Source of the DNA: Bacteroidota bacterium
Lineage (GTDB): Bacteria > Bacteroidota > Bacteroidia > Cytophagales > Spirosomataceae
Assembly: GCA_020161355.1 (NCBI GenBank)
Contig: JAIUOF010000001.1
Location: 310,001-374,000, forward strand
Reading direction: 5' to 3'
Length of the DNA stretch: 64,000 bases
Under the pieces are notes generated by a model. That model was given only the letters and a program-made list of their open reading frames with translations. It did no database searches and had not been told where the DNA came from. Below, one piece after another: positions 1 to 64,000 of this stretch. How positions within the stretch are numbered: position 1 is the first letter of the stretch; the number at the start of each line of letters is the position of its first letter. The translations under genes and the position numbers were made by a program.

Positions 1-749
1 ACGAGATCTTTAAAATCTTTAATAAAATGGTTTTGATCGAAATAATCACTTTCGTAAGCAATATCTGTTAACGTTTCTGATTTTTTGTTAAGCAACATAT
101 TTAAAGTTGCTTGAAGTCGAATAGCCTTGCTTAGTTGCTTTGGGCTAATACCAATTTGCTTTCTAAAATGTCTTTCTAACTGCCTTCTTTTTGAAATGTC
201 ATCTGTCAAAATATCATTTATATGTGTTGTTCCGTTTGATTTGAGAAGTACATCAACAGTTGATTTTACGATATTGCTTATAGTAGTCTTATCATTTATT
301 AGTTTTAAAAGAAAGGCTTCAATAATATCAATTCTCTGTTTGGTATCAGCAGCTTGAATCATTTGTGGCTCTAAAATGTCGGCTTCTACTTGTCCGAAAA
401 GTTCTGAAATGGGTGTTTCCTTGTCAACCAAGTTCTCAAGAGGTATTTTTACGAAGTTGGCAAAGCCAATAGGATAAAAACAGATTGCGAAAGTATCAAC
501 ATTTCCTGTAGGTAATATGTCAAAGGATTTGGTTCTCTGTCCCATTACCATGGCATTTGGGTGAAGGATAAAGTCTGTTTCGGAAGTGAATCTTTTTATC
601 TTATCGCCAAAATTGAAGGTCATTTCTATGCAGCCGTCAGGCACAATCTTTTGCTTTTGATTTTTTGGGTCATAAGGCACTTCCAAAGTCCAATAAAATT
701 TGACTATGGATTCTAAATCTTTATGTGGCTTAAATGTCTGATATTTCAT
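1..749 (-). CDS. AraC-family transcriptional regulator (partial, 3' end outside window)
   Basis: The reverse strand is open from an ATG at 749 to the window edge (about 249 codons, no stop), so the C-terminus is missing. The first ~150 residues begin MKYQTFKPHKDLES and contain IVPDGCIEMTFNFGD, the pattern of the DUF6597-type sensory domain found in front of AraC helix-turn-helix domains. The distal part (RRQLERHFRKQIGISPKQLSK, then DIAYESDYFDQNHFIKDFK) is the AraC/XylS DNA-binding domain with both helix-turn-helix halves recognisable. It should bind DNA as an activator or repressor; the ligand and target are unknown. No divergent partner gene lies nearby; the following 990 bp hold only repeats. 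Confidence 0.9.
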   Translation of the reverse strand, partial: MKYQTFKPHKDLESIVKFYWTLEVPYDPKNQKQKIVPDGCIEMTFNFGDKIKRFTSETDFILHPNAMVMGQRTKSFDILPTGNVDTFAICFYPIGFANFVKIPLENLVDKETPISELFGQVEADILEPQMIQAADTKQRIDIIEAFLLKLINDKTTISNIVKSTVDVLLKSNGTTHINDILTDDISKRRQLERHFRKQIGISPKQLSKAIRLQATLNMLLNKKSETLTDIAYESDYFDQNHFIKDFKDL

Positions 750-1112
750 TTTAATAATCTATTTCTTGGAATTCTGACTTTCGTCTATTATTGGCATTGA
801 TTTTCAACTAGTTACTATTTAAAAATCTTTACACGCTATGCCAAAAATAATGATTTGTTTTTGAATTCTTTTGAGCAAACTTAATTTTCGATTTTCATTG
901 GGGAAATTAAATCAAGCAATTCGTCAGAGGTTTAGAGGCCCTGTGGAATAAGTTAATCTAGTTATCTCTTCGACATTTTCTCAATGTCAAAGCGATAGAG
1001 GAATTCTAATTCTGGACAATGCTTTCGTTCGCAAATCTTGGATGCTTGTGTACCATTGACTGTAGGAACAAGTAGAAGAGTTGTTTGTTGTAAGGAGAAC
1101 AAGTGTTTTGCC

Positions 1113-1330
1113 AATCTTTCGTCGCCTGACCGGCGGTGACATGGCCTCCCCCTTCATTTTTTTGCCCGCCCAAAAAAACGAAGCAAAAAAAGGGCGGTCG
1201 GTGCAATGTGTCACGAAAAATTTCTAAATTAATTCTAATGAATAAAATTCAAATTGATGGTCGAAATTTTTCTAAACACTGCACAGACATTCAAGGTATT
1301 TTCATTTGATTTATTAATAAATTGAGTCTT
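1113..1330. repeat. Composite palindromic repeat, copy A
   Basis: A GC-rich hairpin (CTTCATTTTTTTGC, spacer GCCCGCCC..., GCAAAAAAAGGGCGG) is followed by an outer inverted pair (GTGCAATGTGTCACGAAAAATTTC against GAAATTTTTCTAAACACTGCAC, each given here as a pattern). The same ~210-bp arrangement recurs at about 32068-32278. Short open frames here are incidental. Nothing else was recognised in the 750-1740 gap except the hairpin at 1612-1658. Confidence 0.7.
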
Positions 1331-1611
1331 AATGAAGTCCATTTTAACTTGCGGCTCACCTATCAGAATTTACCGATATAAATTTAACCTAATTAAACCT
1401 ATTTTTCGATCTTATTTAATTTACAAAAGTAAAGGAAGAACAGATGCCATTATTTTTTAAGAATTAAAATACAAACAGTTGTAAAATAATACTTATGAAA
1501 ATTCCATAAATCAATCTTCAGCGTTTAGAAAATTTCTGGTTGAAATATTAACATTCAAGTTTAATGACTCCAAATTTTCGTGACGCTTTGAAGATTGTTC
1601 CCTTTCTTTGC

Positions 1612-1658
1612 CTACTTTCTTTGGGTAAGCAAAGAAAGTAGGGCCTCGCCGGCTAGGC
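1612..1658. repeat. Hairpin repeat with CCTCGCCGG tail
   Basis: Perfect 12-bp arms CTACTTTCTTTG (1612-1623) and CAAAGAAAGTAG (1630-1641) are followed by a small GCCT...AGGC stem (1643-1658). A relative with the same tail lies at 18229-18275, and a looser one at 32435-32480. It could also act as a transcription terminator for the gene at 1741-3243 on the reverse strand, whose stop lies about 80 bp away. Confidence 0.7.
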
Positions 1659-1740
1659 GACGAAAGAAATTCAAAAAAACTGAAATTGTAATTACATCAA
1701 CCTCAGTATATAGGCTTAAAAATTCTTAATTATTCAAAAT

Positions 1741-3243
1741 CTATTTTACAGAAACCACAATTCTCTGATATCTCGTTAATGCCGGCTTCCCGTTGTCAGT
1801 ACCTTCAGCGATAAGATGAAAAACATCTCCAGATCTGGCATCGGAAGGGATAACAATATTTACACCCTTACTTTGAGCGATTACCTCCAATTTCTTATCT
1901 GTATTTCCGACTTCCTGATATTGCCAATATTTCATCGTAACGGAATTTCCGTCAGGATCACCTTTGGTCACCTGAATATTTAATTTCTGTCCTGGTTTGG
2001 CGGAAAGATAGTTTGCTTTCACAGAGATTTTAGGGGCATGATTTGCATTTTTAAAATCTTTAACACACCAGTCGGCACGGGCAGCAAAATCATTTTGTAT
2101 GGCAGGTATCCAGCGGGTTTGGGCATAGGCATTGTCCATTTTTTGGGTAAAAGGATTAAAGTCCGCCGCAGGGTCACCGTCTTCCCAACGGCTGGGCGTA
2201 GTTTTGGATTGCATCAGCCTGCCACCCCAGCCACCAAAATTGGGGTTTTCCAGGTTGTTGAGACCCACATCCACCAAATGGAGAAATGCCGGAGAATCTC
2301 CCTCCGATATAAAATCATATTGCCCGAAACTCCCCCACATATTGTTTTTGGCCTGCTCCATGCTGCTGTAGATATCTTCCAGTTCTCCTTTCGGTGGGTT
2401 GCCGTCGCCATAGCTGTAGTACATTTTTAGCAGTGGCCCATGGTCATTGATTATAGGCCCCATAAACTTACCTTCCAAATAAGCATGAAGCTGTTCAGGA
2501 ATGGCCCGCTTCCAGAAATAGGCAAAGCTCCAGAACTGGTTGGCATTGTAAAACACTTTGATGTCTTTCCAGTTGGGTTCAATGTATTTTTTGTAGGTGG
2601 CGTCCTGGTCCAAAATCGCATAGATGATGGCCTTTTGACATACTTTCTTATAGATGCCATTCCATTTCGGGGTATCTTTAAATTCATCTTCGATACTTTT
2701 CAATGCCCGTGCGATGGTATTGGTGCCACCCCACACCTGCAGGTAGAGCGGGCTCATATCATCGTCCAAAAGTTTTTCTTTGATGAAATCAGAACCGGGA
2801 GTGTCTTTTGCCATTTCGCCCTCAAAATCGATGTTTCCGATCCTGATTCTGTCTTTCAGGTATTTATGGGTAGGATAATCTTTAGAATGTTTGATGAGGT
2901 TGGGATATACTTTTCCGTAGGCATCTACCAAATCGTAAATCCACTGTTCGCCCGGCCACCGAAGCTCAGTGCGTTCGCCGTACATTTTTTTGGTCATCTC
3001 CATTTCTGAAGTAAACCTGGAACCTTTGCCGTCGCCTTTGTAATGCCATTGTGAACTGCTGATGATCAGGCCCTCGACTTTGTACTCGTTGGAATACAAC
3101 AACATCCTGATAAACGAATCCACGTCATCCAGTTCGCCATCCGTCGTGACGATGGTGCGGGGTTTTTGGTTTTGTGCCCATATTAAATGGCTGCTTAAAG
3201 AAAAAAACAAAAAGAGGGATAGTACCCGAAAAAGAACTTTCAC
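1741..3243 (-). CDS. Secreted DUF1593 / nucleoside-hydrolase-like protein (Sde_182 type)
   Basis: 500 residues with a classic signal peptide (hydrophobic LSLFLFFSLSSHLIWA, cut before Q). The mature N-terminus has TTDGELDDVDSFIRMLLYSNE, the acidic metal-binding motif of the inosine-uridine nucleoside hydrolase fold. The last ~85 residues form a beta-rich domain (KANYLSAKPGQKLNIQV) as in the C-terminal domain of DUF1593 proteins. The family was first noted as cellulose-associated (Sde_182), and related proteins occur in polysaccharide-use loci. Substrate is not known; sugar or nucleoside-like hydrolysis at the cell surface or in the periplasm is an inference. It is monocistronic and divergent from the kinase at 3423; two further polysaccharide hydrolases lie at 18.4 and 27.2 kb. 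Confidence 0.85.
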   Translation of the reverse strand: MKVLFRVLSLFLFFSLSSHLIWAQNQKPRTIVTTDGELDDVDSFIRMLLYSNEYKVEGLIISSSQWHYKGDGKGSRFTSEMEMTKKMYGERTELRWPGEQWIYDLVDAYGKVYPNLIKHSKDYPTHKYLKDRIRIGNIDFEGEMAKDTPGSDFIKEKLLDDDMSPLYLQVWGGTNTIARALKSIEDEFKDTPKWNGIYKKVCQKAIIYAILDQDATYKKYIEPNWKDIKVFYNANQFWSFAYFWKRAIPEQLHAYLEGKFMGPIINDHGPLLKMYYSYGDGNPPKGELEDIYSSMEQAKNNMWGSFGQYDFISEGDSPAFLHLVDVGLNNLENPNFGGWGGRLMQSKTTPSRWEDGDPAADFNPFTQKMDNAYAQTRWIPAIQNDFAARADWCVKDFKNANHAPKISVKANYLSAKPGQKLNIQVTKGDPDGNSVTMKYWQYQEVGNTDKKLEVIAQSKGVNIVIPSDARSGDVFHLIAEGTDNGKPALTRYQRIVVSVK

Positions 3244-3422
3244 AGTATTTAAGGTTTAATGTTGGGTGAAGATAATTTAAAAAAATATCTAAAAATAATA
3301 TTTTTTAAATTTCGGAATTCTACCTTTACTTTTAAAAAAATTATAGCATCAAACCTTCCATAAAATATCGTAATATTCTTTTTGGTATCTCTTCGGTAGC
3401 GATCATTTCTGTCATTTCGTTT

Positions 3423-4409
3423 TTGTTTCGTGAAAATATTTCACATCAAATCACCGCACTCATTTTGCTAGCCAATGTTGCAATGCTGGGAATACTCCTT
3501 GATTTCAAGGCGGTATTAATCTCCTCGGTTTTGAGTGCCTTAATTCTCAACTACTTTTTTATCGAGCCCTATTATACTTTTCATATCCACAGCACCGAGG
3601 ACATCCTGATGTTCAGCATTTATTTTGTGATTGTGGTGATCTATGCTACACTTTCCAACCGGATTTTGCGGCAACAGGAAATCCTGAAAGAAAAACAGGA
3701 GGGAGAAAAGTTGCTCAATATTTATCAAACCGTGCTCAATTCACTCAGTCATGAATTTAGGACTCCTTTGGCGGCCATCATCACTGCTACGGATACCTTG
3801 AAGGAGAATTCGCCCTATCTCACCGACAAAATGAAACTGGAGATACTGAATGAAGTAGAAATCGCGAGTAACCGCCTGAAAGAGCAAACCGATAATCTGC
3901 TGAATATGGGAAGGCTGGATTCGGGAATGTACAAAGTAAAAACCGAATGGTGTGATATTAACGATTTGATAAATAATATTTTACATAGATTTGAGTTAGG
4001 CAATAGAAATCTGGAAATAAAGGCAGAGGGTGCTCTCCCTTTCTATAAAATCGATATCGCTATATGGGAGCAAATCCTTTCCAATATTTGTTCCAATGTC
4101 GAAAAATATACCCCACAGGATGCAAATATCCTTTTTAAAATTATACCAGCAGACGGTGTATTAGAATTGCAATATTTTGATGATGGCCCCGGAATTCCCA
4201 ACGAATATCATTTCAAAGTCTTTGAAAAGTTTTTTAGGGTAAATTCTGCCGGGAAAAGCGGTACAGGTCTGGGGATGTCAATTATAAAAGGTTTTGTAGA
4301 ATTACAGAAGGGAAAAATAGAAATTGAAGAAAACCAACCTTCGGGATTAATATTGAAAATTTCGGTGCCTGCAGAAACTACCTACATCAATCAGCTCAAT
4401 TATGAATAA
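3423..4409 (+). CDS. KdpD-like sensor histidine kinase lacking the N-terminal KdpD sensor domain
   Basis: The protein begins with the four-helix DUF4118 membrane domain of KdpD (signature NYFFIEPYYTF), then a short linker, a HisKA helix (SLSHEFRTPLAAI, phospho-acceptor H110 counted from the TTG start) and a HATPase domain with an N box (ILSNICSNVEKY) and G boxes (DDGPGIP, GTGLGMS). The Usp-like N-terminal half of classical KdpD is absent. The TTG at 3423 is only the first canonical start. The frame stays open upstream to a stop at 3333, and that stretch encodes another hydrophobic helix (FGISSVAIISVISF) that fits the first transmembrane segment, so the true start is probably upstream at a non-ATG codon. 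It overlaps the regulator gene by 8 bp, so the two form a pair, probably sensing potassium for the downstream kup. Confidence 0.88.
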   Translation: MFRENISHQITALILLANVAMLGILLDFKAVLISSVLSALILNYFFIEPYYTFHIHSTEDILMFSIYFVIVVIYATLSNRILRQQEILKEKQEGEKLLNIYQTVLNSLSHEFRTPLAAIITATDTLKENSPYLTDKMKLEILNEVEIASNRLKEQTDNLLNMGRLDSGMYKVKTEWCDINDLINNILHRFELGNRNLEIKAEGALPFYKIDIAIWEQILSNICSNVEKYTPQDANILFKIIPADGVLELQYFDDGPGIPNEYHFKVFEKFFRVNSAGKSGTGLGMSIIKGFVELQKGKIEIEENQPSGLILKISVPAETTYINQLNYE

Positions 4410-5079
4410 GCGACAAATATTGGTAATCGATGACGAACCTCAAATCAGGAAACTGCTCGAAATAGCCCTAGAAAGTCATGACTATAAAGTAATCACTGCA
4501 GAAGACGGCAAAAAAGGAAAACAATTGGCGGCCAGCTTTTTCCCTGATCTGATATTGCTGGATTTAAATTTACCTGATACCTACGGCCTCGACTTGCTCG
4601 AAGAATTAACCGAATGGTACAATGGTCCGGTAATTATTCTTTCTGTAATAGATCAGGAATCAGAAGTAGTTAGGGCCCTGGATAGCGGTGCCACGGACTA
4701 CCTTACCAAGCCTTTTCGCACTGCAGAGCTTATGGCCAGAATAAGGTTGGCCTTAAAAAGATCGGAATCCAAAGAAAATATTACGGTGCTGCAATTTGGT
4801 GACCTGGAATTGGACCTGGTGGCCCGTATCGTCAAAAAGAATGGCGAAATACTAAAACTCACCGCCACAGAATACAGTCTTTTGGTACTTTTTGCCAAAA
4901 ATGAAGGAAGAGTATTAACCCATCAATATATCCTTAAAAACTTCAAAGGCGTTGGTTTTCAGACCGAAACCCAATATCTGAGGGTTTTTGTGGGTACGCT
5001 CAGGAAGAAAATAGAGGACAACCCCAATAAACCCATACATATCCTGACCGAAAATGGGGTAGGGTACCGCTTCCAGTAA
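4402..5079 (+). CDS. OmpR/KdpE-family response regulator
   Basis: 225 residues. The receiver domain has an acidic pocket (IDDEP), phospho-acceptor D54 in LLDLNLPD and K103 in YLTKPF. The C-terminal winged helix ends NGVGYRFQ, as in KdpE/OmpR proteins. It starts inside the last codons of the kinase gene, so the pair is likely translationally coupled. With the kinase it should form a two-component system. The nearest plausible target is the small protein-kup-porin run that follows, because no kdpFABC genes are in the window; that target is inferred from gene order. Confidence 0.92.
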   Translation: MNKRQILVIDDEPQIRKLLEIALESHDYKVITAEDGKKGKQLAASFFPDLILLDLNLPDTYGLDLLEELTEWYNGPVIILSVIDQESEVVRALDSGATDYLTKPFRTAELMARIRLALKRSESKENITVLQFGDLELDLVARIVKKNGEILKLTATEYSLLVLFAKNEGRVLTHQYILKNFKGVGFQTETQYLRVFVGTLRKKIEDNPNKPIHILTENGVGYRFQ

Positions 5080-5153
5080 ATCTTTATAATTTCTTTATGT
5101 TTTAAGGTTTATTCAATATGCCTTCCATATAGGCTGTGGGCTTATTTTGTGCC

Positions 5154-5465
5154 ATGAATGAATCAGAAAAACTCAAATTGAATCTTTCAGGGCTAAAGAA
5201 CAATTTACAAGAGCTTTCTACCATGATGCAATCCAACGGAAACGCTCTGCTGCTAGACTTACTTTCCCACCATTCTGAATACCAGCATATTCTCGAAATG
5301 ACTGAAAAAGAATCAGTTAATGTAGAAGAAAAAGAATTTTTAAAATCAGAAATGGCAAAAATCTATAACCGCATTGCTATGCCTTTTCTGGAATATCATA
5401 TCGATGAAATAAAATCTCAGCTCAAGCTTATTCATTATTATTTATTTGAAATCACAAAAAAATGA
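5154..5465 (+). CDS. Small helical protein upstream of kup, unknown function
   Basis: 103 residues from ATG 5154; a GTG at 5136 would add six residues, but the ATG fits better. The sequence is soluble and almost entirely helical (KLNLSGLKNNLQELSTMM, EEKEFLKSEMAKIYNRIAM), without signal peptide or membrane helix. Its stop overlaps the kup ATG (ATGA), which suggests coupled translation. I recognise no family. Its position between KdpE-like regulator and Kup suggests a modulator of either. Confidence 0.75.
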   Translation: MNESEKLKLNLSGLKNNLQELSTMMQSNGNALLLDLLSHHSEYQHILEMTEKESVNVEEKEFLKSEMAKIYNRIAMPFLEYHIDEIKSQLKLIHYYLFEITKK

Positions 5466-7426
5466 CAAACGAAAACTTTAAGAAGGTGAGCTTTGCCTCA
5501 CTTTTGGTCACATTTGGAATCATTTACGGCGACATCGGTACCAGCCCATTGTATGTTTTAAAAGCAATCATTGGCACCAAACCCATAACTCAGGAATTAG
5601 TCTATGGTGGTATAAGTTGTATTTTCTGGACTTTAACTATCCAAACTACTTTTAAATATATACTACTGACCCTGCAAGCTGATAACCATGGCGAAGGCGG
5701 GATATTTTCCCTTTATGCTCTTGTAAAACGTTATGGCAAAAAATTAGTCATTCCTACCATTTTGGGTGCTACCACTTTATTGGCGGATGGCATCATTACC
5801 CCACCGATTTCGGTAGCGTCGGCGGTAGAAGGGATTCAGAATATCAAAGGATTGGAAACCATTCAGACCGTACCGATAGTTATTGTAATTCTTTCATTTC
5901 TTTTCTTTTTCCAAAGATTCGGGACTGATAATGTGGGCAAAGCCTTTGGCCCTATCATGCTGATTTGGTTTTCAATGCTGTTAATTTTAGGTGCCAGAAT
6001 GATAACCCTTCATCCTGAAGTTTTGAAAGCTATCAACCCCTACTATGGATTTAAATTGCTCACCCATTACCCTAAAGGTTTCTGGCTATTGGGGGCTGTC
6101 TTCCTGGCTACTACGGGTGCAGAAGCACTGTATTCCGATCTTGGCCATTGCGGGAGAAAAAACATCAGAATCACCTGGATTTTTGTAAAAGTGGCTCTTT
6201 TAACCAACTACTTCGGTCAGTCGGCCTGGTTATTATCACAAGGCAGTCCGATGCTTTCAGGCCGAAATCCGTTTTACGAAATCATGCCGGGCTGGTTTTT
6301 GATTCCAGGAATCATCATCGCCACCATGGCCACCATCATCGCCTCGCAGGCTTTGATCAGTGGAAGCTATACTTTAATCAACGAAGCCATGAACCTTAAC
6401 TTCTGGCCGAGAGTAAATGTAAGACAACCCACTGAACAAAAGGGGCAAATCTACATACCGAGTGTAAACAATATCCTTTGGGTGGGCTGTATCATGATGA
6501 TACTCTATTTCAGGAATTCCGAGCACATGGAAGCCGCCTACGGTTTTTCGATAACCATCGCTATGCTGATGACCACCTTATTGCTGAGCTATTTTCTTTT
6601 GTTTAAACTCAAATGGAATAAGTTTTTGGTGGCAGCGATTTTAGCAGTATTCTTTATTGTGGAAACTTCCTTTTTCATTGCCAATGTGGCCAAAATCAAA
6701 GAGCGATGGATGTTTTTATTCTTTGAATTGGGAATCTTTCTGGTGATGTATGTTTGGTATGAAGCCCGAAAACTCAATAATTCATTTACGCGATTTGTGG
6801 ATCTGGGCAAATACGCTCAAAAAATTGCTGCTCTCAGTCAGGAAGATAAAATACCGATGTATGCCACGCATTTAATTTACCTGACCAAGGCCGATCGCCG
6901 GCACGAAATCGAGGAAAAGATAATCAGGTCTATTTTTTCGAAAAAACCTAAAAAAGCGGAAGTGTATTGGTTTTTGCATATCAATCGCACCACCGATCCT
7001 TACACCCTTAATTATGACGTAATTGAGCTTTTGGATAATAAAATCATCAAAGTAACCATCAATATCGGTTTCAGGATTCAGCCCCGCACAGAGTTGTATT
7101 TCAAAAAAATAGTAAAAGAATTAATCCAGGAAAAACAACTAACTTTGCCTGTGAAAGCCACAGAAATAAGTGTTTTCAATGATGAAGAAGATCTGAAATT
7201 TATTGTACTGGAGAAATATCTATCCGTCGAAAATGATCTTACGGTTAGAGAAAGTCTTCTTTTAAACAGTTATTTTTATTTGAAAAAAGCCGGCTTGAGC
7301 GATGTACGGGCTTTTGGTTTGGATAAAAGTGATGTGGAAATTGAAAACATCCCTTTGGTGTATCATGCAATAGAAAATGTACAACTCGCCAGAATACATG
7401 AACATAAAAACACTGTTAACACTTAG
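5462..7426 (+). CDS. kup: KUP-family potassium uptake permease
   Basis: 654 residues with about twelve hydrophobic segments in the first ~450 residues and a hydrophilic ~200-residue C-terminal tail, the usual Kup architecture and length. Diagnostic motifs are FGIIYGDIGTSPLYVLKA near the N-terminus and NHGEGGIFSLYALVK at about residue 75. Kup carries out low-affinity, proton-coupled K+ uptake across the inner membrane. It overlaps the upstream small gene by 4 bp and the downstream porin by about 29 bp, so kinase, regulator, small protein, transporter and porin look like one unit. Confidence 0.95.
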   Translation: MTNENFKKVSFASLLVTFGIIYGDIGTSPLYVLKAIIGTKPITQELVYGGISCIFWTLTIQTTFKYILLTLQADNHGEGGIFSLYALVKRYGKKLVIPTILGATTLLADGIITPPISVASAVEGIQNIKGLETIQTVPIVIVILSFLFFFQRFGTDNVGKAFGPIMLIWFSMLLILGARMITLHPEVLKAINPYYGFKLLTHYPKGFWLLGAVFLATTGAEALYSDLGHCGRKNIRITWIFVKVALLTNYFGQSAWLLSQGSPMLSGRNPFYEIMPGWFLIPGIIIATMATIIASQALISGSYTLINEAMNLNFWPRVNVRQPTEQKGQIYIPSVNNILWVGCIMMILYFRNSEHMEAAYGFSITIAMLMTTLLLSYFLLFKLKWNKFLVAAILAVFFIVETSFFIANVAKIKERWMFLFFELGIFLVMYVWYEARKLNNSFTRFVDLGKYAQKIAALSQEDKIPMYATHLIYLTKADRRHEIEEKIIRSIFSKKPKKAEVYWFLHINRTTDPYTLNYDVIELLDNKIIKVTINIGFRIQPRTELYFKKIVKELIQEKQLTLPVKATEISVFNDEEDLKFIVLEKYLSVENDLTVRESLLLNSYFYLKKAGLSDVRAFGLDKSDVEIENIPLVYHAIENVQLARIHEHKNTVNT

Positions 7427-8435
7427 TATAGTTTTGCTTATTATTCCTGCTGCTTACGGTCAGACCGACAGCAGCAGGAATTTTCATCTAAGTGCTTACG
7501 CTGAGGCCTATTTCTCAATGGATTCCAAAAAAAGCGGTTTTGACCGATTGCCCTATTATTATTACAACCACACTACGCTCAGCAAACCTGATATTAACCT
7601 GGCCTTTGTAAAAGCCGCCTATGCCATGGAACGATGGAGGACTAATCTGGCGGTGGCGGCAGGCAGCTATGCCAAAGAAAACATTGGCGGATATGTAGAT
7701 TTGTTCGAGGCCAATGCAGGTCTAAAATTGAGTTCAAAACAGAATCTCTGGCTCGATGCCGGGGTGTTTCCCTCTCATATAGGTTTTGAAAGTGCGGTAT
7801 CAGCCGACTGCCCGACATTGAGCCGGAGTATTATGGCCGAAAACTCCCCCTACTATGAGAGCGGAGCCAAACTCACCTGGAACGACGAGCGTTGGCTGGT
7901 TTCGCTGCTATATCTCAATGGCTGGCAAAACTTTAAGGAATGGCAAACTCCTGCTGTAGGTTTACAATTAAACTATAAAATCAACACAACCACGGTAATC
8001 AATTACAGTAATTTCATAACCTTGGGAAATTATGATGATATTCAAAGGAATTATCATAATCTTTATATGACTTACAATCCGGCAAAAGGCCTCAACCTCA
8101 CAGCGGGGTTCGATATCGGCATTGACCGATCCAGATATGTAAAGGATGGCACATGGTGGACACCCGTACTCATTGCCCGCTTGCCGATAGGTAATACAAA
8201 CAGCTTTGCCTTAAGATGCGAATATATCCATGACCCTAATAGTGAGGTCTTAAGATATATGTATTCCATCGGGTTTCCCCCAGACCAGGTATTTGCCTTC
8301 TCATTTAACTACGATCGGAAACTTTTCGGGAAAATGTGGTTCAGAACCGAAATCAAAAAACTTTCAGGCAAAGACATGCTCAATGATTCCAATCGTTGGA
8401 TATTCCTGAGCTCCCTGGCGGTGAAGTTGGAGTGA
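7398..8435 (+). CDS. OmpL-like beta-barrel porin-2 family outer-membrane protein
   Basis: 345 residues from ATG 7398 (an earlier in-frame start at 7377 would put residues in front of the signal peptide). The N-terminus MNIKTLLTLSIVLLIIPAAYG is a signal peptide. The rest is alternating amphipathic beta strands with aromatic girdles (YFSMDSKKSG, NLAFVKAAYA, NLWLDAGVFPSHIGFE, SLLYLNGWQNF), as in the Bbp2/OmpL-like porin family. It should sit in the outer membrane and may admit cations to the periplasm for Kup. It overlaps the end of kup, which ties it to that operon. Confidence 0.87.
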   Translation: MNIKTLLTLSIVLLIIPAAYGQTDSSRNFHLSAYAEAYFSMDSKKSGFDRLPYYYYNHTTLSKPDINLAFVKAAYAMERWRTNLAVAAGSYAKENIGGYVDLFEANAGLKLSSKQNLWLDAGVFPSHIGFESAVSADCPTLSRSIMAENSPYYESGAKLTWNDERWLVSLLYLNGWQNFKEWQTPAVGLQLNYKINTTTVINYSNFITLGNYDDIQRNYHNLYMTYNPAKGLNLTAGFDIGIDRSRYVKDGTWWTPVLIARLPIGNTNSFALRCEYIHDPNSEVLRYMYSIGFPPDQVFAFSFNYDRKLFGKMWFRTEIKKLSGKDMLNDSNRWIFLSSLAVKLE

Positions 8436-8452
8436 TTTTAGATTGTCCTCGC

Positions 8453-8476
8453 AGAGTCTCCTTTAGGGACTCTTTG
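8453..8476 (+). terminator. Weak candidate terminator after the kup-porin unit
   Basis: A short stem (AGAGTC at 8453-8458 with GACTCT at 8468-8473) followed by only TTT lies about 17 bp after the porin stop. The T tract is poor, so it is uncertain. Confidence 0.3.
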
Positions 8477-8558
8477 GATGCTGCTAAGAAAGAATTAATG
8501 AATTCAAATATATTTTAAGATCTATAATTTCCTAAGAATTAGGAGAAAAACTACCGAA

Positions 8559-8640
8559 GACAACGTGGCCCGGATTAGTATAAGGCTAGCCGACCGCCAT
8601 GCCTTCATTCTAAATGCGACAGTTTCGCATTACGTTGTGC
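8559..8640. repeat. Imperfect palindrome downstream of the small lipoprotein gene (cassette-boundary-like)
   Basis: Outer arms ACAACGT (8560-8566) and ACGTTGT (8632-8638) enclose a perfect AATGCGA/TCGCATT hairpin (8613-8631). It follows the 3' end of the reverse-strand gene at 8670-9095, as an attC site follows its cassette gene. The fit to the attC consensus is only partial. Confidence 0.45.
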
Positions 8641-8669
8641 CGAACGAAGCCTTTTATTTGTTATGCAGT

Positions 8670-9095
8670 TTATTGCCTCGTGTCTTTAATGTAATTCCTA
8701 TCAAATTTAAGCGTTGAAATTCCTAGTGATTTTATTTTTCTTTGAAACTCAGTTTCTGATGAAAACTCCCAGTAATTGTTATTGTCTATGTTTGTATGAT
8801 AATATCCCTTGGTGTCGATTATATGGTAGTATTCTACTGTTGATTTTGGTCTTCTTAAAGTTTTTGCTATTATATATCGGTCATTATTGCCAAGTTCAAA
8901 AACATACCCTGAGACTATCACTTGTCCTTCATTCGATTTGAGATTCTCTTTTATATAAATATTCCTGTTTGATTCCATGTCTGCCCAGCCAACATAGTAT
9001 TTACCGATTATATGAGTTTCCTCTCCTGTATTTCCAAAATCACAAGATGTCAACAAAAAGATAAACGATATTATTATTGTTAAAAGATATCTCAT
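8670..9095 (-). CDS. Small putative lipoprotein, unknown function
   Basis: 141 residues. The N-terminus MRYLLTIIISFIFLLTSC is a lipoprotein signal with cysteine at residue 18. The mature part is beta-rich (IIGKYYVGWADMESNRNIYI, YHIIDTKGYY) and resembles small DUF3997-like lipoproteins only loosely. It has no operon partner. It lies between two long palindromes (8559-8640 and 9116-9224) and on the same strand as the next orphan gene, so it may be a mobile cassette. Confidence 0.7.
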   Translation of the reverse strand: MRYLLTIIISFIFLLTSCDFGNTGEETHIIGKYYVGWADMESNRNIYIKENLKSNEGQVIVSGYVFELGNNDRYIIAKTLRRPKSTVEYYHIIDTKGYYHTNIDNNNYWEFSSETEFQRKIKSLGISTLKFDRNYIKDTRQ

Positions 9096-9115
9096 AAATT
9101 AGGTATAACGTTGAA

Positions 9116-9224
9116 GCATTGGAGTTGTGGCGGAAATAGAATTCCGTCAGCCGAATATAGTACAAAAGCTAAATAGTACCACAACTGTTGAGCCTATATT
9201 CGTCAGCCGCCATAATGCCAATGC
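9116..9224. repeat. Long imperfect palindrome between two orphan genes (attC-like fold)
   Basis: Outer 18-bp arms (9116-9133, GCATTGGAGTTGTGGCGG, and 9207-9224) pair with few mismatches. Inside lies a perfect 9-bp inverted pair CGAATATAG (9152-9160) and CTATATTCG (9194-9202). The flank reads ATAACGTTG on one side and CAATGTTGCCTGCC on the other. Nested stems of this size between same-strand orphan genes recall integron attC sites, but the GTTRRRY core is not exact. Confidence 0.55.
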
Positions 9225-9240
9225 AATGTTGCCTGCCGTT

Positions 9241-10389
9241 TTATTTGTACGGATTGTCAATTTGTTTTGATTTTGTCTTTCTAAAAGGTGGATAGTTGTC
9301 TTTAAATATTTGTTCCATTTCTTCGTCATATTCCCAAGTTGAGTCTACATACTGCCAATAAAATTCAAAATATTTGAGGTCGTCTTTATCTCTAAATATT
9401 ACAACTCCGATACATTTTTGAGCCTTGCTTTCATACTTGTGAGCCATTGTCAAATTGTGTAGTGCATTTTTCCAATTGTGTGCCTTCGTTGAATGTAATG
9501 GGATAAATACAAAACCACAATCTGTTCTTGGTAAGTATATTCTATAAGGATAAATAAATTCGGCTGTTTCCGATTTTTCTATCGACAGTGAAACTCGTTG
9601 TTTAAATTCTGTTAGTTCGGAACGATTTAGTTTTGCAATTTCTGTAATGATTGGGTAGTACTCTGTTTGATAGTTTGTTAGTTTTATATTTTTGGCAAAG
9701 TTTCCAATGATATTAGAAATGTCAAACTTGTCTGTGTCCGACTTATGAGTTATGAGATTTGTAATATATCTTGGCTCGAAATGGTCTGTCTTCGGTGTTT
9801 CCAAAAAGTGTCCTAGAAAATATTGCTCTGGAAGTGCATTGCTATATCTTTTGTCAAAAGAAAATAAGTTTTCTCTGAAATCTAGGTATTGATTTATCTC
9901 AGTCGGTGTTATTAAATATTTACACACCCAATAATAATCTTCATAATGAAAAAGGTGTATAAGTCCAATTTCAGAACTTTCATAAAACTTCTGTCGGCGT
10001 AAATCTTCTGAAAAATTATCATTTGGCGAGTAGATAATAATTCTTTTTGTATCAATACAACCGTTCGCTTCTGTGATATTTAGTTTGTGTCCTTTTTCGT
10101 TCTCTATCAGAATTTCAGGATAATTTTCAATAAATCCAAGTGTCGATTTTATTTGTTTTACAGCTTTTTTTAAAATTTTATTTTCAAACCATTTTTTATC
10201 GTCGATTGAACTTAAATCTTGTTCTTTAACCTGATAAACAAAAAAAAGGTTGTCTAACCGAACGACATTGTCGGCGAATTCAAGTTGCTGATTAGTGTCC
10301 AATTCTTTAAAGTCATTCTTACTAAATGTAAATTCCTTGAAGAATACATTTGAATTAATTTGTGCTAATATTTTTTCAGACTTTGTCAT
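9241..10389 (-). CDS. Orphan hypothetical protein, possible PD-(D/E)XK-like N-terminal fold
   Basis: 382 residues, cytoplasmic, no signal peptide or membrane helix. I do not recognise a named family. Residues ~45-100 (VVRLDNLFFVYQVKEQ followed by FENKILKKAVKQI) have the spacing of an acidic residue, a Q-x-K strand and a basic helix, as in some restriction-endonuclease-like folds; this is weak pattern evidence. The downstream AATGTTGCCTGCC at ~9226 and upstream GGCAGGCAACATT at ~10411 are inverted copies that bracket the gene. With the neighbouring lipoprotein it makes a run of unrelated single genes separated by palindromes. Confidence 0.65.
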   Translation of the reverse strand: MTKSEKILAQINSNVFFKEFTFSKNDFKELDTNQQLEFADNVVRLDNLFFVYQVKEQDLSSIDDKKWFENKILKKAVKQIKSTLGFIENYPEILIENEKGHKLNITEANGCIDTKRIIIYSPNDNFSEDLRRQKFYESSEIGLIHLFHYEDYYWVCKYLITPTEINQYLDFRENLFSFDKRYSNALPEQYFLGHFLETPKTDHFEPRYITNLITHKSDTDKFDISNIIGNFAKNIKLTNYQTEYYPIITEIAKLNRSELTEFKQRVSLSIEKSETAEFIYPYRIYLPRTDCGFVFIPLHSTKAHNWKNALHNLTMAHKYESKAQKCIGVVIFRDKDDLKYFEFYWQYVDSTWEYDEEMEQIFKDNYPPFRKTKSKQIDNPYK

Positions 10390-10718
10390 TGGTAGGCTTT
10401 GTCAAAAATGGCAGGCAACATTAGCATATATCCAATTACTTACACCAATTGCGTCTATATCCTTTTCCCCCGAAATAATTCAAATTATTAAATATCAATA
10501 ACATATCCGTGTATAAGCATTGGTTGTCGGTTAATCAATTTACTTTGGCAGACCGTGTGGTCTTTTCAAATACTAAATTAGTAAAATATTGAAAATCAAA
10601 CATTAATCGGGGGCATTTTTTTGGAAATAGAACTTATCCAATGGTAAGCCAAAAATAGGTTCCTCGGCACGTTAGCATTTATGTTGCAGGATATTATTTG
10701 GATTTTAATTTTTAATCC
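10390..10718. other. Intergenic region with cassette-like boundary sequence
   Basis: 329 bp without a gene. It holds the inverted copy of GGCAGGCAACATT at about 10411 (mate at about 9226) and a second GTTAGCATTTATGTTGCAGG stretch near 10671-10690. No promoter or terminator for the adjacent molybdenum operon could be assigned. Confidence 0.5.
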
Positions 10719-11147
10719 TCAAAAGCGGTTAACCTTCCATTGGTGAGAATCATCCTCAAAAAGCTCTTTGCCAAATATCGGAAGCTCTTTTTTGATGGCT
10801 TCTAAAATATAAGTGGTGGCAGCTATGGCATCTTTCCGGTGACTGGCGGTGGTAAGAATAAACAGACAAATTTCACCCACAGAGATTTTCCCTAAAGAAT
10901 GCAAAATCCTGAAATCCTGAATGTCAAATAGCTCAAAGACTTTGGTTTTGATTTCCTCCATTTTGTTGCTTACCATTTCTGTATAAGCAGTATAGGCTAT
11001 GGCGGTTACATGCTTGCCATCGACATGGTCAGCCCTGATTTGCCCCAGGAAAATATTGTGAGCACCTATCTGGTTTTCGGCCTGGAATCCTGAAATCGTA
11101 TCGGTGATCAATTGGGGTGAAACCGGTCCTTCGATGAATATCTCCAT
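10719..11147 (-). CDS. moaE: Molybdopterin synthase catalytic (large) subunit
   Basis: 142 residues, the usual MoaE length. It has the MoaE core (AHNIFLGQIRADHVDGK, ITAIAYTAYTEM in part) and the conserved basic active-site region (SHRKDAIAATTYILEAIKKELPIFGKE, given here as landmarks SHRKDA, IKKELP and FGKE). MoaE transfers sulfur from MoaD thiocarboxylate to cyclic pyranopterin monophosphate to make molybdopterin. It is the last gene of the reverse-strand operon and overlaps moeB by one base. Confidence 0.93.
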   Translation of the reverse strand: MEIFIEGPVSPQLITDTISGFQAENQIGAHNIFLGQIRADHVDGKHVTAIAYTAYTEMVSNKMEEIKTKVFELFDIQDFRILHSLGKISVGEICLFILTTASHRKDAIAATTYILEAIKKELPIFGKELFEDDSHQWKVNRF

Positions 11148-12136
11148 TATATTTTTGTTAGGTTAAAAATTCCACCGGCTACATTGATGAGGTTTTCGAA
11201 ACCAAAATTGTTTTTTAGTATTTCAACGGCCTTTGCACTCCTGATTCCCGACTGGCACAATACATACACCGTTTTATTCTTCGGAATTCCCCCGGTATTT
11301 TCTTCTAAAATATTCATCGGGATTTTCAAAACATTCTCAAAGTCCGGCTCAGGCGTTTCCGATTCATTTCTTACATCTAAGATCAAGGCATCCGCCGGAA
11401 TCTGAAATTTATTTGTTTTTGTTTCAATATTCGATTTTTGAATCCCAAAGAAGGCAGTTTTATGGCTTAATACATTGGTAACTAATAGCTTTCCGCTAAG
11501 AATGTTTTCTTTCTTCAGTATAATCTTTAAAGCTTCTGTAGCCTGCTGAATCGCAACCGTTGCCGATACCACACCCACCACGCCGGCTTCCTCGCAAGAA
11601 AGTACCTGATTGTCGTTTTCGGGATAAAGGCATCGGTAGGTAGGCCCATTATCATAATTAAATACAGAAACCTGACCCTCAAAGCGATAAATAGAGCCGT
11701 AAACCCAGGGTTTGTTCAAAGCATTACAGGCGTCGTTGATAATGTACTTTGAAATGATGTTATCGGTGCCGTCAATGATCAGGTCAAACTTGCTGAAAAT
11801 ATCTTTTGCATTTTCAGTGGAAAGTATTTCGTTGAAAGTCTGGTAGTTTAAGGAAGTATTGATTTCCATTAAACGCATTTTGGCTGCTTCTACTTTCACA
11901 ACGCCCAGGTCTTTTTCGGTATAAAGTACCTGCCGGTTGAGATTACTTTTCGATACCCGATCAAAATCCATCAGGCCGATTTTTCCAACCCCTGCCATGG
12001 CCAGATATTGGGCCACCAAAGTTCCCAGACCACCCACACCCACAATCAAAACGCTCGCCTCACCAATCATTTGCTGGCCTTGCTCACGGATTTCGGGAAG
12101 CAGTATTTGTCTCGAATATCTCTCCAGGTTCTTCAT
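11147..12136 (-). CDS. moeB: MoeB/ThiF-type adenylyltransferase fused to rhodanese domain
   Basis: 329 residues. Residues ~1-240 form a ThiF/MoeB adenylation domain with nucleotide loop GVGGLGTLVAQYLAMAG and DGTDNIISKY. The last ~85 residues are a rhodanese domain with active-site loop CQSGIRS. It should activate the C-terminal glycine of MoaD by adenylation and deliver persulfide sulfur through the rhodanese cysteine. The paired zinc cysteines of E. coli MoeB are not evident: the first pair reads TYRC instead of CYRC and no later CXXC is visible. Sulfur probably comes from the desulfurase encoded three genes upstream. Confidence 0.92.
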   Translation of the reverse strand: MKNLERYSRQILLPEIREQGQQMIGEASVLIVGVGGLGTLVAQYLAMAGVGKIGLMDFDRVSKSNLNRQVLYTEKDLGVVKVEAAKMRLMEINTSLNYQTFNEILSTENAKDIFSKFDLIIDGTDNIISKYIINDACNALNKPWVYGSIYRFEGQVSVFNYDNGPTYRCLYPENDNQVLSCEEAGVVGVVSATVAIQQATEALKIILKKENILSGKLLVTNVLSHKTAFFGIQKSNIETKTNKFQIPADALILDVRNESETPEPDFENVLKIPMNILEENTGGIPKNKTVYVLCQSGIRSAKAVEILKNNFGFENLINVAGGIFNLTKI

Positions 12137-12379
12137 TTATCCTCCGGCAAATGGGGGTAAAAAGGCTATCTCCGCATTTTCGGTGATATTAAAATCGGCC
12201 ACAAAGTTTTGGTTGACAGCTATTCGGATGTTTTCCGTCAAAATATTGCCGTATTGGCTTTCGATCCAATTTTTAACAACTGATTCAGAAAGCACACTTT
12301 CCGAAAATACCACCTGCTCTTCTTCTTTTTGAGTAGCCTCCTGAACGACCCCGAAATATTTAAATGTTATCCTTATCAT
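12137..12379 (-). CDS. moaD: MoaD/ThiS-family sulfur carrier
   Basis: 80 residues with a ubiquitin-like fold pattern (MIRITFKYFGVVQEAT at the start, AEIAFLPPFAGG at the end). The terminal di-glycine is the site of adenylation by MoeB and of thiocarboxylation. It is the small subunit of molybdopterin synthase, partner of MoaE. It directly abuts moeB and is 3 bp downstream of xdhC, so co-translation is likely. Confidence 0.93.
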   Translation of the reverse strand: MIRITFKYFGVVQEATQKEEEQVVFSESVLSESVVKNWIESQYGNILTENIRIAVNQNFVADFNITENAEIAFLPPFAGG

Positions 12380-12382
12380 AAT

Positions 12383-13471
12383 CTAATTGTGAATTCTGCC
12401 GGGTTTTTCCCTTAAAGAACCTCCGTTTTTTTGGTTGATTACTGCCTGGATTTCAGCTAAGGTTGCCAGTGCGATTTCGGCCGGGGTTTCTGCTCCAATA
12501 TCAAAACCCATGGGCGAATATAAGCCATTGAGTGCATCATTTTCAAAGACAATTCCGGCCTCTTTAAGCGAATCCAACAATTTATTAAACTTCTTTTTGG
12601 GCCCCAGAATTCCAACATAAGGTAAGTTTTTTAGAGGTTGAATTTGTTTCAGCACTTTGAGGTCATATTGGAAATTATGCGAAATCAAGACCAGAGCTGT
12701 ATTTTCAGGATTTTTAATACATTTCAATACCTCCGAGGCATCACCCAGATAAACCTGACAATTTTCGGCAAATCTTTGATCAGTAGCATGTGTGTGCCTC
12801 CCGTCCAAAATGCTGATTTCCCATCCAAGGAGGGCAGCCATTTGACTAAGCACTACAGCATCGTTTCCGGCCCCGATGATCAAAAGATGAAAAGGAGGCT
12901 TTAGCTTATTGATAAAATATGCCTCATTATTTAGTGTAAAATAGTTTATTCCTTTGCCTGTCGCTGATTTTATTTCCGCCCCAATCCCTTCGTTAATTTG
13001 CTGATTTCCAAAATGAGCATCGGCGTTACCGGCCCCAAAAGTTCCATTAACTTTTTCATTTTCAGAATAATGTATCAAAACATCGGTAGGGATACTTTGC
13101 TTTTCCGCCCATTTCAAAATCTCCATTGGATTTTTAGAATCTTCAAAATCAATGGGTTCAAAAATTACTTTTATCAGACCATTGCAACCCAGCTGAGCTC
13201 CCAACACTGCATCGCTTTCATCGGAAGTATCGTATTCAATAACTTTCTTTTGATTTTTATACAAAGCATATAAAGCCTTTTTCAAAGCATCCCCTTCCAG
13301 ACATCCCCCGCTTATGGCCCCGTACATATTGCCGGTTTCATCTACGATCATTCTTGCTCCTGCTCTCCTGTAGGCTGAACCTTCCACATGTACTACAGTA
13401 GCCAGAACGGAAGGCGTTTGGGACTCTTTTAGTTTTTCATATTGGAGAATAATATTTCTTAATTCGTTCAT
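12383..13471 (-). CDS. xdhC: XdhC/CoxI-family molybdenum cofactor insertion protein
   Basis: 362 residues. The N-terminal XdhC/CoxI domain carries VEGSAYRRAGARMIV and GAISGGCLEGD; the C-terminal Rossmann-type domain has LLIIGAGNDAVVLSQMAALLGW. XdhC proteins bind sulfurated Moco and hand it to xanthine-oxidase-family enzymes. The gene overlaps the upstream desulfurase by 4 bp (ATGA), which supports the partnership of a cysteine desulfurase sulfurating Moco on XdhC, as known in Rhodobacter capsulatus. Confidence 0.93.
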   Translation of the reverse strand: MNELRNIILQYEKLKESQTPSVLATVVHVEGSAYRRAGARMIVDETGNMYGAISGGCLEGDALKKALYALYKNQKKVIEYDTSDESDAVLGAQLGCNGLIKVIFEPIDFEDSKNPMEILKWAEKQSIPTDVLIHYSENEKVNGTFGAGNADAHFGNQQINEGIGAEIKSATGKGINYFTLNNEAYFINKLKPPFHLLIIGAGNDAVVLSQMAALLGWEISILDGRHTHATDQRFAENCQVYLGDASEVLKCIKNPENTALVLISHNFQYDLKVLKQIQPLKNLPYVGILGPKKKFNKLLDSLKEAGIVFENDALNGLYSPMGFDIGAETPAEIALATLAEIQAVINQKNGGSLREKPGRIHN

Positions 13472-14610
13472 TTTCTGAGTGTAGGAATTATTTTTTTGAA
13501 ATAATCAATGGCAAACTCAATTTCATTTTCAGTGGTAAATCTTCCAAGGCTTATCCTTACTGATGAAAATGCCTCGTTTTCAGAAAGCCCCATGGCCTGT
13601 AATACATGCGAGGGTTTGGTATGGTTGGCATTACAAGCGGAGCCCTGGGATAGTGCCAGCCGATTGAGTTTTTTCAGGAAATGTGCATTGTTGATATTTT
13701 CAAAACAGAGGTTGGTGACATTACCAACTCGCACCGAATTTCTGCCATTAACTTTAACCTCAGGGATTTGCAAAAGTTCTGATTCCAGATAGTCCCTTAG
13801 CTTTATGATACGATTATTATCAGTTTCAAAATCTGTTTCATAGATTTCGATGGCTTTACCTAGGCCTACTATCGCCGGCACATTTATCGTGCCTGCCCGA
13901 AGGCCATTTTCGGCCATTCCTCCATGGCTTATGGCTTTAATTTGCAGATTCGACTTTTTATACAAAACCCCAACACCTTTGGGACCATAAATTTTATGTC
14001 CCGAAAATACCGCCATGTCCACAGGAATATCACTAAGGTTAAAAGGTACTTTTCCAATAGCCTGGGTGATGTCAGCCAGCCAGACCAAATCAGGCCGATT
14101 AAGTTTTTGAATAAATTGGGCCAGAGGGTGAATCACGCCTGTTTCGTTATTGACCAGCATCAAACATATCATGAGGGTGTTGTCGGTAATTGAATCTCTG
14201 AGCGTTTCAAAATCAATTTCCCCATTATGATTTACATCAAGCCAGGTAATTTTGAATCCTTGTGTTTCCAGGTATTTGCACGATTCCAGCACGGCTTTGT
14301 GTTCCGTTTTACAGGTGATGATATGTTTTCGGTTTTCCGAAAAGTTTCGCTGAGCATATCCGATGATGGCCGTATTGAGGGCTTCGGTGGCCCCGGAGAA
14401 AAATGAGATTTCCGAAGGTTTGGCTCCAATAAACCGGGCAATGGTTTTTCTGGATTGATCTACCGCTGCCTCAGCTTCCCACCCCAAAAGATGATTGCTT
14501 GAAGGATTGCCAAAAGCTCCCGAAAAATACGGTAGCATTGTCTCCAGTACCCGGGGGTCAACAGGAGTGGTAGCATTATAGTCCAGATATATTACCGGAT
14601 CGAAAGACAT
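13468..14610 (-). CDS. Class-V cysteine desulfurase (NifS/IscS-like)
   Basis: 380 residues from ATG 14610 (a TTG two codons earlier is less likely). It has YLDYNATTPVDPRV at the N-terminus, the PLP lysine in FSGHKIYGPKG and the catalytic cysteine loop SQGSACNANH. It removes sulfur from cysteine to form a protein persulfide. Its position between the molybdenum hydroxylase and xdhC suggests that it sulfurates the enzyme's cofactor and/or feeds the MoeB rhodanese, not general Fe-S assembly. The 185-bp gap to the upstream gene holds no recognisable signal. Confidence 0.92.
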   Translation of the reverse strand: MSFDPVIYLDYNATTPVDPRVLETMLPYFSGAFGNPSSNHLLGWEAEAAVDQSRKTIARFIGAKPSEISFFSGATEALNTAIIGYAQRNFSENRKHIITCKTEHKAVLESCKYLETQGFKITWLDVNHNGEIDFETLRDSITDNTLMICLMLVNNETGVIHPLAQFIQKLNRPDLVWLADITQAIGKVPFNLSDIPVDMAVFSGHKIYGPKGVGVLYKKSNLQIKAISHGGMAENGLRAGTINVPAIVGLGKAIEIYETDFETDNNRIIKLRDYLESELLQIPEVKVNGRNSVRVGNVTNLCFENINNAHFLKKLNRLALSQGSACNANHTKPSHVLQAMGLSENEAFSSVRISLGRFTTENEIEFAIDYFKKIIPTLRK

Positions 14611-14795
14611 TTTCAATTATGGGCTAAAATCTTATAATCTGAAATAAACCAAAAAACATAAGTCTGGAATTTCAGCAGGAAAAATAAACATATTCTCCAA
14701 AAAATAACATTCAGAATTTTATTCTTAAAAAACAGCTCGCCTTGAAAGGGGAGGAGCAAATTTTTCGTTTTAAATTTTTCAAAAAATACGTTTGT

Positions 14796-17039
14796 CTAAA
14801 TAGTCGGTTGCTCCGCAGTAAACGGCTGGTTATAATATCTCTTTCCGGTATTTTTATACAAAGCATTAGCCACTGCTCCAAAAACAGGAGGGAAGGGAGG
14901 CTCTCCCAAGCCCGTTGGATCGATTTCATTTTGTACAAAATGAACGTCTATTTTCTTTGGAGCTTCATTATGCCTGATGATCCGATAGGTATTGAGATTA
15001 TTATGTGCAGGCACACCGTCTTTAAAGGTCATTTCCCCATAAAATGCATTGCCGATTCCGTCCACTACCGCCCCTTGAACCATATTGGCTGCTGCATCAG
15101 GATTGATTACAATGCCACAATCCATGGCACTGGTAACCTTTTCTACATAGGGTTCACCATCACGTGTGACCATATCGACGACATGAGCGGCATAAGAATT
15201 ATGGCAAAAATAGGCAGCAACACCACGGCTGTATTTATTGTTTTCAACTTTGCCCCAACCTGATTTCTCTTTCACCAATTCCAACACACCAGCATAGCGG
15301 TCGGCATCGTATTCATTGTTTTTACCCACAGGATTGGTTTTGGCTCGTTTGAGTAATTCCAGCCTGAACTCAATCGGGTCTTTGCCCATGGCTTCGGCCA
15401 CCTCGTCCAGAAACGATTGCTCTGCGGCAGCATTAAAGTTGGAGCGGGGAGCCCGGAATGCACCTATTGTAATGTTGGTAGGGATTTCCCAGGCTTCAGC
15501 GAGATAATTATCAATGGCACCGGCAGGGAATCGGTTGGCATGTATAGGACTTTCAGGTATTCCCCCGCCAATCACATGAAATCCTATCAGGTTATTACGG
15601 GCATCCAAGGCCGCCCGATAGGTAGCGGTGTACATGGGGCGATAGATACCATAAGTCATATCATCCTCACGGGTGTACATCAGTTTCACCGGAGCCTTTA
15701 CTTTCTGAGAGATACGGGCCGCTTCATACACATATTGGCCATAGGCTCTGCGACCAAATCCACCGCCCATTCGGGTCATTTGAATTTCTATTTTATCGGC
15801 AGGCATATTCAGAATTTTTGCCAGAGTGGGTTCCATCCAGCCTGGTGCCTGAATAGGACCCGCCACCAATGCTTTGTCTTCCTGGACGTGGGCAAAGAAA
15901 TTCATGGGTTCCATGGTATTGTGTGCCAGGAAGGGGGCATTATAGACTCTTTCAATAATTTTTGCGGCATTTTTGAAAGCCGCTTCAGGATCACCATCCT
16001 TTCGCAATTGTCGGGCAGGCTTTTGGGCGAATTCTGCCATCATTTCAAATTGTTTGGCGGTGGTTTCCAATCTTCCGGGTACGGTTACTTCTCTTTTTCC
16101 GTCTCTACCAGTAATAGTATCTTTGATGTCGCCTGCGGGCTCCCATTGTGCTTTCAGCTTTTTGCGGGCATTCATTACTTCCCAGGTGGAGTTGCCGACC
16201 ACGGCAATCATTTCATTGAAAGTCCGGGTGTCAAAACCACCCTGTTCAAAACCTTCGTCATATAACTTAAAGCTGAAAACGTCTTTGATCCCGGGCATTT
16301 TTAAGGCTTGTGAGCCATCAAATGATTTGAGTTTCATACCAAACGCAGGCGGATGCTGGACCATGGCTATTAGCATGCCGTCCACCTGATAGTCAATTCC
16401 AAAAAGTGGTTTTCCGGTCACAATTTTGAGTCCTTCCGCATTTTTCTTTGATTTACTGATGATTGAAAAATCTTTTACGGCTTTGGTTTTGACTTCTTTC
16501 GGAACAGCTATGGTGGCTGCTTTTTCTGCCATTTCACCATATTTTGCCGATTTACCGTTTTTATGAGATAATACCCCTGCCTTTGTATGGATTTCAGCGG
16601 CAGGAACTCCCCATGCCTGTGCTGCGGCTTCCACCAGCATTTGTCGGGCAGAAGCTCCGGCTATTCTCAATGGTTTCCAGTACATTCTGACAGAATTGCT
16701 CCCGCCGGTAAACTGGGGACCTAATTTTACATTATCATGAGGACCCATTTCCACTACCACATTTTTCCAGTCTACATCCAGCTCTTCAGCCACGATCATG
16801 GGGAGTGAGGTCATCACATTTTGACCAAACTCAGGGTTGGGGCATAGAATCTTGATTACATTTTCAGGCGTTATTTTAATATATCCTGTGAGTTCGTACC
16901 ATTTTTCCGATATTCCTGCTGCTAATTTTGTGGCAGCTTCGGCTTTGGTAAACCAGCTGAAGCTGAGCATTAATCCTCCACCCGCCAGGGCAGATGACTT
17001 TAGGAATGAGCGTCTGTCGTATCTTTCTGTATTTTTCAT
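14796..17039 (-). CDS. Molybdopterin-binding subunit of xanthine-dehydrogenase-family oxidoreductase (IorB-like), system 1
   Basis: 747 residues from ATG 17039; a longer frame exists but would mask the export signal. The N-terminus has a twin-arginine signal (RRSFLKSSALAGGGLM). Molybdopterin-binding landmarks include GGGFGRRAYG, HNTMEPMNFFAHV and the C-terminal GLGEPPFPPVFGAVANA with the candidate catalytic glutamate. Layout and length match isoquinoline 1-oxidoreductase beta subunits and related periplasmic aldehyde or N-heterocycle hydroxylases. The substrate cannot be read from sequence. It is 23 bp downstream of its Fe-S partner and upstream of a full set of sulfuration and cofactor genes. 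Confidence 0.92.
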   Translation of the reverse strand: MKNTERYDRRSFLKSSALAGGGLMLSFSWFTKAEAATKLAAGISEKWYELTGYIKITPENVIKILCPNPEFGQNVMTSLPMIVAEELDVDWKNVVVEMGPHDNVKLGPQFTGGSNSVRMYWKPLRIAGASARQMLVEAAAQAWGVPAAEIHTKAGVLSHKNGKSAKYGEMAEKAATIAVPKEVKTKAVKDFSIISKSKKNAEGLKIVTGKPLFGIDYQVDGMLIAMVQHPPAFGMKLKSFDGSQALKMPGIKDVFSFKLYDEGFEQGGFDTRTFNEMIAVVGNSTWEVMNARKKLKAQWEPAGDIKDTITGRDGKREVTVPGRLETTAKQFEMMAEFAQKPARQLRKDGDPEAAFKNAAKIIERVYNAPFLAHNTMEPMNFFAHVQEDKALVAGPIQAPGWMEPTLAKILNMPADKIEIQMTRMGGGFGRRAYGQYVYEAARISQKVKAPVKLMYTREDDMTYGIYRPMYTATYRAALDARNNLIGFHVIGGGIPESPIHANRFPAGAIDNYLAEAWEIPTNITIGAFRAPRSNFNAAAEQSFLDEVAEAMGKDPIEFRLELLKRAKTNPVGKNNEYDADRYAGVLELVKEKSGWGKVENNKYSRGVAAYFCHNSYAAHVVDMVTRDGEPYVEKVTSAMDCGIVINPDAAANMVQGAVVDGIGNAFYGEMTFKDGVPAHNNLNTYRIIRHNEAPKKIDVHFVQNEIDPTGLGEPPFPPVFGAVANALYKNTGKRYYNQPFTAEQPTI

Positions 17040-17062
17040 AAAATCTGAAATCAATTTTTGGG

Positions 17063-17518
17063 TTATTTCTTCGAGGCAGTTTTGATCGCATCTTTGATCC
17101 TGAGATAAGTGCCGCAACGGCAAATATTGCCGCTCATAGTAGCTTCGATGTCTTCATCGGAGGGGTTGGGATTATCTCTCAGCAAAGCTGCCGCGGTCAT
17201 GATTTGACCTGATTGACAATAGCCGCATTGAGCTACATCATGCTCTATCCATGCTTTTTGCACGGGATGGTTAGCTTTTTCAGACAGCCCTTCAATGGTA
17301 GTGATTTCCTGTTTTCCCACCGACGAAACCGGAAGCTGACACGAACGAACCGCGGTACCATTAAGATGAATGGTGCAGGCACCGCACATGGCAATACCAC
17401 AGCCATATTTGGTTCCGGTAAGTTGAAGGTGATCTCTCAAAACCCATAATACCGGTGTAGAAGCATCGACTTCGACTGACCGGGTTTTTCCATTTACATT
17501 AAGGTTGTATTTTGCCAT
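17063..17518 (-). CDS. (2Fe-2S)-binding subunit of molybdenum hydroxylase (IorA-like), system 1
   Basis: 151 residues from ATG 17518. The plant-type ferredoxin cluster is [17 protein letters not shown]; the second helical cluster is [10 protein letters not shown] followed by [12 protein letters not shown]. This is the small electron-transfer subunit of the xanthine oxidase family. It has no own signal peptide and is probably exported folded with the Tat-tagged large subunit. It is the first gene of the molybdenum operon, so the promoter should lie in the 17519-17660 stretch, which is AT-rich. Confidence 0.94.
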
Positions 17519-17664
17519 ATTAAAAAATGATTTCTCAAATTTGATAAAATATTCTTTCAAAAACTTATATTATTCAAACATATATGTACGAAAATCAAAT
17601 TTCAAAAGACGAAAGACAATTAAGTCTCATTATTTTATGAATTATTTACCAAAAAAAAATTTAA

Positions 17665-17968
17665 GCTCTGTGTCATTTTTTGTGGAATGTGACTTTCATT
17701 AAATTACTATATTTAAAACAATTCCTTTATTTTCGAAACACATAGAACACATAGCAATGCTATAATCTTATGATTCTCATAGATACATAGCTGACCTAAA
17801 CTATTGAGCCTATGTGGTAATTCCTATTGTGTCCTACGAGTTAATTATTTCATTTGATTGCCTTTCTTTTGAAAAATAATATGTAAAAGGACAACAACAA
17901 AAATTTTAGAATTCAAAAAAGAGATTTTTAAATCAAAAATTGTATTTCCATAGTTTTTGACCCAAAAA
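17665..17968. mobile_element. MITE-like element, copy 1
   Basis: About 300 bp with imperfect terminal inverted repeats: GCTCTGTGTCATTTTTTGTG at the left end and a complementary TTTCCATAGTTTTTGACCC at the right. Inside, AACACATAGAACACATAG is mirrored by a second inverted copy near 17820-17850. A diverged copy lies at 24610-24886. It encodes nothing convincing. Confidence 0.65.
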
Positions 17969-18228
17969 CAAAATTTTACCCAAAAATCATTTATATCTCT
18001 TTCATAATGTTACTTTTAAGATCAATTTATGTGGATTATTTTTTGAAATTATTGAAGTCTTGAAAACAGTATCTCGGATTACTGACGTCCAATATATAAT
18101 TATTGAAAATATGTACCTTAAAATCATAAAACAGTCCGTTCTAAAAATTTGATTCCACTAATTTCAATCTTTATAAGAAAATGTAAATCAAATTTTTAGA
18201 GAGGATCATTGTTTTATGAATGTTTTTT

Positions 18229-18275
18229 TGCTTACTTTTTTTCAAAAAAAAGTAAGTCCTCGCCGGAAAGGCGAC
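18229..18275. repeat. Hairpin repeat with CCTCGCCGG tail
   Basis: Arms CTTACTTTTTTT (18231-18242) and AAAAAAAAGTAAG (18244-18256) are followed by CCTCGCCGGAAAGGCGAC. It has the same plan as 1612-1658. The rest of the 17561-18426 gap holds the MITE-like copy and AT-rich DNA only. Confidence 0.7.
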
Positions 18276-18426
18276 GCAAAGTAAATTTACGATGTTAGCT
18301 TTGTTTATAATAAAAAAAATTTCCTTGAAAATATTTTTAATGCCATTTTTTTGATAAAATAAAAATTATTAAGAAAACAGTAGTTTCAAATCAATAATTT
18401 TCTCCCAAATAAAACCAACAAAACCA

Positions 18427-19671
18427 ATGAAATATAAATTGTCAAAATCAATAGCAGGATTAAGTCTATTGCTGATTTCGTTTTTTCCATCTTTTTCACA
18501 AAGCAATAAATTTATTTCAATAAAAGGTCAGGAACTTATTGACCCTAAAGGGAAAGTTTTTGAAATCAAAGGGACCAATCTGGGCAATTGGCTCAATCCG
18601 GAAGGATATATGTTTTTGTTTGAGGATAAGGCTTCCTCTTTTCGCTTGATAAATGAAGCTTTTTGCGAAATGGTAGGAGAGGACTTTACCAACCAATTCT
18701 GGAGAAAATTTAAAGAAAACTATGTCACCCGGGAAGATATCTTTTATATCAGAAAAACCGGGATGAATACCCTCAGGATCCCATTTCACTACAAACTGTT
18801 TACCGATGAAGACTACATGGGCCTCACCGGCAACCAGGATGGTTTTGAATTGCTTGACAAAGTCATAAAATGGTGTGGAGAGGCCGGCATTTATGTGATC
18901 CTCGATATGCATGATGCCCCGGGTGGACAAACCGGTGACAATATTGACGACAGCTACGGCTATCCCTGGCTTTTTGAATCACCGGAAAGTCAGCAAAAAT
19001 TTATTGCGATCTGGCAGAAAATAGCCAAAAGGTATGCAGGAAATCCTACTGTCATGGCTTATGATTTATTAAACGAACCCATCGCCACCTATCATGAAAA
19101 AGATATTCCTCGCTTAAATGCAGGTTTGGAGCCATTATATAAAAAATGCGTTGCGGCTATCAGAAAAGTAGATAAGAACCATATAATTATGCTGGGCGGG
19201 GCTCAGTGGAACTCAACTTTTACGGTATTCAGTGACTGGAAGTTTGATGATAAACTGATGTACACCTGCCATATCTATTGGTGTAAAGTAGAGCAGCAGA
19301 GCATTCAGAAGTTTGTTGATTTCAGGGAGAAAACCAATCTGCCGATGTATATGGGTGAAACCGGAGAAAACACCGATCAGTGGGTTGAGGAGTTTACTCA
19401 ATTATTAAACAAAAATAAAATCGGCTGGACCTATTGGCCGTACAAAAAGATGGTACCCAAAAGCGGGATGATGCGAATTGCCAAACCTGAGGGCTGGGAT
19501 GAGATTATTGAATATACCAAAAAAGACCGCAGCTCATTTGGGAAAATCAGAGAGGCACGTCCCAATCAGGATTTGGTTCGTAAAGCGATGACCCAATTGC
19601 TTGAAAATATGAAATTTAAAAATTGCGAAGTGGATGCCGGCTATGTCAAAGCTCTGGGAATGAAACCTTAG
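18427..19671 (+). CDS. Secreted glycoside hydrolase family 5 protein
   Basis: 414 residues with signal peptide (IAGLSLLLISFFPSFSQS). Family 5 (clan A TIM barrel) landmarks run in order: GTNLGNWLNPEGY, NTLRIPFHY, GIYVILDMHDAPGGQ, the acid/base glutamate E217 in DLLNEP and the nucleophile E311 in MGETGEN. The family cleaves beta-linked glucans, mannans and related polymers; subfamily and substrate are not determined here. It has no sorting domain at the C-terminus, so periplasmic or Sec-exported. Its stop is 4 bp from the stop of the convergent permease gene. Confidence 0.92.
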   Translation: MKYKLSKSIAGLSLLLISFFPSFSQSNKFISIKGQELIDPKGKVFEIKGTNLGNWLNPEGYMFLFEDKASSFRLINEAFCEMVGEDFTNQFWRKFKENYVTREDIFYIRKTGMNTLRIPFHYKLFTDEDYMGLTGNQDGFELLDKVIKWCGEAGIYVILDMHDAPGGQTGDNIDDSYGYPWLFESPESQQKFIAIWQKIAKRYAGNPTVMAYDLLNEPIATYHEKDIPRLNAGLEPLYKKCVAAIRKVDKNHIIMLGGAQWNSTFTVFSDWKFDDKLMYTCHIYWCKVEQQSIQKFVDFREKTNLPMYMGETGENTDQWVEEFTQLLNKNKIGWTYWPYKKMVPKSGMMRIAKPEGWDEIIEYTKKDRSSFGKIREARPNQDLVRKAMTQLLENMKFKNCEVDAGYVKALGMKP

Positions 19672-19675
19672 TTGA

Positions 19676-20410
19676 TTAGTTTAACAATAATTTCAGACAG
19701 GCAATGCACAGGCCCACCGTAAGCAGAAACCGGAGGGTGGGAATATTGAATTTTTGACTGCCGTAATAGGAACCGAATAAGCCGCCGATAATAGTAGCCA
19801 CTACAGCATATTGCAGGTTATCGGTAAGATGGATGCCGCCGTTTTGCATTTGACCATAAAGGCCTGACAAAGAATTTACAAAAATAAACAAGGCAGATAC
19901 AGCAGCAGTTTCTTTGATATTTCCCCACCGCATGAGCAGTATCACCGGGCTCAGGATTATACCCCCACCAATGCCAATCATGCCGGAAATAATCCCGATG
20001 AAACATCCCGTAAGAATACCAAAAATGGGATTGATGTCTCGGGTAGCTTCAGTATGGTCTTTAAATTGATATACCATGCGGAATACAGAAAATAATATTG
20101 CAATGGCCAATACTTTCTTGTAAATATCATCGGTAAGGGTCATAGCTCCCCCAACATACGCCAGCGGGATACTTCCTATGGCAAAGGGGAGGAAAAGTTT
20201 AAATTTGAAATTACCCGCTCTGTAAAATCCAATGAATGAAAATGCCGATACCGCAAGATTCATAATCAAAGCCGAAGGTTTCATCATTAAGGGCGATACC
20301 CCGGCTAAAGCCATAACCACCAAATAGCCGCTGGCACCGCCATGCCCCACAGAGGAATAGAGGAACGCAATGATACCCAGAATCAGAAGTAATAAAATTA
20401 AATTAACCAT
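19676..20410 (-). CDS. TauE/SafE-family membrane permease
   Basis: 244 residues, seven to eight hydrophobic segments. Family landmarks are SVGHGGASGYL near residue 20 and the repeat-like GIISGMIGIGGGIILSPVILL in the middle. TauE/SafE proteins export sulfite or other organosulfonate-derived anions. It lies downstream of the cytochrome c gene on the same strand (221-bp gap), so a joint role with the sulfur-dependent Mo enzymes nearby is possible but unproven. Confidence 0.92.
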   Translation of the reverse strand: MVNLILLLLILGIIAFLYSSVGHGGASGYLVVMALAGVSPLMMKPSALIMNLAVSAFSFIGFYRAGNFKFKLFLPFAIGSIPLAYVGGAMTLTDDIYKKVLAIAILFSVFRMVYQFKDHTEATRDINPIFGILTGCFIGIISGMIGIGGGIILSPVILLMRWGNIKETAAVSALFIFVNSLSGLYGQMQNGGIHLTDNLQYAVVATIIGGLFGSYYGSQKFNIPTLRFLLTVGLCIACLKLLLN

Positions 20411-20631
20411 TAAAAACCCCTCCGAATATTAACAATTCAAATTTTAGTAAATCAAATATGATACACTCACATGATATAGGTCTAAGAGAAATATCACCGA
20501 TGAATGATTATTAAAATGGAGCTACTCAAAAAAAGACTCAAATAATCCCAGGAAAATCTTATTAACATTTTCAGGAAGCAAATGTAGTAAATAATACAAT
20601 TGAATATTAATGGTTTTTAAAATTCATGTTA

Positions 20632-21063
20632 TCAGGGCTTTTTATAGGGCGTATAATTTTTGATTTTGGTTTTTAAGGCGGGTTGGATTTCCTCAGGAAG
20701 AACCTGCCCCAGTTTATTATCCCACGAATTTAAAACAAAATTAATGACATCAGAAGTTTGTTGATCGGTAAGTTTAAAGGGTGTCATTTCGCCCTGATAT
20801 GGTACGCCACTCACTTTAATCGGACCTTTCAGACCATAGGTTATAATATGCACCATCCTTTTTTTATCAGAAAGATTAGGATTTTTGGTTAATGGCGGGA
20901 AAACCCTGGTAAGTCCTTTGCCATCCAGCATGTGACAAGCCACACAGTTTTTGGTATAGATACTTTTTCCGCGTTTGATGCTGGCATTAAGGTCAAAACC
21001 CTGGGCATTTGCGATGGTAGCAAAAACAAATAAGAAGCAAGAAATATTTAGCGTTTTTCTCAT
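20632..21063 (-). CDS. Mono-heme cytochrome c, periplasmic
   Basis: 143 residues from ATG 21063 (an in-frame start at 21102 would put 13 residues before the signal peptide). Signal peptide MRKTLNISCFLFVFATIANA, one CVACH heme motif at residues 40-44 and a candidate Met ligand in YQGEMTPFKL. This is class I cytochrome c architecture. Periplasmic IorAB-like molybdenum hydroxylases often pass electrons to such cytochromes, and the second Mo pair lies 535 bp upstream on the same strand, so it may be the acceptor. Confidence 0.9.
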   Translation of the reverse strand: MRKTLNISCFLFVFATIANAQGFDLNASIKRGKSIYTKNCVACHMLDGKGLTRVFPPLTKNPNLSDKKRMVHIITYGLKGPIKVSGVPYQGEMTPFKLTDQQTSDVINFVLNSWDNKLGQVLPEEIQPALKTKIKNYTPYKKP

Positions 21064-21314
21064 GATTGAATAAAATTGTAATATTTCATAAAAATAAAAC
21101 AATCATCTACCATGAAATAATGACCTTCGCCAACTCAAAAAAGAATAAATCTTATGTTTTTTGAAAAATTTAACAGGCTCTTACCCAAAATCTAAAAACT
21201 ATTTTTTTCCTATACTTACCAACTTTCTAACTTACCAACTTTCAAACTAATACACCGCTACCTAATTAACACATTATCAAATTATTAATTAACACATTCT
21301 CTTCCACAAAATAA

Positions 21315-21555
21315 CCTTTGTGGCTTTTGTGCCTTCTTAGTGACTTTTGTGTAATAATCAAACCGCAAAGCACACAAAGAAGTCGCAAAGTTTCGCAAAG
21401 GAATATTCTCTTAATGTCCTTAATTTCTTCATGGTTTAAAAAAACTCACCTCCCATTATTTTTAACATTAAGATAGATTAAGGAGTGAAGGTCAATAAGC
21501 ATAAAAGCCATCCGGCTATTCCCAAAACCAATTAGCACATTAACTTCCCAACTTA
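21315..21555. repeat. Composite dispersed repeat, copy 1
   Basis: A palindromic block (CCTTTGTGGCTTTTGTGCC ... AACCGCAAAGCACACAAAG) is followed by a conserved tail (TTAACATTAAGATAGATTAAG, AGTGAAGGTCA, AAAGCCATC, AACCAATTAGCACATTAAC). The same order of blocks recurs at 25895-26390 and 30446-30650. Nothing else is seen in the 21064-21597 gap. Confidence 0.65.
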
Positions 21556-21597
21556 AAGTACTGTTGCCTACTGCCTGTTTACTTAATTCCTGAACAA

Positions 21598-23793
21598 TCA
21601 AACCAAATTATCCAGTTCAAACGGCATTTTTCGGATCCTTACGCCTGTAGCGGCAAAAATGGCATTGGCCAAAGCCGGAGCTACGGGTGGTAGTCCGGGT
21701 TCTCCCACACCTTTGATGGTCTTTCCGCCATCTGCCAGGATATGTACTTCTACTTCAGGCATTTCGGGCAGACGCATGATAGGATTATCATGGAAATTGC
21801 TCTGTACTGTGCTCCCCTCCGAAAATGTAATCCCGGGCTTAGTGGCGGCTGTAATGCCCATCGCAATCGCCCCTTCGACCTGTGCCTTAACGGTATCGGG
21901 GTTTACCACCGTGCCGAGGTCAATCACAGCATATACTTTGTCGATTTTCACCGAGTTATCTGATAATTTACTTACTTCAAAAACCTGAGCCCCCAGTCCG
22001 GCAAAAAATAAATATTGAGCTACACCACGACCTTTGCCTTTGGGCAGGGGAGTGTCCCATTTTGATACCTCTTTTAGTTTTTGCAGCACCCTTTTGGAGT
22101 CAGCATCTTCCTTGAGCATGTCAAGCCTGAAAGCCATCGGGTCTTTTCCGGCAGCGACGGCAAGCTCATCGATAAAACATTCATGCGAGAAAGCCAGCGT
22201 GGAGCTGGTCACCGACCGCCACCAGAACATAGGAATATGAATGTCGGCAAACACAAAGCTGTTTTTCATGTTCGGGATCTGATAGTCCTGATGGCTGATG
22301 CCTTCGACCATTGTTTCATCCACTTTGGTTTTGTCAAATGCGGGATTGAGAAATGACATGATAGTAGGGGAGATAACCTTATGCTGAAAGGCCACCAGTT
22401 TCCCATCTTCATTCACAGCTCCTTTTAAAGCAGAGAAGGTCACCGGTCTGAAAGGTCCCTGCCGGGTATCATCCTCCCGGGTCCAGATTACTTTTACCGG
22501 CTTTTTGATTGCCCGGGCAATATTAACTGCCTCAATCACAAAGTCATTGGAAAGCCTTCTTCCAAAACCCCCTCCATTAAAACAGGTATGGAGGGTCACA
22601 TCCTCAGTTTTGAGCTTAAACATTGCCGGGATTTCATCAATAATATCGGATGGCACCTGCGTAGAAGCCCAAATCTCCAGTTTATCATTTTCTTTCCAGT
22701 GAGCGGTGCAGTTCATGGCCTCCATGGGTGAGTGCGACACAAACGGCGTCTCGTAAAATGCTTCCACTTTTTTAGAGGAATCCTTATAGGCCTGATCAAA
22801 ATCGCCCACACTTTTATCAACCACACCTTCCGATTTCGAGAGCTCCCTGAGCTTTTGGAAATAATCATCGGTATTGAAATCCCCATGCCCCTGATAATCC
22901 CATTCAATCTTCAGGGCTTTTCTGCCTTTCAGGGCTGCCCAATAGTTTTTGGCTATCACGGCAACGCCTACCGATTTGTAGATCCCAAAAACCCGCTCTA
23001 CCGTAATCACCTGCTCCACTCCGGCGACTTTCATGGCCTCGCTTTTGTCAAAGGATTTTAGTTTGGCACCAAAAACCGGACACCGCTCCACGGAGGCATA
23101 AACCATTCCCGGCACCTGTACATCAATACCAAAAATCGTTTTGCCTGAAACTTTCCCCGGGATATCGGGTCTTTTCATGGATTTGCCCAAAATCTTAAAG
23201 TCCTTCGGATCTTTAAGAACCGGGTTGGAGGGTGTTTCCAGTTTGGAGGCGGTTTCTGCCAGGCTGCCATAGTCAAGTGATTTGCCTGAAGGCTTATGGA
23301 ATACCTTTGCGTTGGAAGCATAGCATTCCGATACAGGTACTTTCCAGGTGGTAGCGGCAGCTGTAATCAACATCTCCCTTGCGGCAGCTCCCACTTTCCT
23401 TAATTCGAAATAACTGCCCCGTACCGAATAGCTTCCTCCTGAGGACTGACCGTTTCCAAAGATCTTTTCTCCCCCTGATTGCTTAATTTCATATTTTTCG
23501 ACCTCCAGTTCCTCGGCGATCAAAGCAGGAATGGATTGAAAAGTGCCCTGACCCATGTCGGGTTTGGTATTGAACAGGGTTATTTTTCCGCTTTTCTCAA
23601 TAATTATATAGGGACTCAGGTTGAATGAAATGTCCTGAGACAAGAGGGCTTCGCTCAAATTACTTATTTCCTGATGGCCTTCACCATATTTTATGCCTAT
23701 CACAAAAGCGGCACCGCTGAATCCCAACTTTCTGAGAAAATTCCGGCGGTTTTCTACATGAGAATTTTCACGCTGTCTGTTTATCGTTTTCAT
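21598..23793 (-). CDS. Molybdopterin-binding subunit of xanthine-dehydrogenase-family oxidoreductase (IorB-like), system 2
   Basis: 731 residues. Twin-arginine signal RRNFLRKLGFSGAAFVIG. Landmarks are DMGQGTFQSIPALIAEELEV, SHSPMEAMNCTAHW, NGGGFGRRLSND and, at the C-terminus, GVGEPGLPPVAPALANAIF with the candidate catalytic glutamate. It is a paralogue of the subunit at 14796-17039 but clearly diverged, so a different substrate is likely. It has no dedicated cofactor genes of its own and may rely on the xdhC/desulfurase genes of system 1. Partner Fe-S gene lies 30 bp upstream. Confidence 0.92.
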   Translation of the reverse strand: MKTINRQRENSHVENRRNFLRKLGFSGAAFVIGIKYGEGHQEISNLSEALLSQDISFNLSPYIIIEKSGKITLFNTKPDMGQGTFQSIPALIAEELEVEKYEIKQSGGEKIFGNGQSSGGSYSVRGSYFELRKVGAAAREMLITAAATTWKVPVSECYASNAKVFHKPSGKSLDYGSLAETASKLETPSNPVLKDPKDFKILGKSMKRPDIPGKVSGKTIFGIDVQVPGMVYASVERCPVFGAKLKSFDKSEAMKVAGVEQVITVERVFGIYKSVGVAVIAKNYWAALKGRKALKIEWDYQGHGDFNTDDYFQKLRELSKSEGVVDKSVGDFDQAYKDSSKKVEAFYETPFVSHSPMEAMNCTAHWKENDKLEIWASTQVPSDIIDEIPAMFKLKTEDVTLHTCFNGGGFGRRLSNDFVIEAVNIARAIKKPVKVIWTREDDTRQGPFRPVTFSALKGAVNEDGKLVAFQHKVISPTIMSFLNPAFDKTKVDETMVEGISHQDYQIPNMKNSFVFADIHIPMFWWRSVTSSTLAFSHECFIDELAVAAGKDPMAFRLDMLKEDADSKRVLQKLKEVSKWDTPLPKGKGRGVAQYLFFAGLGAQVFEVSKLSDNSVKIDKVYAVIDLGTVVNPDTVKAQVEGAIAMGITAATKPGITFSEGSTVQSNFHDNPIMRLPEMPEVEVHILADGGKTIKGVGEPGLPPVAPALANAIFAATGVRIRKMPFELDNLV

Positions 23794-23823
23794 TTTTGAT
23801 GTCTTTTGGTAAAAGGTTAAATA

Positions 23824-24291
23824 TTACTTGCTGAGGTCTCCGGCAGCCCGGTGGATGGCCTTTCTGATACGGATATAGGTACCGCAGCGGCATAGGTTAC
23901 CTGACATATAGGTGTCTATCTCTTCATCGGTAGGGTGAGGATTGGCCTTTAACAAAGCCACCGCCGACATGATTTGTCCTGATTGGCAATATCCGCATTG
24001 CGGCACCTGCTCTTCGATCCAGGCTTTTTGTACCACATGGTCAATATTAGCCGATATACCTTCAATGGTGGTAATTTTTGAGGAAGGCTTCAGGGTTGAG
24101 ACGGGTGTCTGGCAAGATCTGACCGGTTGGCCATCCAAATGTACGGTACAGGCTCCGCAAAGACCCAAACCGCAACCAAACTTGGTTCCTTTAAGTCCTG
24201 CGTAGTCTCGGATAACCCAAAGTAAAGGGGTATCGGGTTCCGCTTCAATGACCAATGATTTCTTGTTGATATTTAAGGTGTATTTTTTCAT
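23824..24291 (-). CDS. (2Fe-2S)-binding subunit of molybdenum hydroxylase (IorA-like), system 2
   Basis: 155 residues. First cluster [17 protein letters not shown], second cluster [10 protein letters not shown] and [12 protein letters not shown]. It is the paralogue of the gene at 17063-17518, with the same length and cluster spacing. It transfers electrons from the Mo centre to an external acceptor, possibly the cytochrome c encoded downstream at 20632-21063. Confidence 0.94.
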
Positions 24292-24609
24292 AATATTTTG
24301 CTAAATGAAAAAAATAAGTTAGAAACTAATTAATAAATGCTTTTAAAAAGAGGATTCAGTGTATTTAAAGAATCTTATCCTGTTTCCCAACCAGGCAATT
24401 GGAGCCCTGGTCTATAGCAGATACACGAGGGTTTAACACTTTGTGTTTTTCCAATCATCGCAGGGTTGAATAATTTTTTTGAAAGTTAAAAAAATGAACC
24501 CGAAACCTCAAATTATATTTTGTGAAAAGTGAATTAAAAGGAACTAGTCCTTTTAGGGTAAAAGTCAATTTTATTTAATGGTTTAAATTTATGGGAGAAA
24601 TTAATTTGG

Positions 24610-24886
24610 GCTCTGCGTCATTTTTAGTGGAATTCTATTTTCTTAAAAATTCTGTTTTAAAAACGATACCTTTATTTTCCAAACACATAGAACACATAGC
24701 CATTCTATACCCTTATCATTAACATAGATATATAGTTGACTTGAACTATTGTACCTATGTGGTATTTCCTATTGTGTACTATGTGTTATTTATTTCATTT
24801 TATCGCCTTTCGTTGAATAATTAAATGTAAAAAAAGACGAATGGAAAAAATTAAAAATTGTATTTCCACTGTTTTTGACGCAGAAC
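24610..24886. mobile_element. MITE-like element, copy 2
   Basis: About 277 bp with terminal inverted repeats: GCTCTGCGTCATTTTTAGTG at the left and TTCCACTGTTTTTGACGCAG at the right, nearly perfect reverse complements. Internal sequence (AACACATAGAACACATAG ... CTATGTGG ... ATTGTGTACTATGTGTTA) parallels copy 1 at 17665-17968. It lies just upstream of the esterase gene; the rest of the 24292-24935 gap is AT-rich with no gene. Confidence 0.68.
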
Positions 24887-24935
24887 CTTAATTTGTTCTT
24901 TAAATTTGAATGCATGTTTTAGATATTATTAATTT

Positions 24936-25835
24936 ATGAAAAATTCAACCCAAAGTCTTCTGATACTGTTACTGTGTTTTTTAACAATAAATGCTTTCTC
25001 CCAATCCTCTAATCCTGTTTTGAAACTTTATCCCGAGGGAACCATTTTGCATGGAAATATCCCGTACCAAAACGATACCCTGAAAAAGCATCAATTGGAT
25101 ATCTATCTACCTTCGCATGCCACAGGCAAGTTTCCTTTTGTGGTGTTTATCCATGGAGGAGGTTGGCTTGTCAATGACAAATACGCTGATATGAGCTATA
25201 TGGGAAATACCCTTTCTGCTTTGATTAACAATGGGATAGCCGTGGCATCCATTGATTATCGCTGGGCCTCTCAGGCCAAATTCCCAGCTCTGATTCAGGA
25301 CTGCAATCAGGCGGTAAGCTTTCTATGTACCAACGCCTCAAAGTATAATCTTGACAAAAACCGAATCGCTCTCATGGGCTTTTCGGCGGGAGGACATCTG
25401 GCTACTTTACAAGGCCTGGCCAACAACAACAAGGTGTCTGCATTTTTCAATGCCTACAAGCCTGAAGTATTTCATTTCAATGCGGTGGTAGATTATTATG
25501 GCCCGGTGGATTTGATTTCCATGCCCGGAAGTGAGAATCCCTTTGCTGCTGAATCTGTATTATTGGGTGCAAGTCCAATTTCCCGGCCTGATTTGGCCAA
25601 AGCCGCCAGTCCTGTGACCTATGTCGATAAAAATGATCCTCCGTTTCTGATATTTCATGGTGAAAAAGATGAGAGTGTACCCAACCGTCAGTCCAAATTG
25701 ATGCATGGCTGGCTCAAGGCAGTAGGCGTGGAGTCAGAACTGATCATCGTGCCCAATGCCCCGCATTACGGTAAAATGTTTGATACCGAAGCATACAGTA
25801 AAAAGGTGATTGATTTTCTGAAAAGGAAATTATGA
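24936..25835 (+). CDS. Secreted alpha/beta-hydrolase (BD-FAE / esterase-lipase type)
   Basis: 299 residues with signal peptide (SLLILLLCFLTINAFSQ). The oxyanion-hole motif VFIHGGGWL, nucleophile elbow GFSAGG (Ser150), acid region HGEKDESVP and C-terminal histidine in NAPHYGKMF make a complete catalytic triad. This is the hormone-sensitive-lipase-like / bifunctional feruloyl-acetyl esterase group, which often removes acyl groups from hemicelluloses. Its location among GH5, GH44 and DUF1593 genes fits polysaccharide use, but no operon links them. Confidence 0.88.
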   Translation: MKNSTQSLLILLLCFLTINAFSQSSNPVLKLYPEGTILHGNIPYQNDTLKKHQLDIYLPSHATGKFPFVVFIHGGGWLVNDKYADMSYMGNTLSALINNGIAVASIDYRWASQAKFPALIQDCNQAVSFLCTNASKYNLDKNRIALMGFSAGGHLATLQGLANNNKVSAFFNAYKPEVFHFNAVVDYYGPVDLISMPGSENPFAAESVLLGASPISRPDLAKAASPVTYVDKNDPPFLIFHGEKDESVPNRQSKLMHGWLKAVGVESELIIVPNAPHYGKMFDTEAYSKKVIDFLKRKL

Positions 25836-25894
25836 GTTTACATCGAAAAGGGTTCAGCTTAGGAAATAATTTTTGACCAATTCCGGCTTCACCA

Positions 25895-26390
25895 ATTTGT
25901 GTCTTTTGTATAATTATAAAACCGCAAAGCACACAAAGGAACCGCAAAGTTCCGCGAAGCAAAATCTCTGCTGCCTGTCACACCTTTCCCGAAAAACTAA
26001 TTACCCTTTGTGCCTTTTGTGTCTTCTTGGCGTCTTTTGTGTTATAATTAAACCGCAAAGTACACAAAGGAACCGCAAAGTTCCGCGAAGGAAAATCTCT
26101 GCTGCCTGTCACACCTTTTCCGAAAAACTAATTACCCTTTGTGCCTTTTGTGTCTTCTTAGTGTCTTTTGTGTAACAATTAAACCACAAAGCACACAAAG
26201 GAGCCGCCAAGTTCCGCGAAGGAATTTTCTTAATGATCTTAATCGCTTAATGGTAAAAAAATACCTCATCCCATTTATTTTTAACATTATGGTAGATTAA
26301 GAAGTGAAGGTCATTAACCAGGAAAGCCATCTACCTTGTCACAAAACCAATTAACACATTAGCATATTATGAATTAGCACATTAACTTTC
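25895..26390. repeat. 131-bp tandem repeat (three units) plus composite tail, copy 2
   Basis: Units with ACCGCAAAG at 25921, 26052 and 26183 (131-bp period) carry CCTTTGTGCCTTTTGTGTC, CACAAAGGAACCGCAAAG and TTCCGCGAAG, largely self-complementary. The tail after 26222 matches the tail of the 21315 and 30446 copies. An open frame across it (25873-26175) is repeat-derived. Confidence 0.75.
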
Positions 26391-26394
26391 CAGC

Positions 26395-27060
26395 GTAGCT
26401 GACGAGAACACATTTTCAAAAGCTAAATTTAACAAGTTCTAAAAAGCATTTCAGTTTACATCTCGACTATCGCTCGATGTGACAATGTGGTGTCAGTTCG
26501 AGCGTTAGTCGAGAACATGTTTCAAAAGCCAAATTTAACAAGTTCTAAAAAGCATTTGAGTTTACATCTCGACTATCGCTCGATGTGACAATGGGGTGTC
26601 AGTTCGAGCGTTAGCCGAGAACACATTTTCAAAAGTTAAATTTAACAAGTTCTAAAAAGCATTTCAGTTTACATCTCGACTATCGCCCGATGTGACAATG
26701 TGGTGTCAGTTCGAGCGTTAGTCGAGAACACATTTTCAAAAGCTAAATTTAACAGGTTCTAAAAAGCATTTCAGTTTACATCTCGACTATCGCTCGATGT
26801 GACACTCAACTGTCAGTTCGAGCGTTAGTCGAGAACACATTTTCAAAAGCTAAATTTAACAGGTTCTAAAAAGCATTTCAGTTTGCATTTCGGCTATCGC
26901 TCGATGTGACAATGGGGTGTCAGTTCGAGCGTTAGTCGAGAACACATTTTCAAAAGCTAAATATAGCAGGTTCTAAAAAGCATTTCAGCCTACATCTCGA
27001 CTATCGCTCGATGTGACATTCAACTGTCAGTTCGAGCATAAGTGAGCATGATAGTGCGAA
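26395..27060. repeat. 107-bp tandem palindromic repeat array, six units
   Basis: Each unit contains CATCTCGACTATCGCTCGATG, GTGACA, a short variable centre and TGTCAGTTCGAGCGTTAGTC, which fold on each other, followed by a spacer (GAGAACACATTTTCAAAAGC, TAAATTTAACAGGTTC, AAAAAGCATTTCAG). The TGTCAG marker is at 26491, 26597, 26704, 26811, 26918 and 27025. A shorter array lies at 30655-31010. 27085-27165 is low-complexity (repeated ACATTACCA). Confidence 0.85.
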
Positions 27061-27226
27061 ACTTACCATCGTAGCTGTCGCGAACCTATTGCCTGCTTCC
27101 TGCTTCCTGTTACCACTTTCAACCATTACCACATTACCACATTAACAAATTAACAAATTACCACAATATCCTTCCTTTTGAAATCCTAAATATTCCCCGT
27201 ACTTTTAGAATAATTTATTCTCCCAA

Positions 27227-29098
27227 ATGAAAAAATACCAAAGCATCATATTAACCTCAACAATATTACTTTCCTCTTTGCCGGCATTTTCCCAGATAAA
27301 ACTCACCATAAAACCTGAGTCTGAGGTAAGAGCCATTTCTCCCTATCTGTATGGCCGGAATAACTCCTTCAGCTTTACTGACCCCAATGCTCAGATGAGT
27401 GCTGCTGACCTTACCCGTATCAAAGATGCCGGGGTGCGATTTTTCAGAGAAAACGGCGGCAACAACAGCACCAAATACAATTGGCGGAAAAAGCTCTCTA
27501 GCCATCCCGACTGGTACAACAACGTCTATCCCAACGACTGGGACAAGGTCGTGACTACCATGCAGCAAAACTTCCCCTCAGCACAGGGCATGTGGGCCTT
27601 TCAATTGATAGGCTGGGTAGCGGCCAATAACCAAAATAATTTCAATGACTGGAACTACAATAATTCCAAATGGTGGGAAGGCGTGGCCCAAAACCTCGCG
27701 GGTAATGGGGTGCTAAGTCCCACCGGCACAAAAGCCAAAGTAGAGGGAGACCCCCGATTATATCTGCAACCCTGGCCCGCCGACTCCAGCACGGCGATTT
27801 TGAGTCATTGGTTTGACCGGTTAAAAGTGAAAAAAGAAAATGCCAGCTACTGGAACATGGACAATGAACCGGAGATATGGAATGGCACCCATGATGACGT
27901 GATGCCCAACCTCATCACGGCAGAGGAGTTTATACAGCGGTATGTAAAAATGGCCATCAGTGCCCGGGCCAGATTTCCAGAAATTAAACTTACCGGGCCG
28001 GTTGCCGCTAATGAATGGCAATGGTACAACTGGAACAACGATGCGATTGTATACAACGGAAAAAAATATAACTGGACGGAATATTTCATCATGAGGCTGG
28101 TCGAAGAAGAAAAAAAGACGGGTGTCAGGATGTTCGACGTAATCGACCTGCATTTTTATCCTTCTACCTCCAATGCTGCGGAGATAGCCCAGTTGCACAG
28201 GGTATTCTTTGACAAAAACTTTGCATTCCCGGAAGCCAACGGGCTTCATCGGCTCAATGGGGGGTGGGATGCCTCTATCAATAAGGAATACATTTTCGGG
28301 AGAATCAACGGCTGGCTTGATCAGTATTTGGGAAATAATCATGGCAGAACGCTGGCCTTGACCGAATCAGGCATCAATACCGAGGACGCCAACCTTTCGG
28401 CGATATGGTATGCCTCTACCATGGGGGAGTTTATGAAAAACGGCGTCGAGATTTTTACACCCTGGAGCTGGAAGCCCGGCATGTGGGAAGTGATGCACCT
28501 CACCAGCAATTACAATAAAGCCCACTATTGTTCAGGCACATCAGACGCCGAAGAAAAGGTTGGGATCTATCCCTCTAAAAATATGAGCGGTGATTCTCTT
28601 TCTCTTTTAATCATCAACAAAACAGCCACCAATCAGCCGGTAACTGTATCTTTTGATGAATACATTCTTGATTCGGATGTAACGTTGATGAGAATCCAAG
28701 ATTTACCCAAAAACGAAACCTTCGTTTCCAAATCGCAGAATGCATTGGTAAAGGAAGTCCTGAAACCCACTAGCAATAAATTGAATTTTACCCTAAAGCC
28801 GTATTCAGTCACGATGGCCATGGTAAAAGGGCACAAAGGAATATATCAGGAAGTTGCCTTAGGAATCGATACCAAAGAGGAGCTTATGATTTATCCCAAT
28901 CCTGCCGACCACCAACTGAATATCGGAATCCCGGATGAAGCCATCAAAAGTATCGAAGTTTTGGATTTGAATGGAAAAGTAGTTTTGAAAGGAAAAAGTA
29001 GCCGTATGATTTTACCAGAAAGTATATCCAAAGGGACCTATTTCATAAGAATTGACACCGGGCAGAAGACCGTGGTAAAAAAACTAATTGTAAACTGA
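27227..29098 (+). CDS. Secreted glycoside hydrolase family 44 protein with type IX sorting tail
   Basis: 623 residues. Signal peptide (ILTSTILLSSLPAFSQ), then a GH44 catalytic domain: ISPYLYGRNNSF, GVRFFRENGGNNSTKYNW, acid/base E214 in YWNMDNEPEIW, DVIDLHFYP and nucleophile E380 in ALTESGIN. A beta-sandwich region follows (~450-540). The last ~75 residues (MIYPNPADHQLNI, VLDLNGKVV, GTYFIRI, KKLIVN) are a Por-type C-terminal signal that sends the protein through the type IX system to the surface or medium. GH44 enzymes act on beta-1,4-glucans and xyloglucan; the exact substrate is inferred. Confidence 0.92.
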   Translation: MKKYQSIILTSTILLSSLPAFSQIKLTIKPESEVRAISPYLYGRNNSFSFTDPNAQMSAADLTRIKDAGVRFFRENGGNNSTKYNWRKKLSSHPDWYNNVYPNDWDKVVTTMQQNFPSAQGMWAFQLIGWVAANNQNNFNDWNYNNSKWWEGVAQNLAGNGVLSPTGTKAKVEGDPRLYLQPWPADSSTAILSHWFDRLKVKKENASYWNMDNEPEIWNGTHDDVMPNLITAEEFIQRYVKMAISARARFPEIKLTGPVAANEWQWYNWNNDAIVYNGKKYNWTEYFIMRLVEEEKKTGVRMFDVIDLHFYPSTSNAAEIAQLHRVFFDKNFAFPEANGLHRLNGGWDASINKEYIFGRINGWLDQYLGNNHGRTLALTESGINTEDANLSAIWYASTMGEFMKNGVEIFTPWSWKPGMWEVMHLTSNYNKAHYCSGTSDAEEKVGIYPSKNMSGDSLSLLIINKTATNQPVTVSFDEYILDSDVTLMRIQDLPKNETFVSKSQNALVKEVLKPTSNKLNFTLKPYSVTMAMVKGHKGIYQEVALGIDTKEELMIYPNPADHQLNIGIPDEAIKSIEVLDLNGKVVLKGKSSRMILPESISKGTYFIRIDTGQKTVVKKLIVN

Positions 29099-29219
29099 TT
29101 GCCAAAATTATTTATAAAAAATCAGAAGGTTTATATTGCTAGACAGGTCTTTGATTTGATTTGTAAAATATTATTTCAGAAAGAATAATACTGTCTTTTC
29201 CATAATTGCAGGTAGACAA

Positions 29220-30278
29220 TCATTTTTTCATAATATCCTTCCAATTGTAAAACTGAAATACTTTTGGGTTGCTCATTGCCACAAACAAGCCTTTTCTGTA
29301 ATGGGGTAAACGCACACTTGTTACCTCGCTACCGTCACTTTCAATTGTATTGGTCTTGATGGTTTTGATTAAGCGATGGTCATGGGGGTTTAATTTTGTG
29401 CCTTCTCTTGAGAAAATATGAAATTGGTTGGCTTGCTGGTCCGATACCAATATATACCCTTTGCCTTTTCCTTTTTTATAAATGGAGATGCCTTCAATAT
29501 CACTTTTAAATGCATTCGAAGCAAAAAGGGCCAGCTCGGTATTAGGTTGGTCAGGGGCGGCATAGTATTTCCTGATTCCTACGCCTTCATCGGAATAATA
29601 CACATAGCCTGATTCATTATCTACCGCAATGGCCTCAATCTCCTTTTTTCCGCTAAAGCTTCCAAACTTCCTCACCAAAACACCCTTCACCTGATCATTT
29701 TCATCACTCACGAGATGGTATTCATGCAAATAGTTTTCTCTCGGTCCATTTTTCCGGCTAACGATGGCATAAATCTCCCCCGATTTATCGGTATATAAGG
29801 AAATACCCATCGGCAATCGGATGGAGTCCCCTTCAAAAACAGGGATGCCGCCATTATCGATGGCTTTCATATCGGGAAGTGAAAACACCCTGATTGAATT
29901 TGTATTTCTTTCGGTGCACACCGCAATATCGGTATTACCACTTTTTAACTTCAGCTGATAGGCTACATCCACATTATTAGGCCTTTTCAGCCCTCTGAAA
30001 GTCTTATCTTTGATTTCTTTTCCATCTAAACCAAATACCACCAAAGCACCATCATGCCCATCTTTTCCTTTGTCGGTTCCTATGATCAGACTCCCCGATT
30101 TATCTTTCTTGTTGATCCAGATGGCCGGGTCATCAGAATTGTACTGAACGGTATCGGTGATGAGGACAGGAGCCACCTGCGAAACGATAGGCTTTTTGCC
30201 AGAAATACATGAAACGGTGAAAAGGACTGAAATAGAGAATAAAGTGAGGTGACAAACGGCAACAAATACTTTTTTCAC
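29220..30278 (-). CDS. Beta-propeller phytase, lipoprotein
   Basis: 352 residues. N-terminal lipoprotein signal (LFSISVLFTVSC). The mature domain opens with TVQYNSDDPAIWINKKD, then GTDKGKDGHDGALVVFGLDG and GLKRPNNVDVAY, and later DNESGYVYYSDEGVGIRKY and DIEGISIYKKGKGKGYILVSDQ split over two blades; these are calcium- and substrate-binding loops of the six-bladed phytase family. It should release phosphate from phytate at the cell envelope. It is convergent with the GH44 gene (121-bp gap, no clear terminator). Confidence 0.9.
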   Translation of the reverse strand: MKKVFVAVCHLTLFSISVLFTVSCISGKKPIVSQVAPVLITDTVQYNSDDPAIWINKKDKSGSLIIGTDKGKDGHDGALVVFGLDGKEIKDKTFRGLKRPNNVDVAYQLKLKSGNTDIAVCTERNTNSIRVFSLPDMKAIDNGGIPVFEGDSIRLPMGISLYTDKSGEIYAIVSRKNGPRENYLHEYHLVSDENDQVKGVLVRKFGSFSGKKEIEAIAVDNESGYVYYSDEGVGIRKYYAAPDQPNTELALFASNAFKSDIEGISIYKKGKGKGYILVSDQQANQFHIFSREGTKLNPHDHRLIKTIKTNTIESDGSEVTSVRLPHYRKGLFVAMSNPKVFQFYNWKDIMKK

Positions 30279-30445
30279 GGAAAGATTTATATAAAGATGA
30301 TTAGAATTTTTGTTTTTGAGTGAAGGGATATTACCTCATCAAACCTTTAATTTAAAACGTAAATTCCGCCAGAATATTTCATTAGATTTCCCCTTAAATT
30401 AAGAAAGCAACAAGCGACGCTTTTCCCTTATGTATTTCCAGCTAT

Positions 30446-30650
30446 ACCGCAAAGTACACAAAGGAACCGCAAAGTTCCGCGAAGTATATTCTCTTAATGC
30501 CCTTAATTTCTTCATGGTTTAAAACCTCACCGCCTTTTTTTTTTAACATTAAGTTAAATTAAGGAGTGAAGGTCATTAATCAGGAAAGCCATCTACCATG
30601 TCCCAAAACCAATTAACACATTAGCATATTATGAATTAGCACATTAGCTT
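30446..30650. repeat. Composite dispersed repeat, copy 3
   Basis: Contains half of the palindromic block (ACCGCAAAGTACACAAAGG, TTCCGCGAAG) and then the same tail as 21404-21555 and 26222-26390 (TTAACATTAAGTTAAATTAAG, CATTAATCAGGAAAGCCATC). Confidence 0.65.
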
Positions 30651-30654
30651 ACCA

Positions 30655-31010
30655 GAGTAGCTGTCGAGAACACATTTTCAAAAGCTAAATTTAACAGGCT
30701 CTGAAAAGCATTTCAGTTTACATCTCGACTAACGCTCGATGTGACAATAGGGTGTCAGTTCGACCGTTAGTCGAGAACCTGTTTCAAAAGCTAAATTTAG
30801 AAGGTTCTAAAAAGCATTTCAGTTTACATCTCGACTAACGCTCGATGTGACATTCAACTGTCAGTTCGAGCGTTAGTCGAGAACACATTTTCAAAAGCTA
30901 AATTTAGCAGGTTCTAAAAAGCATTTCAGTTTGCATCTCGACTATCGCTCGATGTGACATTCAACTGTCAGTTCGAGGATAATTGATCATGATAGTGCGA
31001 AACTTTCTAG
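30655..31010. repeat. 107-bp tandem palindromic repeat array, three units
   Basis: TGTCAG markers at 30753, 30859 and 30966 give the 106-107 bp period of the array at 26395-27060, with the same spacer words. 31030-31130 is low-complexity DNA (repeated TTAACACATTA). No gene in the 30279-31153 gap. Confidence 0.83.
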
Positions 31011-31153
31011 CGTAACTGCCTAGAACCTGTTGCCTGTTGCCTACTGCCTGTTTCCTCTTATCACCTTAAACCCCCATTAACAAATTAACCCATTAACACA
31101 TTATCACATTAACACATTATCTTTGTCCCACAATTAAATCTCCTCCGATTCAC

Positions 31154-32035
31154 ATGGATAACAGACGAAAAGCAGAGAACCTCATCCGACTGATAGGTTT
31201 TCTCAGCACACGGAAATTGAACATCAAAGAAATCGCCAAACTGCTGGAAGTAGAAACCCGACAGGTGAAAGTGTATCTCGATTCCCTCGAAGACATTGCC
31301 GTCAGTGTCGATGAAGACCTCAACGGCAGACTCTTTATTTTTGGTGCCGACAAACTCCTGCAAGGGGAGCTCGAGACCACAGAGAAATCGCTCATAAGGT
31401 CAACATTGTTGCTGCACAAGCCCAACCACCCCCTTACGGCCGGTATTGTCAACAAACTCAAAGAGGAACTGCTGCCCCTGCCCACCCTCGACGAGCTCAC
31501 TCAGGTCAGGATATCGGATAACTTCGACAAGATTTCAAAGGCCATCGACCATAAACGGCGGATCGTTTTGCATCGCTACCATTCTCCCACCGGGAAGAAA
31601 GAACATAGCGACCGCCTGGTGGAGCCCATTGCGTTTCTGGATCACCACCGGCTGCTCAAAGCCTACGAGATAGCCAGCCGCACCGTCAAGTCCTTTAAAA
31701 TCGACCGGATAGGGGAGGTGGAAATCACCGATACGCCCTGCAGCAAATCCCGGAAAGAGACATTGAAGATGGATCCCTTTGGGTTTAGTTGTGAGAAGAC
31801 CGAAATCGTGAAGATCAGGCTCAGTCCACTGGCCAAAGACCTCATGAGCGAGGAGCTGCCCCAGGCCCGCCCATACCTCACCGAAATCAAAGCCGAATGG
31901 TTTTTCATTGGCCCCATCTGTGACCCCAAAGGCCTGGGAAGGTTTATTTTGGGCCTACCCGGCCACACCTGGGTAATCAAAGGCGATGGTCTGCAGGAGC
32001 ATTTGAAGGCGGCAGTTACCAAATATGAATTTTGA
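31154..32035 (+). CDS. WYL-domain transcriptional regulator
   Basis: 293 residues. The N-terminal winged helix (RKAENLIRLIGFLSTRKLNI, then IAKLLEVETRQVKVYLDSL) is followed by a WYL domain starting near residue 125 (AIDHKRRIVLHRYHSPTGKK, VEPIAFLDHHRLLKAYEIAS). WYL regulators commonly control defence systems and DNA-damage responses by binding nucleic-acid-type ligands. The next genes on the far side of a 1.3-kb repeat region form a defence-like operon on the opposite strand, so a regulatory link is possible but not shown by operon structure. Codon use is more GC-rich than in the following island. Confidence 0.88.
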   Translation: MDNRRKAENLIRLIGFLSTRKLNIKEIAKLLEVETRQVKVYLDSLEDIAVSVDEDLNGRLFIFGADKLLQGELETTEKSLIRSTLLLHKPNHPLTAGIVNKLKEELLPLPTLDELTQVRISDNFDKISKAIDHKRRIVLHRYHSPTGKKEHSDRLVEPIAFLDHHRLLKAYEIASRTVKSFKIDRIGEVEITDTPCSKSRKETLKMDPFGFSCEKTEIVKIRLSPLAKDLMSEELPQARPYLTEIKAEWFFIGPICDPKGLGRFILGLPGHTWVIKGDGLQEHLKAAVTKYEF

Positions 32036-32067
32036 ATATGGATATATAAAAAAATTTGCAATAACCA

Positions 32068-32278
32068 ATCTGACGTTGCCTACCGGCAGTCTTCATTTTT
32101 TTGCTCGCCCAAAAAAACGAAGCAAAAAAAGGGCGGCCTGTGCAAAATGTCACGAAAAATTTCAATTGAGTGGTTTTGAAAAACAATCAAATCATTCTAA
32201 GAAATTTTTCTAAACACTGCACAGGCATTCAAGGAAATTTCATTTGATCTACTTAAATGATTGAAGATTAAAATTACT
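32068..32278. repeat. Composite palindromic repeat, copy B
   Basis: Same plan as 1113-1330: CTTCATTTTTTTGCTCGCCC ... GCAAAAAAAGGGCGG, then TGTGCAAAATGTCACGAAAA mirrored by TTTTTCTAAACACTGCACA. Confidence 0.7.
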
Positions 32279-32434
32279 TTTTACTGTCAAAAGGATATAT
32301 AAAAAAAATATACCTTATAACAGCCTGCACTGTTAGAAAACAATTAAAATTCTCAATAGATAAAAGATAAAATTTATAAATGAATAATTTTGAGAATTTT
32401 AAGTGTGTGAGTTTGCAGGGTGCAGTTTTTTTTG

Positions 32435-32480
32435 CTTCGTTTTTTTTCGAAAAAAAATGAAGGCCCAGGCGGCAGCCGAC
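32435..32480. repeat. Hairpin repeat, divergent member
   Basis: CTTCGTTTTTTTTCG pairs with CGAAAAAAAATGAAG (32435-32462), followed by GCCCAGGCGGCAGCCGAC, comparable with the CCTCGCCGG-tailed hairpins at 1612 and 18229. Confidence 0.6.
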
Positions 32481-32729
32481 ACAATGAATGTAATAGGGTA
32501 TATTTCTATTTTAAATGTAATACTATCTAAACGTAGGTTAAAGGCTTATTTTTTGATTATAAAATTTTTAACACTTTGACTGTAATTACTATTTATTATT
32601 GATATTAATCTTTCCTATAAGATTTAAACTGCTGATTATTAGCTATAAATAACAGGAAATATTGCCAATTTATCACAATAAATGGAGAAAACTTGTGCTA
32701 TACTACCCTTACAGAAGGGGTAAAAGTGC

Positions 32730-32960
32730 TAAATTAACATCAAATTCGTCGAATTTAACATCAAATTCCACAAATTTGATATCGAAATCGTCGAATTTAA
32801 CATCAAATTCCACGAATTTAACATTGAATTTCACGAATTTGATATCGAAATCGTCGAATTTAACATTGAATTTCACGAATTTGACATTGAATTTCACGAA
32901 TTTGATATCGAAATCGTCGAATTTAACATTGAATTTCACGAATTTGACATTGAAATAGCC
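32730..32960. repeat. 21-bp minisatellite (about eleven units)
   Basis: Tandem 21-bp units alternate between three variants: GAATTTAACATCAAATTCC, GAATTTGATATCGAAATCG and GAATTTAACATTGAATTTC plus a two-base joint. The 21-bp period is a multiple of three, so both strands stay open (S/N/L/T-rich one way, K/F/D/V-rich the other), which gives false ORFs at 32662-32958 and 32709-32939. The remaining DNA from 32960 to 33305 is AT-rich with no feature recognised. Confidence 0.85.
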
Positions 32961-33305
32961 GAATTTGATTTCAATTTTCAGGAATTTGGACCTGGTTATG
33001 GGGAGTTTGGAATTGCGGTAGGGTAAATTAAAATGACTGGACGGTGCTCCGATTTTTAAGGAACGGAGAATGAAAAATTAGAAAGACTGCCTGAAATCTA
33101 AAGTATAAAAAGAAAATTTTCGCTCCCTTAAGTGAGGTACCGAAAATTAATATACAATTTTTTTTTAATTCCAGAATAAAACTTATAAAACTCAAGTTTT
33201 AAATTTGTAATTATTAAAAGTTAAAACTCTATTTTTTTGTCCTATTATTTTTCGGGATGAAATCATATCCATAACTATTCCTTGATCAAATTTTTGATTC
33301 AACTT

Positions 33306-33584
33306 TTAAAAAGGATAATTCTCCAAAACTTTTGGAAAATTATATCTGATTGTTAAACTTGGGCCATTCCCCCTTGGAGGTTGTGAAATAATTTCATCTT
33401 CATTTTCATCGAAAAAAAAACGCAAAGCATTACAGCAAGAGGGAATAGAATGAGAATTGCCTGGATATGCTCCTAAATATGAATGCAGTTCTCTAGCATT
33501 AATTTCCAAAAAAGGTAGGTGCATGGCTTGTGCAACTCTTAATTTAGTTTTTATTGTAGCCTTAAATTCTAATGTAGTAACCAT
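33306..33584 (-). CDS. Small conserved-looking protein with GAYPGNSHSIPSCC motif
   Basis: 92 residues, no signal peptide. The core EINARELHSYLGAYPGNSHS followed by PSCCNALRFFFDENED and GNGPSLTIRYNFP looks like a compact domain that I have the impression of seeing in bacterial DNA-modification contexts, but I cannot name the family. The paired cysteines and the histidine could bind metal. It is the last gene of the reverse-strand defence-like operon, 23 bp after the methylase remnant. Confidence 0.65.
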   Translation of the reverse strand: MVTTLEFKATIKTKLRVAQAMHLPFLEINARELHSYLGAYPGNSHSIPSCCNALRFFFDENEDEIISQPPRGNGPSLTIRYNFPKVLENYPF

Positions 33585-33607
33585 AATATAATGTTTTAAT
33601 AATAAAA

Positions 33608-35308
33608 TTAACTTTTTACTGCAAATCTTATTCTATAAAGATGTAACAAGGATGATTTAATTGCTTCGTAATGCTCAAAAATGTCGAATGCTTCAAATAG
33701 AACTCTTTCAAAATTTACTCTGTCTGCTTGTTCAACTTCTTGTTCCAAAGGCAATCTATTTCTTATTGCAATTGGTTGAAAAGCATTGATAATACTTTGC
33801 TTTTGCTCGTCTGATAAAAGTTCAAAATTCAATAGTTTAAAATCACGCTCAAATTTTGTCGCTCTTAAATCAAGTGCACCCAAACCTCTACCAAAACCGA
33901 AACTTTCAATAAAAAACATACTTAGAACGCTGTTTAATAAGGCAAGCAGTAAAACCCTGTTTTCATCCTGATACTCCGCTTTAATTGAAAGTCCAATCAT
34001 TCTTTGGTCAATGAAAGAACGATTAACAAAGGTTGCAATGAACAAACTTTTGTCGTAATTCACATTAGCGACAAAGTCAGCCATATTATCGGTTTTCATC
34101 TCATACCAAAACATATTTGCTCTACGTAAAGATTGGGTAAGCGGAATGCCTGTTTCGTTGTTTTGATTTTCAAAACTTCTAATCCATTGCAAAGCACCTG
34201 TATGATTGAGTTGTTCTAATTCTTCAATACTTTTTGAACAACAAAATGCTTCTCCATCTGCTAAACAATAAAGCCCTGATGTTCCTCTTAGGTTTTTCAG
34301 AACTGGTCTTATATATTCCGCTTCAATGTTATGACCAGATGTAGGATAAAATAAGGGATTCCAACCTCTTCTTTCACCACGGGTAAACTTGAAAATCTGA
34401 TTGCAATCAATTAGTTTTTTTGAAACTTCTGTAAGCCAATTAAGATTTGCAAAGTAACCGCACCAAGGAACACCAATAGTTTCAAAATTGGTTATCTCAT
34501 TTACTGAATAATTTTGAACAGCTACAAATTGATTATCAGTTTCCAACAAAATATTTTCGCTCAATTGTTTAATGTCAGGTATTTCGTCTATGCTTTCTTT
34601 TAGGGTGCAAAATGAAATTGTTCTGCTTTGGTCTATTGGAGTATTTGGGTTCCGCTTTTTTGCAATTAAGAAAGTAGTTACTACATCTGCATTGTCAAAC
34701 CATTTTCCTTTTCCTGAAATTACAACAGTTTCAATGTCATAGAATTTTTGAATTAGCTCTAAGAAAATTTCTCCGTAATCAGTTCCTAACCAAGCATTAG
34801 AAAGTATCAGCCCAATTTTTCCGTTTTCAGAAAGTAGTTGATGTAGATAAAATGGGATATAAGCGAAAATGTCGCTTTTGCCACTTAGTGATTTTGTAGT
34901 AGTATCTTCACCTTGAATGAAGTTGTTTATTTCTGTTATGTTCGGATTTAATACTTCAATCTCTTTACTCTTGATGAATGGTAAGTTTGAAACAACATAA
35001 TCAATAGTTGGGAAAATTTTTACAATATCGTTTCCATTGTTTGGGTCTTTGAAAGTTACATTTTGCCCTGTTGCTAATTCAATCACATCTTTTCTAAAAA
35101 TGTTAAGCACCTTGCCAATGTTGTTTGGCTTTGCCAAAGTAAGTGTAGACAATTGAATCGGGAAAGAATGTTTGTCTGATGCCCAAGTAGTGTTTATAAT
35201 TTCGTCTTGATTAAACTCGTATTCTTGTTTGAGCAAATATGCTTGATTGATTATTGTTCCTGTTCCGCAACAAGGGTCATTTACAATTCCTTCTTTGTCT
35301 TCTAATTT
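33608..35308 (-). pseudogene. N6-adenine DNA methylase, 5'-decapitated
   Basis: The frame is open from 35308 to the stop at 33608 (567 codons). SAM-binding motif I (NDPCCGTGTIINQAY) is encoded at the very start of the frame, before any usable ATG; the first canonical start (TTG 35236) would delete it. Catalytic motif IV appears as VVSNLPFIK (an N-[LP]-P-F variant). The target-recognition-like C-terminal part follows. Family members carry a few hundred residues before motif I, so the N-terminus is missing. The break coincides with the stop of the upstream 100-codon gene. Probably inactive, unless translated from an unusual start through coupling. Confidence 0.75.
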
Positions 35309-35604
35309 TTATACCATTTCAAAAAATCTGTGTGAACAGCATTTGCAGGCTCAATAAAATCTTTCAAGAAACAAACTTGTCCAAGTTCAATATATGAATT
35401 TCTCGCTAATTGCCCTTCATCAGAATTTGTGAACATAAAAACTGTGTCACTCATTACGATTACATCTTGACCCAATTCGCTTGCAGTGATTATGTCAAAA
35501 TCTCCCAAGAAATCAAATAGCTCTCCGTAATTTCTACCATCCTTCCCATAATCTGGAAAAGTGATTTTTAAAATACCGTTCCTATAACTGACACTTTCCT
35601 TCAT
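35302..35604 (-). CDS. Small hypothetical protein in defence-like operon
   Basis: 100 residues, soluble and mixed alpha/beta (ILKITFPDYGKDGRNYGELF, QDVIVMSDTVFMFTNSDEGQ). No family recognised. It starts 3 bp after the endonuclease stop and its last codons overlap the beginning of the decapitated methylase frame, in another frame. It might be an accessory or immunity-like factor, or a gene that moved in and replaced the methylase front; sequence alone cannot decide. Confidence 0.65.
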   Translation of the reverse strand: MKESVSYRNGILKITFPDYGKDGRNYGELFDFLGDFDIITASELGQDVIVMSDTVFMFTNSDEGQLARNSYIELGQVCFLKDFIEPANAVHTDFLKWYKN

Positions 35605-35607
35605 AGC

Positions 35608-36597
35608 CTATTTCTCTCTTATTCTATCAATTGGATATGTTTTCCCATCTTTTTCGTCAATAAATTTCCAAAACTTCCACCCATTTACAGGTAACCCATT
35701 TTGAACCTTTGTTCCAGCAGCTGATGGAGATTTAAATACCTCGTTATTGTAAATTACTTTTGAAGGTGAAAAATATATTGCATAATGCTCTTGACCTTTA
35801 TATTTGGTAAAAATCTCAATCCCTTTTTCATCAACTTCAACTTTTCCAGGAATATCAATTAGACCATTTTCATCATCAATGTCATATATTATTACTTCTT
35901 CTGCTGTTACGCCAATTCCATAATTACAAAGAATATCGACAAATTCTTTTCCGTTAATAAGTGAAATAGGAGCTTTATATGGGTCGCTTGCTTCTTCTAT
36001 TGAAGGTTTTGAGAAATCTGATGTGGTTATAAATAAACCTGTTTGGTGTGGTCTTAAACTTCCACGAAGCTCTGAAATACTTGCCCTCTGTACATTGTTT
36101 CGCCATCTTTTCACCTGAACACAAACACTGTTTTTTATAGCTCCAGCAACAACTAACTCTCCAGTAACATCAATTCCTCCATCACCAGATTTACAAGTAA
36201 CTGTAATGTTTTCAAAACCAAGGTTTCTTAAAACTTCACCAACTAATTCTTCAAAGCTAAAAGGTGGCATTGATAAAAGAGCTTCTAATAATTGTCTTTT
36301 AACCTGATTGTTTTTATCTCTAATTTCTGCAAATATTCCTTTTGGTTCATTTTCAGTAAGGCCATATTGCCCTTTACCGTAGCTTATAAATTTTGATTCT
36401 TCACCCTCAATCTTGCTTTTTCGAATAACAGAATTAATTGCTGAAGAAATATTTCCTGCAATAATTAAATCATCACTTTCAATCAACCCAAGTTTAAATG
36501 CTCTTTTAGCAATTACTTTGTAATGTAGCGACCGTGCTTTTTCTTCTTGTTTTAGAATTTTATAAGCAATGTCTAAATATGTAAGTGTATCTGCCAT
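35608..36597 (-). CDS. HARE-HTH / Mrr-type restriction endonuclease with DUF4357-like tail
   Basis: 329 residues in three parts. Residues ~1-75 (TYLDIAYKILKQEEKARSLH, ... SAINSVIRKSK, GQYGL) form a HARE-HTH winged helix. Residues ~105-215 form an Mrr catalytic domain with FEELVGEVLRNLGF, the acidic GDGGIDVTG and VCVQVKRW, giving the D...QxK nuclease core. Residues ~265-325 (SPSAAG, VNGWKFWKF) resemble the DUF4357 DNA-interacting module. Mrr enzymes cleave modified or foreign DNA. Its ATG overlaps the stop of the upstream methyltransferase (TAATG), so the two are coupled. Confidence 0.88.
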   Translation of the reverse strand: MADTLTYLDIAYKILKQEEKARSLHYKVIAKRAFKLGLIESDDLIIAGNISSAINSVIRKSKIEGEESKFISYGKGQYGLTENEPKGIFAEIRDKNNQVKRQLLEALLSMPPFSFEELVGEVLRNLGFENITVTCKSGDGGIDVTGELVVAGAIKNSVCVQVKRWRNNVQRASISELRGSLRPHQTGLFITTSDFSKPSIEEASDPYKAPISLINGKEFVDILCNYGIGVTAEEVIIYDIDDENGLIDIPGKVEVDEKGIEIFTKYKGQEHYAIYFSPSKVIYNNEVFKSPSAAGTKVQNGLPVNGWKFWKFIDEKDGKTYPIDRIREK

Positions 36598-37379
36598 TAT
36601 GCTGCGATTTTGGTTGCGTTAGGGATTGAAGTGGAAATCCTTTTGAGAGGAACGAACAAAAGATTGGAACGAATAGCCCGACCCGATAGGGGAACGCCCA
36701 AGAAATAAATATTCACATAAGCATAATCAAGTACAATATTTCCTGGTTTTGTAAAAGTTCTAATTAAATATCTTCCCAATTCAATTGGTTTTTGGGTTGG
36801 ATGGTAAACTGAACCTTCGGACTCAGCAGTTTTTATATAAATAAAATCGTTAATTGACTGTTCTTCAAACGCTATTACATCGCTTGGGTACCTTTCTCCG
36901 TTACTTTTAATATGCCGAGGTTTGAAATCTCCATAACTCCCAGTAAACTGATCTTTTCTTATTCCCTTATCATAGGCTTCTCCATTTGTCATTTGGGGAA
37001 AGTATGTTGGCTGGTTTTTATAGAAAATGCAAATGTCTTCATGCTTTCTAAGTGGTTGCTTTTTCGCATTTAAGAAATTAGTTGATTTAGATTTGATCCA
37101 GATTATTTTATACTTAAATAATTTTTCATTACTCATAATGAGTTTTGCCGTAAACAAACCTTGAGCGGTTAAAACTATTGCACCTGAATCTTTTATTATT
37201 CTTTCATAGTGTTTCCATAATAGATTCAAATCAATTACAGAATCCCATTTATTTTGTGTAGTTCCGTATGGTAAATCACAAAGAATTAAATCAATTGATT
37301 TATCTGGAATGTTTTCCATAACATCTAAACAATCACCTTGAATTACTTTGTTTAAGTATTTATTTAAAGATTCTATCAT
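36597..37379 (-). CDS. DNA (N6-adenine or N4-cytosine) methyltransferase with replaced C-terminus, probably inactive
   Basis: 260 residues. Catalytic motif IV is DLPYGTTQNKWD near residue 34, followed by a typical beta-class body and VYHPTQKPIELGRYLIRTF. The SAM-binding motif expected after GNIVLD (D-x-F-x-G-S-G-T) is absent: directly after VLD the frame runs into the REP-like element at 36613-36699 and encodes an unrelated tail (YAYVNIYFLGVPLSGRAIRS...). The tail nevertheless ends in a stop that overlaps the ATG of the endonuclease. Loss of motif I should abolish SAM binding. The gene would have protected DNA against the adjacent nuclease, or acted as an independent methylase. Confidence 0.8.
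   Translation of the reverse strand: MIESLNKYLNKVIQGDCLDVMENIPDKSIDLILCDLPYGTTQNKWDSVIDLNLLWKHYERIIKDSGAIVLTAQGLFTAKLIMSNEKLFKYKIIWIKSKSTNFLNAKKQPLRKHEDICIFYKNQPTYFPQMTNGEAYDKGIRKDQFTGSYGDFKPRHIKSNGERYPSDVIAFEEQSINDFIYIKTAESEGSVYHPTQKPIELGRYLIRTFTKPGNIVLDYAYVNIYFLGVPLSGRAIRSNLLFVPLKRISTSIPNATKIAA
36613..36699. repeat. REP-like element inside the methyltransferase gene
   Basis: The forward strand reads GTTGCGTTAGGGATTGAAG, GGAAATCC, GATAGCCCGACCC-type words (here GAATAGCCCGACCCGATAG) and GGGAACGCCC. I recognise this GGGATTGAAG...GCCCGACCC...AACGCCC pattern as a repeat common in intergenic DNA of Bacteroidota. Here it sits in coding position and supplies the last ~30 codons of the methyltransferase. 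Confidence 0.7.
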
Positions 37380-37397
37380 TAATATTATTTTTTAAAT

Positions 37398-38318
37398 TTA
37401 ATTAATTGTCAACTGAGAATCAGAAGCGTAAGGCACTTTTCCAGAAGGGACCCATTTAGATGCAGGTCCAAGATGGGTGTCCTGATCATCAAAGAATATT
37501 TGAGCCCCAAAAGCTTTTAAAACTTTGTCTTTAGATACTCCACCTAAAAAATGTGCCTCATCAACATAAACTCCCCATTTTCTTAAAGTTTTAATGACCC
37601 TCATATGAGAAGGGGCATTTCTCGCGGTCACAATTGCTAGCCTCATAGGGGAGTATTTAATCCCTTCGGGGAAATGATTTTGAATATGACTCAATTTCTT
37701 TAAAAGATTTGCAAAAGGGCCTTCCTTTAGAGGTTCATCTTCATGTTCGGATTCAAATTTATGAAAAGATTCGATACCTTCATTTTTAAATCTTAATTCT
37801 GATTCATCTGAAAACAAAACAGCATCTGCATCAAAGGCAATTTTTACCCTTTTATCATCTGTATCAAAATTTTCTGGAGGCTCAAGTAAAAGTGCTGCAG
37901 CACATTTTTTGCTATCAATAATATTTTGAACGTCCCTTGCCTCTTTAGAAAGAAAAAGATCTATGGCATACGATTCTATGTAAGGGGAAAGAGGTTCTCC
38001 CCCAGTAAGGGCAATCCTGGTAATGTCTAAATTGTGCTCTTTAATTGATTTTAGCATTCTAACTCCTGTTTCTGGACTATTTCTTGACATTACAACAACC
38101 TCAACTATTTTTTCATCAGCAAGTTTATTCATTTCCAACAAACTTCTAACCAAATAAAAAGCAGAACCAGGTTTAAGTAAATGTTGCTCATTTTCATTTT
38201 GGTATTTTCTAAAAGCTGCAATTCCTTCTTCTTTAAAAATTCTATCTTCTTCCTCAAGGTTAAATAAAGCTCTTGAGGAAACCCCTACTACAAGATATTT
38301 TGATAAGTCCGTTGCCAT
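37398..38318 (-). CDS. Cytosolic 5'-nucleotidase I-like (HAD-type) protein
   Basis: 306 residues. The cN-I family motif FDADAVLFSDESE (nucleophile aspartates) lies near residue 165, with LVVGVSSRALFNLEEED at the N-terminus, AIVTARNAP, and AQIFFDDQDTHLGPAS near the C-terminus. Members hydrolyse nucleoside 5'-monophosphates. No nucleotide-salvage gene is nearby; instead it is 3 bp after a DUF262 gene and 18 bp before a methyltransferase. A nucleotide-depleting or nucleotide-processing role in the defence-like unit is an inference from this context. Confidence 0.88.
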   Translation of the reverse strand: MATDLSKYLVVGVSSRALFNLEEEDRIFKEEGIAAFRKYQNENEQHLLKPGSAFYLVRSLLEMNKLADEKIVEVVVMSRNSPETGVRMLKSIKEHNLDITRIALTGGEPLSPYIESYAIDLFLSKEARDVQNIIDSKKCAAALLLEPPENFDTDDKRVKIAFDADAVLFSDESELRFKNEGIESFHKFESEHEDEPLKEGPFANLLKKLSHIQNHFPEGIKYSPMRLAIVTARNAPSHMRVIKTLRKWGVYVDEAHFLGGVSKDKVLKAFGAQIFFDDQDTHLGPASKWVPSGKVPYASDSQLTIN

Positions 38319-38321
38319 ATG

Positions 38322-40106
38322 TTAAAGTTGTCTATAATATTCTTTAATCTTATTCGCCATCAATTTCCTTCTTTCGGCCAAAAAGTCGGAGTAATTATCT
38401 ATTGTCATTGATTCTATTTGGATGGGGATACAATTCATTCTCATGTTTTCCAGCAACTGATCTTCCGTAGTGATTCCCGTAATGAGTAAGCTTGCTAATG
38501 ACATTTGTTCTCTTATTATCTTGAAATAATCCTGAGGAGACTTATTTCCTATCTTGATATTAATTTCGGATTGCATATAGACATAATTGGCGATCTGGTT
38601 GTATTTATTTTTATCGAATCCATGCTTTTTCAAAAAATCTTTAGGGAATAAATGATGGATATCGCCCCGTAATTGAATCATATCAGCAACAGTGATGTCT
38701 TTTGAGAAAAAACCTTTGTCTCCGGCTTTTACCTGAGCAGCCAGGTACACATGAAAATAAGGACTACTTGCAACTGATGAATCAAGGCTTTGAGGTAAAG
38801 AAGCGGCCCAAAAGGCTTCTGAAAGCTCGGCAGTTTCTCTTTCTTTCAAAATTTCCTGTATGGGCTTTGAGTTGATTTGTTTAATATCAAAATCAAAAGC
38901 ACTTTCAGGAGATCCACTGTATCGACCAGTCAGAATTGAATAAACAAGCCAGCGTCTAACAAAAGATTCTATTTCTGCCGGGGTATTGTTTAAGTCTTTA
39001 AGTTTTAGATACAATATGTAGGCAAAATTAATAGCATTTTGCGACCTGATGAGTTTTGGAGAAATAAAACCGGCGGATTTTACTATCATTAAAAACCTTT
39101 TATAATTGGTTTCATTCATGAAATTTAAGACTCCTTTTTTTAACCCTTCAAAAGATTGCTCAGCGATTTCATCTTCAAAGGTTCGGCTTTCGAAATTCCT
39201 GCCCGAAAGCAAACTAACCAAATCGGATAAACGACCTCTACTAAATTGAGATGTAAATGCAACACGAATCAAATCATTGTAATCGGGATCGTATAGGTCT
39301 TCACTCTCATTTTTGAGCCATTTCATTTTGTTGAAATAATCAGACTTCACAAAGTCTGAATCGTTTTCCTCAATGTGCCGGAAAAATTCAGGAGCAATGG
39401 CCAAATGACAGAAATAATCAATTGCTTTTCTAAGTTGATTACCTCCATATTCTGTATTCGATGCAATTTTACTCATAGCAAAATCCGCCTGACTTAATAC
39501 CACTCCTTTGGAATTTATTCTAATAAAAATCTCTGTTACAGTTTCTATATCAAGGTCAGGAGAGAGTTCAATAATCCCAATCTGTTTTTTGGGTATGTTT
39601 ATAAGTTTTGTAATATTCTTTTCAATTACTTCCTCGTCCACCTCTGGATTTAGTTTAAGATATTCTCTTACTATTTTTAATACACTACCATTGATTACTT
39701 CTGAAATATCGGGCAACCAGGTTTTATCTTTCAAAATGGCTGGATTCTGGACTTCGAACTTTTCAATTAATGGATTAAATGAAATCTTTATTTTTACTCT
39801 TTGGTAAGTTTTATTTATTACAAAATGTCCTAAAATGGCAGCAGTAAGTGCAGTGATTCTTTGTTGTCCATCAATAAGTATTTTTTTTCCTTCACTTTGT
39901 GAGCCATCTTTTAATCTAACATTTGGATTCCGCCAGGCAATTACATAACCCACTGGATAGCCTTGATACAAACTATCCATTAAGTCTCGTACCTTGGAAT
40001 TATCCCAAACAAATGGTCTTTGAATCTCAGGGATGGCTATTTCACCGGAATTAACCCAGGAGAGAAGATTTTCAATAAGCTGCTGATTAACGTTGTATTT
40101 CTGCAT
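38322..40106 (-). CDS. DUF262/DUF1524-type (GmrSD-like) protein
   Basis: 594 residues. The N-terminal DUF262 ParB-like domain has IAIPEIQRPFVWDNSKVRDL and ILIDGQQRITALTAA (IDGQQR being the nucleotide/hydrolase signature) and later FIRINSKGVVLSQADFAMSK. The C-terminal part holds a DUF1524-like HNH remnant: DIHHLFPKDFL, then NYVYMQSEINIKIGNKSP. GmrSD proteins are nucleotide-dependent nucleases against modified phage DNA. It is the promoter-proximal gene of the reverse-strand operon. Compared with GmrSD the HNH motif is degenerate in places but the paired histidines remain. Confidence 0.9.
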   Translation of the reverse strand: MQKYNVNQQLIENLLSWVNSGEIAIPEIQRPFVWDNSKVRDLMDSLYQGYPVGYVIAWRNPNVRLKDGSQSEGKKILIDGQQRITALTAAILGHFVINKTYQRVKIKISFNPLIEKFEVQNPAILKDKTWLPDISEVINGSVLKIVREYLKLNPEVDEEVIEKNITKLINIPKKQIGIIELSPDLDIETVTEIFIRINSKGVVLSQADFAMSKIASNTEYGGNQLRKAIDYFCHLAIAPEFFRHIEENDSDFVKSDYFNKMKWLKNESEDLYDPDYNDLIRVAFTSQFSRGRLSDLVSLLSGRNFESRTFEDEIAEQSFEGLKKGVLNFMNETNYKRFLMIVKSAGFISPKLIRSQNAINFAYILYLKLKDLNNTPAEIESFVRRWLVYSILTGRYSGSPESAFDFDIKQINSKPIQEILKERETAELSEAFWAASLPQSLDSSVASSPYFHVYLAAQVKAGDKGFFSKDITVADMIQLRGDIHHLFPKDFLKKHGFDKNKYNQIANYVYMQSEINIKIGNKSPQDYFKIIREQMSLASLLITGITTEDQLLENMRMNCIPIQIESMTIDNYSDFLAERRKLMANKIKEYYRQL

Positions 40107-40439
40107 GAATTAGCAAATTAAATTTACAATTGATTTGGTGTAAAATTAATACAAAAAAGGAGATTTTCACAAATGGTATTTGACCTGTAATTATGGACTT
40201 AGTGTTGAAAATTAGGTCATTTAATTTTTGAGCGTGTCAGGTGCCTGATTATTAAATTGTCTGCAACAATAAAGGAAGGAAATCACAACTGGATTCTTGA
40301 CAGCAATACTGGTAGGTTTCGCACTCATGGGTTCACTTATGGTTTTTTTAAATATCAGAATATCAAGGGTATGCGGAGGCCGGGGAAGCATACTTCAATG
40401 AAAACAAATCCTATCAGCCACTTACTTTCATTGGTGTTT
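40107..40439. other. Intergenic region upstream of the defence-like operon
   Basis: 333 bp. It should contain the promoter of the DUF262 gene on the reverse strand, but no clear TAnnTTTG-type element could be fixed. A 65-codon forward frame (40257-40454) runs into the neighbouring gene and is not supported. Confidence 0.5.
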
Positions 40440-40925
40440 TTAAACAATGTTTAACTTCTGTTTAACCAGCGTTTTAAAATCTTCAATTTCTAATTTATTG
40501 ATAAAAAACCTCTTGGGAATAACAAAAGCCATCTCGGCATCTGTATAAAGATATATGGCATTGGCAGATTCTTCCATTTTTTTTATGATTGACCAGTCAA
40601 AACTTCCTTCTGATTTTGGAGTTTTAAACGTAATTGTTTCCTCACCAAATTCATATTCTTTTACCCCTAGTATTGTTCCATCCTTTTCAGGTAATTTTTT
40701 AGTTTTACTTAAACCAATGTAGATTGTTAAAGCATAAAATAGTATAAAAGCCAACGAAAAACTTATTGTGCCGGAAAGACTGAATTCATCCTTATTAATA
40801 TAGTAAAGAATTGCGAGTAAGGCAAATGCTCCTGAAATTATGATTCTTTTTAAATAGCTTTTGAAAAAGTGAAACTTTACATATTCGTAATAATCTTGTC
40901 TGGTGATGTCTGTCGTTATTTTCAT
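40440..40925 (-). CDS. YcxB-like membrane protein
   Basis: 161 residues. Two membrane helices near residues 25-75 (IIISGAFALLAILYYI and ISFSLAFILFYALTIYIGL), then a beta-rich cytoplasmic domain (EYEFGEETITFKTPKSEGSF, WSIIKKMEESANAIYLYTD, VIPKRFF) typical of YcxB-like C-terminal domains. Function of the family is unknown. It is monocistronic; 333 bp separate it from the defence-like operon, so membership is doubtful. Confidence 0.85.
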   Translation of the reverse strand: MKITTDITRQDYYEYVKFHFFKSYLKRIIISGAFALLAILYYINKDEFSLSGTISFSLAFILFYALTIYIGLSKTKKLPEKDGTILGVKEYEFGEETITFKTPKSEGSFDWSIIKKMEESANAIYLYTDAEMAFVIPKRFFINKLEIEDFKTLVKQKLNIV

Positions 40926-41088
40926 AAAATATAATTGTTATGTTTTGGATGTTTTAATCGGGCTTTTATTCATTGACCGTTAATAACGTTTCAATTTAAG
41001 ACGCGGAAATAGAATCCACAAATATCCCGGGGTATAAATCTTGTTGGCAATGATATGCTTCTCCATGATTTTTAAAAAAGTCATGAAA

Positions 41089-41408
41089 GAGATAAGCCCA
41101 AAAACCGACGCTTGAAGCACAGCCATGTCGTATTACTTTTGTATTGCTCAAGAAAGGATAAACCTGTTAGCATTTCAAAACCCTCAGAATTAAAAAACGA
41201 ACCTAAATAGAACTGAAAAAAATCATGAGCCTGGCCACAGCCGGGTGATTTTGGAAGGATATATAGGTAAGGTTTAAAGCTAAGGAAGAAATGTAAACAG
41301 GTTTTTTTGTTGGGAAGGTCAACAGGATATCATTAGGGTTAATTGTACCAGGAAGTAATAAAAATCTGAGACCTGAAAAATAAAACCGGTATTGAGTGAA
41401 TCTGGAAA
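41089..41408. repeat. ~320-bp direct repeat, copy 1
   Basis: Runs from GAGATAAGCCCAAAAACCGA to TTGAGTGAATCTGG and matches 42697-43015 with only scattered changes. The pair flanks the secreted orphan gene at 41639-42469. Reading frames across it are broken in this copy. The rest of 40926-41638 is AT-rich without recognised features. Confidence 0.85.
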
Positions 41409-41638
41409 TGTTTTAAACTTTAATTATTCACCCCTTCTTCAGGGATAGTTGGCCTTCAAAACTTTTTACTTTCTTTTAATAACTTTTTAATCAGTGTTTA
41501 TTGGTGTATTTTACAAATGTTTCAAACCTTCCCGAAATAATTCCAAAATCAGATTTGCCATAAAATAAAATCCTAATCCTCAAAGAGCAGCATTACTAAA
41601 TAAAGGTCTAATTTTAGTAGAAATTAAATTTTTATTCT

Positions 41639-42469
41639 ATGAAAAAAGTATTTTTATTTTTCCTTTTGTTAGTTTGCTACCAGTTTGCGTTTTCTCAAGG
41701 TACCAATGAAACCGTTAATCCCAGTATTGGTGCTAATGCTTTTGCCGTTAAGGGTACTATGTCTTCAACTTCTCCAGGATCATTATCTGCTGGAGTTCGC
41801 GGTCACAACAATGGTACCGGGACATATGGTATTGGAGTATATGGCTCGCATGCAGGGCAGGGTTGGGGCGTTTATGGTACCACTGCAGGTACAGGCTCAG
41901 CAGCTATCGCTGGTTATTTTTACAATTCCGGATCATCTGGTCTGGCGTTAAGAGCAAACGGTAACGTTCGTTTTAGTGGAGGAACAATGAACGCAGGCAC
42001 AGGAAGAGTATTGGTCTCAACAGATGCAGACGGAAACGCTACCTGGGAAGATGGGGTAATTTACACAGCCTGGACTACGCTTTCTTCAGCATGGCGAGAT
42101 ACAACCGTTGATGGTTCGGTATGCAAGACTAACCATTTATTTTTAAGTTGTTTAAACTCTACTATCGTTGACCAGGGTAGTGTGCAGGGGTTTTTTAAGA
42201 TTCCTGGTGATGTTATTAATTTCCCTTTACCATATACCAGCTTTGCGGGCGGCAAAGCAAATACAATCTGGTTTCAGGTACATGCTAATAAAATACAATT
42301 ATACCGTTTTACTCATGACAACTCCGGGTCTGTAGGTACTTCTTCCATATTGCAATATAGATTTGTAATAATACCTGGTAAAAGCTCGTGTGGCTCAAAT
42401 ATTTTTATGGCGAATCCTGCTCCTAATAACCCTTGTTACTCAACAGTTCCGTGTGAAAATAAGAATTAG
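41639..42469 (+). CDS. Secreted orphan protein with Gly-rich repeats
   Basis: 276 residues with signal peptide (KVFLFFLLLVCYQFAFSQ). Residues ~35-110 are Gly/Ser/Thr-rich with short repeats (GVRGHNNGTGTYGIGVYGSH, GWGVYGTTAGTG, AGYFYNSGSSGLAL) of the beta-helical or tail-fibre type seen in many Bacteroidota surface proteins. Residues ~150-276 form a distinct beta-rich domain with six or more cysteines (VCKTNHLFLSCLNS, SSCGSN, PCYSTVPCEN) that may form disulfides. No family assigned. It stands alone between 320-bp direct repeats and is closed by a strong terminator. Confidence 0.78.
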   Translation: MKKVFLFFLLLVCYQFAFSQGTNETVNPSIGANAFAVKGTMSSTSPGSLSAGVRGHNNGTGTYGIGVYGSHAGQGWGVYGTTAGTGSAAIAGYFYNSGSSGLALRANGNVRFSGGTMNAGTGRVLVSTDADGNATWEDGVIYTAWTTLSSAWRDTTVDGSVCKTNHLFLSCLNSTIVDQGSVQGFFKIPGDVINFPLPYTSFAGGKANTIWFQVHANKIQLYRFTHDNSGSVGTSSILQYRFVIIPGKSSCGSNIFMANPAPNNPCYSTVPCENKN

Positions 42470-42497
42470 ATTTTGCAACATCTATATAATGACAATC

Positions 42498-42533
42498 AAA
42501 AAAGCGTTTGTCTCCTCTTCAAACGCTTTTTTA
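42498..42533 (+). terminator. Rho-independent terminator
   Basis: Perfect 10-bp stem AAAGCGTTTG (42501-42510) and CAAACGCTTT (42520-42529), loop of nine, followed by TTTAT. It closes the gene at 41639-42469. Confidence 0.88.
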
Positions 42534-42696
42534 TTTAATTATAAATCAAGTGGTCGGTAGATGTTTAAAATATCTGAATTTACTGTCCGGTTTTTTTTGG
42601 GATCCTCATCTCCAAAAAGCAAGTTAATTATTCCTGATAATTGTTGATGCGGCATTTCAGAATGAGTTTTTAACCAATAGTATGAAAGATAGAGAG

Positions 42697-43015
42697 GAGA
42701 TAAGCCCAAAAACCGACGCTTTAAGCACAGCCATGTCGTATTACTTTTGTATCGCTCAAGAAAGGATAAACCTGTTAGCATTTCAAAACCCTCAGAATTA
42801 AAAAACGAACCTAAATAAAACTGAAAAAAATCATGAGCCTGGCCACAGCCGGGTGATTTTGGAAGGATGTATAGGTAAGTTTTAAAGCTAAGGAAGAAAT
42901 GCAAACAGGTTTTTTTGTTGGGAAGGTCAACAGGATATCATTAGGGTTAATTGTACCAAAAAGTAATAAAAATCTGAGACCCGAAAAATAAAACCGGCAT
43001 TGAGTGAATCTGGAT
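42697..43015. repeat. ~320-bp direct repeat, copy 2
   Basis: Second copy of 41089-41408, same orientation. A 121-codon reverse frame (42539-42904) crosses it but is not conserved in copy 1. Confidence 0.85.
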
Positions 43016-43035
43016 ATACTGAAAAATTCCCGATA

Positions 43036-43075
43036 TAACTCCCTCTCCTGTGGAGAGGGGGGGGTGAGGTTAAAC
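43036..43075. repeat. CCCTCTCC hairpin repeat
   Basis: CCCTCTCC (43041-43048) pairs with GGAGAGGG (43052-43059), followed by GGGGTGAGGTTAAA. A second member is at 63248-63298. Confidence 0.75.
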
Positions 43076-43138
43076 ACAGAACCTTTCCAGGATATCCCTA
43101 AAATAATTTTATAACCTTTTACCCTTCATTAGAATAAG

Positions 43139-43531
43139 ATGGCAAAAGTAAGAGTAACAATCCCTGCCAATGTGCAGGAAGCAATCGAGTTGGCCGGTAT
43201 CATCCGGGCCAAACATCAGGCAGACGGAGAGACTTCTCCGCTCAACACCCTTCAGGACCACAGCTGGACCGAAGCTTCAACCAAGCTGGATGCTTGCCAA
43301 CAGCAGCATCTTAAAGCCGAAGAACTTCGCCGGCAAATGGAACTGGCTTATCGTGAAAGAGATGCACTTTTCAAACCCATCTCCGAAACCATCAAAGCCA
43401 GCCGTGACCTCTTGATGGGCGTCTATCGCTCACAACCCAAGAAGTTGGGTGACTGGGGCTTTAAGGTATCTGACAACCCCTCCAAAAGCATGAGGAACGC
43501 CAGAGCCAAAGCTCAGGAACCCACCGCTTGA
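43139..43531 (+). CDS. Small conserved-looking soluble protein, unknown function
   Basis: 130 residues, no signal peptide. The N-terminal third (VTIPANVQEAIELAGIIRAK) and the middle (CQQQHLKAEELRRQMELAYR) are helical, probably a coiled coil; the end has KKLGDWGFKVSDNPSKS. I recall similar small proteins in Bacteroidota but know no function. A terminator follows within 35 bp, so it is transcribed alone. Confidence 0.75.
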   Translation: MAKVRVTIPANVQEAIELAGIIRAKHQADGETSPLNTLQDHSWTEASTKLDACQQQHLKAEELRRQMELAYRERDALFKPISETIKASRDLLMGVYRSQPKKLGDWGFKVSDNPSKSMRNARAKAQEPTA

Positions 43532-43561
43532 GGCATCTACTACATATCGGAATACCCCTGG

Positions 43562-43593
43562 AACCGCAGCAGCAACGTTGCGGTTATTTTTTT
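43562..43593 (+). terminator. Rho-independent terminator
   Basis: AACCGCA (43562-43568) and TGCGGTT (43579-43585) form the stem, followed by ATTTTTTTT. It closes the 130-residue gene. Confidence 0.82.
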
Positions 43594-43626
43594 CTTCTAT
43601 AAAGCCCCTGGCAGCTTGTCAGAAGA

Positions 43627-46128
43627 TCATAGCCATTTCTGCCGCTTCATGCCTTTTACCCCTTCAAACCAGATCACCGATATAAAACCTACCAGCATAG
43701 CCCATCCTAATTGTTTCACGTCAGGTGTCTGAAATTCAAAAAACCGTGTCAAAGGAGGCACATACAATATCAGAGCCGACAATGTGACCGTAAGGAAAAT
43801 AATCCAGAGCACGAGGTTGTTTTTGTATTGGAGCGTGGTAAAGAGCGAATAGTAAAACGAACGATTGATGAGCGTCAGAAAAATATTGGCGGTAATCAGG
43901 CAGGTAAAAACCAGGGTGCGGGTGAGGGCCTCGGAATAACCCGCCATAACCGCATACTGATAAACCGAAAGCGTGCCTGCAGTGATGGCCAGCCCCTGAA
44001 CAATACTTACCGAAAGCTCCTTCCAGTTAAAAAAGGTAACAGACAATGCCTTGGGCCTCTGCTGCATAGTGTTTTTTTCGATGGGCTCGTTTTCATAGAT
44101 GATGGAGCAGGTAGGCCCCATGATGATTTCCAGAAAGATAATATGCACCGGCGAGAAGATATTGGGGTAGAGCCAGCCCAATGCCAGCGGCACAAACACC
44201 GTAAGAATGATGGGTATATGGATAGAAATAATGTACTGGATGGCCTTTTTGAGGTTGGTATAAATCTTCCTGCCCATGGCTATGGCATTGACCATTTTGG
44301 ATAAGTCATCTTCGAGCAATATCAGGGAAGCCGCCTGCCGGGCAATCTCTGTGCCTTTTTTGCCCATGGCTATGCCGATATGGGCTGCTTTGAGGGCGGG
44401 GCCGTCGTTTACGCCATCGCCGGTCATGGCCACAATCTGCTCATTGGCTTTGAGAGCATTGATGATCTTCAGCTTGGCTTCGGGGAACATCCTCGTAAAG
44501 ATGGCATATTCCATCACGGCCTCGTTGAGTTCCGGTTCAGTCATTTGCATGAGTTCATCTCCCGATATATGCCTTTCATAACCGCTGAATCCTACCTGCC
44601 TGGCAATGGAAGTGGTGGTGGCGGCATTGTCGCCGGTAATGATTTTTACGGCTATGCCTGCCTCATAAAAGTGTTGCAATACTTTCTGAATGTTCTTTTT
44701 GGGAGGATCATAAAAGGCAACCAGCCCCAGGAATTCAAAGTCCAGCTCTTGTTGGGTGCGGGGAAAAGCATCATCAGAATAGTCTGAGGCACCTACGGCC
44801 AAAACCCTGTATCCTTCCCGGGCCATGGTGTGTATGGCCTGGTGTATCTTAGCCTTTTGATCTTCCGAAAGTTTGGCTACTGCCATCAATGCCTCCGGAG
44901 CTCCTTTGGCGGCGATGATTCTTTTACCTTCATGATTCTCAAAGATGTGGGTCATCATGGGTGGTTTCCCTCCCAGAGGATATTCATGGATCATTTTATA
45001 ATCAGGTCTTTCGTCCTGTTCGCTTGTTTCTTTGTAAGCCTGATGCAAGGCCACTTCCATCGGGTCAAATGGGATAGGCTCACTGGCCCACATGGCGGTC
45101 TCGATAAGATTCCTTTCTGCATCTCCGGCTATTTCTTCAACTGTAAACAACCGGCTGCTTTCCAACAGATACAGTTGGGCAAGACTCATTTTGTTTTCGG
45201 TGAGGGTCCCGGTTTTGTCGGTGCAGATCACCGTCGCACTGCCGAGGGTCTCCACGGTTTTCATTTGCTTCACCACAATCCCCATCTTCATCAGCCGCCA
45301 GGCACCCAAAGCCATGAAGGTGGTAAAGGCTACGGGGATTTCTTCGGGTAAAATGCTCATCGCCAACGTAAGCGACCGCAAAAGACTTTCCAGAAAATCT
45401 GCCGATTGACTGTAATTGATAGCCCATACTACCAGGAAAACCAGGAGACCGGCAATGGCCATTTTCTTTACAAAATTGGCAATCTGAATTTCCAGGGGTG
45501 TTTTTTCTTCCTGAATGCTTTCCAACCCTTTTCCAATCTTTCCCAATTTGGTCTCATTGCCAATGGCCATGATTTCCACAATCGCCAATCCACTGACCAC
45601 TGTGGTACCACTATATATATGGGGGTCTTCATGGTCTTTGTCTTTAGATATGGCAAATGATTCGCCGGTGAGGATAGATTCGTTGACTGAAAAATCATTG
45701 GAATGAACGATACGGCCATCTGCCGAGATAAAAGTGCCTTCTTCCACCATCAGACTATCGCCTATAACCAGGTCCTCACTTTTTATTTCAATCACCTCAC
45801 CGTTGCGAATCACCTTGCATTTGGGTTGGGTGAAATCCTGAAGTTTTTCAAGGGCATTTTTACTTCGGGAATCCTGATACAAGGAGATGGAAGCCTGAAA
45901 GAGGATAGCGGCCAGCATAAATAGGGCATCGCCGGTATCGCCACTTATTAAATAGATGGTAGCCGCTACCAAAAGCAGAATCATCATGGGCTCCACCATG
46001 ATGTGGAAAATATTCTTAATCAGGGAGTTTTCTTTTTTGAATTGGAGGAGATTAGAGCCAAATTGCTTTCTCGCAAGCAATACCTGCTCAGGATTTAAGC
46101 CTGTTATATTAAAATGATTAGCTGCCAT
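43627..46128 (-). CDS. P-type (type II) cation-transporting ATPase
   Basis: 833 residues from ATG 46128 (a TTG two codons upstream is less likely). Landmarks in order: LNPEQVLLARKQFGSN (cation ATPase N-terminal), VNESILTGESFAISK (A domain TGES), SILPEEIPVAF (M4 ion site), ICTDKTGTLTENKM (phosphorylation site), KIITGDNAATTTSIA and VAMTGDGVNDGPALKAA (P domain). Length, N-terminus and the C-terminal helices fit Ca2+/Mn2+-type pumps, but the ion is uncertain. No metal regulator or partner gene adjoins it. Confidence 0.9.
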   Translation of the reverse strand: MAANHFNITGLNPEQVLLARKQFGSNLLQFKKENSLIKNIFHIMVEPMMILLLVAATIYLISGDTGDALFMLAAILFQASISLYQDSRSKNALEKLQDFTQPKCKVIRNGEVIEIKSEDLVIGDSLMVEEGTFISADGRIVHSNDFSVNESILTGESFAISKDKDHEDPHIYSGTTVVSGLAIVEIMAIGNETKLGKIGKGLESIQEEKTPLEIQIANFVKKMAIAGLLVFLVVWAINYSQSADFLESLLRSLTLAMSILPEEIPVAFTTFMALGAWRLMKMGIVVKQMKTVETLGSATVICTDKTGTLTENKMSLAQLYLLESSRLFTVEEIAGDAERNLIETAMWASEPIPFDPMEVALHQAYKETSEQDERPDYKMIHEYPLGGKPPMMTHIFENHEGKRIIAAKGAPEALMAVAKLSEDQKAKIHQAIHTMAREGYRVLAVGASDYSDDAFPRTQQELDFEFLGLVAFYDPPKKNIQKVLQHFYEAGIAVKIITGDNAATTTSIARQVGFSGYERHISGDELMQMTEPELNEAVMEYAIFTRMFPEAKLKIINALKANEQIVAMTGDGVNDGPALKAAHIGIAMGKKGTEIARQAASLILLEDDLSKMVNAIAMGRKIYTNLKKAIQYIISIHIPIILTVFVPLALGWLYPNIFSPVHIIFLEIIMGPTCSIIYENEPIEKNTMQQRPKALSVTFFNWKELSVSIVQGLAITAGTLSVYQYAVMAGYSEALTRTLVFTCLITANIFLTLINRSFYYSLFTTLQYKNNLVLWIIFLTVTLSALILYVPPLTRFFEFQTPDVKQLGWAMLVGFISVIWFEGVKGMKRQKWL

Positions 46129-46260
46129 ACCCAAATATACCTATAATATCGGAACATATTGTCTAAAAGTAAGACAGGTTTTAATCAGATAGGAAACTCC
46201 TAAATCAGTTGAGTGATCTCACACTCCGCCCAACGTCTGACAAATCCCCTCTCATCCCGG

Positions 46261-46628
46261 AACCCTGTACTCGCCACTCGGTCCTCGAACCCCGGAACTC
46301 ATTCATTCCCAATAACATCCTCCAAAAATAAGGTTGGGGGTGGGTTACTTTTTTATAATCATTTCACCCGCAAGCGGGTTTGGAAATAAGGAATTTTACA
46401 TTTTTATAAATTTATTGATAATAATCTATTACGTAGTTCACCTTCGCTACTCACCCCTCGAAACTCGCAACTAATTCCCAATTATTTATTATTCCCTTGT
46501 CACCCCCGATACTCGGTACTCGCAACCCGGAACTTATTCATTCCCAATAACATCCTCCAAAAAAAAAGGGGGTGGGGTTTCTTATATTTTTATAAACTTA
46601 TTACCTGCAAGCGGGTTTGAAAATAATG
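46261..46628. repeat. Pair of ~130-bp direct repeats
   Basis: Copies at about 46261-46392 and 46509-46628 share CGGAACT(C/T)ATTCATTCCC, AATAACATCCTCCAAAAA, a GGGTGGGG tract and GCAAGCGGGTTTG(G/A)AAATAA. The short stem-like CGCTTGCGGG segment may fold. No gene. Confidence 0.65.
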
Positions 46629-46756
46629 ATATTCCCCAGCCGGTATTGATAGTTAATGATTTAAAGCTTGGAGAACAGGCCCATGGCGGCATAGGGCTCT
46701 GGGTGGAAGTCGGCACCGAAGGTTTTTTCAGAGACTTACGCATCAAACATTTTTGA
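46628..46756 (+). pseudogene. C-terminal gene remnant (LamG/DUF1080-like end)
   Basis: Forty-two codons in one frame end at a stop at 46754-46756 and read DIPQPVLIVNDLKLGE, QAHGGIGLWVEVGTEG, FFRDLRIKHF. GIGLWVEVGTEGFFRDLRI is the typical final strand pair of concanavalin-like sugar-hydrolase-associated domains. There is no start or upstream coding sequence, so this is a relic. The remainder of 46757-47030 is AT-rich without features. Confidence 0.5.
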
Positions 46757-47030
46757 ATTTCTTTTCAGCCCATCCATGCGGCCCGGAACTTCAGAACGGA
46801 ATATTATATAGAATGCCTCCGTTGAAAAGTATTTTTCAAAAAATTATAGCTACTGGAAGCAAATCAGAAATTATTGCGTAGAACAAGTAAATCACTTGTA
46901 TATAAAAGGTTAAGCATATGGAAAATCTCTGGTTTTGCACATTCTTATATTTGGAATAGGAAATTTATCAATCACCTTTTAATTAATCTGGGTTTAATTT
47001 GAATTTAATATCTTTTTAATGCTTTGGTAC

Positions 47031-47038
47031 TAATTTTG
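47031..47038 (+). promoter_or_regulatory. Candidate Bacteroidota -7 element for the cytochrome operon
   Basis: TAATTTTG matches the TAnnTTTG consensus used by the primary sigma factor of Bacteroidota and lies 43 bp before the ccsBA start. A TTTG at 46998-47001 is further away than the usual -33 box, so the match is partial. Confidence 0.4.
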
Positions 47039-47081
47039 AAGGAATACAACAATGACTCAACCTATACTTTACTATTAACAT

Positions 47082-50000
47082 ATGAATATGAAGCAATTAG
47101 CTTTGAAAGCTTTTTTGAAGATTACCTCTACCCGGGCAGCCGGTATTTATATATTATTGTTCGCACTCTCCATTGGTATTGCCACTTTTATAGAAAATGA
47201 TTTCGGAACCTCTTCTGCACAAAAATTAATCTTTAAAAGTACCTGGTTTGAAGTTTTATTGCTTTTATTTTCATTGTCTATACTGGCCAATATTTTCAGA
47301 TATAAGCTTATCAAGCAGAAAAAATGGGCCTCATTCCTTTTTCATGCATCGATTCTCGTCATTTTGCTGGGCTCTGCTGTCACGCGGTACACCGGATTTG
47401 AGGGGATGATGCACATCCGCGAAGGAGCTGTTTCCAATTTGTTCCTAAGTTCGGATTCTCATTTAAAATTCAGGGTAATTCAGAACAATAAAAGTTATTC
47501 TTTTACCGAACCGCTTGAAATATCTGCTATAGGAAATAATGATTTTGAAGGGAGCTATCAGATAGGTAAAAATATTATAGAGGTTAAGTTAGATAAAGTA
47601 TTGCCCAATCCGGCTGAAAAGGCTTTTCCCACCTCGGGAGGCTCACCGTTGCTAAAAGTAGTAATTGCAGGTGCCGGAGGACGCGAAGAATATTTTCTGG
47701 GTGAAGGAAGTCAGCAAATGATCAACGGTGTCAATTTCAACTTTACAAATCAGAACCTTCCAAACGCATTTAATATCAGGTTACAGAATGACTCGCTGGT
47801 ATTTATAACCGACCAAAGTGTAAACCAGAGAGTTATGGCTACACAAGAGGTAAGCGATCTGACGGCTGGAAGTGAACATCCCCTTAAACTCAGGTCGCTC
47901 TATACCGTAGGGGGTTCGAGTTTTGTTTTCGGCGATTTTATTCCTAAAGGAAATGTAAGCATTGAGTCCGGCTCAAAAAAACTAAGCAACGAAAGTCTGG
48001 TGGGCTTGATGATGACGGTTAAAGTAAATGGCAAAACTCAAACCGAATTGGTAACAGGAAGAAAAAATGACGAAGGAACACCCGTTGTATTTCAATTTGA
48101 AGACTTGAGCCTGGAGATAGCTTTTGGATCCAGAATTGAAACATTACCTTTCTCCATCGCCTGCCGTGATTTCATTCTGGAAAAATACCCCGGCACCGAG
48201 AATCCTTCTTCTTATGCCAGTGAGGTTACGCTCATTGATGAAAAAGAAAATGTAAACCGTGAGCAGCGGATATTTATGAATAATATTCTCCAATATCAGG
48301 GTTACCGGTTTTTCCAATCTTCTTTTGATCAGGATGAGCTCGGCACTTATCTGAGTGTAAATCATGACTTTTGGGGTACCTGGATATCCTATCTTGGCTA
48401 TGCATTGCTTACCCTGGGTATGATTCTGAATTTCTTTGATAAAAAAAGTCGTTTTGCTGATTTGCTGAGAAGACTCAGCAAGGGCTCTGTCCAAACAATT
48501 ATTGTCATACTCATTTCGATGACCTCCTTCGGGACTTTTGCTCAGCAAGTTACACCGGAACACGCCCGGGCATTTGGTAAACTCATGGTGCAGGATCAAA
48601 ATGGCCGGATCAAACCCATGAATACCTTTGACAATGAGATTCTGAGGAAATTGTCGCGAAAAGAAAGTCTCGATGGACAATCAGCAGATCAGATTATCCT
48701 TTCCATGATGCTGAATCCGGGTACATGGGAAAAGGTGGAGATGATTCAGATTGCTGACCATCCCCAAATCAAAGAGTTGCTCAAGACCGATAAGAGACTT
48801 TTGAGTTATAATGCTTTCTTTAATCCTGATGGGAGCTATATCCTGAGTGAGGCCGTGAAAGCAGCACAAAATATGATGCCCAAAGATCAGGGAACTTTTG
48901 AAAAAGCTCTGATAAAAATAGACGAGAAAGTCAATATCGTAAATATGGTTTTCTCAGGCAGCCTCTTCCGCTGGTTTCCACAGGAAGGAAATCCAACTGC
49001 TCCCTGGCTTACCCCTGCTGACCTGATGCACGATCATCAAAATATGCCGGTGGCTGCCACTTCGGTGAGCGGTTTGTTTTCGGCTTATGTCAACAGTGTC
49101 AATGAAGGTAACTTCAATGCTGCCGATGCCAATCTTGAGCAGATTATTAAATACCAAAAAGCCAATGGAGGCGATATTATTCCTTCTGAAACCAAACTGG
49201 GTGCTGAGATTTTCCTGAATAAACTGGATGCATTTAATCGGCTAAAGGGCTATTACGGCATTCTTTGTCTGGTGTTTACAGGATTATTCCTTTTTGTCAC
49301 CATTAAAAAATCCGGCAAAACCGAAAAATGGACCCGATGGGCTTTCTATGCCATGGTCCTGGGTTTTGTGTTTCATACTTTAGGCTTAGGGCTGCGTTGG
49401 TACATTTCGGGCAGGGCTCCATGGAGCAATGGCTATGAATCAATGATTTACATTGGCTGGACGACAGTATTGGGAGGCCTATTGATCTCCCGAAAATCTT
49501 TGGGAGGCTTATCTGCGACGGCTACGCTTGCCGCTACCATCCTTTTTGTGGCCAGTATGAGCTGGCTTGACCCCGAGATAACCCCTTTGGTACCGGTATT
49601 GAAATCTTACTGGCTCACCATTCACGTTTCGCTGGAAGCGGGCAGTTATGGCTTTCTGTTATTAGGGGCAGTGATTGGCATGTTAAACCTGGTTTTGATG
49701 ATTTTTCTGAAAGAGGAAAACAAAGCCAATATAGAAAGGACCATCAGAGAGCTGACGATCATAAGCGAAATCACCCTTACAGCAGGATTGGTGATGGTAA
49801 GTGTGGGAACTTATCTGGGTGGAGTATGGGCCAATGAGTCCTGGGGTAGATACTGGGGCTGGGATGCCAAAGAGACCTGGGCACTGGTGACGATTTTGGT
49901 TTATGCCTTCATATTACACATGAGATTGATTCCCAAAATGAGAGGAATATTCGCATTTAATTTTGCTTCTCTCTTTGGCTTTGGTACGGTGATTATGACT

Positions 50001-50156
50001 TATCTGGGGGTAAATTATTATTTGTCCGGCTTACATTCCTATGCTGCGGGCGACCCTGTTCCTATGCCGCCGGCAGTGTATTATACCGTGACTGTGTTAA
50101 GTATTTTGAGTTTACTGGCTTATTTAAAATACAGGAAATTGCTTAAATCCAAATAG
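47082..50156 (+). CDS. ccsBA: Fused ResB-CcsA cytochrome c synthase (system II)
   Basis: 1024 residues. The N-terminal ResB half has membrane helices at ~15-100, a large periplasmic domain and a helix at ~430-455 followed by a second exported region; the C-terminal ~400 residues are CcsA with six helices, WYISGRAPWSNGYES, HVSLEAGSYGFLLLGA and the WWD heme-handling motif WGRYWGWDAKETWALV. Histidines flanking the motif (SYWLTIHVSLE, FILHMRL) are candidates for heme ligands. It exports heme and ligates it to CXXCH cysteines. It heads an operon that encodes 78 CXXCH motifs, so it is probably the dedicated maturation enzyme for them. Confidence 0.94.
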   Translation: MNMKQLALKAFLKITSTRAAGIYILLFALSIGIATFIENDFGTSSAQKLIFKSTWFEVLLLLFSLSILANIFRYKLIKQKKWASFLFHASILVILLGSAVTRYTGFEGMMHIREGAVSNLFLSSDSHLKFRVIQNNKSYSFTEPLEISAIGNNDFEGSYQIGKNIIEVKLDKVLPNPAEKAFPTSGGSPLLKVVIAGAGGREEYFLGEGSQQMINGVNFNFTNQNLPNAFNIRLQNDSLVFITDQSVNQRVMATQEVSDLTAGSEHPLKLRSLYTVGGSSFVFGDFIPKGNVSIESGSKKLSNESLVGLMMTVKVNGKTQTELVTGRKNDEGTPVVFQFEDLSLEIAFGSRIETLPFSIACRDFILEKYPGTENPSSYASEVTLIDEKENVNREQRIFMNNILQYQGYRFFQSSFDQDELGTYLSVNHDFWGTWISYLGYALLTLGMILNFFDKKSRFADLLRRLSKGSVQTIIVILISMTSFGTFAQQVTPEHARAFGKLMVQDQNGRIKPMNTFDNEILRKLSRKESLDGQSADQIILSMMLNPGTWEKVEMIQIADHPQIKELLKTDKRLLSYNAFFNPDGSYILSEAVKAAQNMMPKDQGTFEKALIKIDEKVNIVNMVFSGSLFRWFPQEGNPTAPWLTPADLMHDHQNMPVAATSVSGLFSAYVNSVNEGNFNAADANLEQIIKYQKANGGDIIPSETKLGAEIFLNKLDAFNRLKGYYGILCLVFTGLFLFVTIKKSGKTEKWTRWAFYAMVLGFVFHTLGLGLRWYISGRAPWSNGYESMIYIGWTTVLGGLLISRKSLGGLSATATLAATILFVASMSWLDPEITPLVPVLKSYWLTIHVSLEAGSYGFLLLGAVIGMLNLVLMIFLKEENKANIERTIRELTIISEITLTAGLVMVSVGTYLGGVWANESWGRYWGWDAKETWALVTILVYAFILHMRLIPKMRGIFAFNFASLFGFGTVIMTYLGVNYYLSGLHSYAAGDPVPMPPAVYYTVTVLSILSLLAYLKYRKLLKSK

Positions 50157-50210
50157 AAGAAATTTTTCAAAAAAAGATTCACACCCAAAGAATAAAACCG
50201 ATACATCTGA

Positions 50211-51056
50211 ATGAATAAAATTGCTCACCGCATGTACCTAGGTACAATGGCTTTGATAGTGATAGCTGTCACGGTCTATCTGTATCTGTATGGTGAATCG
50301 TATTATCGAACCCCTTATGAAGAGAGGTTCTATCATGCTGCTCACAAGCAGCTGAAGCCCGGCGGGATTTACGGTCATGGCCTGGGCATATTGGGTACAT
50401 TACTAATTGTGATCGGGGTTTTTGGTTATCAGGCCAGAAAATACATGAAAGCCCTCTCCAATGTCTGGATTCTGAAACATTGGCTGGAATTCCACATATT
50501 TTTATGCACACTCGGTCCGGTTATGATATTGTTTCATACTTCATTCAAATTCGGCGGTCTCGTATCCATTAGCTTCTGGAGTATGGTGGCTGTGGTGGCC
50601 AGTGGGGTAGTCGGGCGTTTTATCTATCTACAAATTCCCCGTACCCGTCAGGGACGAGAACTTTCCTTAAACGAAATACAAGACCTGAAGCTTGAGCTTA
50701 GCAACCGGCTTAAGTTTAAAATAGGTTTTGATACCATCGGAAAAATCCTGACTGAGGTAAATGAATACGAAAATCAGGGTAATATTTTTACCCAATATTT
50801 CTATGACTGGAAACATAAAAATGATATTAAGGCAAGCCTGAAGCATTATGGATTGGAAAAGTCGGCCAGGTTGGAAGTAATGGAAATGGTCAATCATGAG
50901 CTGGAAATCAACCGGAAAATAAAGAGATTAAAATTAATGCAAAAGTTATTTAACTACTGGCATGTGGTGCATCTGCCCTTTGCAATAGTGATGCTGGTCA
51001 TCATGCTCATTCATGTGGGCATTACGCTGGCTTTTGGTTATAAATGGATATTCTGA
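50211..51056 (+). CDS. Membrane b-type-cytochrome-like protein, quinone-side candidate
   Basis: 281 residues. Helices at ~10-28, ~55-75, ~90-110, ~118-140 and ~250-275 with a ~90-residue cytoplasmic helical insert (SNRLKFKIGFDTIGKILTEV region). Histidines sit in or next to helices: IYGHGLGIL, LKHWLEFHIFL, MILFHTSF and, at the end, YWHVVHLPFAIVM with IHVGITL. Such spacing is suitable for one or two b hemes. No named family was assigned. It overlaps the next gene by 13 bp, which codes for a membrane-anchored FAD/Fe-S protein, so the two may form a complex that moves electrons across or out of the inner membrane. Confidence 0.75.
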   Translation: MNKIAHRMYLGTMALIVIAVTVYLYLYGESYYRTPYEERFYHAAHKQLKPGGIYGHGLGILGTLLIVIGVFGYQARKYMKALSNVWILKHWLEFHIFLCTLGPVMILFHTSFKFGGLVSISFWSMVAVVASGVVGRFIYLQIPRTRQGRELSLNEIQDLKLELSNRLKFKIGFDTIGKILTEVNEYENQGNIFTQYFYDWKHKNDIKASLKHYGLEKSARLEVMEMVNHELEINRKIKRLKLMQKLFNYWHVVHLPFAIVMLVIMLIHVGITLAFGYKWIF

Positions 51057-52384
51057 TGATGAGTTTAGAGGAAATAGCAGTATATGGAGGCGGGCTGTTG
51101 CTGAGTGCAATAGTGCTTTTTGCTTATTTGGGAATTCAGTCCAGAAAATCAAAAAAAATAAAGAAGAAAATCGAAGTGGCGATTGAAGAAGGGGTTCACG
51201 AGCCGGTTTCACTTTATCCTTATATAGACCCGGATATATGTATCGGAAGTGGTGCCTGTGTGTCGGCATGTCCCGAGCATGATATTCTGGGGATTGTGAA
51301 TGGCAGAGGAGAGCTGATCAGTGCTTCCAACTGCGTGGGTCATGGAGCTTGTTTCCATGCTTGTCCTGTAGAAGCCATTTCTCTGAAAATAGGCACTGAA
51401 AAACGCGGCGTGGATCTGCCACATGTAAGCCAGAGCTTTGAAACCAATTCCAAGGGGATTTTTATTGCTGGGGAGTTGGGAGGCATGGGGCTCATCAAAA
51501 ACAGTGTTGAGCAGGGTAAACAGGCGGTAGATAATATAAAGCCAACCATAGCAGGCAACCATGGTGCCGATTATGATTTATTAATCGTTGGAGCAGGACC
51601 TGCCGGCATTTCTGCTTCCTTACAGGCAAAAAAATACGGATTAAAAACCGTCACACTCGACCAGGATTCTGTAGGAGGTACCGTTTTTAGTTTTCCGAGA
51701 GCCAAAGTAGTGATGACCAACCCCATGGAGCTCCCGGGTTATGGCAAAGTAAAACTCTACGAGACCAGCAAGACCGAACTTCTGGATCTTTGGACGAGGG
51801 TAATTTCTGAAAACAACATCCTCATTAAAGAGCATCAGAAGGTATCTGAGGTGATACCCTCTGCCGACAATTTCATTGTGAAAACTGAGTCGGGTGAAAC
51901 CTATCATACCCACAAAGTTTTGCTGGCTATTGGTCGAAGGGGTAGCCCAAGAAAACTAAATGTAAAAGGAGAAGGCAGGGAAAAAGTAGCTTATCGGCTC
52001 CTTGAGCCGGAATTAATCAGCCAAAAGCATATTTTGGTCGTCGGTGGGGGGGACTCAGCCATTGAGAGTGCTCTTCTGCTTGCTGAAAACAATTTTGTAA
52101 CGCTTTCTTACAGAGGGGAAGTTTTTAACAGGCTAAAGCCGAAAAATACGGCTAAAATTAAGGAAGCCATTGATTCAAAGGTGATAAGGATGGAATTCAA
52201 CTCTAATGTAAATGAAATCGGGGAGTTCGAAGTAATACTGAATCGGGAAGGTAAGGAAATCATCTTGCAAAATGATCTGGTTTACATCTTTGCAGGCGGG
52301 GAACTGCCTACGCAATTTTTGAAAAACGCAGGAATAGAAATTACCAAGAGGTTTGGATATACCATGAAATCGCATCATAAGTGA
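51044..52384 (+). CDS. Membrane-anchored ferredoxin/FAD pyridine-nucleotide oxidoreductase
   Basis: 446 residues. One N-terminal helix (VYGGGLLLSAIVLFAYLGI) anchors it. A two-cluster ferredoxin domain follows: CIGSGACVSACPEHD and CVGHGACFHACPVEAI, in both of which the second cysteine of the usual CxxCxxCxxxCP is replaced (Ser and His). The rest is a thioredoxin-reductase-like FAD/NAD(P) enzyme: LLIVGAGPAGISASLQ, then LAIGRRGSPRKL, ILVVGGGDSAIESALLL and YIFAGGELPTQFLK. It lacks the CxxC redox disulfide of thioredoxin reductase. It should feed electrons from NAD(P)H towards the neighbouring b-type membrane protein and cytochromes, or work in reverse; direction is inferred. Confidence 0.87.
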   Translation: MDILMMSLEEIAVYGGGLLLSAIVLFAYLGIQSRKSKKIKKKIEVAIEEGVHEPVSLYPYIDPDICIGSGACVSACPEHDILGIVNGRGELISASNCVGHGACFHACPVEAISLKIGTEKRGVDLPHVSQSFETNSKGIFIAGELGGMGLIKNSVEQGKQAVDNIKPTIAGNHGADYDLLIVGAGPAGISASLQAKKYGLKTVTLDQDSVGGTVFSFPRAKVVMTNPMELPGYGKVKLYETSKTELLDLWTRVISENNILIKEHQKVSEVIPSADNFIVKTESGETYHTHKVLLAIGRRGSPRKLNVKGEGREKVAYRLLEPELISQKHILVVGGGDSAIESALLLAENNFVTLSYRGEVFNRLKPKNTAKIKEAIDSKVIRMEFNSNVNEIGEFEVILNREGKEIILQNDLVYIFAGGELPTQFLKNAGIEITKRFGYTMKSHHK

Positions 52385-52449
52385 TAAAAAAGGCAAGAAA
52401 TATAATCCTAAATGTTGACCAACAGCAATCCTTCACAAGGTTGTCAGGG

Positions 52450-54288
52450 ATGTTATTGCCTTTTAGATGCTTAAAAACACTTCTCTTCTTAATTTTTATA
52501 ACAAACCTGTCGCATGCCCAGCTTTCACCCGGTAAATTAACCCAATCCCACAGTAAACTGGAAGGACTGAGTAACTGTACCCAATGCCACAGTATCGGCG
52601 ACAAAATCTCCAATCAGAAATGTCTGGCTTGTCATAAAGATTTGAACGTAAGAATTTCCTCCCGAAAAGGCTTTCATGCTTCTTCAGAGGTAAGAGGAAA
52701 AGACTGTATCACCTGCCATAGTGATCACCATGGGGTAAACTTCAAAATGGTAAGAGTGGACAAGAAAACCTTCAATCATAGTCTCACAGGTTATGAATTG
52801 AAGGATGGTCATAAAACCAAACCCAAAGATTGCAATGAGTGTCATAAACCACAAAACATTGCTTCTGCTACAATCAGAGCCAGAAAGAATACATTTCAGG
52901 GTTTGAGTACGGCTTGTGCCACTTGCCATGATGATGTACATCAGGGTACCCTATCAAAAGACTGTGCCACTTGCCATGATTTTAAGGATTTCAAAAAACC
53001 GGATAATTTTAACCATAATAAAACTGACTTTGCCCTGAGGGGAGCTCACCAAAAGGTGCAGTGTAATGATTGCCATAAACAAGAAGTGAGAAACGGCAAG
53101 AAGTTTGTAAAATATAGCGGAGTAGCTTCCAATTCCTGCACTTCCTGTCATAAAGATGAGCACAACGGACATTATGGGAACCATTGCCAGAGTTGCCACA
53201 ATGACGAAAGCTTTGCCAGAATTAATAACAATCCCACTTTTAACCATAAACTTACCGGCTTTGCCCTTGAAGGCAAACATGGTAGTGTTTCCTGTAAAAA
53301 ATGTCATGATAAAACTTTTGCCGGAAGAGGGAAATTCAGAGAGTTTTTTGGCAAAAAACCTTTGGATTGCAAATTATGCCATGAAGATATCCATGAAGGG
53401 AAATTTGGCGATGACTGTAAAAAATGCCATAATCAGAATTCCTTTAAACTTAAAAATACCAAAACCCTAAGTGATTTTGATCATGACAATACAGGCTTTG
53501 TGCTGAAAGGAAAACATGAAAATACAGATTGTAAATCGTGTCATAAAAAAGCACTGACCGATCCTGTACCTCATAAGCAATGCCTAGATTGCCATACTGA
53601 TAAACATAATGGTGATTTTGCTGCCAAAAAAGCCAAATATCCAGACTGTGCCTCCTGCCATGTGGAAGATGATTTTATGCCGGCCACTTTTACCATTGAA
53701 AAGCACAATCAAAGTGATTTCAAGTTACAAGGCTCCCATGTGGCTACACCTTGTATTTCCTGTCACAAGACCGGAAAGGACTGGAAATTCAAGATACCTG
53801 AACAAAAATGCAACAATTGCCATCAGGATATCCATGAAAATGCCATTGATAAAAAATATTATCCTGAAAAGAATTGTGAAACCTGTCACACTTCCGGTTC
53901 ATGGGCCAGCATAAGCTTTGATCATAATCAGACCGATTACCCATTGGAGGGAGGGCATCAGGCTGTAAACTGTGGCAACTGTCATTTTGATAGATCAAAA
54001 GGTCTGGTAGTACAAAAAATCAAGGGTTTAGACAGAGCATGCAATAATTGTCATAAAGATGTACATGGGGGGCAATTCGCAAAAAATGGCCTAACCGACT
54101 GTGCATCATGCCATACTTTCAGAGCCTGGGATAGTATAGGTTTTGACCATGATAAAACCCGGTTCAAACTCGATGGAGAACACAAAAATGTGGATTGCTA
54201 TCAATGCCACAAGGATTTTATAAGGGGAACAGAAAATGTAAGATCATTTAAACTCGGCAAATTCAAATGCGTAGACTGTCATTTATAA
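52450..54288 (+). CDS. Multiheme cytochrome c with 23 CXXCH motifs
   Basis: 612 residues from ATG 52450, where a signal peptide begins (CLKTLLFLIFITNLSHAQ); an in-frame GTG at 52381 overlaps the upstream stop but would precede the signal with 23 hydrophilic residues. I count 23 CXXCH motifs (CTQCH, CLACH, CITCH, CNECH, CATCH and so on to CVDCH). Repeating pieces of the form FNHN-TDFALRGAHQKVQCNDCHKQ and CxxCHxDxHxG recur every ~60-80 residues; H in FNH, GAH and D-x-H-x-G can be distal ligands. Length and heme density exceed ordinary periplasmic cytochromes. It ends inside the next gene's first codons (22-bp overlap), so both cytochromes are made together. Confidence 0.92.
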   Translation: MLLPFRCLKTLLFLIFITNLSHAQLSPGKLTQSHSKLEGLSNCTQCHSIGDKISNQKCLACHKDLNVRISSRKGFHASSEVRGKDCITCHSDHHGVNFKMVRVDKKTFNHSLTGYELKDGHKTKPKDCNECHKPQNIASATIRARKNTFQGLSTACATCHDDVHQGTLSKDCATCHDFKDFKKPDNFNHNKTDFALRGAHQKVQCNDCHKQEVRNGKKFVKYSGVASNSCTSCHKDEHNGHYGNHCQSCHNDESFARINNNPTFNHKLTGFALEGKHGSVSCKKCHDKTFAGRGKFREFFGKKPLDCKLCHEDIHEGKFGDDCKKCHNQNSFKLKNTKTLSDFDHDNTGFVLKGKHENTDCKSCHKKALTDPVPHKQCLDCHTDKHNGDFAAKKAKYPDCASCHVEDDFMPATFTIEKHNQSDFKLQGSHVATPCISCHKTGKDWKFKIPEQKCNNCHQDIHENAIDKKYYPEKNCETCHTSGSWASISFDHNQTDYPLEGGHQAVNCGNCHFDRSKGLVVQKIKGLDRACNNCHKDVHGGQFAKNGLTDCASCHTFRAWDSIGFDHDKTRFKLDGEHKNVDCYQCHKDFIRGTENVRSFKLGKFKCVDCHL

Positions 54289-57200
54289 TATTGCTACTGA
54301 TGGCCTTTGCCACCAGAATCCTAGGGCAATCGCCGCATGGGAAAGGGTTCAATATGGAATGTGCTTCCTGTCATACCACTAAAAACTGGCAGATAAGTGC
54401 ATCAGACAGTAAATTTGACCATAACACTACAGATTTCAAACTTACAGGCAAGCACACGGTTGCTGATTGTAAATCATGTCATAGCAATCTTCAATTTAAA
54501 AATGCCAAATCTGATTGTGCCGCTTGTCACCAGGACGTACACCAGCAAACGGTGGGTACCAATTGTGAAAGATGTCACAGTACCAATAACTGGCTGGTGT
54601 CCAATATTACCGGTTTGCATGAAAAAACCAGTTTTCCCTTATCGGGCGTTCATGCTACTGTCGATTGTAAGTCTTGTCATAAAACCAATAACAATGTCAA
54701 TTTTGGGCCGGTAGGTCTTACTTGTGCCGAATGTCATACCAGAGACTTTAGAGCAACTACCCGACCCAATCACAGCAAGTTGGGGCTTTCCAACGACTGT
54801 GTGCAATGTCATACCGCTACACCAGAATGGAAAACCAGAACTTTTCCTGATCATGATTTAATCTATCCCCTTACCGGTGCCCATGCGAGCATTGCTCAGG
54901 ATTGCGAAAAATGTCACCCGGGAGGAAATTATGCCAATACGCCTAAAGATTGTGTGGGATGCCACAATAAAGATTTTGCAGGAACTTCCAATCCGAATCA
55001 CACCAAAACTGGCATCAGTACTGACTGTGCATCTTGTCATACCACTGCACCAGGGTGGAAACCGGCAAAATATACGGACCATGATATAAAATATCCTTTA
55101 ACAGGGGGGCATGCCTTTATTGCTAACGATTGTGCCAAATGCCATAATGGTAATTACAACCAAACACCCAATGATTGTAATGCCTGCCACAGTAAAAACT
55201 ATAATGCTACTGTAGATCCTGATCATAAGAAGCTGGGATTTTCGCAGGATTGTGCTTCCTGCCATACCACCTCACCCGGCTGGTATCCTGCATTATTTAA
55301 AGATCATGATCAGTTTTATCCGCTTACAGGAGGCCATAAAATAGTAAGTTGTAATCAATGCCACAAAGACGGTGCTTACAGGAATACACCAAATGATTGT
55401 GCGAGTTGTCACACCAACAATTATCAGGCGGCCAAAAACCCGGATCATAAAAAGCTAAACCTTTCCAATGATTGTGCTACTTGTCATACCACCAGCCCCG
55501 GATGGAGACCGGCGAAGTTTACCGAACATGATAACTATTTCCCATTAATAGGCGGTCATAAAAATGTACAGTGCAATGAGTGTCATAAAAATGGAATATA
55601 TGAGGGTACATCAAAAGAATGTAACAATTGCCATAATAAAGACTATGTAGCTTCTAAATCACCGAATCACACCCTGATGGGGCTTTCGACCGATTGTGCA
55701 TCCTGTCATACCCCGAATCCCGGATGGAGACCTTCAACTTTTGATCATAACAAGTTTTATGTGCTCGAAGGTGCTCATGCCAGTATCAATGATTGCAGCA
55801 AATGTCATGATAAAGGAGATGTTAAAAGTACCCCAACGGATTGCAACAGTTGTCATAATAAAGATTACAAAGCATCTAAAAATCCCAATCATGAACAGAT
55901 TGGTATGGGGACCGACTGTGCTTCCTGCCATAATACTACACCCGGTTGGAGACCAAGTAGCTTCAACCATGATCAATACTGGCAGTTAACCGGGGCTCAT
56001 AAAAATGTTTCGGATTGCACCAAATGCCATAATAACGGGAATGTAAAAAATACCCCTACAGATTGCAATTCCTGTCATAATGCAAGTTTCAAATCGGCCT
56101 CAAATCCCAATCATACCGATGCGGGATTTTCGATGGATTGTGCGAGTTGTCATACGACGAATCCTGGCTGGAGACCATCCAATTTTAACCATGGTCAATA
56201 TTGGCCGCTGACCGGAGCTCATGCTTCTGTAAGTTCCTGTACAAAATGCCATACATCGGGAAGCTATCAAACCACTTCGGCAGATTGTAATTCTTGTCAT
56301 GCCGCCAATTATAATGCGACTACTAATCCTAATCACAAAGTGATGGGAATGGGAACAGACTGTGCTTCCTGCCATACGACTAATCCGGATTGGCGGCCAA
56401 GTACTTTCAATCATGATCAATACTGGCAATTAACCGGGGCTCATAAAAATGTTTCGGATTGTACCAAATGTCATAATAATGGAAATGTAAAAAATACCCC
56501 TACAGATTGCAATTCCTGTCATAATGCAAGTTTCAAATCGGCCTCAAATCCCAATCATACCGATGCAGGATTCTCAACGGATTGTGCGAGTTGTCATACG
56601 ACGAATCCTGGCTGGAGACCAACCAATTTTAACCATGGTCAATACTGGCCGCTGACCGGTGCTCATGCTTCTGTAAGTTCCTGTACAAAATGCCATACAT
56701 CGGGAAGCTATCAAACCACTTCGGCAGATTGCAATTCTTGTCATACCGCCAATTATAATGCGACAACTAATCCTAATCACAAAGTGATGGGGATGGGAAC
56801 AGAATGTGCTTCCTGCCATACCACTAATCCGGGTTGGCTGCCAAGTACTTTCAATCATGATCAATACTGGCAATTAACCGGAGCCCATAAAAATGTTTCG
56901 GATTGCACCAAATGCCATAATAATGGAGACGTGAAAAATACGCCGACGGATTGTAATTCCTGTCATAACGCAAACTTTAAAGCAGCAACCAATCCGAACC
57001 ATGTTTCTGCCGGTTTCTCAACAGATTGTGCAACATGTCATACTACCAATCCAGGCTGGCGACCCAGTACTTTTAACCATAATAATTACTGGCCTTTGAC
57101 GGGAGCACATGCCAATGTGAGCAATTGCACCAGCTGTCACGTAGGCGGTAACTTCAATAATACTCCGACAGATTGCAATGCCTGCCATAATGCGAATTAC

Positions 57201-58394
57201 CAGTCAGCAGCCAGTCCCAATCACAAACAATTGGGAATGGGAACTGACTGTGCATCCTGCCATACCACCAATCCGGGTTGGAGACCAAGCACATTTAATC
57301 ATAACAGTTATTGGGCACTGACCGGGGCACATGCATCAGTGAGCAATTGTGCTTCCTGTCATACCACTGGGGATGTGAAAACTACTCCATCAGATTGTAA
57401 CTCCTGTCATAATAGTAATTATAGAAGCACATCTAATCCTAACCATACTGCAGCAGGACTTTCGACTGACTGTGCAAGTTGCCATTCTACCAATCCCGGC
57501 TGGAAACCAACAAGTTTCAGCCATAACCAGTATTGGGCTCTTACCGGGGCACATACTTCGGTGAGTTCTTGTGTGGCTTGCCATACTGGAAATGCTTATT
57601 CAACAACGAGTTCTGATTGTAACGCTTGTCATAATGCCAATTACACGGCGGCTACAAATCCCAATCATGTAAATTCTGGATTCTCAACAGATTGTGCGAG
57701 CTGCCATACTACCAATCCAAGTTGGCGGCCCTCTACTTTTAATCATAATAATTACTGGGCTTTAACCGGTGCTCACGCTTCTGTGGCCTGTACGCAATGT
57801 CATATTGGAGGAAATTACAACAACACGCCAACCGATTGTAATAGTTGTCATAATTCCAATTATAGAGCAGCCTCAAATCCCAACCATGTTAATTCAGGAT
57901 TTTCGACCGATTGTGCCAGTTGTCATACCACTAACCCGGGATGGAGACCCTCAACTTTCAATCATAATAATTTCTATCCATTGGTTGGTGCTCATGCAGG
58001 TATTGCCAACAGTTGCACCAAATGTCATGCCGGTGGGAATTTCAACAATACACCAAACACTTGTTATGGTTGTCATAGCTCTGATTATAACAATGCCTCT
58101 CCCAATCACGCGTCTTCAAAGTTTCCGACAGATTGCACAGGTTGTCATAGTCAAAATGCATGGAAACCGGCTACCTGGGATCATGACAATTCCTATTTTC
58201 CGATTTACAGTGGCGAACATAAAGGCAAATGGAGCAGTTGTACCGATTGCCATACCAATGCCAGTAACTATCAGGTATTCAGCTGTTTTAAATGTCACGG
58301 AAAATCAGAAACAGATAAGGACCATAAAGGCGTAAGAAACTATTCTTATGACAGCATTGCTTGTTTGTCTTGTCACCCCAAAGGAAAAGATTAA
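54267..58394 (+). CDS. Giant multiheme cytochrome c with 55 CXXCH motifs
   Basis: 1375 residues. Signal peptide RLSFIILLLMAFATRILGQ. I count 55 CXXCH motifs, about one per 25 residues. From about residue 150 to 1300 the protein is a chain of modules of ~70-74 residues, each with three CXXCH in fixed order (DCASCHTTNPGWRP, then C-T-K-C-H after GAHxxVS, then TPTDCNSCH) and three extra conserved histidines (F-N-H, GAH, PNH), as expected if every heme is bis-His ligated. The C-terminal ~110 residues depart from the repeat (CTGCH, CTDCH, CFKCH, CLSCH). It should be an exported electron wire. Two adjacent modules are duplicated as a 444-bp block. Its stop directly abuts the beta-barrel gene. Confidence 0.95.
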   Translation: MRRLSFIILLLMAFATRILGQSPHGKGFNMECASCHTTKNWQISASDSKFDHNTTDFKLTGKHTVADCKSCHSNLQFKNAKSDCAACHQDVHQQTVGTNCERCHSTNNWLVSNITGLHEKTSFPLSGVHATVDCKSCHKTNNNVNFGPVGLTCAECHTRDFRATTRPNHSKLGLSNDCVQCHTATPEWKTRTFPDHDLIYPLTGAHASIAQDCEKCHPGGNYANTPKDCVGCHNKDFAGTSNPNHTKTGISTDCASCHTTAPGWKPAKYTDHDIKYPLTGGHAFIANDCAKCHNGNYNQTPNDCNACHSKNYNATVDPDHKKLGFSQDCASCHTTSPGWYPALFKDHDQFYPLTGGHKIVSCNQCHKDGAYRNTPNDCASCHTNNYQAAKNPDHKKLNLSNDCATCHTTSPGWRPAKFTEHDNYFPLIGGHKNVQCNECHKNGIYEGTSKECNNCHNKDYVASKSPNHTLMGLSTDCASCHTPNPGWRPSTFDHNKFYVLEGAHASINDCSKCHDKGDVKSTPTDCNSCHNKDYKASKNPNHEQIGMGTDCASCHNTTPGWRPSSFNHDQYWQLTGAHKNVSDCTKCHNNGNVKNTPTDCNSCHNASFKSASNPNHTDAGFSMDCASCHTTNPGWRPSNFNHGQYWPLTGAHASVSSCTKCHTSGSYQTTSADCNSCHAANYNATTNPNHKVMGMGTDCASCHTTNPDWRPSTFNHDQYWQLTGAHKNVSDCTKCHNNGNVKNTPTDCNSCHNASFKSASNPNHTDAGFSTDCASCHTTNPGWRPTNFNHGQYWPLTGAHASVSSCTKCHTSGSYQTTSADCNSCHTANYNATTNPNHKVMGMGTECASCHTTNPGWLPSTFNHDQYWQLTGAHKNVSDCTKCHNNGDVKNTPTDCNSCHNANFKAATNPNHVSAGFSTDCATCHTTNPGWRPSTFNHNNYWPLTGAHANVSNCTSCHVGGNFNNTPTDCNACHNANYQSAASPNHKQLGMGTDCASCHTTNPGWRPSTFNHNSYWALTGAHASVSNCASCHTTGDVKTTPSDCNSCHNSNYRSTSNPNHTAAGLSTDCASCHSTNPGWKPTSFSHNQYWALTGAHTSVSSCVACHTGNAYSTTSSDCNACHNANYTAATNPNHVNSGFSTDCASCHTTNPSWRPSTFNHNNYWALTGAHASVACTQCHIGGNYNNTPTDCNSCHNSNYRAASNPNHVNSGFSTDCASCHTTNPGWRPSTFNHNNFYPLVGAHAGIANSCTKCHAGGNFNNTPNTCYGCHSSDYNNASPNHASSKFPTDCTGCHSQNAWKPATWDHDNSYFPIYSGEHKGKWSSCTDCHTNASNYQVFSCFKCHGKSETDKDHKGVRNYSYDSIACLSCHPKGKD
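55911..57020 (+). repeat. 444-bp coding duplication in the giant cytochrome gene
   Basis: 55911-56354 and 56355-56798 are nearly identical at DNA level (two 222-bp modules each); a third, half-length copy starts at 56799. Silent third-position changes are few, so the event is recent compared with the rest of the module chain. Confidence 0.88.
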
Positions 58395-59990
58395 ATGAAA
58401 GCATTTGCCATATACATATTGATACAATTTGGCTTTGCGGCTCAGGTTTTTTCTCAGGAAAAAAGATGGCTCGAAGGCGAAGTAACATTTATTTCGCTTC
58501 AAAATGTATATCTAAAAATCGAAAATGCCCGAAGTCTTAAAATAGGGGATACCCTTGAGATTTTGAAAAACAATAGCTGGGAAAAAGGTCTGATCGTCGA
58601 GTCCGTCTCTTCGGTTTCGGTGCTTACCATTCCTCTTTTAAAGAATACCTTCAAAATAGGAGATAAGGTCAGGTTTTTATATACAGAACAAAAACCGGAA
58701 CAAAAGAAAACCGAAAAAACCATTCAGAAAAAAGAAAATCAGGCAATAAAACCTCAAAGATTAACCGATGAAGAATATTTCAAAGATAATCTTTATGCCC
58801 GGGCCATGGTCTCGGTCAATGGGAGCATGAATCAGTCGGAAAAAGCTTACAATAGAGTCAGGACTTCATTTTCAATGGATTATAACCATATCAACGACCG
58901 GAAACTATCTTTGAATGCCTATGTGATACACGCCAAACGCTTTGGGATTGAAAATGATACCAGCAAACTTTGGGACAACCTGAAAATCTATAATCTTTCG
59001 GCCAGATATGAATTTAACCGAAATACAGAAATAAGTTTTGGGAGAAAAATAAACAACCAGGTGGCCAATATTGGTGCTATAGATGGCTTGCAATTTGAGC
59101 ATCGTCTCAGGATGTTATCCCTTGGAGCATTTGCCGGAACGCGGCCCGACTTCATGGATTACGGATTCAATAAGTCCTTATTTCAATATGGTGGTTTTGT
59201 GGGCCTGAATATGCAGAAAGGATTTGGTGCCAATGAGATAACTTTTGCAATAGCAGAGCAGAAATATAAAAATATGACTGATCGTAGGTTTGCTTATTTT
59301 CAGATAAATAACTCCATTGTTAAAAACTTAAATTTGTTTTATTCTATTGAAATGGATTTATATCAAAACATTAACAACGAAATCACTCATAATCTCGACC
59401 TCACCAGTACCTATTTTTCCCTCAGATATAAACCCTACAAAAAGCTCTATTTTTCAGCTTCTTATGATAACCGCCGCAATATTATCTATTATGAAACTTA
59501 CCGTACCTACGTCGAACAATTGCTCACGCAGGAAACCCGCCAGGGATACAGAATGACGGCCAATTACAATAATATGAAGTCATTTGGCTTAAGTCTTTCA
59601 GGCTTTTACCGATATCAGGATTTCAAAGCCGAGCCTACCAAAAACTATGTGGCCAATCTCAACATCAACCGGGTTCCGGGCGTTAAGGCTTATTTAAATC
59701 TTAACTACAACTATCTGGATACTTATTATCTGAAAGGATCTATTTGGGGAGGAAGGCTGAGCAAAGATTTTGGAAAGGGAAAATTTTATTCTGAGGTAAA
59801 CTATCGGAAAGTCAATTATGATTACGTAAATTCAGACATGAAAACCTTGCAGGATATCATTGGCCTTACCGCCAGTGTTTATACCAAAAACCAGACATCT
59901 TTGTCATTGAATTTTGAAAGTACGATCGAGCCCAATATCGCCTATAACCGGTATTTTGTTTCGCTTTCACAAAGAATCAAAAATAAGTAA
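58395..59990 (+). CDS. Outer-membrane beta-barrel protein, candidate porin partner of the cytochromes
   Basis: 531 residues, starting immediately after the cytochrome stop (TAAATG). Signal peptide (IYILIQFGFAAQVFSQ). Residues ~25-95 are a small beta domain (WLEGEVTFISLQNVYLKIEN, LKIGDTLEIL, FKIGDKVRFLY), followed by a Lys/Glu-rich linker (~95-120). From ~135 to the end, alternating amphipathic strands with terminal aromatics (SFSMDYNHINDRKLSLNAYV, YFSLRYKPYKKLYFSASYD, YFVSLSQRIKNK) predict a barrel of roughly twenty strands. No sequence family was recognised; by position and fold it could play the part of MtrB/PioB-type barrels that let a multiheme protein cross the outer membrane. Confidence 0.78.
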   Translation: MKAFAIYILIQFGFAAQVFSQEKRWLEGEVTFISLQNVYLKIENARSLKIGDTLEILKNNSWEKGLIVESVSSVSVLTIPLLKNTFKIGDKVRFLYTEQKPEQKKTEKTIQKKENQAIKPQRLTDEEYFKDNLYARAMVSVNGSMNQSEKAYNRVRTSFSMDYNHINDRKLSLNAYVIHAKRFGIENDTSKLWDNLKIYNLSARYEFNRNTEISFGRKINNQVANIGAIDGLQFEHRLRMLSLGAFAGTRPDFMDYGFNKSLFQYGGFVGLNMQKGFGANEITFAIAEQKYKNMTDRRFAYFQINNSIVKNLNLFYSIEMDLYQNINNEITHNLDLTSTYFSLRYKPYKKLYFSASYDNRRNIIYYETYRTYVEQLLTQETRQGYRMTANYNNMKSFGLSLSGFYRYQDFKAEPTKNYVANLNINRVPGVKAYLNLNYNYLDTYYLKGSIWGGRLSKDFGKGKFYSEVNYRKVNYDYVNSDMKTLQDIIGLTASVYTKNQTSLSLNFESTIEPNIAYNRYFVSLSQRIKNK

Positions 59991-60013
59991 AAGATTATAA
60001 ATTAATATAGTAA

Positions 60014-60757
60014 ATGAAAATCTCTAAAATTTTATCCTTGTTGATTATCAGTGTTTTAATTTCCTGTAAATCAAAGCCAAAAGTTATTGAGGAAGAAATG
60101 GCTAACACTGGAACCTTTGCTGCAGGGACCACGTCCATGCCTTCATCCGGTTCAAATGACAGTGAATTCCATGATGTGACCGCTATAGAAATTCTAAACG
60201 CCGAACGTTATACCTATTTAAGAGTGGTGGAGAAACTGGATACTTTCTGGATAGCTGCCACCAAATTTGATGCAAAGAAAGGAAATCAATATTTCTACAG
60301 AGGCGGGTTGCTCAAAACAGATTTTGAATCTCAGGAACATCACAGGGTTTTTGATAAGATATATCTGGTATCTGAAATAATAGATGTAGCCGCTCATCCG
60401 GGCTCAAATGGTCAAATGCAACAGGCACCGGTTTCAGTGGATACCAAAGAATTAAAAAATGTCCCTGGCACACAAAAACTAAGTGCCGTATTTGAAAATA
60501 AACAAAACTTAAATGGCAAAAAGGTAAAAGTCTCGGGCAAAGTGGTAAAAGCTAATTATGGTATTATGAATTTCAACTGGATTCACATTCAGGATGGAAG
60601 TATGAAAGGAGGCAAGCCGCTTGATCTCACCATAACCACCACTGAAAATATTCCAATGGGAGCTAATGTGGCCATCGAGGGTACTTTAATTCTAAACAAA
60701 GACTTTGGTGCGGGATACAAGTATGATCTATTAATTGAAAACGGGAAGTCTTTGTAG
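60014..60757 (+). CDS. Lipoprotein with OB-fold-like domain, unknown function
   Basis: 247 residues. Lipoprotein signal (ILSLLIISVLISC, cysteine at 18). Residues ~50-125 (HDVTAIEILNAERYTYLRVV, DTFWIAATKFDAKKGNQYFY) and ~150-245 (LNGKKVKVSGKVVKANYGIM, NFNWIHIQDGS, NVAIEGTLILN) are two related beta-barrel-like units of the OB-fold type. Similar small OB-fold or GW-type exported proteins accompany cytochrome nitrite reductase and sulfate-reducer cytochrome genes, a recollection, not a search. It follows the barrel gene by 23 bp and probably belongs to the same machine. Confidence 0.75.
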   Translation: MKISKILSLLIISVLISCKSKPKVIEEEMANTGTFAAGTTSMPSSGSNDSEFHDVTAIEILNAERYTYLRVVEKLDTFWIAATKFDAKKGNQYFYRGGLLKTDFESQEHHRVFDKIYLVSEIIDVAAHPGSNGQMQQAPVSVDTKELKNVPGTQKLSAVFENKQNLNGKKVKVSGKVVKANYGIMNFNWIHIQDGSMKGGKPLDLTITTTENIPMGANVAIEGTLILNKDFGAGYKYDLLIENGKSL

Positions 60758-60826
60758 GGTTAACATCCTGTTAACTATTTGAAGGATTGAAAAGGTATAT
60801 TTTTGTACTGAAATTAATTATAAATA

Positions 60827-61231
60827 GTGTTAAAAAGGGCTGGAATATCATTTATGGTCGTAATCTTTTTGCTGGAAAGTCTTATTCCAGGCAATAAAGG
60901 CATAGCTGAGATTCCCAAACTAGGCTCTACGTATATTCATTTTGCTACTTGCCATAAATCTGGTGAGAGTCTTTTAAGTTTATTCTGGTTGCATTTTTCC
61001 AAAAGCTCGGGTCATAAGCAAAGACCGGAGCATCAGAATTTGCCTTCTTTCGATACTGGCAGTACATATTATATTGCTCCCCTGGTAAAGTATTATGTGA
61101 AATTTGATTCTATAATATTATCGGGAAAAAAATATATTCGAAACTACCGTTTTCTTGACAACTACTTTTTTGTGTTTTTCCGAAAAATGATTCAGCCTCC
61201 TGCATTTCGTTTTGATGTTTTTTATGCTTAA
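60827..61231 (+). CDS. Small exported or membrane protein, unknown function
   Basis: 134 residues from GTG 60827; ATG 60854 is an alternative but would shorten the hydrophobic N-terminus (AGISFMVVIFLLESLIPG). A signal-like N-terminus is followed by AEIPKLGSTYIHFATCHKSG and FWLHFSKSSGHKQRPEHQNL, which resembles small Bacteroidota proteins with LPxLxxHYxxH and GHK-x-PEHQNLP motifs. Several histidines suggest metal binding. The single cysteine in ATCHKSG is not a CXXCH heme site. Confidence 0.6.
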   Translation: MLKRAGISFMVVIFLLESLIPGNKGIAEIPKLGSTYIHFATCHKSGESLLSLFWLHFSKSSGHKQRPEHQNLPSFDTGSTYYIAPLVKYYVKFDSIILSGKKYIRNYRFLDNYFFVFFRKMIQPPAFRFDVFYA

Positions 61232-61260
61232 TATTTTTTATAACTAAAAACATTTTCAAA

Positions 61261-61773
61261 ATGAACGGAGCACATTTTCATTTGGTGGTTAACCACCTCC
61301 CAATCATATTCCCTTTGGTGGGACTTATTATTCTAATTATCGCATATTTGTTTAAATCAACAGATATCAAATATTCAGCTTATCTCGTATTTGTATTAGG
61401 AGCAATTGTGACCATTCCTGCATTTGTGTCGGGAGAAGGGGCTGAAGCAATCACAGAGAAACTGCCCGGGGTTACGGATGCTTTAATCCATAATCATGAA
61501 GAAATGGCAGAAAAATTCGCCATTATTTCTTACGCATTGGGCTTAATTTCGCTTGCAGGTATTGTTTTACTGAAAATCAGAAATAAATTCGAAAAGATAC
61601 TTTCCATTATTATCCTTTTGACTGCGGGAATTCTTTTGATTTTTGCAAAACAAACGGGTACAACAGGTGGGGAAATTCGTCATACTGAAATAAGGGCAAC
61701 TTCTTCCGGCTCAAATTCAGGTGTTGATAATACCACCGAAGAACATGAAAAGGAACGCGAAGAAAAAGATTAA
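61261..61773 (+). CDS. Small four-helix membrane protein (DUF2231-like)
   Basis: 170 residues. Four membrane helices: MNGAHFHLVVNHLPIIFPLV, SAYLVFVLGAIVTIPAFVSG, KFAIISYALGLISLAGIVL and ILSIIILLTAGILLIFA. Histidines H5, H7 and H12 lie in the first helix and HNHEE before the third, so heme or metal binding is conceivable. The tail is charged (EEHEKEREEKD). It is the last gene of the run; the strong terminator starts 24 bp later. Confidence 0.72.
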   Translation: MNGAHFHLVVNHLPIIFPLVGLIILIIAYLFKSTDIKYSAYLVFVLGAIVTIPAFVSGEGAEAITEKLPGVTDALIHNHEEMAEKFAIISYALGLISLAGIVLLKIRNKFEKILSIIILLTAGILLIFAKQTGTTGGEIRHTEIRATSSGSNSGVDNTTEEHEKEREEKD

Positions 61774-61796
61774 AATAGTATAGTTTTATATTTTAA

Positions 61797-61828
61797 AATC
61801 CGGTTTGATTCAGACCGGATTTTTTTTG
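61797..61828 (+). terminator. Rho-independent terminator of the cytochrome operon
   Basis: AATCCGGT (61797-61804) and ACCGGATT (61814-61821) form a perfect stem, followed by TTTTTTTG. It is the only strong terminator found after 47082 on the forward strand and may also serve kbl from the other side. Confidence 0.9.
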
Positions 61829-61919
61829 TTATACAACTTAATTAAGCCGATTGTTATCTGTTTCCCAATTATTCAAAGAGAGTATTTCCATTTTGGAATT
61901 ATTAACACTGATATCGACA

Positions 61920-63107
61920 TTAAATCACTCCCAATGCTTTTCCCACCCTCGTAAATGCTTCCACCGCTTTGTGGATATGGGTCGTTTCATGAGCAGCCGA
62001 AAGCTGAACTCTTATCCTGGCCTTACCCTTAGGAACAACCGGGAAGAAGAAACCAATTACATAAATGCCTTCCTCGAGAAGTTTGGCTGCAAATTGTTGT
62101 GCCAGAGGGGCATCATAAAGCATAATAGGTACAATAGGGTGTACACCGGGCAATATATCAAAACCGGCTTCGGTCATTTTGCTTCTGAAAAGCTGGGTGT
62201 TGGCTTCAAGTTTGTCGCGTAAATGTGTAGAAGCCGAAAGCATATCCAACACTTTGATAGAGGCAGCCACTATGGACGGGGCCAGAGTATTGGAAAATAA
62301 ATATGGCCGGCTTTTTTGACGGAGCATCTCCACGATTTCCTTTTTGGCAGCAGTAAAACCTCCCATCGCTCCACCCAGAGCCTTTCCGTAAGTGCCGGTG
62401 ATGATGTCAACCTTTCCGAAAACCTCTTTGAGTTCGGTGGTACCTCTTCCGGTCTTTCCTATAAATCCGGCGGCATGGCATTCATCTACCATCACCATAG
62501 CATGGTGTTTTTCTGCCAATGCCACGATTTCGTCCAGTTTGGCGATGGAGCCATCCATAGAGAATACACCGTCGGTTACGATTAATTTTCTTCTGGCATC
62601 TTTAGCGGCTATGAGCTGGGCCTCCAGGTCAGCCATGTCATTGTTTTTGTAGCGATAACGCTCTGCCTTACAAAGCCTTATGCCGTCAATGATGGAGGCG
62701 TGATTTAGCTCGTCGGAGATGATGGCATCCTGTTCGTTGAGCAGAGGTTCAAATACACCTCCATTGGCATCAAAGGCTGCAGCGTATAAGATACAATCTT
62801 CCATGCCCAAAAATTCGGCCGTTTTTTTCTCCAATTCTTTATGAATATCCTGAGTGCCACATATAAATCTCACCGAGGACATCCCAAATCCGTGGGTTTT
62901 TATGCCTTCGATTCCGGCAGCAATCACTTCAGGGTGAGCCGATAGGCCCAGGTAATTGTTGGCACAGAAATTCAAAACTTCCTGTCCCGTGGTAGTTTTG
63001 ATCACCGCTCCCTGTGGAGTGGTGATAACCCTTTCCGACTTATATAATCCGGCATTTTTTATTTCTTCGAGTTCTTTGGCTAATTCGTTTCTCACCTGGT
63101 CAAACAT
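61920..63107 (-). CDS. kbl: 2-amino-3-ketobutyrate CoA ligase (glycine C-acetyltransferase)
   Basis: 395 residues, the usual length. Alpha-oxoamine synthase fold type I with [40 protein letters not shown] and the PLP lysine in [14 protein letters not shown]. Cleaves 2-amino-3-oxobutyrate with CoA to glycine and acetyl-CoA. The adjacent upstream gene on the same strand encodes the threonine 3-dehydrogenase that makes its substrate. Confidence 0.95.
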
Positions 63108-63247
63108 GTCTTTATGCTTTTGGTATTAAAGAAAATTATTTATTTTAAAAATTGGTCATTCATGTAATCTCTTAAGAGCGTTTTCGGCTCCCTCTCTTAT
63201 GTAGAATTTGTTTTATATACTTTCATTTTTAAACACCTGGGTAATTA

Positions 63248-63298
63248 AACTCCCTCTCCTGTAGAGAGGGGGGGCGGTCCGACGAATCGGTGAGGTTA
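63248..63298. repeat. CCCTCTCC hairpin repeat
   Basis: CCCTCTC (63252-63258) pairs with GAGAGGG (63264-63270), then CGGTCCGACGAATCGG and TGAGGTTAAA. Related to 43036-43075. It lies between kbl and tdh just after the tdh stop. Confidence 0.75.
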
Positions 63299-64000
63299 AA
63301 TCACACTCTTTTCCTTCCCCAGCATCACCTTCAAATGCTCAATCATCACCGAGGTCATCTTATTAAGATCATATTCCGGCATCCAGTTCCAATCGGCTTT
63401 GGCAGTACTGTCATCCATTACTTGTGGCCAGGACTCCGCAATCTTTTGTCTGAAATCGGGCTTAAATGTAATTTGAAATTCAGGATAAATGGCCTTTATC
63501 CTTTCATAAATTTCGGAGGGATCAAAACTTACTCCTGCCAGATTGTATGATGTCCTGATCTTGATATATTCTGTCGGAGCATCCATGAGTTCTAATGTTG
63601 CTCTGATGGCATCATCTATATAAATCATCGGGAGGGTGGTATTTTCCTCAAGGAAACATTCAAATACCTGTCCTTTTACAGCAGCATGATAAATTTCCAC
63701 AGCATAGTCGGTTGTACCACCGCCGGGCAATGACTGATAGCTGATTACACCCGGGTATCGCAGCGACCGCACGTCTAAGCCATATCTTTTATGGTAATAT
63801 TGTGCCCAGTTTTCACCGGCCACTTTACTGATACCATAAACCGTGGTGGGTTCTGTCTGGGCAGTTTGCGTGCAAGGGTTCTTGGGAGCAGAATCACCAA
63901 AAACGGCGATAGAGCTGGGGTAGAAAACTTTCCTGACATTTAACTTTCTGGAGGTTTCAAGCACATTTAACCATGCCTGCATATTGATATCCCATGTTTT
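63296..64000 (-). CDS. tdh: L-threonine 3-dehydrogenase / NAD-dependent epimerase-type SDR (partial, 5' end outside window)
   Basis: The frame is open to the window edge (235 codons; the residues before the internal ATG read KTWDIN). Extended short-chain dehydrogenase with VRKVFYPSSIAVFG, catalytic Y-x-x-x-K in TVYGISKVAGENW and SLRYPGVISY. The bacterial SDR-type threonine dehydrogenase next to kbl is a standard pair converting threonine to glycine and acetyl-CoA. The Rossmann N-terminus lies beyond 64000. A 188-bp gap with a hairpin repeat separates it from kbl. Confidence 0.88.
   Translation of the reverse strand, partial: KTWDINMQAWLNVLETSRKLNVRKVFYPSSIAVFGDSAPKNPCTQTAQTEPTTVYGISKVAGENWAQYYHKRYGLDVRSLRYPGVISYQSLPGGGTTDYAVEIYHAAVKGQVFECFLEENTTLPMIYIDDAIRATLELMDAPTEYIKIRTSYNLAGVSFDPSEIYERIKAIYPEFQITFKPDFRQKIAESWPQVMDDSTAKADWNWMPEYDLNKMTSVMIEHLKVMLGKEKSVI

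Follow-up and report, generated by a model that had tools for sequence, protein, structure and literature searches.

A putative porin-cytochrome conduit, PCC3, has been described from Pseudomonadota (He et al. 2017, PMC5566968). As described there, it comprises a porin, a periplasmic multiheme cytochrome (MHC) with about 21 sites, an extracellular MHC with many sites in variable number, and a membrane protein of about 300 amino acids with five helices, which carries SGXXG on the fourth helix and WX3HX13H on the third and fifth. The first-pass annotation of the window, i.e. the whole 64-kb stretch of DNA analyzed here, stated that the gene block under study does not match a nameable system. This has to be corrected, as the block agrees with the PCC3 description in its numbers of hemes, in the motifs of its membrane protein and in its ratio of residues to hemes. 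The 281-amino-acid membrane protein of the window has five hydrophobic segments, SGXXG and two copies of WX3HX13H. MHC1 resembles the periplasmic PCC3 cytochrome by count alone (23 sites, 20 or 23 in relatives, versus about 21), as the larger, variable MHC2 resembles the extracellular one by count alone (55 sites, 10-82 in relatives). Both window cytochromes share the low residue-to-heme ratio and the repeats, and the porin-type gene would be represented by a predicted barrel. By motifs and counts as described, the unit bears the published PCC3 signature. It differs in its occurrence in Bacteroidota, in a conserved FAD/Fe-S enzyme, in a frequent lipoprotein of the GW type and, in some lineages, in a CcsBA. 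MHC2 sizes also follow a 3n+1 rule here, whereas the Gallionellaceae table in PMC10734462 gives 10-18, 26, 28, 29, 33 and 35. Literature searches, with subscription journals mostly outside their reach, yielded no paper describing the cluster in Bacteroidota.

Two other kinds of system were considered and rejected. PCC4 has the same membrane-protein motif signature, a porin and redox genes nearby, but as described by He et al. 2017 it contains MHCs with 4, 5 and 10 sites, three in all, and lacks an extracellular one, compared with two MHCs of 23 and 55 sites here. MtrCAB, MtoAB and PioAB share the overall plan of periplasmic MHC, barrel and outer MHC; however, MHC1 scored 36.6 bits against a cut-off of 192.2 for the DmsE-type decaheme family, and the barrel lacks a Pfam or NCBIfam match.

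Nine forward ORFs are present at positions 47082-61773, with spacings of +54, -13, -4, -22, 0, +23, +69 and +29 bp (gaps positive, overlaps negative), so that the annotated nine genes with gaps or overlaps of at most about 70 bp were recovered. Their interpretation as a single nine-gene unit was rejected, because the ORF at 60827 and the DUF2231-like gene at 61261 recur in none of 117 related loci (80 best-hit loci and 37 drawn across the phylum). On the Emticicia plasmid pEMTOL02 the lipoprotein gene is likewise the last of the block. These comparisons point to a seven-gene unit at 47082-60757, two genes shorter than first stated, in the order CcsBA, membrane protein, FAD/Fe-S enzyme, MHC1, MHC2, predicted barrel and lipoprotein. 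The conserved core, as judged from gene order, is formed by the membrane protein, FAD/Fe-S enzyme, MHC1, MHC2, barrel and often the lipoprotein; CcsBA was rejected as a core member, since it is attached in some lineages only. A 13-pair stem followed by T, the longest stem listed, lies at 61795-61823, where a strong terminator had been annotated, but terminator-like sites in the region are not in excess (15 versus 14.5 in shuffles). The promoter pattern of Bacteroidota is TTTG-N17-23-TANNTTTG. A scan of the window for this pattern gave 8 matches versus 4.7 expected by chance, none of them near the block, and a scan for sigma-70-like promoters gave 48 versus 43.3 in shuffles.

The gene-order search that had been suggested across Bacteroidota retrieved the core order in the 80 best-hit loci, and cytochromes and further conduit genes adjoin the FAD enzyme in 36 of the 37 phylum-wide loci, the remaining one being at a contig end. 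All related loci were found via the FAD enzyme; its presence there is due to selection, and conduits without it would escape detection. Among 395 genomes sampled from the phylum, 38 encode the FAD enzyme. Distribution is patchy, with the cluster in four of ten genomes of the genus and 5/59 near relatives. In the protein database, at least 7338 of 7999 scored candidates were homologues of the membrane protein and at least 7999 (7999/7999 scored) of the FAD enzyme. The organisms named among the 120 matches listed for each belong to Bacteroidota, Saprospiraceae or similar groups; those listed for the FAD enzyme additionally include Ignavibacteriaceae and Melioribacteraceae. In the cultured Emticicia oligotrophica DSM 17448 the block is located on pEMTOL02, the only plasmid in the plasmid search with a full-length FAD-enzyme match or with any match to the membrane protein or MHC1. 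PLSDB types this plasmid as non-mobilizable, which argues against easy transfer. A TPR-like family, recognized by eye, occurs near 16 loci, frequently 1 kb ahead of the FAD gene; further neighbor families were each limited to six related loci at most. Conduit hosts also carry other respiratory genes and may not depend on the conduit.

The membrane protein (50211..51056, forward strand) is a predicted transmembrane carrier of two hemes b. Its WX3HX13H motifs are located at residues 91-109 and 250-268 and SGXXG at 131-135; H95, H109, H254, H268 and SGXXG are invariant in 26 aligned sequences. Both full motifs are present in 57 of 80 best-hit and 27 of 35 phylum-wide membrane proteins, and among those without both, 19/23 and 7/8, respectively, keep the two HX13H pairs. 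The gene overlaps that of a membrane-anchored FAD/Fe-S enzyme of NAD(P)H type (446 amino acids, 51044..52384, forward strand) with Pyr_redox and Fer4 domains. Its Fe-S domain (51215..51388, forward strand) contains CX5CX3CP followed by CX2HX2CX3CP, each with one cysteine fewer than the usual motif, and all six cysteines of the protein fall within them. The histidine replacing a cysteine in the second motif is found in 118/118 enzymes (81/81 and 37/37), and an enzyme with this altered motif is new with respect to the published PCC3. Identity with YpdA or thioredoxin reductase was rejected (TIGR04018 153.7 versus a cut-off of 339.9; TIGR01292 78.1 versus 343.45). Because of basic residues after the anchor, the enzyme is probably cytoplasmic, and its FAD and dinucleotide domains suggest NAD(P)H as the donor.

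This assignment bears on the source and the direction of the electrons. He et al. model the PCC3 membrane protein as fed by menaquinol and describe the Pseudomonadota PCC3 without a FAD/Fe-S enzyme (PMC5566968). The same could apply here, with the enzyme serving another task, and a second gene order, in which it follows the barrel, is in favor of this; however, its gene is overlapped by that of the membrane protein and recurs in both orders, albeit in loci all selected by the enzyme, and we regard a quinol-fed outlet as unlikely. The chain might also run inwards, with an external donor such as Fe(II) supplying the quinone pool or NAD(P)+; PCC3 was proposed from iron oxidizers and modeled in this direction (PMC5566968; PMC10734462). 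Moreover, cytochrome chains are able to run both ways. The reduction of NAD(P)+ with electrons from Fe(II) is steeply uphill, so that an FAD/Fe-S enzyme of cytoplasmic type fits NAD(P)H oxidation better, and electron uptake appears still less probable than feeding by quinol.

The annotated numbers of 23 and 55 CXXCH sites were reproduced by recounting. When the two cytochrome sequences were shuffled 200 times, the mean numbers were 0.3 and 0.7. MHC1 (635 amino acids, 52381..54288, forward strand) is a predicted periplasmic cytochrome of fixed length; of 112 complete relatives, 106 have either 20 or 23 sites. MHC2 (1375 amino acids, 54267..58394, forward strand), the predicted outer wire, consists of 18 three-heme modules of about 74 residues plus one site, and harbors a tandem array (55898..57302, forward strand) with 3.2 copies of a 444-bp period, equivalent to two modules or six hemes. 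Three-heme modules are seen in both sequences, which have 25.0 and 27.6 residues per heme site. The profile of MHC1 weakly matched the solved structures 3ov0 (E 2.6e-11), which we take to be a Geobacter dodecaheme protein, and 6r2q (6e-4), presumably MtrA of an Mtr complex. The best match, 3ov0, is likewise a chain of three-heme units but has only 12 hemes; MHC2 had no match to solved structures at E 0.001. Among complete MHC2 relatives, 85 of 95 contain 3n+1 sites, in 23 sizes from 10 to 82, although these sequences share kinship and are not independent. The number of cysteines is exactly twice that of sites in 83/92, and the window protein has exactly 55 further histidines, which would suffice for one distal histidine per heme. 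MHC2 probably changes its length by whole three-heme modules with the heme register kept. Cytochromes with more than 100 heme motifs have been noted in Bacteroidota (PMC11495043).

MHC2 starts with a plain signal-peptide-like sequence, and inspection by eye revealed no lipobox or known surface signal; its position on the cell surface is a guess. Both cytochromes might instead be periplasmic and store charge as an electron capacitor with no outside partner. Such roles have been suggested for cytochromes of this kind (PMC10734462, PMC11495043), and MHC2 varies freely in size. The barrel-like gene after MHC2 speaks against a charge store, which we consider very unlikely: it was recognized in 47/80 and 26/37 loci, several others ending before this position. 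In the window it encodes a predicted outer-membrane beta-barrel with an N-terminal soluble domain (531 amino acids, 58395..59990, forward strand). Evidence for this identity is weak: a C-terminal phenylalanine in 45 of 61 aligned family members is in its favor, but 20 candidate strands are not clearly above the 16.5 +- 2.0 in shuffles, and searches returned no Pfam or NCBIfam match and no solved structure better than E 0.19. The following lipoprotein (247 amino acids, 60014..60757, forward strand) has a lipobox identified by eye and a GW-type domain (PF13457, 22.6 bits, cut-off 21); its pEMTOL02 counterpart is annotated as a GW domain protein.

The first gene (47082..50156, forward strand) encodes, as annotated, a ResB-CcsA fusion, i.e. 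a CcsBA-type System II cytochrome c synthase, with PF05140 (73.5 bits, cut-off 24.6) and PF01578 (Cytochrom_C_asm; 122.4, cut-off 29.9) in one protein of 1024 amino acids; the score for TIGR03144 CcsB (177.2) is slightly below the cut-off of 187.6. That the conduit carries its own synthase is supported within the genus, where CcsBA accompanies the conduit enzyme in 4/4 genomes and has no match in the six without it, but not in general: CcsBA adjoins the conduit in 22 of 80 best-hit loci (two of them with a CcsBA of another clade) and, rarely, in 1/37 across the phylum. Conduit-linked CcsBAs including that of the window form one group (100/100), separate from the further CcsBA that these genomes encode. 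Wolinella offers a parallel in NrfI and CcsA1, CcsBA isoenzymes tied to particular cytochromes, with sites described as CXXCK or CX15CH (PMC12285233), whereas every site in the window is of the CXXCH type and System I is present in the host as well. The window CcsBA may serve MHC1 and MHC2. It could also be a System II enzyme of general function that is merely a neighbor, in line with its absence from most conduits. In six genomes of Emticicia, Lacihabitans and Cytophagaceae, no CcsBA besides the linked one was detected; the genome of the window carries another member of the group (75% identical) close to further genes for multiheme proteins, and a CcsBA of the other group lies about 2 kb upstream in two Labilibaculum loci. 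However, System I is present in 10/10 genomes of the genus while CcsBA is missing from the six without conduit enzyme, and three genomes (G134, G404 and G405) each combine a linked CcsBA of the group with another outside it. A general role therefore seems rather improbable. The lineage of this enzyme, which presumably attaches the conduit hemes, has been observed mostly next to the conduit.

Taken together, we favor, with some confidence, the reading of the seven genes as an outward, NAD(P)H-fed trans-envelope conduit of the PCC3 kind, with CcsBA attaching its hemes. Both the anatomy and the conservation of gene order are compatible with the annotated electron transfer across the envelope, and the transport itself is a prediction. 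Electrons would pass from NAD(P)H via FAD to the Fe-S clusters of the enzyme, which would feed the inner and then the outer heme b of the membrane protein. They would continue to MHC1 with its 20 or 23 periplasmic sites and by way of the barrel to MHC2, whose length varies, and to an outside acceptor. Outward direction, passage through the barrel and conduction are likewise predictions. CcsBA would attach the hemes of the conduit cytochromes, and the conduit might serve as an outlet for electrons under oxygen limitation. Tentatively, and with the balance somewhat against it, the block could be a transferable export cassette with its own heme-ligase lineage for hosts having another maturation system, combined with a single-chain wire adjustable in whole three-heme modules from 10 to at least 82 hemes and fed with NAD(P)H electrons by a His-altered Fe-S cluster.

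Extracellular electron transfer has been studied in few model lineages. As the FAD enzyme is present in about a tenth of the phylum genomes sampled and cytochromes adjoin it in nearly all phylum-wide loci, electron outlets of the conduit type could be widespread among Bacteroidota. The 3n+1 rule of MHC2 provides a natural length series in which wire length can be related to electron flow, and the link to CcsBA raises the question of why a System II synthase would be used for plain CXXCH sites in a System I host.

The nine forward ORFs between 47082 and 61773 are close-packed, as described in the first-pass annotation, and its counts of 23 and 55 CXXCH sites in the two multiheme cytochromes MHC1 and MHC2 are borne out (shuffled proteins average below one). 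Pfam domains were found in the first protein (ResB and CcsA; CcsBA), the third (pyridine-nucleotide oxidoreductase and ferredoxin; the FAD/Fe-S enzyme) and the lipoprotein (GW, just above the cut-off), while the membrane protein, the barrel and the ORF at 60827 had no Pfam match and the DUF2231 match of the last gene was below the cut-off. The nine genes had been taken as one set, but the small ORF with a GTG start (60827-61231) and the DUF2231-like membrane protein with four segments (61261-61773) lie beside none of 117 related conduits and are possibly a separate unit. Elsewhere in the window, 32001-42000 has a low G+C content (30-34%, the rest mostly 36-47%), and a reverse-strand gene at 43627-46134 resembles by eye a cation-transporting P-type ATPase.

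Of the remaining seven genes (47082-60757), a core recurs across Bacteroidota. With the FAD/Fe-S enzyme as bait, the best 80 loci of at least 352 relatives, among at least 589 pattern matches in named genomes, were analyzed. The gene order in these loci is membrane protein (79/80), FAD/Fe-S enzyme, MHC1 (79/80), MHC2 (76/80), barrel and often lipoprotein. As a guard against best-hit bias, a draw of 395 genomes from across the phylum was screened; the enzyme is present at E <= 1e-80 in 38 of them, including the window's own, and the loci of all 37 others were retrieved. MHC1 and MHC2 are present in 36 of these, the exception (L119) beginning at a contig end, and the membrane protein in 35, with no match in L104; as every locus was retrieved via the enzyme, clusters without it would escape. 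The FAD gene follows the membrane protein in 21 loci (L104 included) and the barrel in 15; in the latter order (L117-L132) a TPR-like protein is often encoded about 1 kb before it. Recognition of the barrel (47/80 best-match and 26/37 phylum-drawn loci) and the lipoprotein (32/80 and 1/37) was low, partly because loci end and scoring used window sequences only. The 100-kb Emticicia oligotrophica plasmid pEMTOL02 (L133, NC_018749.1) harbors the same seven genes in the same order, with cytochromes of 23 and 40 sites; a small ORF comes next, and then a ParA gene. The block adjoins a further series of redox genes, which encode a Rieske-type protein, a YceI protein and barrels.

The block resembles the porin-cytochrome complex PCC3, proposed from Pseudomonadota by He et al. 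(PMC5566968), in heme numbers, gene content and membrane-protein motifs as outlined there. In the signature described for the PCC3 membrane protein, the fourth of five helices bears SGXXG, and the third and the fifth each bear WX3HX13H; every element is present in the window protein. H95, H109, H254 and H268 are invariant across 26 aligned sequences. Two WX3HX13H motifs occur in 57/80 best-match and 27/35 phylum-drawn members, and 19/23 and 7/8 of the others keep two HX13H pairs. PCC3 membership is claimed for the block at motif level only. In Burkholderiales, the heme number of the larger cytochrome is reported to vary despite similar porins (PMC7399161). For Bacteroidota, cytochromes with more than 100 motifs and a suggested role in extracellular electron transfer (PMC11495043) and multiheme cytochromes of at least 10 motifs (PMC9671151) are described; the relevant passages on Cyc2 in this phylum (PMC9671151, PMC9769843) do not mention a window-type cluster. 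Related literature includes PMC10734462, PMC12977616 and PMC12285233.

The FAD/Fe-S enzyme has a hydrophobic N-terminal anchor followed by basic residues, which suggests that its body is probably cytoplasmic. In the window enzyme, each of the two Fe-S motifs lacks the second Cys of CXXCXXCXXXC. In the second motif this position is His in 81/81 sequences of the best-match set (window included) and 37/37 of the phylum set. At the corresponding position of the first motif, 80/81 best-match sequences and all 21 closer phylum members carry Ser, Thr or Gly, whereas 14 of the 16 more distant members carry Cys. This indicates conservation of the predicted second cluster with its His alteration, but not of the altered first one. 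The enzyme has no Cys outside these motifs and its YpdA family scores are far below the cut-off, so it is unlikely to be a YpdA-type disulfide reductase.

MHC2 of the window consists of 18 modules, mostly of 74 residues, and one final site. Each module harbors three CXXCH and exactly three additional His; in total there are 110 Cys and, against 55 sites, 55 additional His, one of them in the leader. A number of 3n+1 sites was found in 85/95 complete MHC2-type ORFs of the 117 loci. These 85 have 23 sizes from 10 to 82 sites, which requires at least 22 changes on any tree, every one a multiple of three. Of the ten exceptions, L048 contains a single CXXC that lacks the His, and counting CX3CH or CX4CH sites restores the rule in L068, L072, L089 and L124. 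Those in L130-L132 are additional nine-CXXCH proteins adjoining larger MHC2 of 25, 34 and 28 sites, and those in L015 and L108 end early, followed by a further MHC2-type ORF reaching the locus end. Another 28 ORFs cut by locus ends were left out of the count; taken alone, cut ORFs break the rule (classes of 8, 8 and 7 among 23 in the first set), as expected of truncated genes. Among 92 complete MHC2 with at least 10 sites, 83 have a Cys count of exactly two per site, and in 91 the number of additional His from the first site onward differs from the site number by -2 to +8. MHC1 has 20 sites in 62 and 23 sites in 44 of 112 complete ORFs, the remaining six being short pieces. A tandem array at 55898-57302 in MHC2 has a period of 444 bp, equal to two modules, which points to recent growth by duplication. 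Extrapolated from OmcS (helical rise 48 Å, six hemes per subunit; PMC6584659), a chain of 55 hemes would be about 44 nm long.

The proposal that the conduit carries its own cytochrome c synthase holds in part. Ten genomes of the window's genus were searched (one without the conduit enzyme is 77% complete). The genus is apparently that of the Lacihabitans strains, as matches in three of the ten have coordinates identical to those in genomes of the Lacihabitans loci. Four contain the enzyme, and CcsBA (E <= 1e-60) is found in exactly these four, with no match in the six others; CcmE and CcmF- and CcmC-sized proteins occur in all ten. Ten genes are too few for telling co-transfer from shared descent. 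In the phylum draw, CcsBA was found in 55/395 genomes and CcmE in 253/395, including 37/38 conduit genomes; both occur together in three (G000, the window's own, G273 and G290), and two of these also encode the conduit enzyme. A CcsBA tree (LG+G4, bootstrap/SH-aLRT) was calculated from 36 rows, each 829 aa or longer, with three genes entered twice (L096/L141, L150/L153, L151/L152), L140, about 0.6 kb beyond locus L027, scored as linked, and L075 and three partial matches left out as too short. One branch (100/100) separates 25 rows, namely 24 rows of conduit-linked CcsBAs and the second copy of the window genome. In each of G134, G404 and G405, a linked CcsBA falls within this group and a second CcsBA outside it. 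Some observations speak against a strict rule: an outside-group CcsBA lies about 2 kb upstream in two Labilibaculum loci, G124 and G236 have the conduit and no CcsBA match, and the second window-genome copy (L093, G000:C11:115000-134000), 75% identical to the first, lies near a 636-aa ORF with nine CXXCH and a cytochrome-b-like part and a 491-aa ORF with eight CXXCH. In some lineages, then, the conduit has a linked CcsBA as its partner, but this is not part of the core. A run of genes elsewhere in the window genome (L094, G000:C8:218000-230000), with a multiheme cytochrome, a large Fe-S-type subunit and membrane subunits, resembles alternative complex III by eye.

In E. coli, recombinant Helicobacter CcsBA is reported to be sufficient for maturing cytochrome c (PMC6299221); hence one gene could carry this function, and our guess is that CcsBA is retained for throughput, with 78 hemes to attach. 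Alternatively, the conduit may serve electron uptake or may be fed by quinol. Judged from gene content, export of electrons is the favoured direction, because the NAD(P)H-type enzyme is conserved.
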